Shown here one piece after another: positions 1-52,819 of a stretch of DNA of 52,819 nucleotides. The stretch spans positions 1-52,819 of the IMG/VR virus record IMGVR_UViG_3300033984_000283, one strand, 5' to 3'. This DNA is from a virus. The position numbers and the translations under genes were made by a program. The notes beneath the pieces were generated by a model. The model was not told the origin of the DNA. It made no database searches and saw only the letters and a program-made list of their open reading frames with translations. Each line of letters opens with the position of its first letter. Positions within the stretch are counted from its first letter, which is position 1.

Positions 1-103
1 AGTCACTCAAGTCACCGGTATAGTTCATTCTCCCAACATTTTCTTTTAATGAGTTGGCAATCCAATTTAAATCATTTGTATCAAAAGTTCTTTCAGTAAT
101 CAT
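1..103 (-). CDS. Unknown protein, N-terminal 34 residues only
   Basis: An open frame begins with ATG at 103-101 and runs off the left edge of the window. The visible start reads MITERTFDTNDLNWIANSL and continues without a stop. Its start codon overlaps the stop of the zinc-ribbon gene by one base (TAATG), the usual sign of translational coupling in the primase operon. The fragment is too short to recognise. It is called as a gene because of the coupling and the clean reading frame; its function is unknown. Confidence 0.55.
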   Translation of the reverse strand, partial: MITERTFDTNDLNWIANSLKENVGRMNYTGDLSD

Positions 104-318
104 TACTTATCAAATAATTTAAATTCCACATTTACGTGACCACAATCATCACATCTGTATGTTGGGAACGGAACTATAGTGTCTTCCGAACTTCCTGTTA
201 ACAATTTGTTAACTTTTTTTATCATAACAACTTCTTTGAAGTAGATACTGTCACACTCCTCACATACTAATGTAGGTTGTTTTTTTAAATCAATCTTTGG
301 TTGTAATAAATCGTCCAT
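103..318 (-). CDS. Small zinc-ribbon protein (71 aa)
   Basis: This 71-residue protein carries two Cys pairs, CEEC near residue 19-22 and CDDC near residue 56-59. They are arranged as in a zinc ribbon, with a short beta-rich stretch between them. Such small proteins in phages often act as transcription or replication accessory factors, but nothing here points to a specific partner. It lies 28 bases downstream of the PD-(D/E)XK nuclease gene and is coupled to the next gene at the window edge, so it belongs to the primase operon. The zinc binding is inferred from the Cys spacing; the role is unknown. Confidence 0.7.
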   Translation of the reverse strand: MDDLLQPKIDLKKQPTLVCEECDSIYFKEVVMIKKVNKLLTGSSEDTIVPFPTYRCDDCGHVNVEFKLFDK

Positions 319-346
319 ATGTTTTTCTTTTAAATTTAGTTATTTT

Positions 347-1210
347 TTACTTCTTTGTCAAATATTTTGTCACATCCATCTTCAAGATTGTTTCTTGAAC
401 TTCTTTAGGAACACGGAACTCTTCATACTGACCAATTTCTTTTACAAGAACAATTACACATCCATACAATTTAATGTTTTCGTATTTGGTTCCTTGTAAC
501 ATTTTAATAAGAAGTTTCCCGTAAAATGGTAATTGGGTAAAATAGTGACCCAACGCATTGTTTGGTAACTTATCAAACGGGTAATACATCTTTTTGGTAA
601 AGAACGATTCTTCAAAGTTCTTCGGCTTATTACTTTTCCAGTCTGTTATCACCAAACCAAACTCAGTTTGTTCCTTATTCATAATCAACCACACCTTATC
701 CGGTTGTCCTGTATATTTCAACTCGGGGTCACCCAATACAATCTCCGTGTCCAATAACACAGCACCCCTCTCAACCATAAGGTCCAAGTAAGCCGTTCCC
801 GCAGATATCATACTATCCCCCTTTAATATTTGGGTGAAGTCACATTCAAATATGGGTTGTCTTACTTCTTTGTAATCCCCAAACATCTCAATGGTTTTCT
901 TCTCCAACATATAGTGAACTCTACTCCCCATATTGGTTGAATAGTCACCCGCCGCTTTCCACTCATCTAATAGTTGTTGTTGAACCTCAGGGTCTCCTTT
1001 GGCTTTCTTTAGTGAGATACCTTCCGTATCAAACTCCTCGTAGAAATATTTCATTACCTTACTAACAGACGGATAATCACTTCGGATTACACCGGTTTCA
1101 TCCTTCATATAATAAGTGTGGGTATCCTCAACGAATGTTAACCCAAGGTCCTCTCTTCGTTTATCTAACAACCCCCTTATTTCTTTTGCAACCTCATTTA
1201 AATCTATCAT
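347..1210 (-). CDS. PD-(D/E)XK nuclease, RecB/Cas4-like
   Basis: The 287-residue protein shows the ordered motifs of the PD-(D/E)XK fold of RecB/Cas4-like exonucleases. These are GSRVH (His99), Glu156, GQPD (Asp171), DWK (Asp190 and Lys192) and a Q-x-x-x-Y motif (Gln226, Tyr230). The last is typical of the RecB-family nuclease helix. Asp171, Asp190 and Lys192 would form the metal site. No Cys residues suitable for the iron-sulphur cluster of Cas4/AddB are seen. It starts directly after the primase stop codon, so the two are likely cotranslated. A role in DNA end processing, recombination or host DNA breakdown is plausible; the sequence does not decide between them. Confidence 0.85.
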   Translation of the reverse strand: MIDLNEVAKEIRGLLDKRREDLGLTFVEDTHTYYMKDETGVIRSDYPSVSKVMKYFYEEFDTEGISLKKAKGDPEVQQQLLDEWKAAGDYSTNMGSRVHYMLEKKTIEMFGDYKEVRQPIFECDFTQILKGDSMISAGTAYLDLMVERGAVLLDTEIVLGDPELKYTGQPDKVWLIMNKEQTEFGLVITDWKSNKPKNFEESFFTKKMYYPFDKLPNNALGHYFTQLPFYGKLLIKMLQGTKYENIKLYGCVIVLVKEIGQYEEFRVPKEVQETILKMDVTKYLTKK

Positions 1211-2110
1211 CTATTTCATTGTATAAAAATGATTATCTATATCACCTCTTAAATCAGCAACATCGGCATCACCCGTTAGTTTTATTATTTTAACCTTACC
1301 ATATAGTCTACCCCCATTTAAGTTGTGGTATAGTTTTACGGCATCTTGCCACGCATCAGCATCAAGACATATAATTATATTCCCATTTGCCTTCTCATAT
1401 AATGTATTAAGTAACAACTCCGACATATGTTTTCCCAACATAGCAATACTATTTGGTAGGAAGATAGCATCAAACGCTCCTTCACAAAGATAGATATCGG
1501 CATTCCAATTAATTGTACTTTCAAAGAAGATTATCTCATCTTTTGCCGCCTCCGGGTTCTTATACTTAGCACGACTATTTGGGTCCCAACTTCGGGCGAT
1601 AAAATAGTTTAATTCGTCCTTACTATCATAAGAAGGAATTATTATCCTACCCGAGAACGCACCCCTATCACAGAATCCAATTCCATATTTCTCAACAATC
1701 TTATCTGTAATACCACGTTGGGTTAAGTAATTATATGCCTGACGACGAACCGGATAAACTAAACTACTATCTTTGAATTTGGTAAATCCATCAGGTAGTT
1801 TTAGTTTGTCAACACGTTTCTCTTTTGGTTTGTGATTTTCCGGTTGAAGTAGGTTGTAGATTTTTTTCTGTTTCTTATTACCAAAAGTATCTATAAGTTT
1901 TCCAAGAGGTCCTTTGGTATTGTTTTCATCCCCACAACTCCAACACTTGTAGACGTGTTCAAAGTAGTTCACCTCCATATTTCCCTTATGTTGGTCTTCA
2001 TCGCATATTGGACAGTCAAAAGATATCTGACCCTTTGACTCATAGTGAAGTTTCTCATCCCCTAAGATATCGTGTAATATCTCCAATAAAATTTCCGCAT
2101 CATCTGACAT
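1211..2110 (-). CDS. DnaG-type DNA primase (T4 gp61-like)
   Basis: Synthesises RNA primers for lagging-strand replication. The N-terminus has a CHC2-like zinc finger (Cys33, Cys36, Cys56, Cys59). The C-terminal half is a Toprim domain with LCEGAFDA (Glu210, Asp214) and ICLDADA (Asp250, Asp252). The RIIIPSYD stretch near 155-162 is typical of the DnaG catalytic core. At 299 residues it is much shorter than cellular DnaG and close to the T4 gp61 size class, with no separate helicase-binding domain evident. It is the first gene after a strong Bacteroidota-type promoter whose -7 box ends only four bases before the ATG. The partner helicase is encoded far away at 38457-39839. Confidence 0.92.
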   Translation of the reverse strand: MSDDAEILLEILHDILGDEKLHYESKGQISFDCPICDEDQHKGNMEVNYFEHVYKCWSCGDENNTKGPLGKLIDTFGNKKQKKIYNLLQPENHKPKEKRVDKLKLPDGFTKFKDSSLVYPVRRQAYNYLTQRGITDKIVEKYGIGFCDRGAFSGRIIIPSYDSKDELNYFIARSWDPNSRAKYKNPEAAKDEIIFFESTINWNADIYLCEGAFDAIFLPNSIAMLGKHMSELLLNTLYEKANGNIIICLDADAWQDAVKLYHNLNGGRLYGKVKIIKLTGDADVADLRGDIDNHFYTMK

Positions 2111-2114
2111 ACAG

Positions 2115-2145
2115 CAAAGATACGAATAAAATTATTATTATCAAA
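2115..2145 (-). promoter_or_regulatory. Bacteroidota-type promoter for the primase operon
   Basis: On the minus strand, TTTG (2145-2142) is followed after exactly 19 bases by TATCTTTG (2122-2115). This matches the known Bacteroidota housekeeping promoter, TTTG with a 19-21 base spacer and TAnnTTTG. The -7 box ends four bases before the primase ATG, so the transcript would have almost no 5' leader. The region is divergent with the start of the plus-strand virion operon. Confidence 0.8.
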
Positions 2146-2171
2146 ACTTTATTAGTTTTTTAATCCCCCTA

Positions 2172-2179
2172 TATTTATG
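2172..2179 (+). promoter_or_regulatory. TATTTATG motif upstream of the first virion gene
   Basis: The motif matches TATTTATA except for its last base and sits 18 bases before the preferred ATG at 2198. The same motif lies close to several other virion gene starts. A phage-specific promoter element is one reading; an AU-rich translation-start context is another. Confidence 0.35.
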
Positions 2180-2197
2180 ATAATAACTTTTAAGCAA

Positions 2198-2419
2198 ATG
2201 CCAACGAATATTTTAATTAACGACATATCAGGAGCAACACCGTTCAATGTCTATCTATGTGACCAAACAAACGTCACTTGCGTTTATATTGATACAATCC
2301 CCGCATTGTCGTTACCATACGATTTTCAGGTCCCATCAATAATGGAAAATCAACCATCATATAATTTAAAAGTTGTCGATAATAATGGTTGCGTATCAAT
2401 CTCAAATATCTTAATTTAA
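2198..2419 (+). CDS. Small virion-type protein, short form of the shared N-terminal module
   Basis: A 73-residue protein beginning MPTNILINDISG. Its first 22 residues line up with the start of the 190-residue protein at 5703 (both reach a P-[FY]-[ND]-V-Y-[LV]-C-D motif at residues 15-22). Both also share a following beta-rich stretch ending near a D/S-x-G-C motif, and this alignment is why the ATG at 2198 is preferred. An upstream in-frame ATG at 2177 would add seven residues but lies inside the TATTTATG motif. The next gene begins one base after its stop. It is probably a small structural or fibre-associated protein: a version of the 5703 protein without the Thr-Pro tail. The function is inferred only from its neighbours. 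Confidence 0.65.
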   Translation: MPTNILINDISGATPFNVYLCDQTNVTCVYIDTIPALSLPYDFQVPSIMENQPSYNLKVVDNNGCVSISNILI

Positions 2420-2420
2420 T

Positions 2421-3482
2421 ATGCCTTGTAATTCAACATACTGTATAAGCAATACCGGATTAGTAGGTGCCGACGATAATTACATTACAGGAGGAACCTA
2501 TAATGGTGACACCTATTGGTCAGGACAAACAAGTGGTTGGACCATTTATTACTCAACCGGAACAACTAGTCAATGGTGTTTATCAGATACTTTAGGAGGA
2601 CCTTGTTACTTGACAGGTAAATCACCTTGTAGTAGTCTATGTCCTGATTTATCAAGTATTTATGTTTTTAGTGGTATATGTTTAACACCTACCCCAACAC
2701 CTACACAGAATTGTGATGTGTTAGATTTTTCCGCAATGTTTAATTGTGATTTTATTCAGACACAAACACCCACACCTACCGCTAGTGTTACTCCAACTCC
2801 GACAATAACACCATCACCAACTAATTTCTGTTCAATTATTGGTATTGACGCTAGTGGATATACCTACACACCAACTCCAACACCAACACCTACCGTAACA
2901 CCCACAATGTATTACGTAAATAATAGAAAAGCTCGATTACCTTTCTATTCATCCTTAATTGCTAGAAATTGTGACGCGTCCGGATTGGCTATCTTTACAA
3001 CAATAGAAGGACAAATTATATGTCCCGGCACTCAAAAATTCCAAGATTGTTTTGATAATAAACAATATTATTACGCTAACGAAATAACTGGTGTTCCAAC
3101 GGGAACTCAATTTGAGTTATATTCGGTTTATTTAGCACTTGTATATTACAATGGTGTGAATGAATTAAAATGTGTCTCATATTATGGTTATGATTATAAT
3201 CACGGAAACGATTCCATAATTCAAATTACAAACCCGGTTTCGTATGGTCTTTCAACAGAAGGTGATTGTATATACTGTCAACCAGATACTGTGCCAACAC
3301 CTACACCAACACGAACTCCAACAATGACACCTACCCAAACAATGACAATGACACCAACACAAACGCCAACACAAACACACACACCAACACCAACTAATAC
3401 TCCAACATCAACATTACCAATTGTTTGTTTAGATAGTGGTATGTCAGGGTATTCATTTTCAAATACTGTGTGTCTTAGTTAA
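2421..3482 (+). CDS. Cys-rich virion protein with Thr-Pro linkers
   Basis: This 353-residue protein alternates globular Cys-rich segments with linkers made of Thr-Pro repeats. Linkers lie near residues 90-98, 114-134, 150-163 and 291-333. The segment between the third and fourth linkers (about 165-290) is the largest folded part and is rich in Tyr and Cys. Such Thr-Pro strings are typical of extended, protease-resistant connectors in secreted or virion-surface proteins. No enzyme motif is visible. It follows the preceding gene by one base and precedes the 728-residue adhesin-like protein. A role as a fibre or surface-decoration protein is inferred from composition and context. Confidence 0.7.
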   Translation: MPCNSTYCISNTGLVGADDNYITGGTYNGDTYWSGQTSGWTIYYSTGTTSQWCLSDTLGGPCYLTGKSPCSSLCPDLSSIYVFSGICLTPTPTPTQNCDVLDFSAMFNCDFIQTQTPTPTASVTPTPTITPSPTNFCSIIGIDASGYTYTPTPTPTPTVTPTMYYVNNRKARLPFYSSLIARNCDASGLAIFTTIEGQIICPGTQKFQDCFDNKQYYYANEITGVPTGTQFELYSVYLALVYYNGVNELKCVSYYGYDYNHGNDSIIQITNPVSYGLSTEGDCIYCQPDTVPTPTPTRTPTMTPTQTMTMTPTQTPTQTHTPTPTNTPTSTLPIVCLDSGMSGYSFSNTVCLS

Positions 3483-3489
3483 TAGTAAT

Positions 3490-3509
3490 AAAATAAAATA
3501 AAATAAAAT
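3490..3509 (+). repeat. AAAAT pentanucleotide tandem repeat before a start codon
   Basis: Four perfect AAAAT units fill most of the 30-base gap between two virion genes and end three bases before the ATG at 3513. Tracts like this can change length by slippage and so change the spacing or A-richness of the translation start region. Whether the copy number varies is not known. Confidence 0.85.
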
Positions 3510-3512
3510 AAT

Positions 3513-5699
3513 ATGTCATTTTCAGCATCGACTTGTTTATCATATACAGGAACAACAACTTTAACGGAACCAATATCAATTTACACTTTTAGTGATGTGT
3601 TTATTACCGCAGTTACATTAAACCAAATAACAAATTGTCCGTTAGTTTTAACAGGAATACCTGATGGGACATCAACAATAAAGTTAAAATCAGCAAACTT
3701 TTATTGTTGTGATGTTCCTCTTACTTGTAATGACTTATGTACGACGTGTGATTTATCTTTTGATTCGTATTCAACAAGTTTAATTAGTAGAATAGTTGCA
3801 GGAAATTTAACAGGGTCTTGTCAACCAAGTATTGCTCAATATAGAATAAATTGGTTTAAAAGTCCTGATTTTACAACACCTGTATTTACATCAGGATATG
3901 GAACAGAATTTATCCCATACAATTATACACATCCATTAACCGGTGCAACCTCACCAATGACAATCGCGGGGACTTATACACCAATTATCGATAAAATAAA
4001 ATTAAACGGGTTAAATTACTCACAAACAGGTGGAACAGGATTTATTCAAGCAAACTTAGAATGTTTTAACTCCACAACCGTTGTGGTTCAAGCGTATAGA
4101 TGTGATAATGGTACCGAATCCGGGGATTATACACATAGAGTTCAGTTTTCAGGAGCATCTGCGGGAGTACAACCATTAATAATGTCATCAACTTTTGAAA
4201 TTTCTGCCGCAACCACAAATTATTTTGCATGGAAATTTGCAGGTTTTACAGTTCCTGACACTCTTACATTAACATATTATGGGTCACACTATAGTTATAA
4301 CCCAATTATTTTAGAAAAGTGGGTTGTAGGTATTAATACAGAAACCAATATTGACTTATTAACTCTCCCAAAATCAGGTAAAACACCTACTTATTTTTCA
4401 AAAGTAACGTCATTAACCTCATTAACTCGAAATACAGGTGATTATATAAAATTAGAAGTAACCCCAAATCCAAATAACAATCAAACAAATTGGGATTTTT
4501 ATTTTACGTGTAAAAATACTTTTAACTGTAACATATGTGCATACGATTATTTAAACACCCCATATAAAATAAAAGCATCATCTATCACAGGAACCACAGG
4601 TTCTTGTTCATCAATCAGTATTTCTTTTAACGTATCTGGATGTACAACAAATTCAATAGAAACTAATGATATTACACGATATCAAGCATCAGGTTTATAT
4701 AGTGTTAATAATACACAATATTATAATATATCAACAGACAATACCACACAACTACTACAAAATACTACGAGTCCATTGAAGTGGGTCTCAAATAGTTGTG
4801 GGGGAGGGTATCAAAAATACATAGAGCCACCTACTTGTTTATCACCCGCAAATACAAATACAATATCATTTCAAAAATCTAACACTGGTCCATTTGGTCA
4901 AGGGTTTGTTCAAATGAGTTTTAATAATTTAAGTGATTTTTCCGCATACTATTCATCATTTCTAAGTATTTTACCATATTCAGGAACACCATCAACACCT
5001 TCCCTTACAACTTATTATAGATGGTATGAATTATCAATACCGGAAAGAAGTGGTAGTCAAGTATGTGGGGATGGAACTAATATATTAAGATATCAATTTC
5101 ATTATTCTAGTGTATTAACAACCGGTTTTACCTCAGGAAACTATACTATAACGATAACAATGCCAACAATAACAAATGGTATGCCACCATATAATATTTG
5201 TGATGATAATTGTCAATCATATCACAATGGTGCAATCAATGATATTAATAATAGTTCGACCGGAACAACAAATGTTACAGCATTTACTTCAAATACCGGT
5301 TCTAGATACTTAGACCCTTTTGGGCGTGTATTCGTCTATTACCAAAACGCACCCGTAGTTGCTTCAGCATCAACCGCTTATGGATATTTTATGTATAGTG
5401 ATTGGTTAAACACAACAATGCCGTTTTCAGGTAATACATTACCTTATACACCAATCCCCACATTATCAGCATCAACGTGTAATAATTATACATCAGCAGG
5501 GACAAATGTTAGTTGGGGTGCCAGACAAATGTTCATGTATTATTATGACATAAAATTAACAGACCCTCTTAATGTCGAATCATATCAAATTTTGGCAAGA
5601 CCAATTATTAATGGAGTGTATAGTTTGACATACGATACAGTTGCAACGGTAATTAATGGTGTTCTCCAATTACCTACAAACCCATTATACACATATTAA
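3513..5699 (+). CDS. Large adhesin or fibre-like virion protein, paralogue A
   Basis: A 728-residue beta-rich protein, rich in Ser, Thr, Asn, Tyr and Cys, with no enzyme motif. It starts with a module (MSFSASTCLSY, then ISIYTFSD) found in related form at the starts of other genes in this block. It is clearly paralogous to the protein at 7888-10143. Shared landmarks include LTGSCQ near residue 99-104, a C-N-x-C-A-Y motif with YKI and TITG/SITG, and a late S-x-S-x-C motif. Even the DNA matches over 18 bases at 3807-3824 and 8197-8214. Position and composition suggest a receptor-binding fibre or tail-surface protein. The many Cys residues are unusual for a protein folded in the cytoplasm. Confidence 0.7.
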   Translation: MSFSASTCLSYTGTTTLTEPISIYTFSDVFITAVTLNQITNCPLVLTGIPDGTSTIKLKSANFYCCDVPLTCNDLCTTCDLSFDSYSTSLISRIVAGNLTGSCQPSIAQYRINWFKSPDFTTPVFTSGYGTEFIPYNYTHPLTGATSPMTIAGTYTPIIDKIKLNGLNYSQTGGTGFIQANLECFNSTTVVVQAYRCDNGTESGDYTHRVQFSGASAGVQPLIMSSTFEISAATTNYFAWKFAGFTVPDTLTLTYYGSHYSYNPIILEKWVVGINTETNIDLLTLPKSGKTPTYFSKVTSLTSLTRNTGDYIKLEVTPNPNNNQTNWDFYFTCKNTFNCNICAYDYLNTPYKIKASSITGTTGSCSSISISFNVSGCTTNSIETNDITRYQASGLYSVNNTQYYNISTDNTTQLLQNTTSPLKWVSNSCGGGYQKYIEPPTCLSPANTNTISFQKSNTGPFGQGFVQMSFNNLSDFSAYYSSFLSILPYSGTPSTPSLTTYYRWYELSIPERSGSQVCGDGTNILRYQFHYSSVLTTGFTSGNYTITITMPTITNGMPPYNICDDNCQSYHNGAINDINNSSTGTTNVTAFTSNTGSRYLDPFGRVFVYYQNAPVVASASTAYGYFMYSDWLNTTMPFSGNTLPYTPIPTLSASTCNNYTSAGTNVSWGARQMFMYYYDIKLTDPLNVESYQILARPIINGVYSLTYDTVATVINGVLQLPTNPLYTY

Positions 5700-5702
5700 T
5701 TT

Positions 5703-6275
5703 ATGACATCAATAATCCTAAATAGTATCACAGGGTTAACTTACCCATACGATGTTTACGTATGTGATGTCTATGGGAATAATTGTGGATATATTGTTCA
5801 AATTAACACACCTGTACCAGCATCTGTAGAAATTGTATTACCAATTCCATTTGATATGGCACCCGCTGTCGGTATTAAAATTATAACCTCGGATGGGTGT
5901 GAACGATTTAATATTATTAATTGTAACTCTTTATACCCAACGCCAACCCCAACAATGACTCAAACCCCAACAAACACTCTTACTCCAACACCGACACCAA
6001 CTATAACTCCAACAAACACTCTTACTCCAACACCGACACCAACTATAACTCCAACCCACACACAAACCCCAACAAACACTCTTACTCCAACACCGACACC
6101 AACTATAACTCCAACCCACACACAAACCCCAACAAACACTCTTACTCCAACACCGACACCAACTATAACTCCAACCCACACACAAACACCTACACCGACT
6201 CCAATATATTATTTAGAACAAGCCAACGGGTTTTACATTTTACAAGCCAATGGGTCAAAAATTATTATAACATAA
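5703..6275 (+). CDS. Virion protein with Thr-Pro repeat stalk
   Basis: A 190-residue protein in three parts. Residues 1-75 form the shared small module ([11 protein letters not shown], then YDVYVCD), also seen alone at 2198-2419. Residues 78-166 are an almost pure Thr-Pro stalk encoded by a 60-base tandem repeat. The last 24 residues hold two similar short strands (YLEQANG and ILQANG) ending in KIIIT, resembling the terminal beta-hairpins seen at the ends of some phage fibre proteins. The architecture suggests an anchor, a stalk and a tip. It is translated three bases after the 728-residue gene. Its exact place on the virion is unknown. Confidence 0.7.
5969..6190 (+). repeat. 60-base minisatellite encoding a Thr-Pro stalk
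   Basis: One partial unit (5969-6010, 42 bases) and three 60-base units (6011-6070, 6071-6130, 6131-6190) run head to tail. The second and third units are identical, and the last differs only near its end. Each unit encodes 20 residues of Thr-Pro sequence and keeps the frame, so gain or loss of a unit would lengthen or shorten the stalk without a frameshift. Confidence 0.95.
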
Positions 6276-6277
6276 AC

Positions 6278-6289
6278 TATTTATAAATA
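6278..6289 (+). promoter_or_regulatory. TATTTATAAATA element before the 212-residue virion gene
   Basis: This 12-base palindrome contains TATTTATA on the coding strand overlapped by TATAAATA, the sequence of the T4 late promoter box. It ends seven bases before the ATG at 6297. It is a candidate late promoter; the short distance would give an almost leaderless message. Confidence 0.4.
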
Positions 6290-6296
6290 AAAAGAT

Positions 6297-6935
6297 ATGC
6301 CAGATTTACCAATATCAGGATTACCCGAATTAACCGCTACAACCTCAAATGCAGAATATGCTGTTGAACTTTCGGGAACAACATATAAAATAAAACAATC
6401 AACATTAACACCGTTTCCGTTGGCATATGGTTTATTTGCCCAAACAGGTGATAGCGCTACGGTATCCGCAACCACTGTCGAGACTAGTGTAATAGGACCG
6501 GGTGTTGGGACTTTGTCTGTTCCTGCAAATAGTTTCAGAGTTGGTGATTCGTTTCAAGCATCATTCGATGGCGTTTTGTCTTGCATTAACACCGCAACAA
6601 TCCACGTTCACGTTAGAACAACTGGTGGGACATTACTCATTGATACAGGAGTAATAGATTTGGATACCTCAACCTCAAAGCCTTGGTTATTAACACTATA
6701 TTTCACGATAAGACAAATCGGGGGAACCACCGTTGCTTCAATATCATCCGGTGGACTATTCTCCTACCTTAAAGATTCTGGACTTACCTATGAAGGATAT
6801 CCATTAAGTGAGATTAATAATACGACATTTGACACCACAATAATCAACACATTATCGGTGAATGTCCAATGGAATACCACTAATGCGGGAAATCAAATAT
6901 TTTCAAGAAATTTTACACTTACTAAAATTTATTAA
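6297..6935 (+). CDS. Virion fibre-like protein with a C-terminal beta-sandwich
   Basis: A 212-residue protein. The N-terminus (MPDLPISGLPELTATTSNAE) and the following VELSGTTYKI stretch resemble the short attachment repeats found in many phage tail and head fibres. From about residue 60 to the end it is a regular alternation of beta strands rich in Thr, Val and Gly with single His and Phe positions. This is consistent with a jelly-roll or TNF-like trimer head. No catalytic motif is evident. Its 3' end overlaps the convergent small gene at 6932 by four bases. A virion role is likely; the fold is an inference from strand pattern, not from a search. Confidence 0.65.
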   Translation: MPDLPISGLPELTATTSNAEYAVELSGTTYKIKQSTLTPFPLAYGLFAQTGDSATVSATTVETSVIGPGVGTLSVPANSFRVGDSFQASFDGVLSCINTATIHVHVRTTGGTLLIDTGVIDLDTSTSKPWLLTLYFTIRQIGGTTVASISSGGLFSYLKDSGLTYEGYPLSEINNTTFDTTIINTLSVNVQWNTTNAGNQIFSRNFTLTKIY

Positions 6936-7114
6936 TCAATAGGTTTATTTTCTCTCTTACCTAAATTTTCATATATCCTTAGAAGTTTTAAGGATTCGTA
7001 GTAATTTTTTTCTAATCTATCAAGTTCCTTCTCAGGAACACCTTTGTCACAAGCCGTTTCGTAGACATTTTTAGCCTCAGTAACAACATTTGATATTGTG
7101 TCTATAAGTTTCAT
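6932..7114 (-). CDS. Small coiled-coil protein (60 aa)
   Basis: A 60-residue, highly charged, helical protein starting MKLIDTISNVV with heptad-like spacing of hydrophobic residues (Val, Leu, Leu, Leu). The ATG at 7114 is chosen over an in-frame TTG five codons upstream, because the TTG would place the TATTTATA motif inside the gene. It is the only minus-strand gene within the plus-strand virion block. Its stop overlaps the stop of the fibre gene at 6935, and its start is divergent from the gene at 7218. The function is unknown; a small regulator or chaperone is possible. Confidence 0.6.
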   Translation of the reverse strand: MKLIDTISNVVTEAKNVYETACDKGVPEKELDRLEKNYYESLKLLRIYENLGKRENKPID

Positions 7115-7117
7115 ATC

Positions 7118-7125
7118 TATAAATA
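7118..7125 (-). promoter_or_regulatory. TATTTATA motif upstream of the 60-residue gene
   Basis: On the minus strand TATTTATA ends three bases before the ATG at 7114. It is divergent from a second copy at 7191-7198 facing the plus-strand gene. The pair suggests a small bidirectional control region of about 100 bases. Confidence 0.4.
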
Positions 7126-7190
7126 TCAACTACCTCACCATTTATTAACAACAAATGTCAATTATATTTTAATAAAATCAAACTTTAGAT

Positions 7191-7198
7191 TATTTATA
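7191..7198 (+). promoter_or_regulatory. TATTTATA motif upstream of the 220-residue gene
   Basis: TATTTATA lies 19 bases before the ATG at 7218, nearly the same spacing as the related motif before 2198. It would restart transcription of the plus-strand block after the opposing small gene. Confidence 0.4.
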
Positions 7199-7217
7199 GT
7201 AAAATAAAACTTGTATA

Positions 7218-7880
7218 ATGATATATTACTTTACTTCTTGCTGTGATAGAACAAAGGTTTTTGGGGTTCCAAATAACTCTAACCCGTTTGTGCCTTGGAA
7301 TGGTTTCACAGATACTGTTGGAACAACATACGGACTTGTTATTGGTTCATACTCAGGATGCGTAACATATAGTGGTAGTTCAAACACCGTTATCACAAAC
7401 CCGCCTATACCATTAAAAAACGTATCCTCAACTCCTCCAATATTTATTTCATATAGTTGTAATCAATGTATTATTTTATTTCCTTGTTATACACCACCCG
7501 TTGTTGTACCCCCTACAATCATAGGATATCAAAACGAATGTGGAATTGTAACAATTTTACCAATGAGTGTAGTATGTGAAAGTTCTCCACCATCAGTTTG
7601 GGGTCTCGAAGATGGCGAAGTCTCGGTATCAATATCGGGAGGAACCGCCCCATATACCGTCACTTGGTTGAATAACGGAAATGTCTCACCAGCACTTGAA
7701 ATGGTTGGAAATGGTTCATACACCGCAACTACGGTTGATTTTTATGGTGATTACACGGCAACAACAGTTTGTGAAATATTCACACCAAAAATTTGCACGT
7801 TTGGTGCTAGTATAGAAGAAACTTTTGTGGAAGAATGTCTTCCTACGGTAATGTCCGGATACACATTTGATATAACTTAA
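7218..7880 (+). CDS. Virion protein with an SprB-type repeat
   Basis: A 220-residue protein. Residues 1-100 are Cys- and Pro-rich with no recognised fold. Residues about 115-185 look like one SprB repeat: an acidic DGEVSVSISGG stretch, then APYTVTW, a GNGSYTATTVD strand and a Cys. SprB repeats are known from the gliding adhesin SprB of Flavobacterium and related Bacteroidota surface proteins. This protein has the features of a phage surface or fibre component carrying a host-like adhesin domain. It is seven bases upstream of the 751-residue adhesin-like gene. The repeat assignment is from motif recognition and is fairly secure; the role is inferred. Confidence 0.65.
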   Translation: MIYYFTSCCDRTKVFGVPNNSNPFVPWNGFTDTVGTTYGLVIGSYSGCVTYSGSSNTVITNPPIPLKNVSSTPPIFISYSCNQCIILFPCYTPPVVVPPTIIGYQNECGIVTILPMSVVCESSPPSVWGLEDGEVSVSISGGTAPYTVTWLNNGNVSPALEMVGNGSYTATTVDFYGDYTATTVCEIFTPKICTFGASIEETFVEECLPTVMSGYTFDIT

Positions 7881-7887
7881 AACATAT

Positions 7888-10143
7888 ATGCCAACAACAT
7901 TTTCAGCAGCAACCTGTCTAACATCAAGTTTCGTTTCACCGGGACCATTTAACATCTATTTAACCGATGATTATAGTTCAACACCCTTTAGTTCTGTAAC
8001 AAAAAATCAACTTACAATTGGATGTCCATTTATTTTTAGTAATATTCCTACCGGAACAACCACCCTTTACTTAAAAGATGTTAACTTACTTTATTGTTTT
8101 ACAATACCTGTTAGAGATAACAACATATGTCAAACTTGTAATTTAGGATTATCTAACTATTCTGCAACAACAATAACAAGATTGTCTTGTGGTTTTTTAA
8201 CAGGGTCTTGTCAAAATATTACGGACTATGTTATTCATTGGTATGGTCCAAACGATACAACAACATTACAAAAAAGAACCGGATTTGGTTCAGTTTTTTC
8301 AGGACAATACGATATTCCCCACCCATTTTTGGGCATATCTTCTATACCTTTACCCGAAGGTATTTACACCCCTATTATTCAAAAAGTAATTGTAAGTGGG
8401 TTAACTTTTTCAAACACAGGTGGGACCAATAGTATATTGTTTGATGGTAATTGTCTTCCAACAACAACAATACAACCATTAACTTGTTTTAATCAAACTA
8501 ACACAAAAACTGAATATTGGGCTAGCGGTTATAATCATAACATTACATTTAGTTCACAAAGTCAAGGAATACCTCAACCAGTTTCATCAACATATGTGTT
8601 GTCTCCAACCACAAATTTTATTGCTTGGAAATTTCAAGGTAAAGCGAATCCGGATACAATTAAATTATCATTTAGAGGTAGTAGTTATCTTAATGATATT
8701 GGATTGGAAAATTGGGTAATTGGTACAAATAGTTCCAACGCATATACTCCATCTTTAATCTCTAAATCAGCCGCAACCGCAAGTTATTTTACAAAAATAA
8801 CTTGTTTAACAGGATTAACAAGAAATCCCGGTGATGAAATAATTATTGATGTAATCCCCGCAGAAGCAAATACTGATTGGGACTTACTTATAACGTGTTT
8901 AGATAACTTTAATTGTAATAGTTGTGCATATACTAACCCATACAAAATTATTGGTTCAACAATAACAGGAATTACAAATAATTGTAAAATAAACGTAAAG
9001 TTTACAGTGTCCGGATGTTCTTCAAATACTTTATTTAGTGAGGATTATTTTAAGTATTACGATACCACCGAACTGAATGGTGTTAGTACATTATTTCAAG
9101 ACGCTCAACGTATTTTATCACAACAACAATTTGGAGGTACATTTAACAATATTAGATACGCAGACACAAATGGTAATTTACCATATGATAGTGCCGATTT
9201 TTATTATAATAATAAAGTTTGTACTTATGATTTTCAATATCCTCAAGGTGCCCTAACTAGTTGTAAAACAGACCCAAATGATATAACTTACAAAAAAACA
9301 TTTTTAACTGATGGTAGCAATAGAGGAGTGTTTAGCATTACCGGTTCATCAACCGTAATATCAACATTTTACGATTCTTGGATAGCCGCCATCAACCTTT
9401 CAAACTCATTAGGATATAACCCTAATAACACAAATTTGGGGTATTATAGATATTTTGGTTGGTATTTTCCAAAAACGAATCACCCACATGCTTGTGGTGA
9501 CCAAAGTGGTACAAACGCGGCACTAATTCACCCATCATCAACGGTATTAACCGGGACAACATCAGGCGGAAATTACTTTTTTAATATAACCGCAAATACA
9601 ATCACAAGCGGATATACCATTTCTACTTGTGATATCGATTGTGTATCACGTATTAGTGGGGTATTATCGGTTGTTAACGATTCTTCAACCGGGAATACAC
9701 AATTTAATCAATACTTTTCTGCCAATACAAGTTTTGGTTGGTATGGTATCTATTATGCCCCCGTATTTGAATTTTTATATTATATCACAGCACTCACAAC
9801 CACATTTTCAGCACAAACAATAGGAGAAAAAATATTTACCAATGATTGGTCAACAAGTACATACCCATATTCAGGAACATCACCTTCAATAATACCATCA
9901 TTATCCGGTTCTGTATGTAACTTTAATAATCTTGGTTCTGAAGGGTCTTTTCAAGGGGGTTTCTACAACAACACATTATTATGTCAATATACAACATTAT
10001 ACCCTAATTCTGCCGATACTAGTAGTTTTGAAATATGGGCAACCCCAATTATTAATTATGTTCCAACACCGCCAGATGTATTAGCATACAGATATTCAGG
10101 TGGAAATGTTACATATTCATCATCAACATATATAATCGGATAA
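7888..10143 (+). CDS. Large adhesin or fibre-like virion protein, paralogue B
   Basis: A 751-residue beta-rich protein paralogous to the 728-residue product of 3513-5699. Both open with an S-A-[AS]-T-C-L motif followed by an IYL/IYT strand. They share LTGSCQ near residue 104-109, a C-N-x-C-A-Y motif, YKI, TITG, SGCSSN/SGCTTN and a late PSLSGSVC/PTLSASTC stretch. No enzyme motif is seen. The two copies differ most in the central region after the C-N-x-C-A-Y motif, the part one would expect to evolve under receptor selection. It is followed three bases later by the 431-residue protein. A receptor-binding or tail-surface function is inferred. Confidence 0.7.
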   Translation: MPTTFSAATCLTSSFVSPGPFNIYLTDDYSSTPFSSVTKNQLTIGCPFIFSNIPTGTTTLYLKDVNLLYCFTIPVRDNNICQTCNLGLSNYSATTITRLSCGFLTGSCQNITDYVIHWYGPNDTTTLQKRTGFGSVFSGQYDIPHPFLGISSIPLPEGIYTPIIQKVIVSGLTFSNTGGTNSILFDGNCLPTTTIQPLTCFNQTNTKTEYWASGYNHNITFSSQSQGIPQPVSSTYVLSPTTNFIAWKFQGKANPDTIKLSFRGSSYLNDIGLENWVIGTNSSNAYTPSLISKSAATASYFTKITCLTGLTRNPGDEIIIDVIPAEANTDWDLLITCLDNFNCNSCAYTNPYKIIGSTITGITNNCKINVKFTVSGCSSNTLFSEDYFKYYDTTELNGVSTLFQDAQRILSQQQFGGTFNNIRYADTNGNLPYDSADFYYNNKVCTYDFQYPQGALTSCKTDPNDITYKKTFLTDGSNRGVFSITGSSTVISTFYDSWIAAINLSNSLGYNPNNTNLGYYRYFGWYFPKTNHPHACGDQSGTNAALIHPSSTVLTGTTSGGNYFFNITANTITSGYTISTCDIDCVSRISGVLSVVNDSSTGNTQFNQYFSANTSFGWYGIYYAPVFEFLYYITALTTTFSAQTIGEKIFTNDWSTSTYPYSGTSPSIIPSLSGSVCNFNNLGSEGSFQGGFYNNTLLCQYTTLYPNSADTSSFEIWATPIINYVPTPPDVLAYRYSGGNVTYSSSTYIIG

Positions 10144-10146
10144 TTT

Positions 10147-11442
10147 ATGAGCACAGAAAAATATTACACAATAAAAATAACGGGGACAACGTCATCACCG
10201 GGACCATACACAATTTATCTTGATAGTGTCTTTGGAACCGTTGCAACACTTTATCCTGTTGCCGCCCCAGCAACAGGTTTATCATTACCTTTATTACAAG
10301 CGGGCGTAACAATAAAAACTAACACCACACCAAACTCAATTTTCCTTTACAATACGTATTGTGGTAACAATTTATCATTATTACCACCGGTGAATATTAC
10401 TTATAATCCATTCTGTTTATCATTTGAATCTAGTTATTTAGGAACTGTTGTACATAAAACTTTCATACCAAATGGTTTAGTTGGTGGATACCCTTCTTGG
10501 AAGGATAATGAATTGAATTCAACAATTACAATCACTTGGGACGCAACTCTGAACCCCGCTAGATTTGTAATAAATAATTATCAACCGGGGGGAACAGGTA
10601 ATGTTATCTCATCAAAATATCCAACTAACTCAACATCAAACCCACCAAGTAATTGGCAGAGTGTTGGGGGGGTTTCAGTATACTTTACCCAAACTTTAGG
10701 TAATTGTCCCGTAATACAACAAGGTAATTTTAGAAGAAGTGTAAACCAACCTACGTGTATATGTGACGGTAGTATTATTTTTAATGTTGATTTAGATAAC
10801 CCACCTTTCAGTTATTCAATTGATAATGGTGTAACCTATTCATCATCTCCAATATTTACAAACCTTTGTAGTGGAACTTATATTTTAGCAGTTCTTGATT
10901 CAATTGGGAATGTTCATTTAAGTACGGAAATAGTAAAAACTGAAATCCCATCAACAACGTATACAATATCTCTTTACACAACTAATACAAAACCGGTTAA
11001 CAATAATGTGTCGTTAGCAAATTCATATCAAACAACAGTAGTAGTGAACCCACCGTTACCTAACGGAGCAACAATAACTTTTGATTTAATACATAACAAT
11101 AATTTCTATTCATCACCTAATAGTGGAACATCAATACTAACCACTTCAACATTATTATATAAAAATGGTGATGAAGTATTATTAACAAGCACTTCAAATA
11201 GTGTTAATCAATCTGTTAATACCGCCGCAGGATGTCAAACGGATTATGTTTACCAATCAAATATTAGTGATGTTTGGAGTTCATTAACAATCTCTAATAG
11301 TGATACAATAACAATCTCTACATCATCAAGAGTTGACAAAACAACAACAGGAAAATGTGTTGTTGGATATAGTAACGATAACTACTCAATTAGTAATCCG
11401 GTTATTAGTGGATGCGATTGTTGTTCAATAATTATTAACTAA
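10147..11442 (+). CDS. Virion protein with the shared N-terminal module and an SprB-like repeat
   Basis: A 431-residue protein. The start (YTIKITG, then SPGPYTIYLDS) is the same type of module as in the 728- and 751-residue proteins. A segment near residues 200-265 resembles an SprB repeat: PTCICDGSIIFNV, then PPFSYSIDNG, then GTYILAVLDS. The C-terminal third ends in a Cys cluster (SGCDCCS). No enzyme motif is evident. It lies three bases after the 751-residue gene, so the two are probably cotranslated. It is likely another component of the same fibre or surface assembly. Confidence 0.65.
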   Translation: MSTEKYYTIKITGTTSSPGPYTIYLDSVFGTVATLYPVAAPATGLSLPLLQAGVTIKTNTTPNSIFLYNTYCGNNLSLLPPVNITYNPFCLSFESSYLGTVVHKTFIPNGLVGGYPSWKDNELNSTITITWDATLNPARFVINNYQPGGTGNVISSKYPTNSTSNPPSNWQSVGGVSVYFTQTLGNCPVIQQGNFRRSVNQPTCICDGSIIFNVDLDNPPFSYSIDNGVTYSSSPIFTNLCSGTYILAVLDSIGNVHLSTEIVKTEIPSTTYTISLYTTNTKPVNNNVSLANSYQTTVVVNPPLPNGATITFDLIHNNNFYSSPNSGTSILTTSTLLYKNGDEVLLTSTSNSVNQSVNTAAGCQTDYVYQSNISDVWSSLTISNSDTITISTSSRVDKTTTGKCVVGYSNDNYSISNPVISGCDCCSIIIN

Positions 11443-11457
11443 TAATAAAACACAGAA

Positions 11458-11465
11458 TATTTATA
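11458..11465 (+). promoter_or_regulatory. TATTTATA motif upstream of the tail-fibre-like gene
   Basis: TATTTATA lies in the 27-base gap before the 807-residue gene and ends four bases before its ATG. It may start a transcript for that gene and the RuvC-like gene behind it, or it may mark an AU-rich translation start. Confidence 0.35.
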
Positions 11466-11469
11466 CAGT

Positions 11470-13893
11470 ATGGCATATATAATTAAAAACACATCAGCGT
11501 TAATTAGTACAAGATTAACCGACACAGCTAGACAAAAACTATCTGAAGGTAATTTTAACATTTCGTATTTCCAAGTTGGAGATAGTGAAGTGTCTTATAA
11601 TACACTAACCGGAACATCTTACAATCAATCTAGTAACAATATATTAGAACCTAATTTTAATTCACAAAATTCCGCTCCGGGACAAAGTAATAAACAAAAT
11701 GTAAAATATCCAATTTACGTTGACCCTGATGACAGTAATACGTTTGGTATTCCATTTTCAGACCCAGCGGTTTCTCCAATATATAATAGAGCAACAATGA
11801 GAGGTTTTTTTAGTGGAGATTCATCCACATCTAATTGGAGTGCATTAACCGATACTAACTATGTGATTGATTCTAACTACGTTGTTGATATTTCAACATT
11901 TACCGGAGGAACAAACATTAAAATAATATACTCAGCTTGCGGTGATTCAACCATTGTTAGATTACCAGCTAAAGGTGATTTAATAACAATTTATTTTGAC
12001 GGTAATTCAAGTTCTTGTACCACTGAACCAATTTCTGTTACCCCAACACCGACACCAACACCGACACCAACACCATCATACGACGCTTGTATCATATATC
12101 CAACACCAACACCGTCATCATCTTGTTGCGTTACAACACCAACAGGTTGTACTCCAACACCAATTATTAATAGTTTTGTAAATGTTAATAGTTGTTACAA
12201 TATATTAACATACAGAATTGTCGATATTTGTTTAAATGTTGTAACATTAGATAGAGTAACACCAAACTATTCATATATTGCCTCCGGATGTTCTTATGTT
12301 AGAACATTAGTGTATCCGCCAAATATGACTGATTTATATGACAGTATTACACCGTCACCACATTGGAACACTGATGTAATTAATTATGAATCTGTTTGTA
12401 ATACAGACGAATTTGACGTTAAAGTTTGGAATATGAATATTCCTTGGTCGGAGAATCCTGCGGGATTAATTGACACTATTTCTCAAGATTATAAAACATT
12501 TAACTCTAAATCATACATTGGAACTAAAGAATATTTAGGATATATGTCCGATAGTGGACAAACTTTTGTTAATATGGCGGGCGATGTTGAAGATTCAGTT
12601 TATTACTACGACTCATTTTACAATAAAATAACAGTCGCACCTAAAGAACAAAAAGCTATCGCAATTATTCATTACACAAACCAATCTATTGATTTCTTTT
12701 ATGGTGAAAAATTTGCATTAGAACAACCTATTAGTGGAACAATCCCTGAAGATATTACAGGAGACGCTAGAAACTTTAAACTACATTTACCTTGGTTAAT
12801 GTGGCATAAAAACCCTGAATGTTGTTTTGGTGAAACATTTTATGTTAGTCCACCTGAAGACAAGGTATTAATTAACGTTTTTGAACCTCACTATATTAAA
12901 TCAACAAAAAGTAGTGATATGAATAATCCGGGTATTCGATATTATTTTTTATGGGACACTCACCAAAATAGTAGTAGTGGATTACCAAATAGAGTTGGTA
13001 AAGTATTCCCTGACCAAAAAATAATAATTATAGATGATGAAGAATTGATTGCGGCGTTATCATATAAATCAAACCGTAACTGGACTTTACCGGCAGCAAC
13101 AACATCACTAATCGTTCCAAATAGTTGTAGTTCAAAAGAAGGGTCATTTAATGGTGTATTAACAAGTGCTAATCAAACTATGTATGTTAGTTATTTATTA
13201 ACAAATACAACCTCAGGAGCAACTAATTCATTACATTGTAATTACTACTCAACCATATCCGGACCAAACGTTGACTGTGGAACTCCGGGTAGTCAAAACG
13301 TTGCTGTTAGATTTGGTGGAGAATTTAATTGTTTAAATCAAATAACAAATAATTCACTTTTTGGTGGTTATATTGCAAATAAATTTCAAATTATTTGTCA
13401 AATAGTTGAGGACGGTAGTAGACCTTTGTCAAACGCTTGGACAATAATTAACTTTACAAACCAATTAAGTGCGTCAACAGTAAATGGTTATATAACTCAA
13501 AGCGGATTAACAGGGAACACATTTGTTATAACTAGCGATATGCTTAACTCTACTGTCGCAACAAAATACAACTTAAATAATTACATTTCATTACCACCTA
13601 AAACACCAATAAATCTTACAACACCTACTCTTAATTTTGGTGACGAATATTATTTCTATGGTTCATTAGAAACCGACATCCAAGCAACTATCTATGAAAT
13701 GAGATATAAGATAAACCTTGGTCAAGCAGAATTTCAACGTTCATCAAACCCAACTTGGTCACAAGGTGTCTCACCATATATTTCAGAAATTGGGCTTTAC
13801 GATGACAAAATGAATCTTATGATTGTATCAAAGCTACAATCACCTATTCTTAGACAGGGGATTCAACAGTTTTTAGTAAAATTTGATTTTTAA
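11470..13893 (+). CDS. Tail-collar-fibre-like virion protein with a Thr-Pro insert
   Basis: An 807-residue protein. The N-terminus (MAYIIKNTSALISTRLTDTA, then FNISYFQVGDSEV) and the C-terminus (PYISEIGLYDD, then SPILRQGIQQFLVKFDF) fit baseplate-attached tail-fibre proteins of myoviruses. In that family an N-terminal domain senses a growing-assembly partner, and the end reads E-x-[GA]-[IL]-Y-D. Residues about 190-235 are a Thr-Pro and Cys-rich linker. The rest is a long, mostly beta region of unknown fold. It is the longest gene of the plus-strand block and lies just before the RuvC-like nuclease. A fibre that joins the baseplate to the receptor-binding proteins is the best guess. Confidence 0.65.
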   Translation: MAYIIKNTSALISTRLTDTARQKLSEGNFNISYFQVGDSEVSYNTLTGTSYNQSSNNILEPNFNSQNSAPGQSNKQNVKYPIYVDPDDSNTFGIPFSDPAVSPIYNRATMRGFFSGDSSTSNWSALTDTNYVIDSNYVVDISTFTGGTNIKIIYSACGDSTIVRLPAKGDLITIYFDGNSSSCTTEPISVTPTPTPTPTPTPSYDACIIYPTPTPSSSCCVTTPTGCTPTPIINSFVNVNSCYNILTYRIVDICLNVVTLDRVTPNYSYIASGCSYVRTLVYPPNMTDLYDSITPSPHWNTDVINYESVCNTDEFDVKVWNMNIPWSENPAGLIDTISQDYKTFNSKSYIGTKEYLGYMSDSGQTFVNMAGDVEDSVYYYDSFYNKITVAPKEQKAIAIIHYTNQSIDFFYGEKFALEQPISGTIPEDITGDARNFKLHLPWLMWHKNPECCFGETFYVSPPEDKVLINVFEPHYIKSTKSSDMNNPGIRYYFLWDTHQNSSSGLPNRVGKVFPDQKIIIIDDEELIAALSYKSNRNWTLPAATTSLIVPNSCSSKEGSFNGVLTSANQTMYVSYLLTNTTSGATNSLHCNYYSTISGPNVDCGTPGSQNVAVRFGGEFNCLNQITNNSLFGGYIANKFQIICQIVEDGSRPLSNAWTIINFTNQLSASTVNGYITQSGLTGNTFVITSDMLNSTVATKYNLNNYISLPPKTPINLTTPTLNFGDEYYFYGSLETDIQATIYEMRYKINLGQAEFQRSSNPTWSQGVSPYISEIGLYDDKMNLMIVSKLQSPILRQGIQQFLVKFDF

Positions 13894-13896
13894 CAT

Positions 13897-14496
13897 ATGA
13901 AAAAAACATTAAAAGAAAGCCCTAAAGTTTTAGGGCTTGATGTATCAACCAAAACTATTGGTTGGGCATTATTTGACATACAAAGTAGAGAATTATTAGA
14001 ACTAACCCACGTATCACCAACACCAAAACCAAAGGAAGATAATAAAATAAAAGAACTACTTCTTAAAGGTGAAATCTTTAGAACCAAACTTTTAGAGTAC
14101 AAAGATATGGGTATCACTAAAGTTATTATTGAGGAACCTCTATTAAACTCAAATAACGTCTATACAGTCCAAACTTTATTAAGGTTTAACACATTAGTCA
14201 CAAAAGAAATTTACGACGTTTTAGGGGTAGTTCCTGACTTCATATCAACATATAACTCTCGTAAGTTCGCCTTCCCCGAATTAGTTAAAGAAAATGATAA
14301 AGGTAAGTTTGTTTTATTTGGTGGTCTACCAAAAGACATTGATAAAAAACAAATCATATGGGAATTAATAGCCAAAAAAGAACCCCAAATCACTTGGCAA
14401 TACACAAGAAACAACACTCTTAAAAAAGAGAACTTCGACCAAACAGACGCTTATTGTTGTGTCTTAGGTCATATGAATCAAGAAAATTTATGGTAA
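13897..14496 (+). CDS. RuvC-like Holliday-junction resolvase or RNase H-fold nuclease
   Basis: A 199-residue protein with the RNase H-fold signature of the RuvC family. It has VLGLDVSTKTIGWA (Asp15) on the first strand, VIIEEP (Glu79/Glu80) at the fourth strand and NFDQTDAYCC (Asp181, Asp184) on the last helix. These are the expected three or four metal-binding acids. Such enzymes cut four-way junctions before packaging, the job done in T4 by the unrelated endonuclease VII. It is the final gene of the plus-strand virion block, three bases after the fibre gene and directly before a terminator, so it would be expressed late, when DNA debranching is needed. Confidence 0.8.
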   Translation: MKKTLKESPKVLGLDVSTKTIGWALFDIQSRELLELTHVSPTPKPKEDNKIKELLLKGEIFRTKLLEYKDMGITKVIIEEPLLNSNNVYTVQTLLRFNTLVTKEIYDVLGVVPDFISTYNSRKFAFPELVKENDKGKFVLFGGLPKDIDKKQIIWELIAKKEPQITWQYTRNNTLKKENFDQTDAYCCVLGHMNQENLW

Positions 14497-14498
14497 TA

Positions 14499-14527
14499 AA
14501 AAAACCCCCAATTAAGGGGGTTTTTTT
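14499..14527. terminator. Bidirectional intrinsic terminator between convergent operons
   Basis: A GC-rich stem, five C residues pairing with five G residues and extended by A-T pairs, closes a six-base loop (AATTAA). It is flanked by A-runs on the left and T-runs on the right. The same structure therefore ends transcripts from both the plus-strand gene ending at 14496 and the minus-strand gene ending at 14533. Confidence 0.93.
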
Positions 14528-14532
14528 ATTTA

Positions 14533-17500
14533 TTAACAGAATGGGTATATACAACCTGCAGTAAATGTTGAGTAGTTACTATCAATAACATTACCATTTA
14601 ATAATGTTGCCGATATTCTTATTCTATAATTATGAACCGGATTTGAAGGTGGACAAGGTCCATTCCATCCATTAAAATTATCACCTGAACCATAATCTGT
14701 TGGTTGAACATTACCACTATTCCAATTACCATTTATAGGTATGTTTAATTGGGTCGGGTCAATATCCGTCACCCACCAATGGATGAAATATCCATCAGGA
14801 CTACTACCTGAAGCATCTATATCTTCACAAAGTATTTCATAACTCACAACATTTGAAACATCGAACGAATTTAAAATCCAATTCATCTCAGGAGAGTCAT
14901 TAAATTGGTAACAAAACGATGAATAATACGCTGTTGGAATAACATTTCCTTCAGTATATGTGTTACTGTATAATGTTATTGATGGTTCTCCCTTTTTACA
15001 AGTTGAAAAGATATCAATGTTGTATTGAGTGGTTGATTTTTTATCACACCTAACCGTATACACAAAACCAATTTCACTATTACTACTTGTTTGAGAAAAT
15101 ACTGATGCTCCATTATACGTAACATTTAAAGTAACCACACTATTAGTTACATTTGGTGTTAATACAATTTTTACAACGTCACCCTCATTTGTACCTAAAG
15201 TACTAATAAATACATTAGCGTCAAAGGTTGAATCAAATGAATAGATTAAAATATCATTAATATATATATTACCACTTGCGTTAGACCTAGCACAATCACT
15301 CCAATTTCTTAATTTAGTAGGACAGTTTGATTTAACAGGAACAATAACAGTATCTAACAGTTTAACACATTCTTCACAAGGTTTAACCCCATCACTACCT
15401 GTATATATTGTTGGCGACACATCGTCAAACCAATTATAATCATAAGTTGTTCCACCCCAATTGTTCTCTAATTGAGCTAAATCACTAGAAATCTCTTTCA
15501 ATTCCCAACAAAGTTTATTTGTAAAGTCCAAAATAACACCACCAACAACGTTACCCGGAACCGCAGGAACCGGTTGAATAACTACAGTAGTTTTATTCGG
15601 TCTTTCTCCGCATATTAAATAAGCGTAATACGTTTTCTTAGAAGACGGTGTTGGAGTCATTGTCATTGTTTGAGTTGGGGTTTGAGTTTGAGTTGGAGTA
15701 TTTGTCGGAGTTTTAGTTGGAGTCTGAGTAGGAGTTTTAGTTTGAGTAGGGGTTTGAGTATTTGTAGGCGTAACTGTAGCCGTATTTGTTGGTGTTGGTG
15801 TTGGAGTTGGAGGTATAGACCCAATTGTTGGTGTTTGACTTGGAGTATGAGTTGGTGTTTGTGTTTGAGTTGGCGTATTTGTCGGAGTTTTAGTTGGTGT
15901 TTGAGTTTGGGTAGGCGTAACTGTCGTAGTATTTGTAGGAGTAGGTGTTGGTGTAAGACAACCAAATTCACATTCAATATCGTAATCAATTCTCATTTTA
16001 ATTAAAACATTAGAATTATGTAACGATTCCGGTTCACAATTTGTTGAGATTGTTATTTCATTTGTTAATGGATTAATATCAACATTTCCCGGACCAATTT
16101 GAGGGCACGATTCAATCAATGATGCGATTGTTGAGTACCATAAATTATCTGAAGGGTAATCCTGCAATGTAGACCCTGTATAGAATGTTGCGGAATTAAC
16201 ACAGTCACCAATGACTGTTGACGCTGAGAATATTGTTTGAGTTAAAAGACAATTTTCATTCCCTATAATTAATTCGGCATATCCCTCATTTAAATATTGT
16301 CTAGGACCTGAGTAAATTTTCATAGGTTTGTTTAATTCACCTAAACAAACATTAGAATAACCTACTTGGTTTTCGTAGACTTTATCTCCCCTAATACCCA
16401 TTCTTTTCGCTTTTGAACACCCTGAACTATCTACAATTCTAACCTCATAATCACCCGGAGGTAAATCAGTTATTTCCATAACAGTAGTTCCAACAGTATC
16501 TCCATCAAAATATAATGTAAACGGTGGTGTCCCGTTTGTTATATAAGATGTTAACGAACCATTACTATTAATAGAGTCAGTACTTAATAAATGAAAATCA
16601 ATAGTATTTGAACCATCAATGGTAAACGGAGATGATTGATTACATAACAATGCGTCTGTCACATTTGCAATATAATTACCTGAAAATAAATTAGTAAAAG
16701 TGTATGACGTAAATGAAGTTGATATAGATTTACCATTAATTGTATACAAATAAGGTGGAGTTCCACCTGAAGTTATTTCCAATTTAACCGACCCATCTTT
16801 TCCGTTACAAGTTGTTCCGGTTGTGGTAACTGTTAAATCATACACAACATCATTATTAATGACGTAAGTCCCCATAAATACACATAAAGCAGAACCTGAA
16901 TCAGATACTGTTAATGAATATGTTCCTGACGATAAAAAATCAAAAATCCAAGTACCACTATCTGATGGTGTTTGACTGTCTGAATTACCGTCAGAATCTG
17001 TTAAAGTAAATGTATAAGGAGCAACCCCACCAAAAACTTGAATAGGACCTATTGCTCCTGATGAATCATTACACTTTGAGTTTCTTGTATTAACAGAAAC
17101 TGTAGATATCCCCATAGGAACTTGTAGAGTAACTGTTGCTGTAAACGTACATAACCCGGCATCAGTAACTTGAATTGTAAATCCTCCAGCACCCAATCCA
17201 CTAAAGACAACAGTTCTGTCAAAAGTAATATTTGTTACACCATTTGACCCTAAGTAATAAAATGGTGGTGTACCGCCGGTTATAGTTATACTAACTTCAC
17301 CATCACTACTAAAACAAGTCGGTTGTGTTAAATAAGCAACACCAAAACCAACGGGTTCTATTTTACCAACAAACCCACTTTTACTTATACTACATCCTGT
17401 ATTATCTGTAACTGTCACAGAGTATGTCCCTGTCGATAAATTAGAAATAGAATCCCCAACACTACCGTCAGACCATAAATACGTATATGGTGGGTTACCT

Positions 17501-18105
17501 GTTAATCCTGAAATAAACATTTTTCCGGAATTAACTGCACATCCCGCATCGTTTACAATGTAGAAACCATAATCAATTGTTGTTGAATTTTTAATAATAC
17601 AAGTCTCAGACTTCCCGGTACAACCACCTCCGTCATCAGCAATCACATAATAAGTTCCATAAGGTATTGTTGTGAATTCAAATGTGTTTGAATATGATGC
17701 CCCTGAGGATACAAACCCTGTTGTATTATTATATAAACTAAAAGTTGATATATCATACGCATTAATTGTTGACGCAATTAGAGAACCATTATTGAACCCA
17801 CATAATGTGTTGGTTGCTGATGTTATTGTAACACAGGTTCCACTAGATATAATAATATTTACCGGTAATATTGTATTGGTTGGAGCACAACTATCAATAA
17901 TGTTGAATGAATACGTTCCTGCGGATAAACTTGTTGCGTTATATGTTGTCGCGCTTGGACCTAATGAAATAGTTGTTGCCGATGGTGATAACCATTGGAT
18001 GGTATAATCAGGAGCTTCACCAATAATATCAATGGTGAACGAACCTGAATTAGTATTAGCACAATCTCCTGTTATACTAGCGTTATATGTTAAATTACAA
18101 GGCAT
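14533..18105 (-). CDS. SprB-repeat virion adhesin with a Thr-Pro stalk
   Basis: A 1190-residue protein. Residues about 13-570 hold seven consecutive SprB-like repeats of 65-85 residues. Each has a Cys, a [DS]G-x-[VI/F] strand, a PPY/PPF motif, GTYSVTVTD or a variant, and a closing GC. Residues about 715-825 are a Thr-Pro stalk in two blocks separated by IGSIPP. The C-terminal 360 residues form another Cys-containing beta-rich region. SprB repeats are characteristic of the gliding adhesin of Flavobacterium and similar Bacteroidota proteins. No signal peptide is present, which fits a virion protein rather than a secreted one. It is the last gene of the long minus-strand tail operon. A long fibre or adhesin is the likely role. 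Confidence 0.78.
15640..15960 (-). repeat. Thr-Pro-encoding degenerate repeat tract
   Basis: About 320 bases of imperfect short repeats built on ACTCC/ACACC units encode two Thr-Pro stalk blocks in the 1190-residue protein. They differ from the 60-base minisatellite at 5969 in not being exact, but use the same codon vocabulary. They could recombine with the other Thr-Pro tracts in the window. Confidence 0.8.
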
Positions 18106-18108
18106 TTT

Positions 18109-21100
18109 TTATTGTGGACAAGTTATATTAAAGTTTATTCCTACATTTATACTTATAGTTGTATTTAGTGGAGAAACAGAACAATTTATGTTCCATATCT
18201 TAACTTTTGTTGGTGGTGAACCTATTTCATCATTAACTGAACGTTCATAACGATAATCATACCCCATTAATATTAAAGTAGAAAGACTATTATTTAACGC
18301 TGTTTCCCATGCAGATACACAAGGCATCGCATCACTACAAAGGTAACCAACCGGGTTTGAGTATCCTACCCCATCAAAGAACACATCTTGAATAATATTA
18401 GTTCCATTTATACTTATGTCAACAAACCATTCACTAACAATTGTTCCGTCTCTATAACACGACCCAACATCTATTCCATTATCGGTTTCCCACTGATTAA
18501 TAACATCACTAAAAACACCACTAAAACTATCAAATTCCATTACATTTTCCGGATATCGATTACATAAGGTATACCAAACATCACAATTAAGTTGATAAAC
18601 ACTACCCGTGAATTTACAAGGTTTACAAATAATTGGTACCAACGCACACCCTCTTTGTCTTCTCCAAACAAATTTTTGTCTATGAAAAATAGAATTCTCT
18701 AATTTAACACCCGTATTCCAAATTGTAGTTGCCGGAATCATTTGTTCAACTAATCTAATCCAATAATCACCCATACCTTCAACATACTCAATCATTGTTT
18801 TGTATGTGAAGTTATCATTTGGAATTCCAGCTAAAGATTCTGATTGTAAATAATTCCAATATATTGATGATAACGTTGGATATCCACTTGTTCCACCATC
18901 TGTTGCAAATTGTCTATTTCTAACATTAATTGTGTTTTTCCAAAATGTTTGAGCAAACTCAAAAAAGGTTTCTTTCCTTGGTTGGGGATTAATAAGGGTT
19001 GAGTCAACACCACCGTTATGTGGATAAGACGATACCGGATTAGGGTTACATCTTGTTGGTGCAACATAACCCAAACCTTGATTATTAATTGGGAAGTTGT
19101 ATTGTCTTGACATATACCAAACATCGTAAGATAATCCTTGAGAGGGGTTTAAGTATAAATCAATATTTTTAACATTAATAACTAAACCTTCTGCCCCAAC
19201 ATTATATAATGCGTTATACCCACCATCTAAATTATTTCTATCCCCAATTTCACTATCAACCCACGTTTTATTGTTATCTACGGCTGTTCTTATGTTATAA
19301 CCTAAATCAGTAAATGGGAATGATTTATATACATTCAAATATTCTTGCCCATAAGTAAATGGAGCTAATTTTGTTTGATAATTAGGATTTGAACCTGTGA
19401 ACACACTATTAGTTAAATCCGGTTGTTCTAATGACCTATGTTTTGGTGTTGATTCAAACCAACCAGCACCCATCTGATAAAAATATGTTTCAGAATTACC
19501 CGGTGACATAGGATATCCACTATCACTAATTGGATAATCTCCTTTACTTAAATCAACTTCTTGAAGAACTGATGTTGTTGTAAAACCAGAATATTGAACC
19601 CCTTGTATATTGAATGTATATCCACTCTCTAATGTCGGTAATGTTTTAGAATATGTTCCACCCGATATTTTAGCATATTGAGAGTCGAACTCTGACATAT
19701 TAATTCTTTGGTCAGCTAAACAAACATACTCATTAAAATCAATTAAAGCGTCCGGAGCACCAATTAACCTCATTAAAGTTTCTATGGATTTTCTAGTCCC
19801 TTTTGATTTAAACAAATAGGCGGAATTAAGAACTAAATTCTTATAATATTGGTAGTTTAACTCGTCAGGCGTTTGAGACTGTCCTACACCACTAAAAGCG
19901 GATTTATCAACATTCTTTTGACCAAATACCGAACCTAAAAAGTCCTCGTTAGTAATTGGGGACATATTTGTCGCCCAACCTAATGTTTGTGATAAATTTT
20001 TTAGTAATTGAGACGGAATATCGTTTCCGGTGTTATAATTCACCGAATTCATATAAGCTAAACCATTAATGAATTTCTTAGTTTCATCAAAACTTCTACC
20101 GTAAATTTGTAATATTTTTTCAATTTTTTGGTCAGAGGTGTCAAATTCTTTAAGTGAATCAGTTGTTAAAAATCTTGAAACAAGATTTGTTTGATATCCA
20201 TCAAAAGACAAACTAATCTCATTTAATGTTGTTAAATATATTGTAAAGGAATTGGTTAATATATCCAAATTCCAATTACCATATAACGGCCAAGTCACTA
20301 ACTTATTTTGAATATAAAAAGTTCCATCATCGTTTTCATTTGGAACTTGGAAAGTTGCTGTATAAATAGGAACAACATTTCTATTTAATAAAAATCGTTG
20401 AACTTCATCCAAATCCTCATTAAGAACTCTATTAACCTGATAATCATTTGGTCTAATAACTAAATCATCTTGTGTCTGAGTTTGACCCGGAAAAACATCA
20501 CCTTTAAGGTATATTCTAAGGGTTCCTGTAGTTGATGACGTTGTTGGCTCAATATGAGTAACATCAAATCCAACACCACCATAATATAAGGAGTATTTGG
20601 CAAATTGATTTGTCATATTTCTTAAAGGAGAAACTTGAATCTCTCTTAGTTCTAAATTTCTAGTTGCGTTAACAGTAAAATCAATATCAAAAGGGTTTCT
20701 AATTCTTGAAATATCTAAATCAATACTTGTTTCATTAACTATTGGATTATATGAAATGTTTGTCGCAGTAGCTCCGGTTAAATAGTTTTCATCCATAAAA
20801 GTAACCTCCAACGCTGCCGGAAATTTACTAATAATCATTTCAACCGATGTTGAAATTCTTTTAACCATTGAACCGTATGATGTAAAATTAGTTACTTCAG
20901 TTAAATCAAAATTAGGATAAACTTTAAAATTGTTTTCAAATATCACCTTTGATTGAACAACACTATTAACCCCCATACTATCTAAGTTAATAGGGTTTGA
21001 GAATGCTCCTGTTGTAAAAGTTCTATTTGATTTTTCCTTAACTCCTCTAGTGAACTCAAAATTTCCTTGCGTCAATCCACCCCCCGCAACAAGTTGGAAT

Positions 21101-21174
21101 CCAACTAAATTATCGGAGAATGTACCTGCACCGGATGCTGTCTGTGGTGGACACGTAAATTTTTCTATTGCCAT
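18109..21174 (-). CDS. Baseplate or tail protein with a tail-protein-I-like segment
   Basis: A 1021-residue protein. Residues about 335-378 (YGRSFDETKKFINGLAYMNS) and 448-472 (AYLFKSKGTRKSIETLMRLI) resemble the helical segment of P2 gpI-type baseplate proteins. There the motif K-G-T-x-x-[SG]-[IL]-E-x-L is typical. The N-terminal third is beta-rich and opens with the unusual MAIEKFTCPPQTASG. The C-terminal quarter is Cys-rich (CNRYPENVM, LVPIICKPCKF). It lies in the seven-gene minus-strand operon and overlaps the upstream stop by one base. A baseplate wedge component linking hub and fibres is likely; the name rests on motif resemblance only. Confidence 0.6.
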   Translation of the reverse strand: MAIEKFTCPPQTASGAGTFSDNLVGFQLVAGGGLTQGNFEFTRGVKEKSNRTFTTGAFSNPINLDSMGVNSVVQSKVIFENNFKVYPNFDLTEVTNFTSYGSMVKRISTSVEMIISKFPAALEVTFMDENYLTGATATNISYNPIVNETSIDLDISRIRNPFDIDFTVNATRNLELREIQVSPLRNMTNQFAKYSLYYGGVGFDVTHIEPTTSSTTGTLRIYLKGDVFPGQTQTQDDLVIRPNDYQVNRVLNEDLDEVQRFLLNRNVVPIYTATFQVPNENDDGTFYIQNKLVTWPLYGNWNLDILTNSFTIYLTTLNEISLSFDGYQTNLVSRFLTTDSLKEFDTSDQKIEKILQIYGRSFDETKKFINGLAYMNSVNYNTGNDIPSQLLKNLSQTLGWATNMSPITNEDFLGSVFGQKNVDKSAFSGVGQSQTPDELNYQYYKNLVLNSAYLFKSKGTRKSIETLMRLIGAPDALIDFNEYVCLADQRINMSEFDSQYAKISGGTYSKTLPTLESGYTFNIQGVQYSGFTTTSVLQEVDLSKGDYPISDSGYPMSPGNSETYFYQMGAGWFESTPKHRSLEQPDLTNSVFTGSNPNYQTKLAPFTYGQEYLNVYKSFPFTDLGYNIRTAVDNNKTWVDSEIGDRNNLDGGYNALYNVGAEGLVINVKNIDLYLNPSQGLSYDVWYMSRQYNFPINNQGLGYVAPTRCNPNPVSSYPHNGGVDSTLINPQPRKETFFEFAQTFWKNTINVRNRQFATDGGTSGYPTLSSIYWNYLQSESLAGIPNDNFTYKTMIEYVEGMGDYWIRLVEQMIPATTIWNTGVKLENSIFHRQKFVWRRQRGCALVPIICKPCKFTGSVYQLNCDVWYTLCNRYPENVMEFDSFSGVFSDVINQWETDNGIDVGSCYRDGTIVSEWFVDISINGTNIIQDVFFDGVGYSNPVGYLCSDAMPCVSAWETALNNSLSTLILMGYDYRYERSVNDEIGSPPTKVKIWNINCSVSPLNTTISINVGINFNITCPQ

Positions 21175-22082
21175 TATTGGGTTATATTTGTAAAGTTTTT
21201 ACTAAAATCTATGTTATTCCCTCTGTCTTGTCTAACTTCATATAATAACTCGTTAAATTGGTCTCTAATCTCATATAAGTTGTATTGTTTGTATATGTTA
21301 TTAGCATTATCGTATAGTGTATACACACCATCATCAATAGATTTAGTTTGATTACCATATAAAGCAATAGCCAATGTTGAGAAATCGTGTTCTCCAATTT
21401 CAATATCCAAAGTTATTGGATTAAAGAAAGTATTTGTTATAATAACATTTTGATTTGGTTGACCAATATATGGTGTGGCGTTTGGCTTATTTGTTGGTGC
21501 CGAAGATGGTGTTAATGTACAAAACAATAAATTAGTGTTATTATCTGTATATCGATATCTAATAGCCTTTTGAGATGAATTTGTTAAGTTTTGAACAACC
21601 GGTTCACAAAAGAATGATGAGGTAATAATTCTAAAGAAATTAGGTATCTTTGTCCCATCAGCATTTAGATATTCAATTCTAAAACCAACTAACCCTTGAC
21701 TAACAAATTTGTTTCTATAAGTAGATGGAACAGAATTTAAATCAAAAATTAATCCTTTAACATTAGGAAGTGCCGATAAAACACCACAATCTAATATTGT
21801 TGTTCTTATTTGAGCAGGTCTAATAAAAATCGTATAAATCCCAATTTGATTAAATTGTTCAGCAGGTAATTTTAAATTATATAAACCACCTAATATCTCA
21901 ATACCATTATTCACACCTGTAGTATCATTATTATAATAAGGTCTTAAAATAGACTTCGCATCCAATTTTGTTAAAACAAAATTATCTGTTTCATCTCTTG
22001 ATGGAGTATAATTTAAAATTATCTCAACATCTTCCGGACTTACGTCAGCCGGTCTTATTGTCCCATATGTTCCTGTAGCCAT
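21174..22082 (-). CDS. Tail or baseplate-operon structural protein (302 aa)
   Basis: A 302-residue protein starting MATGTYGTIRPADVSPEDVE. It has regular beta strands (GGLYNLKLP, IGIYTIFIRP) and a short helical tail near the end (QYNLYEIRDQFNELLYEV). No known motif is seen. The start codon is one base after the stop of the 398-residue gene, and its stop overlaps the next ATG. It is therefore part of a tightly translated tail operon. Its role is unknown; the context points to a structural protein. Confidence 0.6.
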   Translation of the reverse strand: MATGTYGTIRPADVSPEDVEIILNYTPSRDETDNFVLTKLDAKSILRPYYNNDTTGVNNGIEILGGLYNLKLPAEQFNQIGIYTIFIRPAQIRTTILDCGVLSALPNVKGLIFDLNSVPSTYRNKFVSQGLVGFRIEYLNADGTKIPNFFRIITSSFFCEPVVQNLTNSSQKAIRYRYTDNNTNLLFCTLTPSSAPTNKPNATPYIGQPNQNVIITNTFFNPITLDIEIGEHDFSTLAIALYGNQTKSIDDGVYTLYDNANNIYKQYNLYEIRDQFNELLYEVRQDRGNNIDFSKNFTNITQ

Positions 22083-22083
22083 A

Positions 22084-23280
22084 TTATATACTATTATTTA
22101 CATTAAAAAATTTATATCCGTATTTGACTAAATCACCTACGTTGTCAACCTCACCCAATCTTTCAACTCTCTCAAGTGCTGAGTTCTTCCCTCGTTCTAT
22201 AAATATGTTGGATTGTACTTCTGCTTCATCAATTATATTCATTAATAAATCATTTTTTACTATTTTTTCACAAACTAACATATCAGAAGTTAAACCCGAA
22301 GATTTTACAACAAAAATTGTTGTCCCATTTGAATAATCATAGTAATCAATATCATTAATTGTATAGGCGGTATATAAACCATTTGAACTTACTCCTGAAT
22401 ATTTACCAATCGTACCAGTATTACCCGTCACCCATTGATTAGGTATATATTGAGTCGTTCCATATTGTTTTAAATCACTTAACGATGACATTGTATATCC
22501 CGTTATTAAAAATGGAATTGATGTTATTGGGTTAAATAAATTAATATCATTTAATGTTGCACCACAACTTGAATCTCCACTGAATATATAATCATACGAT
22601 AATAACGTATTTGACCAATTACCACCCGCAGGTTTAAAATAAGCAACCCCTTTAGGATTTGTTATTGTTACACCCGTGAATGGTGTGTTAACCGTTTTTG
22701 TTATTACATTTGTCCCCCAAGGGCTCATACCTGACATAGTGATTGTATATGCCGTATTATTAGCATAATCATGGTACATTGATGTTGATGTTACCGCACT
22801 AACTTGCCCATCACCCCAATCAATCTTGTATGTAGAAAACTCCAAATACTTTTTAAACTCAATATCCGATGTATTATAAACATAACACCTTTTTGAGTTT
22901 GAACTATTGCCCGAAAAGATAAAATTCGTCATAGTTTCTTGTTGTAACACCATACCATCAAATACAGAATAATATCCTATGTCTGTCACAGTTTCTGTTA
23001 ATAAAATTGGGATAGTTAATCCGGTTAATAAAGAAGTACCTGATTTGGTTGTCGCCGACGAAATATTAGTAGTGTTTGTACCTCCTGACAAGACTTCTGT
23101 CATTGACGAATAAATGTAAGATGCCCCCACTAAATCAATTTTAAAGGTTTCTGCAGGAATAATACAACACTTATTAACAATACCTGACCCCGTTATAGTT
23201 CCAGCATTATAATTAACTTTAAAAATGTCTCCACTAATAAATTCCGGTGATATTTTAATATGATAATCTCTTTCTGTCAT
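22084..23280 (-). CDS. Structural protein with a PKD-like domain
   Basis: A 398-residue beta-rich protein. Residues about 140-200 carry the PKD hallmark: a WGDG motif (DWGDGQ at 154-159) followed by YHDYANNTAYTITMSG at 169-184. PKD domains are extracellular beta-sandwich spacers common in Bacteroidota surface proteins. The C-terminal 60 residues are more helical and charged. No enzyme motif is visible. It has one-base spacing to its neighbours in the large tail operon. A spacer or host-surface-contact function on the tail is plausible. Confidence 0.6.
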   Translation of the reverse strand: MTERDYHIKISPEFISGDIFKVNYNAGTITGSGIVNKCCIIPAETFKIDLVGASYIYSSMTEVLSGGTNTTNISSATTKSGTSLLTGLTIPILLTETVTDIGYYSVFDGMVLQQETMTNFIFSGNSSNSKRCYVYNTSDIEFKKYLEFSTYKIDWGDGQVSAVTSTSMYHDYANNTAYTITMSGMSPWGTNVITKTVNTPFTGVTITNPKGVAYFKPAGGNWSNTLLSYDYIFSGDSSCGATLNDINLFNPITSIPFLITGYTMSSLSDLKQYGTTQYIPNQWVTGNTGTIGKYSGVSSNGLYTAYTINDIDYYDYSNGTTIFVVKSSGLTSDMLVCEKIVKNDLLMNIIDEAEVQSNIFIERGKNSALERVERLGEVDNVGDLVKYGYKFFNVNNSI

Positions 23281-23281
23281 A

Positions 23282-24160
23282 TTATGGATTTATATATTCA
23301 TACCATTTTATTGGAACTGATGTTCCTCTTCTTACACTATTATCCCAAACTTCATATGTTTTTTCATTATAATTTAACCTTACCTCATAATAAAAATAAA
23401 TCTCAGGGTCAAACATAAATTTTGATGTAATATTACTTTGTGGTGTATTTGTCATTTTAACAAAAACACCCAATCTAGCATCAAAAAATTTTGCTGTCAT
23501 ATAAAATTTACTAATGTCTAAGAATTTTTTATTTCTTAACCAATATAGAAAGAACCCTTCTTTGTCACCCACATAATCTAACTTAAATGATGGTATTTTA
23601 ATTTGAACTGAAGGTTTATACGAACTCACAACTTCTGTTACCGTAAACCCTTGTTGCACAGGTAATATCACTGTAAAATAATTAGTTTGAGTGATAGTAT
23701 CTTTACTATCATAAAAATCCAATTTAAAGAAAGATTTAGTAAATGGTTTTACATAATAATATATTTCACTTATGGTAAATCCTTCCGGAACATAACTAGT
23801 CACCCAATAACTTGACGGAGCAGTTGTTACTAACGAAGATGGATTAACAGGAACCGTTGGAACTAAATTACCATTTGAATCCAACTGTAAGTCACTAAAA
23901 AAATGAAAATCGTATTTAATATCCGTTTTTGTATCACTACTATACGGTGCGTGAGCAAATCTTAATACTTCAAAATCCCCCGGAAATCCAACAATATCCT
24001 CAACAACATTTTGTTGATATTCTTCAACGGCATCACCTTGCCCAAGAAAATCCCATTTAATTTCAATCGGTATATTGATATATTTGTCGTCACCTTTTGG
24101 TAAGGTAAATTTATAACTGTTATTATTCACAATCGTCTTTTGTTGGTTGAGCAGCTCCAT
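23282..24160 (-). CDS. Tail or baseplate-operon structural protein (292 aa)
   Basis: A 292-residue protein starting MELLNQQKTIVNNNSYKF. The ATG at 24160 lies inside the 3' end of the preceding gene (38 bases of overlap), which suggests translational coupling. The sequence is beta-rich with aromatic residues and a Tyr-rich C-terminus (YFYYEVRLNYNEKTYEVWDN). It contains no motif that I recognise. Its place in the operon suggests it is assembled with the 625- and 398-residue proteins. Confidence 0.6.
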   Translation of the reverse strand: MELLNQQKTIVNNNSYKFTLPKGDDKYINIPIEIKWDFLGQGDAVEEYQQNVVEDIVGFPGDFEVLRFAHAPYSSDTKTDIKYDFHFFSDLQLDSNGNLVPTVPVNPSSLVTTAPSSYWVTSYVPEGFTISEIYYYVKPFTKSFFKLDFYDSKDTITQTNYFTVILPVQQGFTVTEVVSSYKPSVQIKIPSFKLDYVGDKEGFFLYWLRNKKFLDISKFYMTAKFFDARLGVFVKMTNTPQSNITSKFMFDPEIYFYYEVRLNYNEKTYEVWDNSVRRGTSVPIKWYEYINP

Positions 24161-26000
24161 AAAGAGTTGCGTAATTATTTAAAGTACTTTCTATATAATT
24201 AGTTCCTTCCGGTATTATTCTAAAAATAAAATTTTCATATGGATAATGTTTTCCATTTAAAAATGGATAATCAACACCATTACCGAGACCATCATTAAAA
24301 CCATAGGTATATAAATCTCTCCAAATAAATGAATTGTATGTTGTTGAAAAATATGAGTAATCCGGAACACCCACCATATTGTTAATGCTACCTGTTTCTA
24401 TATAATCAGAAAACCCTCTTATTTTCATTCGTCTATTTGGTTTGTAGTAATAACCAAATTGATTATTATTCATATCTACCAAACTCATATCAAACACATC
24501 AGTATTAAATGTAAACTTATGATACATTTCAGAAATAACTCTTTCTTTTTGTTCATAATCATTCCACTCACAGTAATTACCATTTATTGTGTCACCACTT
24601 TTAAGTGATTTAAGATATGTGAAATCAATATTTATTCCATTCACATTACCACCATAAGGTGTGTTATAATACCCCGTTGGATATGCGTTATTATTTGAAT
24701 CCACAAAATTTGATTCTACCGTATCCACATCCCACCAAGTTTGTGGGTTATTAAACTGAGTATCCGGTGGTAAATTAAAATCAAACCCCTGTTTTAATCC
24801 CACATCATTACCATTACTATCAACACCCCCAAAAGTTAATCCAAAATACCCTTTCCAAATTGTTGTAATATATAACTCACTAATTGGTCGTTTTTGATTG
24901 TCACGCAACTCACTAACATCAATATCTTTATTAAACGATAAAGTATATGATTGAGCATTTTCTTTAATTGAAACTCTCTTTACATTATTTGGTGTATAAA
25001 CAGGACTTTCAAATTTCTTTTTAGTCCCAAATATATTTTTTTCAAACCCGGCATTAACTAAAACAGCGTCATTAACATCTGTAATTATTTTATGTTGAAT
25101 CACATAATATTTGGATGTAGTATCATTAGGGTTTTCATAATTTATAACTCTTTTAAATGTTCCTGTAGTTTGGTCATCCACAAAAATTGAAGACCCGTAT
25201 CCGATATTAAATATGTTAAAGATATACTCATTAGTTCCCGGCAAACCGTCTCCAAAAGAAAATACTTGATATGTATTAACATACCCATTATTTAATTTTA
25301 TTTTTACAAATTCAGATTCCGATAATCCGTGTTTAACGGGACATCTAAATTGAATTATAGGGTTCCCTCCCTCCATAATATCATTACCGTCATTATCCTT
25401 ACTATTAATTATAAAAGGAATCCCATCAACAGCATTCCAAACAAAAGTAGGAACATTAGACCCGGTACCATCATAAAAATTCATAACCTTATCTATGTTC
25501 TTATATGGATAACTAACAAAATGATTCCAATTATAGGTTGAAGCACTTCTAGCGACAAAATCAACGTGAACCTGTGGTTGTCCATTTGGAATTGTTGATG
25601 GTATTGGAACCGTGTATCCCGAAACATTGTAATCACTTCTAATAAAATCAAACTCATCATATTGGGGAAATCCTTCCCAACTTACTGAGGTAGACAACGC
25701 CCCACATTGTCTTAAAGTTAACGCAGTTTCATTAATGTAATATAAATTATTTTCTAATGGTTCATAATTTGTTGAACCCGTATATGAGTTATTAAATAAC
25801 ACTTGAAACTTACAAACCGGTCTAAATGTTGTCGATTTTTGCCTTTCATCGTTAAATATTTGAACTAAATTAACATCAATACTCCTATCAAATTCTTCAA
25901 GATTTTTTGTGTTTTGAACCAATGGTGTTGGTATCGATAAATTAGTGTCCGTCGACGTTTTATACCTTAACGACCCTAATACTATTCTTATATCATCCAT
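24123..26000 (-). CDS. Tail or baseplate-operon structural protein (625 aa)
   Basis: A 625-residue, mostly beta-rich protein starting MDDIRIVLGSLRYKTST. It is rich in Asn, Tyr, Phe and Gly, including several YGYN and GYY-type stretches. No catalytic or binding motif is recognised. Its start is one base after the stop of the 1884-residue gene, and its end overlaps the next start by 38 bases. The composition and the operon suggest a large virion or baseplate component. Confidence 0.6.
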   Translation of the reverse strand: MDDIRIVLGSLRYKTSTDTNLSIPTPLVQNTKNLEEFDRSIDVNLVQIFNDERQKSTTFRPVCKFQVLFNNSYTGSTNYEPLENNLYYINETALTLRQCGALSTSVSWEGFPQYDEFDFIRSDYNVSGYTVPIPSTIPNGQPQVHVDFVARSASTYNWNHFVSYPYKNIDKVMNFYDGTGSNVPTFVWNAVDGIPFIINSKDNDGNDIMEGGNPIIQFRCPVKHGLSESEFVKIKLNNGYVNTYQVFSFGDGLPGTNEYIFNIFNIGYGSSIFVDDQTTGTFKRVINYENPNDTTSKYYVIQHKIITDVNDAVLVNAGFEKNIFGTKKKFESPVYTPNNVKRVSIKENAQSYTLSFNKDIDVSELRDNQKRPISELYITTIWKGYFGLTFGGVDSNGNDVGLKQGFDFNLPPDTQFNNPQTWWDVDTVESNFVDSNNNAYPTGYYNTPYGGNVNGINIDFTYLKSLKSGDTINGNYCEWNDYEQKERVISEMYHKFTFNTDVFDMSLVDMNNNQFGYYYKPNRRMKIRGFSDYIETGSINNMVGVPDYSYFSTTYNSFIWRDLYTYGFNDGLGNGVDYPFLNGKHYPYENFIFRIIPEGTNYIESTLNNYATLYGAAQPTKDDCE

Positions 26001-26001
26001 C

Positions 26002-29000
26002 TTAATTTATAACGTTACTAGTGTTTATCCATTTTGTTCTAAATCTATCAAATGCCGACGCTCCTCTTCTAAGTCCAAAATAAAAGTGAAATGGCGCTCC
26101 GACAGTAATCAAATCTGTTTCAGGAGTATTTTGACTCCAATATTGTGGTTTTGCAGTTATTGAGTTATTTTGGTAAGTTGGTAAACTATTCCCATTAGTG
26201 ACTGCGTATATGTAACCTTTAAAAAAGTCATTTTGTGACTGATTAGTAGTTCTAAAATATCTAGATACCGGTAATAACCTATCCAAAGATTGATATTTTG
26301 AAGAAAAAATTGTTTGAAAATCCCAATCATTTGATTCACCACCAAAAATACTTCCCGCATGCTCACCACCACCATCAATTCTCCATTGTGATAATGGAAC
26401 TTCTTGAGAATAAACTGTAAAATTATTAAATGTACAAATACTTGATGTTGTCCCTGTTGGATTTATTATTGTTCTTTTTGGTGAAACATAATCTCTAATT
26501 TGAGTATCCGATGAAAAGAATATTCCCAAAGAATTCTTACAATCAAAGAAAATAGGGTTTTGAATACCAGGGTCAACCAATGCTGTTCCTGTACCTGTTC
26601 CGGGACCTGTTGCGATAAATGTTGTTGTTCCCGCAACGTATCCCGGAGGTGCTCCAATCGACGTAAAATCTGTTGGGTTAGAAGCCGTTCCACCCGACAA
26701 AATTTTATATCGAATACCTGTTACAAAACCACCCGCACCTACCGTTGTTGGTGCATCAGGATAATTCGACGATTGGAATGCTGCAACACCTAATTCAGAA
26801 TTAATTGAAATTAATTGAGAGTAATCAGCATCAATTAAATATTTCCCTTTTCTACTATTTTGAAAATACGCAAATATGTTAAACGCCCCTAACAAATTAT
26901 TTAAAAAGTTATTATCCATAAATCTACTTATAATAAATAAATTAAGGATTTCATCAACGTGAGAATACGTTGAACTTGTTAACTTATTAACCAAGTATCC
27001 GTCATACTCGTCAGACATCACCAATTCTTGTAAAAAGTCCGCTCTAGGACCCAAATCCATAATTGTTGTTGGATACTTTAGGTCAGCACTAAATTCACCT
27101 GAATTGGAGTCATAAGGTGAACATCTATAATAAAAACTTCTAGATGGATTATGATACATAATAACACTATTACATTTCTTTCCTTGCGGAAAGTTTGGTG
27201 GATTTGATGTTGGAGAACTAAACCCACTAATCTCATTTTTAAATGGAAAAGCATATAATACTCCATTCACCCAATTATTATTAAATCTGTGAGAAAACAC
27301 ATTTCTACACGCACCAAGCATCACCATATTTCGAGCAATCCATTCAAACATTAATTCCCAATCTCTAAATAAAGAAATAAATATTGTTGTAATAAAGACA
27401 TAACATCCACCCACAAAAATCGTTTCACCCTCATATTGGAGACAATCACCACCTCTCGGTCTTACGAATATAGTACTATTTACAGGACTTGGAGTACAAC
27501 CATAACAGTCCAAATTAACGGAACCAGCACAGGTAAAAGTGTTTATAACTCGATTTATTTTTGGAGAACCAACTAAATCTTCCCTAACATCATCTAAAGA
27601 CCCGTTACCAAAAGACCCTGTTGACCCCGCTATTGAATTTATCCCGATTACACCTGTCGAAGGTATTAAATACAACGTTAATTTACTGTTTTTTTGTAAA
27701 ACACGTCCATTACAACAGTATTCCTCAACAACAGTCCCTGTCGGTAATCTATCGCCTCTCATAACAATTTGATTATTACTAGCACCAGAATAAGAACCAA
27801 CCCTACCTAATGTAAAATTCATAGTATTTCCCGTACTATAGATTGGTGAATAATAATACGTTAAAACTCGAGTTGGAGGAAATCGATAATCACCGTACTG
27901 ATACCAATATGGAGTATCGGATGGGTCGAAATTAAGGGAAATTCTTAAATATTGAATGTCCATGAGCATCATTGATGCTCCCTCAACAATCTCATTAGGA
28001 ATATATCCTTCAGTCCTACCTGTCACATTATAGACACTTGGATTATCTGGAGTAGGTACCTGCATATAACAGTAACCATTAAAATCCCTTATCATCCCAT
28101 AAGGAGTGTATGTATACGCTTTAGTAAAATCATTATTTAAACTTATTCGTAAACCAAATGGTGAAGAACTTGCACCATTACTTACGGTAGGTGTATTCGG
28201 ATAAGCTCCATTTGATAGTGAATCATCACTTGTTTGAGTTGTCCCACGTAAAGGTTGTGCGTTTTTACAACTTGGTGCGTAAAATAGTGAACGATTATCT
28301 AAGTTAGAATAATAACTAATTAAGTTTGAATTAAACCCTGAGAATCTAGATGTCATTTGCGTCCAAGTAGACGCTGTCACTCCCTGAGTATAACCTGTAA
28401 CAAATTGCCAAGTTTCTTTTTGATTAGGACAATAAGAAAATGAGTTAAAATATAAATTTTGTCCAATAGCGTACCCTGTTTCAGTATTAATATTTCCACC
28501 TACCGTTGGTTGGATTCCACCTACCCAAGTAGCCCCTGTCACATAATTTGGTGTGCTACCAGTTGGTAATGGTGTCCAAGCAGGTAATGGTGTTGTAACC
28601 GCCCTTTCATTACCATCGTGACTAATATTTAAAAATTTACCCTGAATCGGAATATTCATTCTATAGTAACCACTAATCTCAACATCACTTTCATTTTGAT
28701 GTCCAAAAAGTTTACCAATACCATATTTAATTGGTATTTTACTGGTATATGGGTCAACACCTCTATTTAATATCACAACAACGTTTTCATTACGGTTTCT
28801 AACATAATTCATCGAATCATACTTTTGAACTCCAAAAGGTATTGGGTCTGGATGTGTGTTACCATTAGGTCGATAATAACAATTTGGGTTAAAAATAGTA
28901 CCCGTCCAATCCCGTCTTCCTCCATTAATAGTTGAGAACAATTGAAACAAAGTCGACTCATTTCTGAAGTATTTTTTATTTAATGAATTAGGTAAAGTAT

Positions 29001-31656
29001 TTACACATTGACCACTAAAATTACTGTATGTCATAGCAGTAATAACTTGGAAATATTCTATATCAATAGGGAATTTATGGGTATTTGTAGTTGTTTTTGC
29101 ACTATATGGACCAGCATCATCAAATACTCTAACATCATAAGTAGTTGATAACATACTACTAATACCGTTAGGATGTGCGTAATTAACTGTCACCGTTGTA
29201 TCACCTGTATATGTTGTTCCTGTAATTGCGTTGTTATTAAATATATTTTTAATACCTCCCGTTAAATTTGGGTCTTTACTAAAAGTCGGATTTTGAAAAG
29301 CCAACATTTCTCCCGCAACTAATCTTCTAGCAGTTGATTTATCACATAATATTACAATAGTATTATCTTTATGAAATTTACCCGGATTACGTGCTTCGTC
29401 AAAAGTAACATTAATTCTATTAACACCACCTCCCGGATTAGTTGTACCACTATTAAAATATTTCGCTTTAACATTAAATAAGTTAATTCTATCCGCCATT
29501 GGTAATGCGTTAGTAAACCAATCATACGCAAAAGATGTACTATCACCCCCTTCACCCACAGCAATAACCTCACTTTGTAAGTAAGGTGCTCCAATAGTGG
29601 ATGACCCATATTGATTATCAAATTGATACCCCGCAAAATCATTAGCAAAAATAACTTTTCTTTGACCCGGAAACCCATTTGGATTTGTCTCAGCATTAAA
29701 GGATGGTAATTTAAACGTTGCAAAGGTAGATAATGGAACACTTATTAAACCAGCATTTAATGGTGATATTGGTTTAGGGTCTGACGATATTGTTGGACAC
29801 GGTACTAATTCATTTTCTTCATCCTCATCATTACCATCCGGGTCAGGGTTTTCATTAACACTTTGTCCTTGTTCACAAGAACAAAGGTCACAATCCGGAT
29901 ATGTTAATATAGGAACTTTTATCCCTTTTAAGTCAAGTTTCCATAACAGCCTTAAAATATACGCCAAAAGAAGTCCTAATATTATATATATAACTATCAT
30001 AGCCAAATACCCCGCAATCATCCCTAAAGCATATGGAACACAACCAAGAATCAATATCCCGTAGTTAATAATACTAATAGCACACCAAACAATTAATCCA
30101 GGTATAACTATAAGCCTTAATAACCACACAACAAAATATAAAATGTGCATCACCAATATTAACGCAAAGAATACCGGTGTAAGTATTATACTGAAAAACA
30201 TAAAAATTATGTATAGTATGTCAAACCTAAAATTACCATCATTTGTTGGAAATTTATTATTTTCAGTTTCACAAGATTCCTCTAAGATATTTTTAATACC
30301 GACATACCTTTCACTTCCGCTACCCCCTCTATGATTATATATAAATTCTGATACAGTATAAACTTTATTATACTGCATTATGTAAAACTTATCATCACAA
30401 TTTATAGCGTCTTGAATCATTTGAGTATTTCCATAATCATTCCAATCAACGCTAAAAGCATACGATTCAAATTGATTGGAACTATATTCTCTAATATTTG
30501 GTACTAAAAAATAAGCTCTTTTAGTAAGGTCTGATAATGATGGTGATTGAGACCATTTTACTTTAAATCTATATTTTGCTTTAGTTGGGATACCAACCTC
30601 AGGGTCATTTGAAAGAACTTGTTCTCCAAACTCATTGGTTACATAGTAATCCATATTCATTGGGACATCTACCAACCAAGTTCCGTTTTCATCAATAACT
30701 TTACCACCCCCCTCTAAACTAAAATTTTCAAGAATAGGTAACCCGTTAGAATCTTGTTGTATTGTTTGTCTAATCGCCAATATTTCACCGGGACCCGTAG
30801 TTAAACTACATTGATACCCCGACCTGTTAGTTGGTTTACAATTAGACTTTAATGCGTTAGTATCTGAGTCAGAAATTATAGAACCCATAAAAATAGATGT
30901 TGGTCGAATATCAACATTCGCCTCACTACTTAAATCAAAATCTGTTCTTGTTATACCTAAATTACAAATTTCAGGTTGTCCCCATAATGGTTCAACCTCA
31001 ATACTTCTATTTACCGATACAATTTGTGGTAATTCTCTTAAATTATTTGATGATTTAAAATTTGTTCCGGATACTTGAGCTTCTGTTGCAAGACCCATTC
31101 TAATCAAATCTTGAGGTGATAATGAAAATTCTCCAATGTCAGACAAATCAACATCTAAAACAATTAGATGAGCACCAACAGGAACCCCAAAAATCATATA
31201 ATCACCACTATCGTTTGTAACCGCATTATATTTATAATACTTGTCGTAAACTTCAATTAAAGTTGGGTTAGTTAAAACATCCGTTCTAGTGAAAAATGTC
31301 CCGGTAGGAACGTGAGCACTATATGATGGTTTATAGGGTAGTAAATTATATCTATAACCATCATCATTATTATCTAACAATGATTTATACGGATATAACT
31401 CAGAAATAATTGGGTCAGCTTGGTCTTTACTATCTAAAGGTATGAAGATAGATACTTTGGCATTTGGAACACCAAATCCATTATTAACACTAACACGTCC
31501 AACAATAACACCATAATCAGCACATTGTCTAGTATAGATGTCTGTTTGTAATATTTTTAAGGATAATATTTCTAAATGTTCGAACTCTTGGTCAATTAAT
31601 ACTTTAACTGAAGTGTCAACACCGACCTTTGTTCTTATTCTATAAGATTTTGACAT
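26002..31656 (-). CDS. Giant baseplate-operon protein with a membrane-helix cluster
   Basis: An 1884-residue protein and the first gene of the seven-gene tail operon. The N-terminus (about 47-175) resembles a carboxypeptidase-regulatory-type beta-sandwich (VGRVSVNNGFGVPNAKVSIF, then NDSGDYMIFGVPVGAHL). Residues about 477-577 are almost continuously hydrophobic, enough for four or five membrane-spanning helices, and are followed by a Cys cluster (CDLCSCEQ) and an acidic stretch. The remaining 1280 residues are beta-rich. Transmembrane clusters are very unusual in baseplate proteins. They could be buried in the tail and insert into the host envelope on ejection. No signal peptide is present. 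An ejection-pore role is inference. Confidence 0.65.
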   Translation of the reverse strand: MSKSYRIRTKVGVDTSVKVLIDQEFEHLEILSLKILQTDIYTRQCADYGVIVGRVSVNNGFGVPNAKVSIFIPLDSKDQADPIISELYPYKSLLDNNDDGYRYNLLPYKPSYSAHVPTGTFFTRTDVLTNPTLIEVYDKYYKYNAVTNDSGDYMIFGVPVGAHLIVLDVDLSDIGEFSLSPQDLIRMGLATEAQVSGTNFKSSNNLRELPQIVSVNRSIEVEPLWGQPEICNLGITRTDFDLSSEANVDIRPTSIFMGSIISDSDTNALKSNCKPTNRSGYQCSLTTGPGEILAIRQTIQQDSNGLPILENFSLEGGGKVIDENGTWLVDVPMNMDYYVTNEFGEQVLSNDPEVGIPTKAKYRFKVKWSQSPSLSDLTKRAYFLVPNIREYSSNQFESYAFSVDWNDYGNTQMIQDAINCDDKFYIMQYNKVYTVSEFIYNHRGGSGSERYVGIKNILEESCETENNKFPTNDGNFRFDILYIIFMFFSIILTPVFFALILVMHILYFVVWLLRLIVIPGLIVWCAISIINYGILILGCVPYALGMIAGYLAMIVIYIILGLLLAYILRLLWKLDLKGIKVPILTYPDCDLCSCEQGQSVNENPDPDGNDEDEENELVPCPTISSDPKPISPLNAGLISVPLSTFATFKLPSFNAETNPNGFPGQRKVIFANDFAGYQFDNQYGSSTIGAPYLQSEVIAVGEGGDSTSFAYDWFTNALPMADRINLFNVKAKYFNSGTTNPGGGVNRINVTFDEARNPGKFHKDNTIVILCDKSTARRLVAGEMLAFQNPTFSKDPNLTGGIKNIFNNNAITGTTYTGDTTVTVNYAHPNGISSMLSTTYDVRVFDDAGPYSAKTTTNTHKFPIDIEYFQVITAMTYSNFSGQCVNTLPNSLNKKYFRNESTLFQLFSTINGGRRDWTGTIFNPNCYYRPNGNTHPDPIPFGVQKYDSMNYVRNRNENVVVILNRGVDPYTSKIPIKYGIGKLFGHQNESDVEISGYYRMNIPIQGKFLNISHDGNERAVTTPLPAWTPLPTGSTPNYVTGATWVGGIQPTVGGNINTETGYAIGQNLYFNSFSYCPNQKETWQFVTGYTQGVTASTWTQMTSRFSGFNSNLISYYSNLDNRSLFYAPSCKNAQPLRGTTQTSDDSLSNGAYPNTPTVSNGASSSPFGLRISLNNDFTKAYTYTPYGMIRDFNGYCYMQVPTPDNPSVYNVTGRTEGYIPNEIVEGASMMLMDIQYLRISLNFDPSDTPYWYQYGDYRFPPTRVLTYYYSPIYSTGNTMNFTLGRVGSYSGASNNQIVMRGDRLPTGTVVEEYCCNGRVLQKNSKLTLYLIPSTGVIGINSIAGSTGSFGNGSLDDVREDLVGSPKINRVINTFTCAGSVNLDCYGCTPSPVNSTIFVRPRGGDCLQYEGETIFVGGCYVFITTIFISLFRDWELMFEWIARNMVMLGACRNVFSHRFNNNWVNGVLYAFPFKNEISGFSSPTSNPPNFPQGKKCNSVIMYHNPSRSFYYRCSPYDSNSGEFSADLKYPTTIMDLGPRADFLQELVMSDEYDGYLVNKLTSSTYSHVDEILNLFIISRFMDNNFLNNLLGAFNIFAYFQNSRKGKYLIDADYSQLISINSELGVAAFQSSNYPDAPTTVGAGGFVTGIRYKILSGGTASNPTDFTSIGAPPGYVAGTTTFIATGPGTGTGTALVDPGIQNPIFFDCKNSLGIFFSSDTQIRDYVSPKRTIINPTGTTSSICTFNNFTVYSQEVPLSQWRIDGGGEHAGSIFGGESNDWDFQTIFSSKYQSLDRLLPVSRYFRTTNQSQNDFFKGYIYAVTNGNSLPTYQNNSITAKPQYWSQNTPETDLITVGAPFHFYFGLRRGASAFDRFRTKWINTSNVIN

Positions 31657-31669
31657 TTTTATCTTTTTT

Positions 31670-31677
31670 AATAAATA
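31670..31677 (-). promoter_or_regulatory. TATTTATT motif before the tail operon
   Basis: On the minus strand TATTTATT ends 13 bases before the ATG at 31656, the first gene of the 17-kb tail operon. The same 13-base distance is seen before the gene at 44308. It is a candidate phage promoter element. Confidence 0.4.
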
Positions 31678-31724
31678 GTTTATATACCATTTTTAAAAGA
31701 TAAAACATTTTTTTTGAAAATAAA

Positions 31725-32651
31725 TTATGGTTTAAACTTATATTGTTTAACAAAATCAATAGGGTTTGATTTTTTTTCTAAAAAATTATTAACAATACTA
31801 ATAACATATTTGTGAACAGTGTTATCAATAGATGTGTGAGTTGTATTAGGAATATCAACATTAAGGACTTTAGTTATTCGATTATCCTTAAATAAGGACA
31901 CTCGTCCCCCTGAATTGGTGAAGAAAATCATATTGTCCGACCATTTAACAGACATAAAGTTTATCACATAACCAACATTATCTTTAATTTGATAATCATA
32001 GTTATTATACAATTGGTTAGCACTATCTAAGAAAACAACTAAATCAACACCAATTTTTTCTTTATTTAAATTATCCAACACCTGAGCAACATTATACCCA
32101 CCAATACTATGTCCAATAAGAACAACCTTACCTGTTGGGTTAAATAGCCTAAAATACTTTACTGTTTTAAAAACCTCTTCGGACGTTAAATTATAGTTGT
32201 TTGTTCCAATATATGTAATTACACTTGTCTCTTTAGTTTCGACCTTACTTTCAACCAAACCCAAACCATCTAAGTCCCTCGACTTAGAAATGTCAATTTG
32301 AACCTCATTAGCCCCTGACACATCCTTGAATGGTCCTAACGAACCTTCAACAACTATAACTAAATTTTTGGTATTTTTATTAAAATAATCTTGGGGGTGT
32401 TGGATTGTTTCTAATTTTCTTCTTTCATTAAAATCGGTAATATCTGAAGTAATAAAAGAACTAACAATTATTAATAAAAAAATTTGAAATTTTGTTACTT
32501 TTTTAGTTACCCTAATTTGATTAAAAAAAATCAAAAAAATAATAAAAGAACAAATCAATCTGAAGTTAAGATATAATCCCGCAACAAAACATTGAGACCA
32601 AGTCCCATTATACCCTTTAATAAAAGTTAAAATATCTGTAATATAATCCAT
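31725..32651 (-). CDS. Membrane-anchored alpha/beta hydrolase (esterase or lipase-like)
   Basis: A 308-residue protein. Two hydrophobic segments (about 22-45 and 54-70) separated by a short basic loop look like membrane anchors. The rest fits an alpha/beta hydrolase: a central strand VVLIG, the nucleophile elbow GHSIGG (Ser182), an acid after the next strand (VVFLDS, Asp209) and a late His (His272 or His280). Substrates could be lipids, esters or a modified cell-wall polymer. It lies downstream of the gp6-like wedge gene, so it would be expressed late with the tail proteins. Roles in lysis, envelope remodelling or superinfection exclusion are all possible. Confidence 0.7.
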   Translation of the reverse strand: MDYITDILTFIKGYNGTWSQCFVAGLYLNFRLICSFIIFLIFFNQIRVTKKVTKFQIFLLIIVSSFITSDITDFNERRKLETIQHPQDYFNKNTKNLVIVVEGSLGPFKDVSGANEVQIDISKSRDLDGLGLVESKVETKETSVITYIGTNNYNLTSEEVFKTVKYFRLFNPTGKVVLIGHSIGGYNVAQVLDNLNKEKIGVDLVVFLDSANQLYNNYDYQIKDNVGYVINFMSVKWSDNMIFFTNSGGRVSLFKDNRITKVLNVDIPNTTHTSIDNTVHKYVISIVNNFLEKKSNPIDFVKQYKFKP

Positions 32652-32682
32652 TTATTAAAAATAGAGAATACCGATTAAATTA

Positions 32683-34521
32683 TCAAGAGAAATTAACCGT
32701 TTTTAAATTTTTAACTCTAATGTTTATATCTTTGTTTGCATATTTTATTTGGTAAGTTTGGTTTGGTTCCGCAAAGATTGTATCATCAATTAACCCTATC
32801 TGATAAGTTGTACTGTCAATATATCGTTGAGATGTTTGAGATGATGAATACTGTCCACCAACTTTATTAAAGACTTGAATATCGGATAATGAAATTACCC
32901 CGTTTTCACTTTGTATTAATCTTCTTAATTCAGAAATATTAACATTTTCACCCATTTGTCTATTTTCCGGATTAAAATATTCCGAAACAATCGTAATGAT
33001 TTGAGAAATAACTGTTCCTTGGTTTTGTGTATTATCTAAAACAACATCAATATTAAATCCTAAATCAATAACGTTAGCACTTTGTATTGACACATAATCA
33101 TTTATCATACGATAGTTTGATAAATAATTTGCAACATTATTCTTTAAAGTGTTTGAAATTACCTCTGTTAGTCTACCTGTTTCATCATACGACAACATTT
33201 GGACAATAATTTTATTATTGTTTTCCGTTATTGATACTTTTGCCGGAGCTCCAAATTGTGAAGGCATTGTTCGGATTATTGAATCGTAATCATTTACGGT
33301 TACCGCTCTTTTTTGTGATGAGAAATTATATGAAACTAAATTTCTAACTTCTTCAGTTGTTGGGTAATTAGCTCCCCCAATCGCTGCGGTTACGTTTGTA
33401 CATCTTAATGAATTTACTACAGTTGTGTTAATACTATCTGATGGTCCGTTCACAAAGAATGATACTGTACCTATTTGAGTAATTGAATTTACACCAATAT
33501 TACTACCTACACCACCACCAACTCTATATTGTATGAATAGTGTTGTATTTGGTTTTAAAGTACTACCTAACGCTAAGTTGTTGGAATACTTATATAGATT
33601 TAATTGATAACCATCTCTTGCAAACTCTCTTAACTGTTCGTCCGCAGATTGTGAACCACCCCCAAAAGTAATTTTTAAAAATCCTTCAGGTGTAAATTCA
33701 CTAATAAACTTAGTACTTGTTTGAATGTATTTCCCCACTTTAATCCCCGGAGAATCCGATACTTTTGTTGGGTCTTCTACAAATACTCTATCTTCCGCCA
33801 AAGCATCCACTTCATACCATCTATTATCTAACCCTAAGAACTCCTGAACTGACGGTATATTAGTATACTGTGTACTATCTTTCAACAAAACACTAGTTAT
33901 ACCCAATACATTCTTGTCCGGTAAAAATAATTCATAAAAAGGTCTAACATCATTAGGTGTTATTACTTTTTTAAACACTTTTGTTGTTCCATTAACAACA
34001 GTTTCTCGTTTAGTAATTGTATAGTTTAATAATTTATTATTTGAATCAAAATTAGGTATTTTTAGTCTATTTGGAAAACCTTCACCATTAATAGGTGATG
34101 AGAAATCAATATCATATACAGTTTCAAAGACTTGTCCGGCACCATTAACTTGTGACCCTCTTCTTAGAATACCACAATATCGTAAATCTTCTTTATCCCC
34201 AAAAGCAGGAACTGTAATTGAAAAATCAACTAAAGCAACCGATGGTCTCATACCCGGAACTTTTAATCCATAAGTTTTTGCTATATTAAAAACTGACGAC
34301 CTTTGTTGAGCATATTGAAGAACTGTCTCTTGAATACTTCTATCAATGTTAAATTGTAAGTTATCCGTTACCGCAGCGTTCAAATCTAATAATACAGAAA
34401 AAACAGACGCGTCATTGAAGTTTTGAATCGTGTCCGGATAATACGTTTTAGTGAAGTTAATTAACTCAGTTCTGATTGATTGGAAATCCCTTGTTGTGTA
34501 GGAAATTTTCTTGTTTGCCAT
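32683..34521 (-). CDS. Baseplate wedge protein, gp6/J-like
   Basis: A 612-residue protein that fits the T4 gp6 / P2 J family, which forms the ring of wedges around the baseplate hub. The N-terminus (SYTTRDFQSIRTELINFTKT, then DASVFSVLLDLNAAVTDNLQ) is highly characteristic of the family. A later segment (YNFSSQKRAVTVNDYDSIIR) with a preceding TEEVRNLV is the usual baseplate-J core. It lies four bases after the gp25-like gene, the neighbour it also has in other myoviruses. This is one of the clearest markers that the phage has a contractile tail. Confidence 0.9.
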   Translation of the reverse strand: MANKKISYTTRDFQSIRTELINFTKTYYPDTIQNFNDASVFSVLLDLNAAVTDNLQFNIDRSIQETVLQYAQQRSSVFNIAKTYGLKVPGMRPSVALVDFSITVPAFGDKEDLRYCGILRRGSQVNGAGQVFETVYDIDFSSPINGEGFPNRLKIPNFDSNNKLLNYTITKRETVVNGTTKVFKKVITPNDVRPFYELFLPDKNVLGITSVLLKDSTQYTNIPSVQEFLGLDNRWYEVDALAEDRVFVEDPTKVSDSPGIKVGKYIQTSTKFISEFTPEGFLKITFGGGSQSADEQLREFARDGYQLNLYKYSNNLALGSTLKPNTTLFIQYRVGGGVGSNIGVNSITQIGTVSFFVNGPSDSINTTVVNSLRCTNVTAAIGGANYPTTEEVRNLVSYNFSSQKRAVTVNDYDSIIRTMPSQFGAPAKVSITENNNKIIVQMLSYDETGRLTEVISNTLKNNVANYLSNYRMINDYVSIQSANVIDLGFNIDVVLDNTQNQGTVISQIITIVSEYFNPENRQMGENVNISELRRLIQSENGVISLSDIQVFNKVGGQYSSSQTSQRYIDSTTYQIGLIDDTIFAEPNQTYQIKYANKDINIRVKNLKTVNFS

Positions 34522-34525
34522 AATT

Positions 34526-34984
34526 TTATATATTAATAATTACAAAGTCACTACTATTAAACACATCATTGTTGATGGTGTAATCAATCTTAACTTTCGC
34601 TGTATGTTCTTTATTCGACATATTTGGTACCCGAAATATTCTCTCATCGTTATCATTTATATAACTACCTTTATCTTCACTACCCTCTGAGGCGGCTTGG
34701 ACACTAATGTTAGTTATTGTTATCCCCGGTAAATAGTTTCCCGCGGATTCTCGTATTTCAGATTCTATTTCTGAAAATGTTGGACCATCTAATGGTTCAA
34801 AAATAAACTCATATAATCTTGTCCCAAAATCCGGTAAATAATATCTACTACCTTTTCTTGTTAATAAAAGGTGTATTAAGTTAGACCTAATCTCTTGGTC
34901 ATTATAATCTGATAAATCTAAGTATTTCCCATCAAAAGATTCTCTGAAAGGAAAAGTTAAACCATATGTTGTTCCATCTGCCAT
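34526..34984 (-). CDS. Baseplate wedge protein, gp25-like
   Basis: A 152-residue protein of the gp25/GpW lysozyme-like wedge family, which links the sheath to the baseplate. Diagnostic parts are MADGTTYGLTFPF at the start, RYYLPDFGTRLYEFIFEP in the middle and ESAGNYLPGITITNI after it. The ATG at 34984 is preferred over an in-frame GTG at 35041. The GTG lies inside the hairpin of the ribonucleotide reductase terminator, and the family begins at the MADG position. Two TATTTATA motifs precede it. It is followed four bases later by the gp6-like gene, a conserved pairing. Confidence 0.9.
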   Translation of the reverse strand: MADGTTYGLTFPFRESFDGKYLDLSDYNDQEIRSNLIHLLLTRKGSRYYLPDFGTRLYEFIFEPLDGPTFSEIESEIRESAGNYLPGITITNISVQAASEGSEDKGSYINDNDERIFRVPNMSNKEHTAKVKIDYTINNDVFNSSDFVIINI

Positions 34985-34987
34985 AAC

Positions 34988-35022
34988 TATAAATATAGTG
35001 TCGTAATTATTTCTTATAAATA
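34988..35022 (-). promoter_or_regulatory. Paired TATTTATA motifs before the gp25-like gene
   Basis: Two copies of TATTTATA on the minus strand (34995-34988 and 35022-35015) lie 27 bases apart between the reductase terminator and the gp25 start. The nearer ends three bases before the ATG, the farther thirty bases before it. Since the terminator isolates this operon from the one upstream, a promoter is expected here. Confidence 0.5.
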
Positions 35023-35029
35023 GAGTAAA

Positions 35030-35057
35030 ATAAAAAATCACGACCGAAGTCGTGATT
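35030..35057 (-). terminator. Intrinsic terminator with a UUCG loop after nrdA
   Basis: Read on the minus strand, a nine-base perfect stem (AATCACGAC with GTCGTGATT) closes a TTCG tetraloop, and TTTTTATTTTA-type sequence follows. The UUCG loop is an exceptionally stable RNA tetraloop. It lies 24 bases after the nrdA stop and ends the replication cassette. Confidence 0.92.
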
Positions 35058-35081
35058 ATTGTTATAATTATTTTAATTTAA

Positions 35082-37496
35082 TTAAGAACCACACCCAAAA
35101 CACTCAAATTCTGTGTCAGTAGGTTTTTGTGTTAAATCTACCGTTGGTTTTTCAATAGTCTTTGGTTGTTGTACTTTTGTAATATCAACTGCCAAATGTT
35201 TTGCCCCGGTTGATATTGCTTTTGTTCTAACATAGTAACAAAGAGTTTTTAATCCTTTACCCCAAGAATGGAAGTGAGATGATGAAATCTTTGATAATGT
35301 TGGTTCAGACATATAGATATTCATCGACTGTGATTGGTCAATAAATGGTGCTCTGTCAGCCGCCATATCAATAAGTTCTCTTTGAGATATTTCCCAAATT
35401 GTTCTATATTTAGGAATTAAATGTTCAATTCTTTTTACCTTTTTATTGTAATTCTTATCTTCCGTGTCCAAATAATGATTAAAGTTAATGTTTTGAACAG
35501 AACCTTCATTCATTATGATTTCATTTTTTAAATCCTCACACCAAACACCTAACTTTTCAAAATCGTTAATTAAGTATTTATTAACAATTAAAATTTCTCC
35601 CCCAACCACACGACGATTAAATAATGCCGAGTGAGCCGGTTCTGTCATTTCAAATGAACCTGTGATTTTAGCCGAAGATGCTACCGGCATCTGAGCCGTA
35701 AATAATGAGTTACAAACCCCGTGGTTGGACACCTCTAATTTAAGTGAGTCCCAATCCCACATTCTACCTAATCCTTCGTAATCTAATCCCCACATATCAA
35801 ATTGAAATATCCCTTTTGACATTGGTGACCCTTTAAAGAATTTATATGGTTTGTATTCACCTGTTTTACATAAGTTCATACTTTCGGTGATTGCAGCAAA
35901 ATAGATTGTTTCAAAAATTTCTTTGTTTAATTGTTTTGCCTCTTCAGTCGTGAAGATATAATCCATTAAGAAGAATACGTCAGCAAGACCTTGAGTTCCA
36001 ATCGCAATCGCTCTTTGTTCTAAACCACCTTTTCTACCTTGTTCAGTTGAGTAACTATTAATGTCAACAACTTTGTTAAGTGCTCTAACAACCTTTCTAA
36101 CCTCACTGTAAAGTAACTTGAAATCAAACTCACCTTTAATAATAAAGTTTTTCAATACCATAGATGATAATGTACAGATTGCTGTGGTGTTTTCATCAGT
36201 ATATTGGTAAATCTCATTACATAGGTTAGATTGTTTAATCACCCCAATGTTTTGATGGTTTGTTTTTCTGTTTGCACTATCTTTAGAACATAAGTAAGGA
36301 ACTCCGGTTTCAACCTGAGATTCAATAATTTTATTCCAAATTGTCTGAGCTTTCACTTTCTTACCTAAACCAAGTTCAACCGCTTTGTTGTAGTTTGATT
36401 CATACTCATCACCGTAAGCCTCTTGTAATGGTTTAATACCCGCTTTAACAATGTCGTTAGGGCAGAATAAGTACCAATCATCATTGTTCTTAACCGCGTT
36501 CATAAAGTTGTCCGGTAACCAAATTGACGTAAACAAATCTTTTGCTCTCAACTCCTCAGCACCTGTATTCTTTTTGATTTCAAGTAAGTCCATAATGTCT
36601 TTATGCCAAGGTTCTATGTAGATGGCGGCGCTACCCGGTCTTCTACCTTGTTGATTAAAGAATCTCAGTCCTTCGTTAACAATCTTTAGGTATTTCAATA
36701 AACCACCGGCAAATCCACCTGATGAGTTAATACGACTCTCTTTACTACGAATGTTAGACATACATAATCCAATACCTGCAGCATCTGATGAATACGTTGA
36801 AATATCATTAAAGGTGTCTAATAAACCTTGTCTTGAATCCCCGTTATTGTATTTCAACACACAGGACGCTAATTGAGGTGTTTTAGTTCCCGCATTAATC
36901 ATAATTGGGGTTGCCGGAGAGATAAGTTGATTTGATAACGAATTGTAGTATTCAACCGCCTCTTCAAATGATTTAGTAACCCATAAAGCAACTCTCATAT
37001 ACATATGTTGCGGTCTTTCAACAACAACACCTTGTGGAGTCTTCAACAAATACATTTCCTGTAATGATTTCCACGCAAAATAATCAAAATTGTAATCATT
37101 CTCGTGATTTATTACAGAATCAATATCCCCCCAACCATATTCGTTAATAGTATCAATTAATATGTCATTAATAACTCCATCCTCGTGTAAACGTTTCATA
37201 GTATTACAGAAACTTTCGTCAGTTTCTTTATGATACGCAGAAATAGCCACCGAAGAAGCCAATCTTGAATAATCGTGATGACTACCGGTATAAGCCGCAG
37301 CAATCTCGTAAACCAATTTATCTAACTCTTTTGTGGTAATCACACCTTCAGTCGGAACAGAAGTAATCACCTTAATGAATACCTCATCAGCATTAACGTT
37401 TAACCCTTTAGCAGCTCTTTTTACTCGACTGTATATTTTTTGGGGGTTAAACGACACCTCGTCACCCCCTCTTTTTTTTATCTTTAATGACATCAT
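35082..37496 (-). CDS. nrdA: Ribonucleoside-diphosphate reductase, large subunit (class Ia)
   Basis: Reduces ribonucleotides to deoxyribonucleotides. The 804-residue protein has an N-terminal ATP-cone of about 90 residues. It shows the catalytic triad region SNLCNEI (Asn424, Cys426, Glu428) and the redox Cys pair Cys212 (ASCVL) and Cys441 (ICTLSS). The C-terminal thioredoxin-interacting pair is Cys799 and Cys802 in FECFGCGS. All expected catalytic residues are present, so it should be active. Two consecutive ATG codons start it; either could be used. It lies three bases after nrdB and is followed by the UUCG terminator. Confidence 0.95.
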   Translation of the reverse strand: MMSLKIKKRGGDEVSFNPQKIYSRVKRAAKGLNVNADEVFIKVITSVPTEGVITTKELDKLVYEIAAAYTGSHHDYSRLASSVAISAYHKETDESFCNTMKRLHEDGVINDILIDTINEYGWGDIDSVINHENDYNFDYFAWKSLQEMYLLKTPQGVVVERPQHMYMRVALWVTKSFEEAVEYYNSLSNQLISPATPIMINAGTKTPQLASCVLKYNNGDSRQGLLDTFNDISTYSSDAAGIGLCMSNIRSKESRINSSGGFAGGLLKYLKIVNEGLRFFNQQGRRPGSAAIYIEPWHKDIMDLLEIKKNTGAEELRAKDLFTSIWLPDNFMNAVKNNDDWYLFCPNDIVKAGIKPLQEAYGDEYESNYNKAVELGLGKKVKAQTIWNKIIESQVETGVPYLCSKDSANRKTNHQNIGVIKQSNLCNEIYQYTDENTTAICTLSSMVLKNFIIKGEFDFKLLYSEVRKVVRALNKVVDINSYSTEQGRKGGLEQRAIAIGTQGLADVFFLMDYIFTTEEAKQLNKEIFETIYFAAITESMNLCKTGEYKPYKFFKGSPMSKGIFQFDMWGLDYEGLGRMWDWDSLKLEVSNHGVCNSLFTAQMPVASSAKITGSFEMTEPAHSALFNRRVVGGEILIVNKYLINDFEKLGVWCEDLKNEIIMNEGSVQNINFNHYLDTEDKNYNKKVKRIEHLIPKYRTIWEISQRELIDMAADRAPFIDQSQSMNIYMSEPTLSKISSSHFHSWGKGLKTLCYYVRTKAISTGAKHLAVDITKVQQPKTIEKPTVDLTQKPTDTEFECFGCGS

Positions 37497-37499
37497 ATT

Positions 37500-38450
37500 T
37501 TAAAAATCTTCTGTAAATGTTAATGACTCACCTAATTTCGCCTTTTGGTATTCCATAGTTCTTGACTCAAAGAAATTACCCTTTGTCTCGACAGCTATTT
37601 GTTCCATAAATTTGAATGGTTGTTCCACATTAAAATGTTTCTTACATCCAAACTTAACTAATAGTCCGTCAGTTACAAATTCAAGATATTGTTTCATCAA
37701 ATTTGAATTCATACCTATTAAAGATACAGGTAATGACTCAGTAATAAACTCTTTTTCAATCTCTAACGCAGATAATAAAATTTCTTTAATTCTTTTCTCT
37801 GTTGGTTTGTTCTCAACGTGATTGTTAATCAAATGGATAGCAAAATCACAGTGTAAGTTTTCATCTTTAAAAATAAGACTATTAGCGTTACACAATCCTT
37901 GCATAATTCCTCTTGATTTCATCCAAAAGATAGAACAGAATGAACCGGAGAAGAATATACCTTCAACCGCCGCAAACGCCACTAATCTTTCTTGAAATGA
38001 AGAGTTTTCAATCCAATCAAGAGCCCATTTAGCTTTCTTTTGAACGGCAGGTAATCTGTCAATTGCGTGAAAACATTCATCCTTTTCTTTCTCGTCAGAT
38101 ACGTAAGTATCAATCAATAATGAATACATTAATGAGTGAATGTTCTCCATCATAATTTGGAATCCGTAGAAGAACTTTGCTTCAGCATATTGAACTTCTT
38201 TTAAGAAATTCTCAGCCAAGTTTTCATTAACAATACCATCAGACGCCGCAAAGAACGCTAATACATTTTTAAGGAAGAACCTCTCATTATCAGATAGATT
38301 TTCCCAATCTCTAATATCGTTAGATAAATCCACTTCTTCTGCCGTCCAAAACGCGGCTTGGTGTTGTTTATAAAATTCCCATATATCGTTATGTTCTATA
38401 GGGAAGATAACGAATCGGTCATTATTCGGTTCTAATATTTTTTCTTTCAT
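37500..38450 (-). CDS. nrdB: Ribonucleoside-diphosphate reductase, small subunit (class Ia)
   Basis: Holds the di-iron tyrosyl radical that starts the reductase reaction. The 316-residue protein has the ligands Asp71, Glu102, His105, Glu163, Glu197 and His200, and the radical Tyr109 ([13 protein letters not shown]). The C-terminal tail ends TFTEDF, the type of peptide that docks to the large subunit. The sequence is strikingly close in type to the eukaryotic R2 protein, for example [32 protein letters not shown] and LPVSLIGMN. It follows the helicase gene by six bases. The order helicase, nrdB, nrdA suggests coordinated synthesis of replisome and dNTP supply. Confidence 0.96.
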
Positions 38451-38456
38451 TTTAAA

Positions 38457-39839
38457 TTAATTTTGTTGTTGGTTTTTTTCTTTTCTCTTGTCTAACAAGT
38501 CTTTGATTCTTTGTCTATTTCTTTCTTCGGTTTGTTCTTCTAATCCTAAGAATGTTACTGAACTTTCAGTATCAATCTCCAACATACCATTGTCAAATTT
38601 ACAATTCTCAAAGACAACACCATCATCACCAATCCGTGATTTAGTAATTGCGATTGTTGCTAATTTCATTTCTTTTTGTTGTAAAGATTTAGCCACGGAA
38701 ATGATTACGTGTCCAACCTGTGCTTTTTTAATAGACCCACCCATTTGGTCGGTTGTAACAACATCAGACGATATTGAACTTCTATTACCCTGAGTCGCTG
38801 TCCATCCTACCAAATCAAGTTCGTGACACATAGATTCAAAACCTCTCATCACAGACCCTTCAGATTTCCATTCATCCCCCAAGTTTTTATCCGGTACCAC
38901 ACAGTCAATGTAGTCCAATAATACCATATCAATTTTGATTCCTTCTGAAATCATTTTTCTGATTTGATTCTTAATCTGCATCATTGTTACAGTATCGGAT
39001 GGAAGTTTTTTAAGTATCAATTCATTAGGCATTTTTTCCTTAATTTCTTGAACTTTAGTTATTACTTCATCTTTTCTAATAGACAATTCATCCGGATGGA
39101 TTTTTGTCCATAATGTAATGTGTTTACGTTGAATAATCTTTGGGTTATCCTCAAAGAATATTTGTAACACATTATATCCCAAATTAAATGCGTGATTTGA
39201 GATTTTTGTAAGTAAAGTAGATTTACCTACACCTGTTGGTGCTAAAATAACACCGATTTCACCTTTAGCCAACCCTCCTTTTAAGAGTCTATCTATCCCC
39301 GGAATACCCATTGGTATCGGATGACGATAATCCTCGTTTAGAACATCATCTAAATTGCTGAAAACACTTTCCGTTCCCTTATCGTGTTCCCCAACCTGAA
39401 GAGCTTTACTCACCATCTCTTCTAATGTGTCGTAACTCTCAAATTCACCAGTGTCGATGATTTTTTGAGCTTTAACCATTACTTTCTGTAACTCCTGTTG
39501 TTTACAGAACTTCATCGATTTTTCTTGCACAAACTCAGCCCCTTCAAGCGTAGACTCCTTAACTTTTGTAAGGGTATCAATAATTATTTTTGCTGCTAGA
39601 GGTTGTTGTATCTCAGATTTTGTAATTTGTTCTAATGTGTCAAAGGTTGGTGTGTGTTCGTATTTTGTATAATACTCCTTAATCATTTGGATGATTAATT
39701 TGAAATATTTATTCTCAAAATAACTTGTTTCAATCACATCTATAATTGACCGTGAAAAGTCTTTGTCGATAATGATTTGGTTTAGTAATTGTATCTGAAA
39801 GGTGCTACCTAGATACTCGAAATTTTTGTTTGACGCCAT
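38457..39839 (-). CDS. Replicative DNA helicase, DnaB/T4 gp41-like
   Basis: Unwinds the fork as a hexamer and works with the primase at 1211-2110. The 460-residue protein has a helical N-terminal domain (about 1-150) and a RecA-fold motor. The motor has Walker A APTGVGKST (200-208), a catalytic Glu in FFEDN (Glu230), Walker B MVLLDYID (305-312) and a sensor TQGNR (Gln350). The C-terminus is charged and low-complexity (KDLLDKRKEKNQQQN). Length and motif spacing fit T4 gp41. It sits between the 150-residue unknown gene and nrdB in the replication operon. Confidence 0.93.
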   Translation of the reverse strand: MASNKNFEYLGSTFQIQLLNQIIIDKDFSRSIIDVIETSYFENKYFKLIIQMIKEYYTKYEHTPTFDTLEQITKSEIQQPLAAKIIIDTLTKVKESTLEGAEFVQEKSMKFCKQQELQKVMVKAQKIIDTGEFESYDTLEEMVSKALQVGEHDKGTESVFSNLDDVLNEDYRHPIPMGIPGIDRLLKGGLAKGEIGVILAPTGVGKSTLLTKISNHAFNLGYNVLQIFFEDNPKIIQRKHITLWTKIHPDELSIRKDEVITKVQEIKEKMPNELILKKLPSDTVTMMQIKNQIRKMISEGIKIDMVLLDYIDCVVPDKNLGDEWKSEGSVMRGFESMCHELDLVGWTATQGNRSSISSDVVTTDQMGGSIKKAQVGHVIISVAKSLQQKEMKLATIAITKSRIGDDGVVFENCKFDNGMLEIDTESSVTFLGLEEQTEERNRQRIKDLLDKRKEKNQQQN

Positions 39840-39861
39840 ATATTTTTTCTTTTAGTGTAAT

Positions 39862-39869
39862 AATAAATA
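39862..39869 (-). promoter_or_regulatory. TATTTATT motif before the helicase gene
   Basis: On the minus strand TATTTATT lies in the 30-base gap between the 150-residue gene and the helicase and ends 22 bases before the ATG. It may be an internal promoter that lets the helicase and nrd genes be expressed separately. Confidence 0.3.
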
Positions 39870-40322
39870 CTACACACTTAGGGTAACATCTAGATATTTT
39901 TTTGTTAAATTTTTAGATGAAAAGATGTCAGTCAAGTTCATCAATAGGTTTTTTAGGTGTGGGCGTACATCCACAGTATATCTTATCTTTGGAGGGTATA
40001 CTTTTGCGTCCACCTGTCTATGACAAATTGTCACATCATTTTGTTTGATGAAGATGTTAAAGTACTCCGGACCGTCCGTATTAGACGTTTCCAAAATAGC
40101 CGGATTGTTAATAATTTCGTACAGATTATCCGTCATATACGTTACGGTTTTCAACGACAATTGTTTTTGAATGTCGTCTTTAAATTCACGAAGTAATTCG
40201 TAAAGTTCCAAAGAGTTTTTACCCTCATTATTGAACTCTCTCACGTTAAAAAATCTTTGCACAATGATGTTATCATTTACCATCATTAAGAATTCTAATT
40301 TTACCGATTCTTGGTCTTTCAT
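39870..40322 (-). CDS. Unknown replication-cassette protein (150 aa)
   Basis: A 150-residue protein starting MKDQESVKLEFLMMVNDN. It mixes helical, charged segments (ELYELLREFKDDIQKQL) with a beta-rich second half containing a PPKIRYTVDVRPHLKN stretch. No motif that I recognise is present. It lies eight bases after the RNase H/FEN gene and before the helicase. A helicase loader or replication accessory (the niche of gp59 in T4) is conceivable from the position only; there is no sequence support for that. Confidence 0.65.
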   Translation of the reverse strand: MKDQESVKLEFLMMVNDNIIVQRFFNVREFNNEGKNSLELYELLREFKDDIQKQLSLKTVTYMTDNLYEIINNPAILETSNTDGPEYFNIFIKQNDVTICHRQVDAKVYPPKIRYTVDVRPHLKNLLMNLTDIFSSKNLTKKYLDVTLSV

Positions 40323-40330
40323 AGCTTTAG

Positions 40331-41335
40331 TTAATTGTTTTTATAATTTCTTTTTTCTTTTCTTGTTAATTTCATAAAGGGTCTAACAAAATTCACCCAA
40401 GCATCATCCCCCTTTGGTAGATACTTAAAAAACCCGTCTTCCATCATCATCTTAATAAGTCCTCTATGACCCCTACCATCAGGGTCTAAAGTTTCTTTAT
40501 AATACAATTCAACAAGTTCTTTAGCATCATCAGTAATTAATGGGTTTGATAAGTTTATGATTTTTTCATTTATCACAAAAAATTCATCACCATAAACACC
40601 ACTTTTAGTTTTACCGGATAAAAGATTTTGTAATGTCTTATTATCTTTATTCTCCTTTAGTAGAGTTTCTGCCTTTTCTAAAATATCGGTGATTGAAACC
40701 GGTTTTTCAAGTAGCTCAGGAAAAAACTTTATAAGTGTTTTCTCCCCCAACCCTGAAATACCATCAATATTATCCGATTTATCTCCCGATAAAATTTTAT
40801 AAGTTCTAATGTTTTGATGCGGAAATTCGTAAAAATCACATTTGATTTTACTTCCAACGTGATAAGTTTGTTTGGTTCTCGGATAAAACACCGATACCTT
40901 ATCCGAGATTAATTGGGTAAGGTCTTTATCCCCCGAATAGATGGTCTTTTGTTCGTTCTCCGAGATTTGGCAGTAGTAAGCAATCAAATCATCTGCTTCG
41001 TTATTATCTACGTTGATTTGTCTTATATAACAGTCCTCCAAGTATTGTTTGATTCTTTCTTTCTGCTCAGTGAAAGAATCTAACTTATACTCGTTGTCTC
41101 TGTCTCTACGTTGTTCTTTATATTGGGGATAAATAAGTTTTCGAGTCGAAGAGTTATCATCACCGTCCCACATAACAACAACCTTATCAAAGTCTTGTTC
41201 GTCTATGAAACGTCTAATGGTATTCACAAAGTGCCATAAGGCACCTATGTGTTTTCCATTGTGATAATAATCTTTAACCCCGTGGAATCCAATCTTTACT
41301 AAATTGTTTCCGTCAACCAAAAGTGTTTTAGTCAC
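40331..41335 (-). CDS. RNase H / 5' flap nuclease (FEN family)
   Basis: Removes RNA primers and 5' flaps during lagging-strand synthesis. The 334-residue protein carries the FEN metal-binding acids: Asp8 (LLVDGNN), Asp57 and Asp59 (MWDGDD), Glu113 with Asp115/116 (NNEADDL), Asp136 and Asp138 (SGDKDL), and Asp185 and Asp188 (SGDKSDNI). The helix-hairpin-helix GISGLGEKT (192-200) follows. The length and order match T4 RNase H. It lies 22 bases after the UvsX-like gene. The C-terminus is strongly basic (RKEKRNYKNN), as expected for a DNA-binding tail. Confidence 0.92.
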   Translation of the reverse strand: MTKTLLVDGNNLVKIGFHGVKDYYHNGKHIGALWHFVNTIRRFIDEQDFDKVVVMWDGDDNSSTRKLIYPQYKEQRRDRDNEYKLDSFTEQKERIKQYLEDCYIRQINVDNNEADDLIAYYCQISENEQKTIYSGDKDLTQLISDKVSVFYPRTKQTYHVGSKIKCDFYEFPHQNIRTYKILSGDKSDNIDGISGLGEKTLIKFFPELLEKPVSITDILEKAETLLKENKDNKTLQNLLSGKTKSGVYGDEFFVINEKIINLSNPLITDDAKELVELYYKETLDPDGRGHRGLIKMMMEDGFFKYLPKGDDAWVNFVRPFMKLTRKEKRNYKNN

Positions 41336-41357
41336 TTGTTTTTGTTTGTATTCGTTA

Positions 41358-42377
41358 CTACTCTTTTTCTTCTACCTCTTTTTCTTCTACCTCTTTCAAA
41401 TCGTAATCACCATCTGTTCCGATGATATTCTTCCAATATTCAGAGTATTCTTTTTTGTATTTCTCAATAGACGCTTTTTCTTCGGTAGTTTCTTTACCTG
41501 CCAAGAATCCGTGAGGTGTTACAATAATCTTACCATCTTCATAACCCAATCCGTTGATGTGGTTTTTCATTACTGAGATTTTAGTTCTCACAGCAAATTT
41601 GATAGTTCTTTTATCTTTAGTCGCGGTAATCTTTGTTGTTCCCGCACCTTTTTCATTCCCGAAACGGAAAACTAATGAGGAGTTCAACCAAATCGCCTCA
41701 CCACCTTTAGCCTTAATTTTAGGTTGTCCAAATGGATTATCCGGAAGTTCAACCCAAGGTTGGTTAACAATAACCAAAGTATTCTCATATTTAGAATCCG
41801 CTTTACGACTTCCCGATATTCTTTGATTGATACCCATACCAATTTTGTCAGCCAACGCCGCCGCGTTATGTTGTTTACCACCTTTACCTTCAAAAGTCAT
41901 TTTACAAGGAACTGAACCAACAGAATCCCATAAGAACAATAAACTATAATCTAATTCACCTTTCTCTTGAGCGTCAAGTAAACTATTAATGTAATCTGTA
42001 ATTTGTTCTATATAACTAAAGTTATTATTGAAGATGTAGAACCCGTCCCATTCTAATTCACCCGTTTCTTCATCAACCATTTCTTCACAATCAAAACCCA
42101 TAAGTTTTGCGTGTTCAAATGACCACTTTTGTTCGGTAATAATGAATACCGGTAATATTTGTTTTTTCTGAGCATCAACAGCACATTTCACCAACGCAGT
42201 TGTTTTACCTGTATCTGAGTGACCCAAGAACATATTTAAGTGTCCTATAGCCGGTCCCGGAATACCAACAGCATCCAAAAAGTCAGGACCTAAGTCGAAA
42301 AACCTTTGTGGTTTGTATTTTGCAGATGTCGAGAATTTGTCCTTAATGGACTTAAAATCGTGTTTTTTAATCGCCAT
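41358..42377 (-). CDS. RecA-like recombinase, UvsX-like
   Basis: Pairs homologous DNA for repair and for recombination-dependent replication. The 339-residue protein has Walker A GHSDTGKT (52-59), a catalytic Glu82 (TEQKW) and Walker B LLFLWDSVGS (146-155). A polymer-contact region with GKQHNAAALADKIGMG follows. The size fits T4 UvsX. The acidic C-terminus ends in a tandem EVEEKE repeat encoded by an exact 15-base DNA duplication at 41361-41390. It is the second gene of the replication cassette, following the ssDNA-binding protein gene as in the functional pairing of gp32 and UvsX. Confidence 0.92.
   Translation of the reverse strand: MAIKKHDFKSIKDKFSTSAKYKPQRFFDLGPDFLDAVGIPGPAIGHLNMFLGHSDTGKTTALVKCAVDAQKKQILPVFIITEQKWSFEHAKLMGFDCEEMVDEETGELEWDGFYIFNNNFSYIEQITDYINSLLDAQEKGELDYSLLFLWDSVGSVPCKMTFEGKGGKQHNAAALADKIGMGINQRISGSRKADSKYENTLVIVNQPWVELPDNPFGQPKIKAKGGEAIWLNSSLVFRFGNEKGAGTTKITATKDKRTIKFAVRTKISVMKNHINGLGYEDGKIIVTPHGFLAGKETTEEKASIEKYKKEYSEYWKNIIGTDGDYDLKEVEEKEVEEKE
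41361..41390 (-). repeat. 15-base tandem duplication in the uvsX 3' end
   Basis: Two identical 15-base units encode the repeated EVEEKE peptide at the acidic C-terminus of the UvsX-like protein. The duplication keeps the frame and probably arose by slippage. Confidence 0.85.
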
Positions 42378-42418
42378 ATGTCTAAGTTAAATTAATTTTT
42401 TGAGTTTTTTTAGACAAG

Positions 42419-42447
42419 TTGGACACTAATTATGTCTTAGTGTCCAA
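42419..42447. promoter_or_regulatory. Inverted repeat between the ssDNA-binding protein gene and uvsX
   Basis: A perfect 10-base inverted repeat (TTGGACACTA with TAGTGTCCAA) around a nine-base loop fills part of the 95-base gap after the ssDNA-binding protein gene. A direct repeat of GTCCAAGTT follows it on the plus strand. No U-run follows the hairpin in the direction of transcription, so a terminator is unlikely. It may stabilise the upstream message or be a control site for either gene. Confidence 0.6.
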
Positions 42448-42472
42448 GTTATTTGTCCAAGTTTTTTTTTGA

Positions 42473-43327
42473 TTAGAATGGCATATCATCATCCTCTTCA
42501 GCGCCCGCTTGTGGGTCAATTGGAGCCGATGGTTTAGAACCACCAAATGAAGTTTCACTTTCATCAGAGTTACCATAATCGTAACCACCTTTGTCAGTAT
42601 TCCATTTTGGAGATTCGCCTCTTGCAATAGCTTCTAAGTATTCAACCGGTTTTTTAGAGTAAACATCTTCCCAAGTTAATTCATCGTTAACCCAACTTTC
42701 AGAAAGTTTTGTGTCTTCGTGAATTGGAGCCGCGTCATCATACATAACTGTCTGAATTACCGTGTAAACCGCCCCTTTTGGAGTTTTAGCTTTTGTTAAT
42801 TCAAGGATAAGGTCTCTCCCTTTTTCAGGGTCAGCAATATCTCCTTTGTTTCTGTAGATAGGGATGATTTTGTCATAGATACCCTCATTTTTGTAGTTAG
42901 ATTTAAATCTCCAAAATTTAACTCCATCTTCTTCGTTATCTCTATCGATAACTTTAACAATGTAGAATTTACGTGATAAATAAGTAGATGACAATTTTTT
43001 GTCATTTTCATTACCTGTCGAACGAAGTTCTTCGTAAACCTCAGTTAAAGGTGAACGTTCATTGTCATTTTTTCCCGGGTCATAAAATTTTTGGAATTTT
43101 CCATCAACTTGAATCTCGTGGTACCAAACTTCTTTAAATGGTGAAGAACCATCTGTAGTTGGTAAGATTCTTAATCTTCGTTGACCTTGAGTTTCCTTAT
43201 CTGAAAGGATAGCCGCGAAGTATTTTTTCATTCTTTCTTCTTGTGTAAATTTTGAGGTAGAAGAAGTACTACCTTGTTTTGCTTTCTCGTATTGAGCCAA
43301 AACTGCGTCTAATGAATTTGTCGCCAT
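42473..43327 (-). CDS. ssDNA-binding protein, gp32-like
   Basis: Coats single-stranded DNA at the fork and during recombination. The 284-residue protein has the gp32 layout: a short basic N-terminus for cooperativity, a central OB-fold region (about 35-200, with RRLRILPTTDG and EVWYHEIQVDG), and an acidic tail. Two features differ from T4 gp32. There is no Cys in the whole protein, so the zinc site is absent. The last residues (EEDDDMPF) imitate the partner-binding tip of bacterial SSB. It is the first gene of the replication cassette, just downstream of a TTGACA/TATACT promoter. Confidence 0.85.
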   Translation of the reverse strand: MATNSLDAVLAQYEKAKQGSTSSTSKFTQEERMKKYFAAILSDKETQGQRRLRILPTTDGSSPFKEVWYHEIQVDGKFQKFYDPGKNDNERSPLTEVYEELRSTGNENDKKLSSTYLSRKFYIVKVIDRDNEEDGVKFWRFKSNYKNEGIYDKIIPIYRNKGDIADPEKGRDLILELTKAKTPKGAVYTVIQTVMYDDAAPIHEDTKLSESWVNDELTWEDVYSKKPVEYLEAIARGESPKWNTDKGGYDYGNSDESETSFGGSKPSAPIDPQAGAEEDDDMPF

Positions 43328-43356
43328 AGTGTTTAAAATATTTAAAGGTTTATAAA

Positions 43357-43385
43357 AGTATAAGTGTCAGCCGTGTGTTTGTCAA
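43357..43385 (-). promoter_or_regulatory. TTGACA/TATACT promoter for the replication cassette
   Basis: On the minus strand TTGACA (43385-43380) and TATACT (43362-43357) are separated by exactly 17 bases, the spacing of an enterobacterial sigma-70 promoter. The same stretch can also be read as a Bacteroidota promoter (TTTG, about 22 bases, TACTTTTA). The predicted start leaves a leader of about 25 bases before the ssDNA-binding protein ATG. Confidence 0.65.
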
Positions 43386-43396
43386 ATTGTTTTGTA

Positions 43397-43423
43397 AAAA
43401 AAAAAGGGTACTAAGACCCTTTT
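43397..43423 (-). terminator. Intrinsic terminator after the 218-residue gene
   Basis: Read on the minus strand, AAAAGGGT pairs with ACCCTTTT around a six-base loop and runs into a stretch of about ten T residues. It follows the stop at 43426 by only a few bases and separates the two small genes from the replication cassette. Confidence 0.9.
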
Positions 43424-43425
43424 AA

Positions 43426-44082
43426 TTATCTTACTTGTTGGAACCCTGATGAAGAATCATCAAAATTTCTAAATGTTTTTTTAATTTCGATTGGTGAATA
43501 ATCTTGAACCTCATCTTGAGTTAAAACATACTCATTTTTTCCTGATTTTTCCATATCCTCTTCCTTATCATCAAAGAATTGACTTAATTTTTGATTGAAT
43601 GGTCCTGAATCTAATGTTCTTAATTCTAATCTTTCTTGAGGAGTTTTTTCTCTATATTTTTCAATTTTCATTTCTAAGTCATTTAACTTAGTCATAATAC
43701 CGTCCATTTCACCTAACTTAGATTCTAAATTATCTAAATGTTGGAATAGGTTATCAAAATATTCCTCTTGTTTTTGTTCAACTTTTTTCTGAGATTTTAC
43801 TAAATCAGTAATATCCATTTCTTCAGTTTTACCTGTTTCTCCATCACCCTCAACTTTTTCAACATCAGGGTCATTGGATAAATCCACAGGTTGAGGTCCT
43901 GTAGGTGCTGCCGGTGCCGCCATACTTGGGTCAACAGGTGCCGGAGCACCTCCTGCCGGTGGTAAAGCGTTTGGGTCTTCACCCGGTGGTGGAGGTAATG
44001 TAGCGTCTTGCTCTACAATATAATTATTAATTGAATTATATCTAGCAATCTCTTCTAAAATCCTATTGTCTATTTTTTTCAT
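43426..44082 (-). CDS. Unknown protein with Pro/Ala-rich linker and coiled coil (218 aa)
   Basis: A 218-residue protein in three parts. Residues 1-25 form a short helix (MKKIDNRILEEIARYNS). Residues about 27-70 are a Pro/Ala/Gly-rich linker (LPPPPGEDPN, then APAAPTGPQP). Residues about 85-155 are a strongly acidic and basic coiled coil (KKVEQKQEEYFDNLFQHLDN). The C-terminus is hydrophilic. No enzyme motif is present. It starts one base after the 74-residue gene and ends at its own terminator. A scaffold, internal-head or assembly role would suit the architecture, but nothing proves it. Confidence 0.7.
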   Translation of the reverse strand: MKKIDNRILEEIARYNSINNYIVEQDATLPPPPGEDPNALPPAGGAPAPVDPSMAAPAAPTGPQPVDLSNDPDVEKVEGDGETGKTEEMDITDLVKSQKKVEQKQEEYFDNLFQHLDNLESKLGEMDGIMTKLNDLEMKIEKYREKTPQERLELRTLDSGPFNQKLSQFFDDKEEDMEKSGKNEYVLTQDEVQDYSPIEIKKTFRNFDDSSSGFQQVR

Positions 44083-44083
44083 T

Positions 44084-44308
44084 TTATCCGTTTAATAATT
44101 GTTTTACACCAGTTGTTGTTTCAACTTGAATTTTTCTATTTTGACTCATTGTATTGTCAACTCTTTCTATTAGACCATCTTTCATTCTAATTGTATAACA
44201 ATCTCCTGACTCTAAATCACAAATTTGTTTTGAACCGTTACCCATATCTTTTTCAGTAGTACGAGTTTTTTTACCTAAGTAATTCTCTAATAATGATTTT
44301 GTATCCAT
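44084..44308 (-). CDS. Small unknown protein (74 aa)
   Basis: A 74-residue charged protein starting MDTKSLLENYLGKK with two Cys residues (CDLESGDC) in the middle. No motif is recognised. The TATTTATA motif is 13 bases upstream, and its stop is one base before the start of the 218-residue gene. The first residues resemble those of the short helix that begins its partner, so the two may be produced together. Confidence 0.6.
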   Translation of the reverse strand: MDTKSLLENYLGKKTRTTEKDMGNGSKQICDLESGDCYTIRMKDGLIERVDNTMSQNRKIQVETTTGVKQLLNG

Positions 44309-44321
44309 AATCTTTTTTATA

Positions 44322-44329
44322 TATAAATA
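44322..44329 (-). promoter_or_regulatory. TATTTATA motif before the two-gene 44308 operon
   Basis: On the minus strand TATTTATA ends 13 bases before the ATG at 44308, in the 45-base gap after the giant hub-like gene. The distance equals that before the 1884-residue gene at 31656. Confidence 0.45.
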
Positions 44330-44353
44330 TCTGTTAGTTAAGAAAAATTTAAT

Positions 44354-47300
44354 TTAACATTTTGTTCCATTCTTAGAACAAGGTTTTCCATCCCAAATAA
44401 TTTCCATACCGGTATACGGATTAGGGTAACAATTACAACATATGTCATCTTTAATTGCATCCCAATCACCAACATCAATTATTTGACGATACGTAAATCC
44501 TTCACCAGGACAATCCAACGGCATAATGACCTTATTACGTACAAATCTTAAATCTGAAAACGCATTAATTTTAACAATAAAAGCATTTTGATAAGTATTA
44601 TCATTACGAACTAGTTCTATCGCCTCAATAACGTTAGCATTAGTTATGAATGAACCTGTATTATTTTTATTAGTGTTCATAGTAAAAGTAGCAATTTCAA
44701 CTAAATCCATTTGACCCGGAAGATATAATTTAGCAGGATATGATTGACTTAAAATATTACCATTACTAAGAATAACAAAATCACCACTTAAAGACCCATT
44801 ACTATTTATTTTTAAATTTTTAAAAAAATAAGTGTTTAAAACTAACGACTCTTCAAGAATACCTTTATCCCCACTAGTTGTTGGTGGTATTGCTGTTGGT
44901 GCCGGTGTTGTCGCCGGAGGTGTTTGATTAGTATTATTCCCACTTGTTGGATTATAAACATTAATAGCGTTTTGAACATTATTTTCAATTGTTGTCACGT
45001 CAGTCGGGTTTAGAGTTGTATATTCTGTCTCCGGTGAAATACCGCTTTCACCATATAATATTAAAAATTTAGTAATATCTTTAGCACTAATACTATTAAT
45101 TTTACCAACTCTATCTTTATATCTTGAAATTAAAAAATCAATATTTTGACTCAAACTTTTAAATGTAATATAAGGAATATTTGAATCACTACAATAATAT
45201 TTTTTTGTTGTAAAGAATGTCTCCACGGATGGTCCCCAATCTTGTTTCAAATCAGTATTACTATAATTGAATGATTGAGATTGCAACAACCCACTTTGAG
45301 ACGAGCTTAAATACATTTTAGCAAAAACAGCATATCGTATTTTTTGGTCTGTTGTTTTTGTTGATATTATATCAACCACTTCTTTATATGTTGCACTAGT
45401 CGCATTTTTAGTGTCTGTCGCGATAAACTTAACATACTTATCATTTTTAACCTTACTTGGTGGACATTTTTGACTATTACTTTGAGTTGTACCATCTTGG
45501 TCAACACTATCACTAACTACAGCAGCGTTCTGAGTAATACTGTTAGTGGTTGTTGCCGAGAGTGCCGCCTTTTCTTTTTCCTGTTTATTTTTTTTATTTT
45601 CATCAATTATTGATTGTAATAATGTTGTTTTAAGAGATTGAATATAATTATCTAACTTGGGTAAAGATGCTGTTGGTTGTCTAATACCTTCAAATGTTGT
45701 ATCAAAATGTCCCGGTGTTATTGAGTGATTAACTTTTTGTATCATATATGGACCACTAAACATTGGGACGTGTCTTAAATTAAAATACATCGTTGGTTGT
45801 ATCATAGCATTACCCATCATACTAACAGTACAAGAATAACTTCTATTTTTATATAAATTATATAATGAAGTATTCTGAGTTGCCCCTCCTCTATTATTTG
45901 ATTGATTCGCCATTTGATTTAATACCTCTAATGATTCCGCAGTCGCTAACCCCGGATTTTGACTAATATTAAACCCGTGAAATATTGATTGATTTTGTGG
46001 TCCAAAATCTACATTAAACCCAACAACCTTATTTGATTTATCCCAATCATTTTTACCTATTTGATTTTCAACCAATGGATTATCAACACGTCTCAAATCA
46101 AACGCATCATTTCTATAACGGTAATCAACATTCTCTTTTAAGTCTAATTGTTCACTTGGTTTTCCGGCGTAAAAACAAACCATCTTAGCAGATGAATTTC
46201 GATAATCAACATTCATAAATGTCCCAAATAAAGTGTTTGCAAACTCTAAAGTCCCTTCAGGTTTTGGTTTTGGATTCTTAACCGCATCTTGGACATTATA
46301 AAAATTAACATATGACGGTATATTCATAACTACAAAATTATTTCTAACTAAAATAGTTTGAATATACGTTAACATTGTTGAAGCAACATTAATTTCTTTT
46401 AAATCATCTTTTAATTTTTGAACATCCACTAAAACTAAATTACCAACATCTCTACTCGCTCTATCTAATAGTAAGACATCTTCAAATAATGTTTTTTCTT
46501 TAAAGTCAGTCCCGGAAATCCATTTATCGTTTGTTGCTTTAAATGATTCCCATAATTCAAGTTTAGTTTGTTTACTTTCTAACACCGTTTCAGGTTTAGT
46601 TTGTGGTGTAAAATTAACGTTTGGTAATGATTTTTGTAATTTAATCATAAGATTATTGATAATTCTATTGTTAAACAAATCTAAATTATCTAAATAATCA
46701 TTCATTAATTTAACAAACTTTTCGTAATTTAAAGTATTATCTTTTAATTTCTGAGTAGCATATATTTTAATAATAGGTGCCAATTTTTCAATGTTATACA
46801 CATCAAAGGCGACATTACAATCTATAAAGAAATCAGTAATATATGAACCACCATCTTTATACGTTAATTGAGGTATTTCAGAAAAACCAACGTATGTCTC
46901 CAAAGCCGCCCATTCTAACGGATAAGTCGTAATTGAATTATTTAATGTTCTTCCCGTAGGTAACGAATTTGGTGTCATATAGTTATAATAATCCCACGTA
47001 ACCGGAGTTTCAATTCTATGGTTACTTGAGAACGTATAAAACAATTGTTTGTTAAACGAAGATGGGTTACCTAATTTAAAATAAACATCGTAGTTTAAAA
47101 ATTGATTAATTATATTTGAAATATTTGATAACTGTTTATTTTGAATATTTTCCACCCATTCCACATTATTTGTTGCCGTATTTGGAATTTTCATCATATT
47201 CCTCATTAATGATTGGAAATTTTTAAAAGATTTTTGTGTTTCAGTATCTGTTGAGTTTATATCTGTCTCATAATCGTAGATAGATATTGAGAAATTTAAA

Positions 47301-50300
47301 AACTCTGTTTCAAAGTTATCTAAAGCGTCTCTATCAAAAACTGAAAAAATTTCACTAATTTTTGTATAGTCCTGACTTAACCCATTTATGGAGAAATTTT
47401 CTTGAGCTTCTTGACCTGAAAAGATTTGTTTTAGGTAGTGAATAGGTTCCGGTTTTATTACTTTAGTATTATCAAAATATCCATAATTAGGTGAACCCCA
47501 AAATAATCTAGCAGAACCATTGTACATCGCAGTATTACCGGTAACTTGATAAACTAAATTATCTGATGTGTCAAAACACTCATTTTTAGTTTGGTTAATT
47601 AATCCCCCATGAGATGGTAGAATATAGATATATTGTCCATAATCAGCAACAATAGATACAGACCAAGGGATTACCGAAATAGTTTGACTATTACCTGTTG
47701 TAGTCCCTGTTACATTATTTATAACCGCCTCAGGAACATAATTTAACAATATACCTTCACTAAACCCATTTTGAATATCAGAACTAGTATAACCTGTATA
47801 AACATTATATCCTTGATAAAAAACATTAAAATCGTTAATTAATTTAGGATAAAATCCTGTGTTAATTATTGTTTGAACGTTAGTTGCCCCCATTGGAATT
47901 GAGAATGTTGGAATTATGTTTGTTGTTTCCAACACCATTGTCGTCGCAGAAACTTGTCCCGGAATAGTAAAATTATAAACTGTTGAGGCACTATTATTAA
48001 CCGGGTCATAATTTTTAACCGCGTCAAACTTTTTCCAACAATTATCTAAAATATCAACATTAGTATTAACATATTTTTTATAACGATGCCAAATTGAACC
48101 TATTTTTAATATCCAAGCATATGGGACTTTATGAAGAGCCGCATATTTTTTCATAGACGCGAATATATAGTCTAAATTCTCATCAGAATAATTTGTATCA
48201 TTACCTGTGTATGTTTTATATTTTTCCCTTAGTGTCGATAAAGGTAAGCTATTAATAAACAAATAGGCGGAACTAATATATGGGTTTGCATCTTGATTAA
48301 TAGAATTCACCACACCCTCTTGAATTGAGTTTATAAAATATGGTGTATTAAAAATTGATGTAGTTTGATAACTACTAACAAGTCCACTATAATTTAAATA
48401 TTTGACATCCCCTTCAGTTGGTAATTGATTAGTATATGTTCTAGTACTATAAAAATTCCTCAAATCATCGTCAACAATTGTTGGCATTACAACATTTTTA
48501 TAAACAAAATTTGTTATTGGTTTTTTAACATCTTCAGATTGGATATCACTGAAATTTGAAATAACTTTTTTATTGGGGTTATAAATTAACGTTTTTGTTG
48601 TATTAAACGCTAACGTTTCATCTGTAGAAACACCATTCGCCAAATTACCTTTTACCCAAGTCTTATCTGTAAACGGATAAGTGTCAGTAAAGTCATACTT
48701 ATTTGATGTTGTAGAAGTCGCAACATAATCAACAATATCTTTTTCATTACTTAACGAAACTAATGGTTGTGATTTTGAATCATTTATTTCATCAGATGTT
48801 TTAAACTCAAAAGACGCGTTTTCAACAGTATTTTTTATATACCCCGTGTTGAAAATACCTCGTATGTAGTTTTGCCAACTAACCGAAACACCCTCATTTG
48901 ATATATGTTTTAACACACTTTGAAAATTAGATGAGTTAAGATTATACTCTTTTAAAGTTTTAATTAATTCAACATCACTATTATCTGAAACACTCTTTGA
49001 TATATTTATATTTTCTCCTTCACCAATAACGTTAGCAATTTTATCCGCCTCAGATGTTGAAACATTAGTTCTATCTAATTTGGAATAATGTGAGGTCAAC
49101 AATACTCTTTCATATATTTCATAAATAAATTTACTAATAACTTTATTTTGATACACCTCATTACTGATAGGAAATTCAATCGCACCTAATGAAACTCTAT
49201 TCGTGTCTTTTGTGTCATTAGAAGTTTTAGCTGGTGGTTGTGGTGGTGGTGTTTTTTGAGTCAAACCCTTAATGAATTCTTCAACAAATTCTATTTCCGG
49301 CCAAACATCATATAGGTAACCTTTAGTTTCACCAACAATATCACTATCCCCCGGATATCTTAACTCATACTTTTCCTGACCATTTTCCCCTGTCGTTTCT
49401 TTAATAACTTGAGGCCAAGGATATACCGGTTGATTTTTATCGTCCCCCGAACTTTTATTATCCGCACTAGCGTTTGCAATTTGTTTGTCAAAAATAACAC
49501 CTTTTCTAATTTTAGAATCTCTTTGCTCCCAAGCTTTTGTGTGAACATCATCCATTAAACGTAAAAACGCCTCTCCATTAGCAAAAACAACCGCTAACAC
49601 ATTTCTAATTGTTGGTACAAACCCGATACCATTGTCTTTATTCTCCAATAACTCAGCAAGAGCTTTTGTTAACTCGTCTTCAACTAATCCTCTGTTAGTT
49701 GTTAAAAGAGTATTCATTTTATCTGTTAAATCGATAAACGAACCCTTTCCTTCAAACACAAAATAGTTTTGAACAACTTCTTTTGCACCATTTTTAAGGG
49801 TTATTTCAGTATTATTAAAAAGATTTGTGGTCGCCAACTCTGCTTGGAATTTTGTTAAATCTTCTGGTGTTGGTTGACTATTTTTTTTCTGTAATTTATA
49901 TGTTTCAGTTAAATTAATATCATTAGGGTTAATATCTATTGTAAAAACACCCTTTGTTTCGTATTTAACACTATTTGGAATAGAACATTTCGTAACTTTC
50001 CCGTTGATTGTATAACTACCTTTACCATTGACATTACCACAAGTAACATTTTCATTAAGTAATGTATTATACTTCCCAATTAACCCTTTTAGTTTTGAAA
50101 TCGCGTCACTTTTCTTTTGAGGGTCTAAATTTTTCTTGAAGGTGTAAACCTTTGTGTCTAATTTATTTAAAATATAGTAATTCTCAGTATCCATAAATTC
50201 ATTAAACCACGAAGTTTTTACCGTATAAAACACTTCTTTTTGATAGTCCCTCAATTGGGTTCCATAAGTGTCTAAATTAGTTAATGGGTCTAAGTTTTGT

Positions 50301-51277
50301 TTTGTAAATGAATCAAGAACATTCTTAATGAAGTTTTCTATTCTATCCTTCATCTGCATTAATGTGATTTCAGGAAAATCATTAGGTATTAACCCTTTTG
50401 ACTTATACTCACTATACATTTCAACTATTTTCTGATAACCTCGTTCAACAACAACATTATCTGTTTTAGTTGTTGTAGATGGACCACCACTAGTTCTAGT
50501 AATATTAAATCTTGATTGATACATATGTGGTGTTGCTAAAAGAGCACCCATAGTAACATCACTTAAAACAGTATATTTGTATGTGTAAAACTTCAAAGCA
50601 ATTGTAAAATTAGCCGTATTAGAATCATATGTTGTTGTGAAATTTTGTAACATTAACCCTAATCTAACCGCTTTACCAAAATACCCTTTAATTGTTAAAT
50701 GAAATAATGGATATGGTAAATTAAAAAATGCCGCATATGGTGAGTTATCACCAGCTTCAAACAAAGCACGTCCTTTCACATCAACTAAAGTAATATCAAT
50801 TGTTGGTAAGAAATCTAACCCTTGTCTAATATTAATCGAAGTGATTCCTAACAAACCATTATCTACCGCTCCGGGTTTACCCCCTGAACTAATTGTTTGT
50901 TTAAGATAAAAATCATCACTGTTATTTGGGTTTGTAATACTTTGGAAAGTTGGTTGGTTAACACCTTCTCCTCTTATCGCACCTTTACCTGTTATTTCAT
51001 CAGTATATGAATTATCTAAATATGGTTTATCACCCGGTTTTAAAAAATTAATTTTAGCGATTGATACTGTTCTAATAGAATCATTATTTGCGGTACCAAG
51101 AGCTAATTTAGTTCTCGGTAAAACACTACACTCAAGATTGGCATACATTACTAAATCTTCTTGCTTTACAAATCTATCTTTTACTTTATTATCACTATCA
51201 ACAACCTTGTTTGGGTCAATAATTGTAATATTGTTATAGTCGAATTCGACTAATATATTTTCGGGTTTACCTACCAT
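44354..51277 (-). CDS. Giant baseplate hub-like protein (2307 aa)
   Basis: A 2307-residue protein. Residues about 155-245 (PTIDITLVDVKGRALFEAGD, then LFHLTIKGYFGKAVRL) fit a gp27/gpD-type hub domain. So does a later block near 1834-1862 (VPMFSGPYMIQKVNHSITPG, then TTFEGIR). Between them lie about 1500 residues of mixed alpha/beta sequence with no recognised motif, including a Pro-rich linker (PPPQPPAKTSN). The C-terminus is Cys-rich (DDICCNCYPNPYTG). The size is several times that of T4 gp27, so the central part is probably a large insertion or fusion. It overlaps the gp53-like gene by 11 bases, which supports a baseplate role. Confidence 0.65.
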   Translation of the reverse strand: MVGKPENILVEFDYNNITIIDPNKVVDSDNKVKDRFVKQEDLVMYANLECSVLPRTKLALGTANNDSIRTVSIAKINFLKPGDKPYLDNSYTDEITGKGAIRGEGVNQPTFQSITNPNNSDDFYLKQTISSGGKPGAVDNGLLGITSINIRQGLDFLPTIDITLVDVKGRALFEAGDNSPYAAFFNLPYPLFHLTIKGYFGKAVRLGLMLQNFTTTYDSNTANFTIALKFYTYKYTVLSDVTMGALLATPHMYQSRFNITRTSGGPSTTTKTDNVVVERGYQKIVEMYSEYKSKGLIPNDFPEITLMQMKDRIENFIKNVLDSFTKQNLDPLTNLDTYGTQLRDYQKEVFYTVKTSWFNEFMDTENYYILNKLDTKVYTFKKNLDPQKKSDAISKLKGLIGKYNTLLNENVTCGNVNGKGSYTINGKVTKCSIPNSVKYETKGVFTIDINPNDINLTETYKLQKKNSQPTPEDLTKFQAELATTNLFNNTEITLKNGAKEVVQNYFVFEGKGSFIDLTDKMNTLLTTNRGLVEDELTKALAELLENKDNGIGFVPTIRNVLAVVFANGEAFLRLMDDVHTKAWEQRDSKIRKGVIFDKQIANASADNKSSGDDKNQPVYPWPQVIKETTGENGQEKYELRYPGDSDIVGETKGYLYDVWPEIEFVEEFIKGLTQKTPPPQPPAKTSNDTKDTNRVSLGAIEFPISNEVYQNKVISKFIYEIYERVLLTSHYSKLDRTNVSTSEADKIANVIGEGENINISKSVSDNSDVELIKTLKEYNLNSSNFQSVLKHISNEGVSVSWQNYIRGIFNTGYIKNTVENASFEFKTSDEINDSKSQPLVSLSNEKDIVDYVATSTTSNKYDFTDTYPFTDKTWVKGNLANGVSTDETLAFNTTKTLIYNPNKKVISNFSDIQSEDVKKPITNFVYKNVVMPTIVDDDLRNFYSTRTYTNQLPTEGDVKYLNYSGLVSSYQTTSIFNTPYFINSIQEGVVNSINQDANPYISSAYLFINSLPLSTLREKYKTYTGNDTNYSDENLDYIFASMKKYAALHKVPYAWILKIGSIWHRYKKYVNTNVDILDNCWKKFDAVKNYDPVNNSASTVYNFTIPGQVSATTMVLETTNIIPTFSIPMGATNVQTIINTGFYPKLINDFNVFYQGYNVYTGYTSSDIQNGFSEGILLNYVPEAVINNVTGTTTGNSQTISVIPWSVSIVADYGQYIYILPSHGGLINQTKNECFDTSDNLVYQVTGNTAMYNGSARLFWGSPNYGYFDNTKVIKPEPIHYLKQIFSGQEAQENFSINGLSQDYTKISEIFSVFDRDALDNFETEFLNFSISIYDYETDINSTDTETQKSFKNFQSLMRNMMKIPNTATNNVEWVENIQNKQLSNISNIINQFLNYDVYFKLGNPSSFNKQLFYTFSSNHRIETPVTWDYYNYMTPNSLPTGRTLNNSITTYPLEWAALETYVGFSEIPQLTYKDGGSYITDFFIDCNVAFDVYNIEKLAPIIKIYATQKLKDNTLNYEKFVKLMNDYLDNLDLFNNRIINNLMIKLQKSLPNVNFTPQTKPETVLESKQTKLELWESFKATNDKWISGTDFKEKTLFEDVLLLDRASRDVGNLVLVDVQKLKDDLKEINVASTMLTYIQTILVRNNFVVMNIPSYVNFYNVQDAVKNPKPKPEGTLEFANTLFGTFMNVDYRNSSAKMVCFYAGKPSEQLDLKENVDYRYRNDAFDLRRVDNPLVENQIGKNDWDKSNKVVGFNVDFGPQNQSIFHGFNISQNPGLATAESLEVLNQMANQSNNRGGATQNTSLYNLYKNRSYSCTVSMMGNAMIQPTMYFNLRHVPMFSGPYMIQKVNHSITPGHFDTTFEGIRQPTASLPKLDNYIQSLKTTLLQSIIDENKKNKQEKEKAALSATTTNSITQNAAVVSDSVDQDGTTQSNSQKCPPSKVKNDKYVKFIATDTKNATSATYKEVVDIISTKTTDQKIRYAVFAKMYLSSSQSGLLQSQSFNYSNTDLKQDWGPSVETFFTTKKYYCSDSNIPYITFKSLSQNIDFLISRYKDRVGKINSISAKDITKFLILYGESGISPETEYTTLNPTDVTTIENNVQNAINVYNPTSGNNTNQTPPATTPAPTAIPPTTSGDKGILEESLVLNTYFFKNLKINSNGSLSGDFVILSNGNILSQSYPAKLYLPGQMDLVEIATFTMNTNKNNTGSFITNANVIEAIELVRNDNTYQNAFIVKINAFSDLRFVRNKVIMPLDCPGEGFTYRQIIDVGDWDAIKDDICCNCYPNPYTGMEIIWDGKPCSKNGTKC

Positions 51278-51593
51278 AATAATAGAAATGATTGTCTAAT
51301 TGAGATTTATATTCTTGTAAAGATGATACTAAAGGAAATGGAATTGTCAATATAGCAGCATCCGGGATAGCCCACTCATTTCCCCCAAAAATTGGGTTTG
51401 CGGCTAAAATTAACCACCCAAATGTTGGTGTACCATAATATTGTTGAGATATTTTATCCAATCTAGATTGACCTATCTTATAAATTACTCTTTTATCTGA
51501 TGATTTACTTGAAATGGAGATGTATGGGACAACACTCTGTTCACCATTTATTAAAAATTCATTATACCTATTATAATTTTGTCTATTAGTCAT
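51267..51593 (-). CDS. Baseplate wedge protein with a LysM-like domain (gp53-like)
   Basis: A 108-residue protein. Residues about 34-66 (VIYKIGQSRLDKISQQYYG, then TFGWLILAANP) fit the LysM-like fold of T4 gp53, in which W-x-x-[IL]-x-x-x-N-P is typical. The C-terminus (PFPLVSSLQEYKSQLDNHF) is helical. In contractile tails such proteins link wedge and hub. Its 3' end overlaps the hub-like gene by 11 bases and it starts two bases after the gene open at the right edge. Confidence 0.8.
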   Translation of the reverse strand: MTNRQNYNRYNEFLINGEQSVVPYISISSKSSDKRVIYKIGQSRLDKISQQYYGTPTFGWLILAANPIFGGNEWAIPDAAILTIPFPLVSSLQEYKSQLDNHFYYYGR

Positions 51594-51595
51594 TT

Positions 51596-52819
51596 TTAAT
51601 TAAATTGAGTTTTATCCGTCCAAATTGTTTTATCACCTGTATTATCACCTTTATACAATAATATTAAATTATTAGTTTGTTCATCATTTGTTGGTGAAGG
51701 TTCTGTAGTATACGTAAACTTACGTACTTTTCCCTTATTATAAATGTTATCTTTAGTCCACCCAATATAGTCAGGCGATTTTTTAAGAGATTTAATATTT
51801 TTTTCTTCAAAATCTAATTCTTCAATTACACTATCTCTAAATTTATCAACAATTTTGTTAAAATTTTTAGATAAGTCATCATAAGTATTATCCAACTCAT
51901 TTGTAATAATTGCAGATTTAAATGTGTTGAAATTACTTCTATTATTGAATACTTGAGCCATAACCATAAAAAATCTTTTATCAGTTAAATCATCAAACAC
52001 CGCCGAAGTAAATCCTCCCGGTTCAGTATATCCATTACTAATTATATTAAAATCTACACTACTTAAAGTTTCATTATATTTATTCATTCTAGTCGCAACC
52101 AAATCATAATCAAATATCATTTCTTGGAATGTGTCCACACTCTCTTGAGTATCACCTCTGTCAACTTCTTCAGTTGCGGTAATTGTATAAATTTTTGCTT
52201 TACTATCTATCAACACACCATCAGATAATGTTGTCACATAATTAATTTTTCTAAAAACTTGTACCATACCCTGTTCTTGTTCAACAATCTTATTACTAAT
52301 TTCCTCAATCCCGTTACTGAAATCCGTCTGCATTGCTTTAATGTAATTTGTTAAATTAGTTGTAACACTCCTAACCGCTGTTGTGTCAGTAAACACACTA
52401 TTTAAACCAACAATAATAAAATTAGTGCCACTTGATATATCATTTAATAATGCCGAAAATAAATCAATCACTCTTTGTTCATAAACTGACTTACCATAGA
52501 TTGTAACTAATTGACTTGATGTTCCCATATTAAATTCACCACCTGTATATTGTCTTTCTTGAGTCATTAATTGCCAAACACCACCATTATATGATTTAAT
52601 TGTCGATTCTGATTGATTCACTAGATTTACAATATATTCTTTACTAACATCCAATAAACTATCCATAATTTTCATATAAGTGATATCACCTGTTTGACCA
52701 CTAGCACCATTAACAGTTGTTTGAATTTGTCCAATAGTTTCTCCCGCAGAATTTGTTTGTTGATTATCAACTTGAGTTTGCGTAGGTTGTTCATCAATTA
52801 AATCTTGGAAATATTGTTT
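51596..52819 (-). CDS. Unknown baseplate-region protein, 5' end outside the window
   Basis: The frame stays open to the right edge: before the first internal ATG at 52675 there are 48 more codons without a stop. The visible 407 residues start with a Gln/Thr-rich stretch (QPTQTQVDNQQTN, then SGQTGDITY). A helical region follows (about 49-170, with LLDVSKEYIVNLVNQ and NGIEEISNKIVEQEQG). The C-terminal part is charged and ends near the stop in TIWTDKTQFN. No motif is recognised. It lies two bases upstream of the gp53-like gene, so a baseplate or tail role is likely. Confidence 0.7.
   Translation of the reverse strand, partial: KQYFQDLIDEQPTQTQVDNQQTNSAGETIGQIQTTVNGASGQTGDITYMKIMDSLLDVSKEYIVNLVNQSESTIKSYNGGVWQLMTQERQYTGGEFNMGTSSQLVTIYGKSVYEQRVIDLFSALLNDISSGTNFIIVGLNSVFTDTTAVRSVTTNLTNYIKAMQTDFSNGIEEISNKIVEQEQGMVQVFRKINYVTTLSDGVLIDSKAKIYTITATEEVDRGDTQESVDTFQEMIFDYDLVATRMNKYNETLSSVDFNIISNGYTEPGGFTSAVFDDLTDKRFFMVMAQVFNNRSNFNTFKSAIITNELDNTYDDLSKNFNKIVDKFRDSVIEELDFEEKNIKSLKKSPDYIGWTKDNIYNKGKVRKFTYTTEPSPTNDEQTNNLILLYKGDNTGDKTIWTDKTQFN

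Follow-up and report, generated by a model that had tools for sequence, protein, structure and literature searches.

What does a repeat family of Bacteroidota adhesins do on a phage protein? The question is raised by a virus (IMG/VR record IMGVR_UViG_3300033984_000283) of which 52,819 nucleotides, called here the window, were analyzed. An initial annotation had described a 1190-residue protein, here named P0001, as a virion protein of a giant phage carrying SprB gliding-adhesin domains, by which the phage could mimic or hijack the moving adhesin of its host. The length and the position of the gene (14533-18105) are confirmed, and this is a real ORF, to which we add its orientation: it is read from the minus strand (18105→14533), and stop codons crowd the plus strand over this interval. 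Six further IMG/VR contigs carry the identical gene; one of these (G003, 272,437 bp) includes the whole window, and its size supports the giant phage.

The gene neighborhood agrees with the earlier assignment to a tail operon (Table 1). The P0001 gene closes a baseplate operon, starting 3 bp after the preceding gene and ending just before a terminator-like site. Upstream on the same strand, homologs of gp25 and gp6 (the T4 baseplate wedge) are followed by several large unassigned proteins and by a 1021-aa protein that directly precedes P0001. This neighbor had no Pfam, PHROG or PDB family match, and neither it nor residues 573-716 of P0001 found a match in INPHARED. Since profiles of the 1021-aa, 1884-aa and 625-aa neighbors gave no significant match among PDB sequences, T4 equivalents can be assigned only for gp25 and gp6. 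Between the baseplate genes lies a lipase/hydrolase-like gene (window 31725-32651, minus strand, weak PF10230 match) with an N-terminal hydrophobic segment. The operon is faced by an opposite-strand island (window 2421-14496, plus strand) of Pro/Thr-rich, Cys-containing proteins, which may be inverted, as its genes share the strand of the operon in some relatives. A 220-aa protein (window 7218-7880, plus strand) has one SprB repeat (28.9 bits, barely above the cut-off) and weakly matches a Hoc-like PHROG.

Table 1. Features of the P0001 locus. Positions are those of the window, except where the 272,437-bp contig G003 is named.
Feature	Position	Strand	Remarks
Terminator-like hairpin, operon end	14505..14519	-	3' of P0001 stop codon; CCCCTTAATTGGGGG TTTTTTTATT
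Whole P0001 gene	14533..18105	-	1190 aa; proposed baseplate-associated tail fiber/adhesin
SprB-type repeat 1 (residues 1-90)	17836..18105	-	Best-conserved segment, mean identity to orthologs 0.63; candidate virion anchor
SprB-type repeat 2 (91-174)	17584..17835	-	Own-repeat HMM, AF2 core model
SprB-type repeat 3 (175-248)	17362..17583	-	Own-repeat HMM, AF2 core model
SprB-type repeat 4 (249-330)	17116..17361	-	Top Pfam match, 35.3 bits; own-repeat HMM
SprB-type repeat 5 (331-416)	16858..17115	-	Pfam stretch; own-repeat HMM
SprB-type repeat 6 (417-497)	16615..16857	-	Pfam 31.9 bits; own-repeat HMM
SprB-type repeat 7 (498-572)	16390..16614	-	Own-repeat HMM only; Pfam model misses it
Constant alpha/beta domain (573-716)	15958..16389	-	Shortest orthologs stop here
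Pro/Thr-rich linker (717-822)	15640..15957	-	Low model confidence; presumably flexible
Tip module A (823-945), Cys-containing	15271..15639	-	27/44 representative orthologs
Tip module B (946-1060), beta-rich	14926..15270	-	10/44 orthologs
Tip module C, PEBP-fold domain (1065-1166)	14608..14913	-	7/44 orthologs
1021-aa neighbor, conserved, directly upstream of P0001	18109..21174	-	Candidate attachment partner
gp6/Baseplate_J-like baseplate wedge protein	32683..34521	-	PF04865 1e-7, phrog_219 8e-24
gp25-like baseplate wedge protein	34526..35041	-	PF04965 8.2e-10
Portal	G003 25071-26957	+	Identified by reading translation
MCP	G003 31137-33008	+	Identified by reading translation

Seven SprB-like repeats had been proposed at residues 13-570, together with a Pfam search and a structure prediction by which they could be checked. 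The Pfam SprB profile (PF13573) matched P0001 as a whole with E=9.2e-20 and 70.4 bits, in 5 stretches; taken singly, two repeats score above the curated cut-off, with 35.3 and 31.9 bits, and the other three stay under it. All 44 representative orthologs are matched by PF13573. When residues 1-716 were shuffled three times with their composition preserved, nothing in Pfam matched at E<=1. An HMM built from the repeats of these 44 orthologs (own-repeat HMM) found exactly seven repeats in P0001, at 3-82, 92-171, 174-246, 250-328, 332-417, 419-497 and 500-570, which bears out the number proposed. As this model was trained on the very sequences that it delimits, it defines the count and not the homology, which rests on Pfam.

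The array is strongly fixed. The 1021-aa neighbor has ~300 relatives in IMG/VR, and in the 80 loci taken (58-100% identity) the gene after it encoded a P0001 ortholog wherever this could be assessed (75/75). All 65 complete orthologs have exactly seven repeats, and a variation of repeat number serving antigenic or length variation was rejected on this ground. Repeats at the same position in different phages share a mean identity of 53%, against 24% between positions within one protein, suggesting that the array is old and that each position is conserved for itself. Conservation declines from repeat 1 (0.63) to the tip (0.29-0.30) and collapses past residue 716; in four of the 44 orthologs (712-713 aa) the protein ends after the constant domain, and the tip is absent.

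AF2 run on the core alignment predicted a string of seven all-beta, Ig-like sandwich domains followed by an alpha/beta domain, with a mean pLDDT of 82.6; the pTM of 0.35 makes the relative placement of the domains unreliable. When this core model was compared with the PDB by Foldseek, the top three matches were all to the GhpA grappling-hook filament of Aureispira (E 6e-21). A GhpA profile match to P0001 (E=3.9e-4) had a bias correction (40.8) exceeding its score (21.9), and GhpA was therefore counted as fold support only and not as a sequence relative. Among viral predictions (BFVD), the top match was A0A6J5LD72, an uncharacterized 714-aa "SprB repeat" protein (E=8e-64). For the constant domain (573-716), Foldseek gave no convincing fold match.

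Past the linker, module C matched PF01161 with E=3.8e-12 and 47.2 bits (cut-off 24), and the same family was found over the cut-off in six of the seven orthologs with this module. Its profile had 1fux as the only match among PDB sequences (E=0.0015), and the C-terminal model, of moderate confidence, resembled 1vi3 in Foldseek (prob 0.97, TM(target) 0.49). We take these structures to be YbcL (1fux) and YbhB (1vi3) of E. coli, both PEBP-family proteins. PEBPs have an anion pocket and the conserved motifs D-x-D...HW and GPCPP...H-x-Y/R; judged by eye, the pocket-motif residues appear to be present in P0001, and at locus L069 the His and Cys are lacking.

The PEBP domain was found in 21 IMG/VR loci, on the seven-repeat P0001 ortholog in 18 of them and on a different, unrelated backbone in the other three (L169, L176 and L177, from related phages), where the domain is 45-59% identical. 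This second backbone is homologous to the 728-aa and 751-aa proteins of the window (3513-5699, 7888-10143). Movement of a linker-borne terminal domain from one backbone to another fits an exchangeable binding tip, and such swapping would be infrequent, as tip type mostly tracks core relatedness. At L081 the ortholog ends in Fib_succ_major (E=7.6e-26), and Pfam scans of most other ortholog tips gave no match. Neither the 50,697 phage records nor the literature searched showed a PEBP domain on a phage fiber. The ORFs at L169, L176 and L177 are about 880 aa long and end near locus position 6420.

Fixed repeats next to a tip that varies and is swapped point to a shaft, on the one hand, and an exchangeable binding part, on the other. 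We consider it probable that P0001 is the constant part of a tail/baseplate adsorption apparatus, composed of an SprB shaft, a constant cap, a linker and an exchangeable tip, with the SprB domains as a borrowed spacer. From gene position and architecture, we infer that P0001 is in the virion, and the orientation, the oligomeric state, the function of the shaft, the tip as receptor binder and its ligand are proposed here on the same sequence basis. The N-terminus, where the best conserved repeat lies, would fix P0001 near the baseplate, and the seven SprB-type Ig-like domains (1-572) would form a stiff, extended shaft or spacer. The constant alpha/beta domain (573-716) would cap this shaft, and the flexible Pro/Thr-rich linker would present the exchangeable tip to the cell. 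For a tip of PEBP fold, an anionic cell-surface ligand would be likely; given the apparent pocket-motif residues, this ligand could plausibly be phosphorylated, although that is no more than a guess. More tentatively, the PEBP-tip fiber, at the end of its stiff shaft of borrowed domains, might recognize head groups of phospholipids or phosphorylated glycans on the outer surface of Bacteroidota. The SprB domains may have been acquired long ago as a spacer from the Bacteroidota domain pool, and binding to host SprB would not be needed.

The alternative that survives best, although we hold it to be unlikely, is a decoration of the head or neck in the manner of Hoc or whisker proteins, whose Ig-like domains would bind glycans or cells weakly and non-specifically. 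The best INPHARED similarities outside LR756502 are to Hoc-like/whisker proteins, four of the 44 orthologs match the Hoc-like PHROG 3945 and one matches phrog_2973. Hoc/whisker/pb10 proteins from phages of Klebsiella, Salmonella and Buttiauxella served as controls for the repeat family; PF13573 also matches them over its cut-off (36-54 bits). However, these controls fit Ig_3/I-set better than SprB (four of them at 1e-8 to 1e-21), and P0001, unlike such enterobacterial Hoc types, has no Ig_3/I-set match at E<=1. With the own-repeat HMM, the best single domain scored 48-50 bits in the best-scoring Bacteroidota SprB proteins vs 22-29 bits in enterobacterial phage Ig domains, and 34 domains were counted in one F. 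johnsoniae SprB protein. A Cys pair near the start and end of the repeat is found in 84% of 308 phage domains and in 71% of those of F. johnsoniae, vs 0/10 enterobacterial phage Ig domains. The HMM scores and the Cys pair place the P0001 domains in the Bacteroidota SprB type. Gene position also argues against a head or neck protein, as the P0001 gene ends a baseplate operon that is far from the capsid genes (139-142 kb vs 31-33 kb for the MCP in G003), and so does the long constant core with its exchangeable tip.

The idea of gliding-adhesin domains on a phage protein thus holds for the lineage of the repeats, which is that of Bacteroidota SprB, and fails for their specificity to gliding adhesins. 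The matches of PF13573 extend to the enterobacterial phage Ig proteins, and we know of no gliding by SprB/T9SS machinery in the Klebsiella, Salmonella or Buttiauxella hosts of these phages. SprB repeats are present in at least five ORFs of the F. johnsoniae CI04 genome, several of them unrelated, and T9SS substrates encoded beside toxin genes have been described as carrying them (PMC7073777), so that SprB repeats do not imply gliding. We judge it very improbable that adsorption works through binding or imitation of the host's moving SprB/T9SS complex by the repeats. The repeats are of the host-type lineage, as mimicry would have it, gliding genes do affect phage resistance in Flavobacterium and Cellulophaga, gliding and T9SS genes bear on phage sensitivity in Flavobacteriia, and SprB/RemA have been proposed as possible phage receptors (PMC7345892, PMC13288928). 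Mimicry, however, predicts repeats that track the host adhesin, and they are instead the most conserved part, fixed in number, while it is the C-terminus, as the part likely to determine host binding, that varies; P0001 also has neither the signal peptide nor the sorting domain for entry to the T9SS track. The initial suggestion of mimicry or hijacking is left unsupported, and we found no literature linking SprB repeats with phage virions.

The N-terminus of P0001 shows no signal peptide as far as hydropathy tells (maximum over 11 residues 0.8, vs 2.3 in the LR756502 protein), and no Pfam match to a T9SS sorting domain (CHU_C or Por_Secre_tail) was obtained in P0001, which argues that it is not a secreted adhesin of the host type. 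It is extremely improbable that P0001 is a phage-encoded surface adhesin for display on infected cells. The 642-kb phage LR756502 does seem to encode one, an SprB protein that has a signal-peptide-like N-terminus, PKD and a CHU_C sorting domain, but P0001 has neither signal peptide nor sorting domain and lies in the baseplate operon in every relative. The LR756502 protein, the only match when P0001 was searched against INPHARED, was rejected as an ortholog, being a secreted T9SS-type SprB protein. In this uncultured phage (LR756502.1, L043 12784-17796), it is a protein of 1670 aa with 14 SprB stretches, apparently a complete secreted Bacteroidota-type adhesin. Weak Por_Secre_tail matches (E<=0.01, best 1.2e-5) were seen in 11 of the 44 orthologs, P0001 not among them, and presumably overlap the Ig-like repeats.

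The 272,437-bp contig has a GC content of 32.3% and no tRNA genes. Its terminase is of the T4 type and related to those of T4-like phages of Flavobacterium, cyanobacteria and enterobacteria. Its bS21 gene (G003 27723-27878, minus strand, 29.5 bits) lies on the opposite strand between the portal and capsid genes. A bS21 gene on the opposite strand among the TerL, portal and MCP genes is the arrangement of freshwater jumbo myophages predicted to infect Bacteroidetes (PMC9723584). That position of bS21 and the GC content of 32.3% are common to these phages and the 272-kb phage; the contig differs from them in having no tRNAs, and PMC9723584 says nothing of SprB or P0001. These sequence features support a jumbo myophage, related to T4 and of the bS21-phage type. 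Its hosts are most likely aquatic Bacteroidota in a lake-type habitat, judging by the likeness to the bS21 phages and by the SprB affinity. A search of genome contigs for P0001 relatives returned only cellular SprB proteins (23-38%), with no integrated or binned phage copy recognized. Two further contigs, G007 (282 kb) and G009 (208 kb), have the SprB fiber and no bS21 match, so that, unless these records are incomplete, the fiber is not confined to bS21 carriers. In the 272-kb relative, DUF285 repeats (E down to 1e-127) occur in giant Pro/Thr-rich proteins encoded at L044 13829-17017 and at L047 1216-7134 and 12774-15416, with two further similar-looking ORFs nearby; DUF285 is another repeat family of surface proteins. 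A 1040-aa Pro/Thr-rich protein (272-kb relative, L045 1884-5006) has last ~130 residues that look Hint/intein-like by eye, with no Pfam match at 1e-3.

Orthologs of P0001 were already present in UniProt as uncharacterized "SprB repeat" phage proteins. What is new is the universal, invariant seven-repeat SprB shaft in a group of jumbo phages, the layout of constant shaft and variable tip, and the PEBP tip, a new candidate receptor-binding fold. How environmental Bacteroidota jumbo phages adsorb has hardly been described, and P0001 provides a recognizable, universally placed fiber gene. Because its shaft is constant and its tip definable, metagenomes can be searched for tips, which can then be compared across phages. 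SprB would be the second family of Bacteroidota surface domains used in this way after the BACON domains of crAssphage, pointing to a regular use of host adhesin domains for tail arms among the phages of this phylum. The locus also carries a warning, since neither gliding nor even Bacteroidota can be concluded from a Pfam SprB match alone.

Among known proteins, A0A6J5LD72 of an uncultured Caudovirales phage is 34% identical over the whole P0001 core and has, with 714 aa, the length of the tipless orthologs; it has no tip, and no functional description of it was found. SprB of F. johnsoniae and its paralogs share with P0001 the repeat family and the Cys pair, and GhpA of Aureispira provides the solved fold. 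SprB adhesins of the T9SS have dozens of repeats, whereas P0001 has seven, no signal peptide, no CHU_C/Por_Secre_tail domain and a place in a phage operon. Residues 1065-1166 resemble the PEBP family (YbcL, 1fux; YbhB, 1vi3) by PF01161, profile and fold; the known PEBPs are, to our knowledge, free soluble proteins, and the P0001 domain is fused to the end of a phage fiber. Ig-like domains on phage structural proteins are generally known (Fraser et al. 2006, reviewed in PMC9022992). Hoc, whisker and pb10 proteins resemble P0001 in carrying an Ig-like fold on a structural-type phage protein and in matching PF13573, but they are of the Ig_3/I-set type, have no SprB Cys pair and are usually accessory and variable in presence, while P0001 is obligate and fixed. 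Another parallel is gp64 of crAssphage, a tail-associated protein with a tandem array of BACON domains (PF13004) and a poorly conserved C-terminus (PMC6949934). The two have in common a tail association, proposed for P0001, and Ig-like domains in tandem that stem from a surface-protein family of Bacteroidetes. In crAssphage, a gut phage of the podovirus type, there are eight BACON domains of recent duplication, whereas P0001 combines seven long-diverged SprB domains with identified tips in a jumbo myophage.
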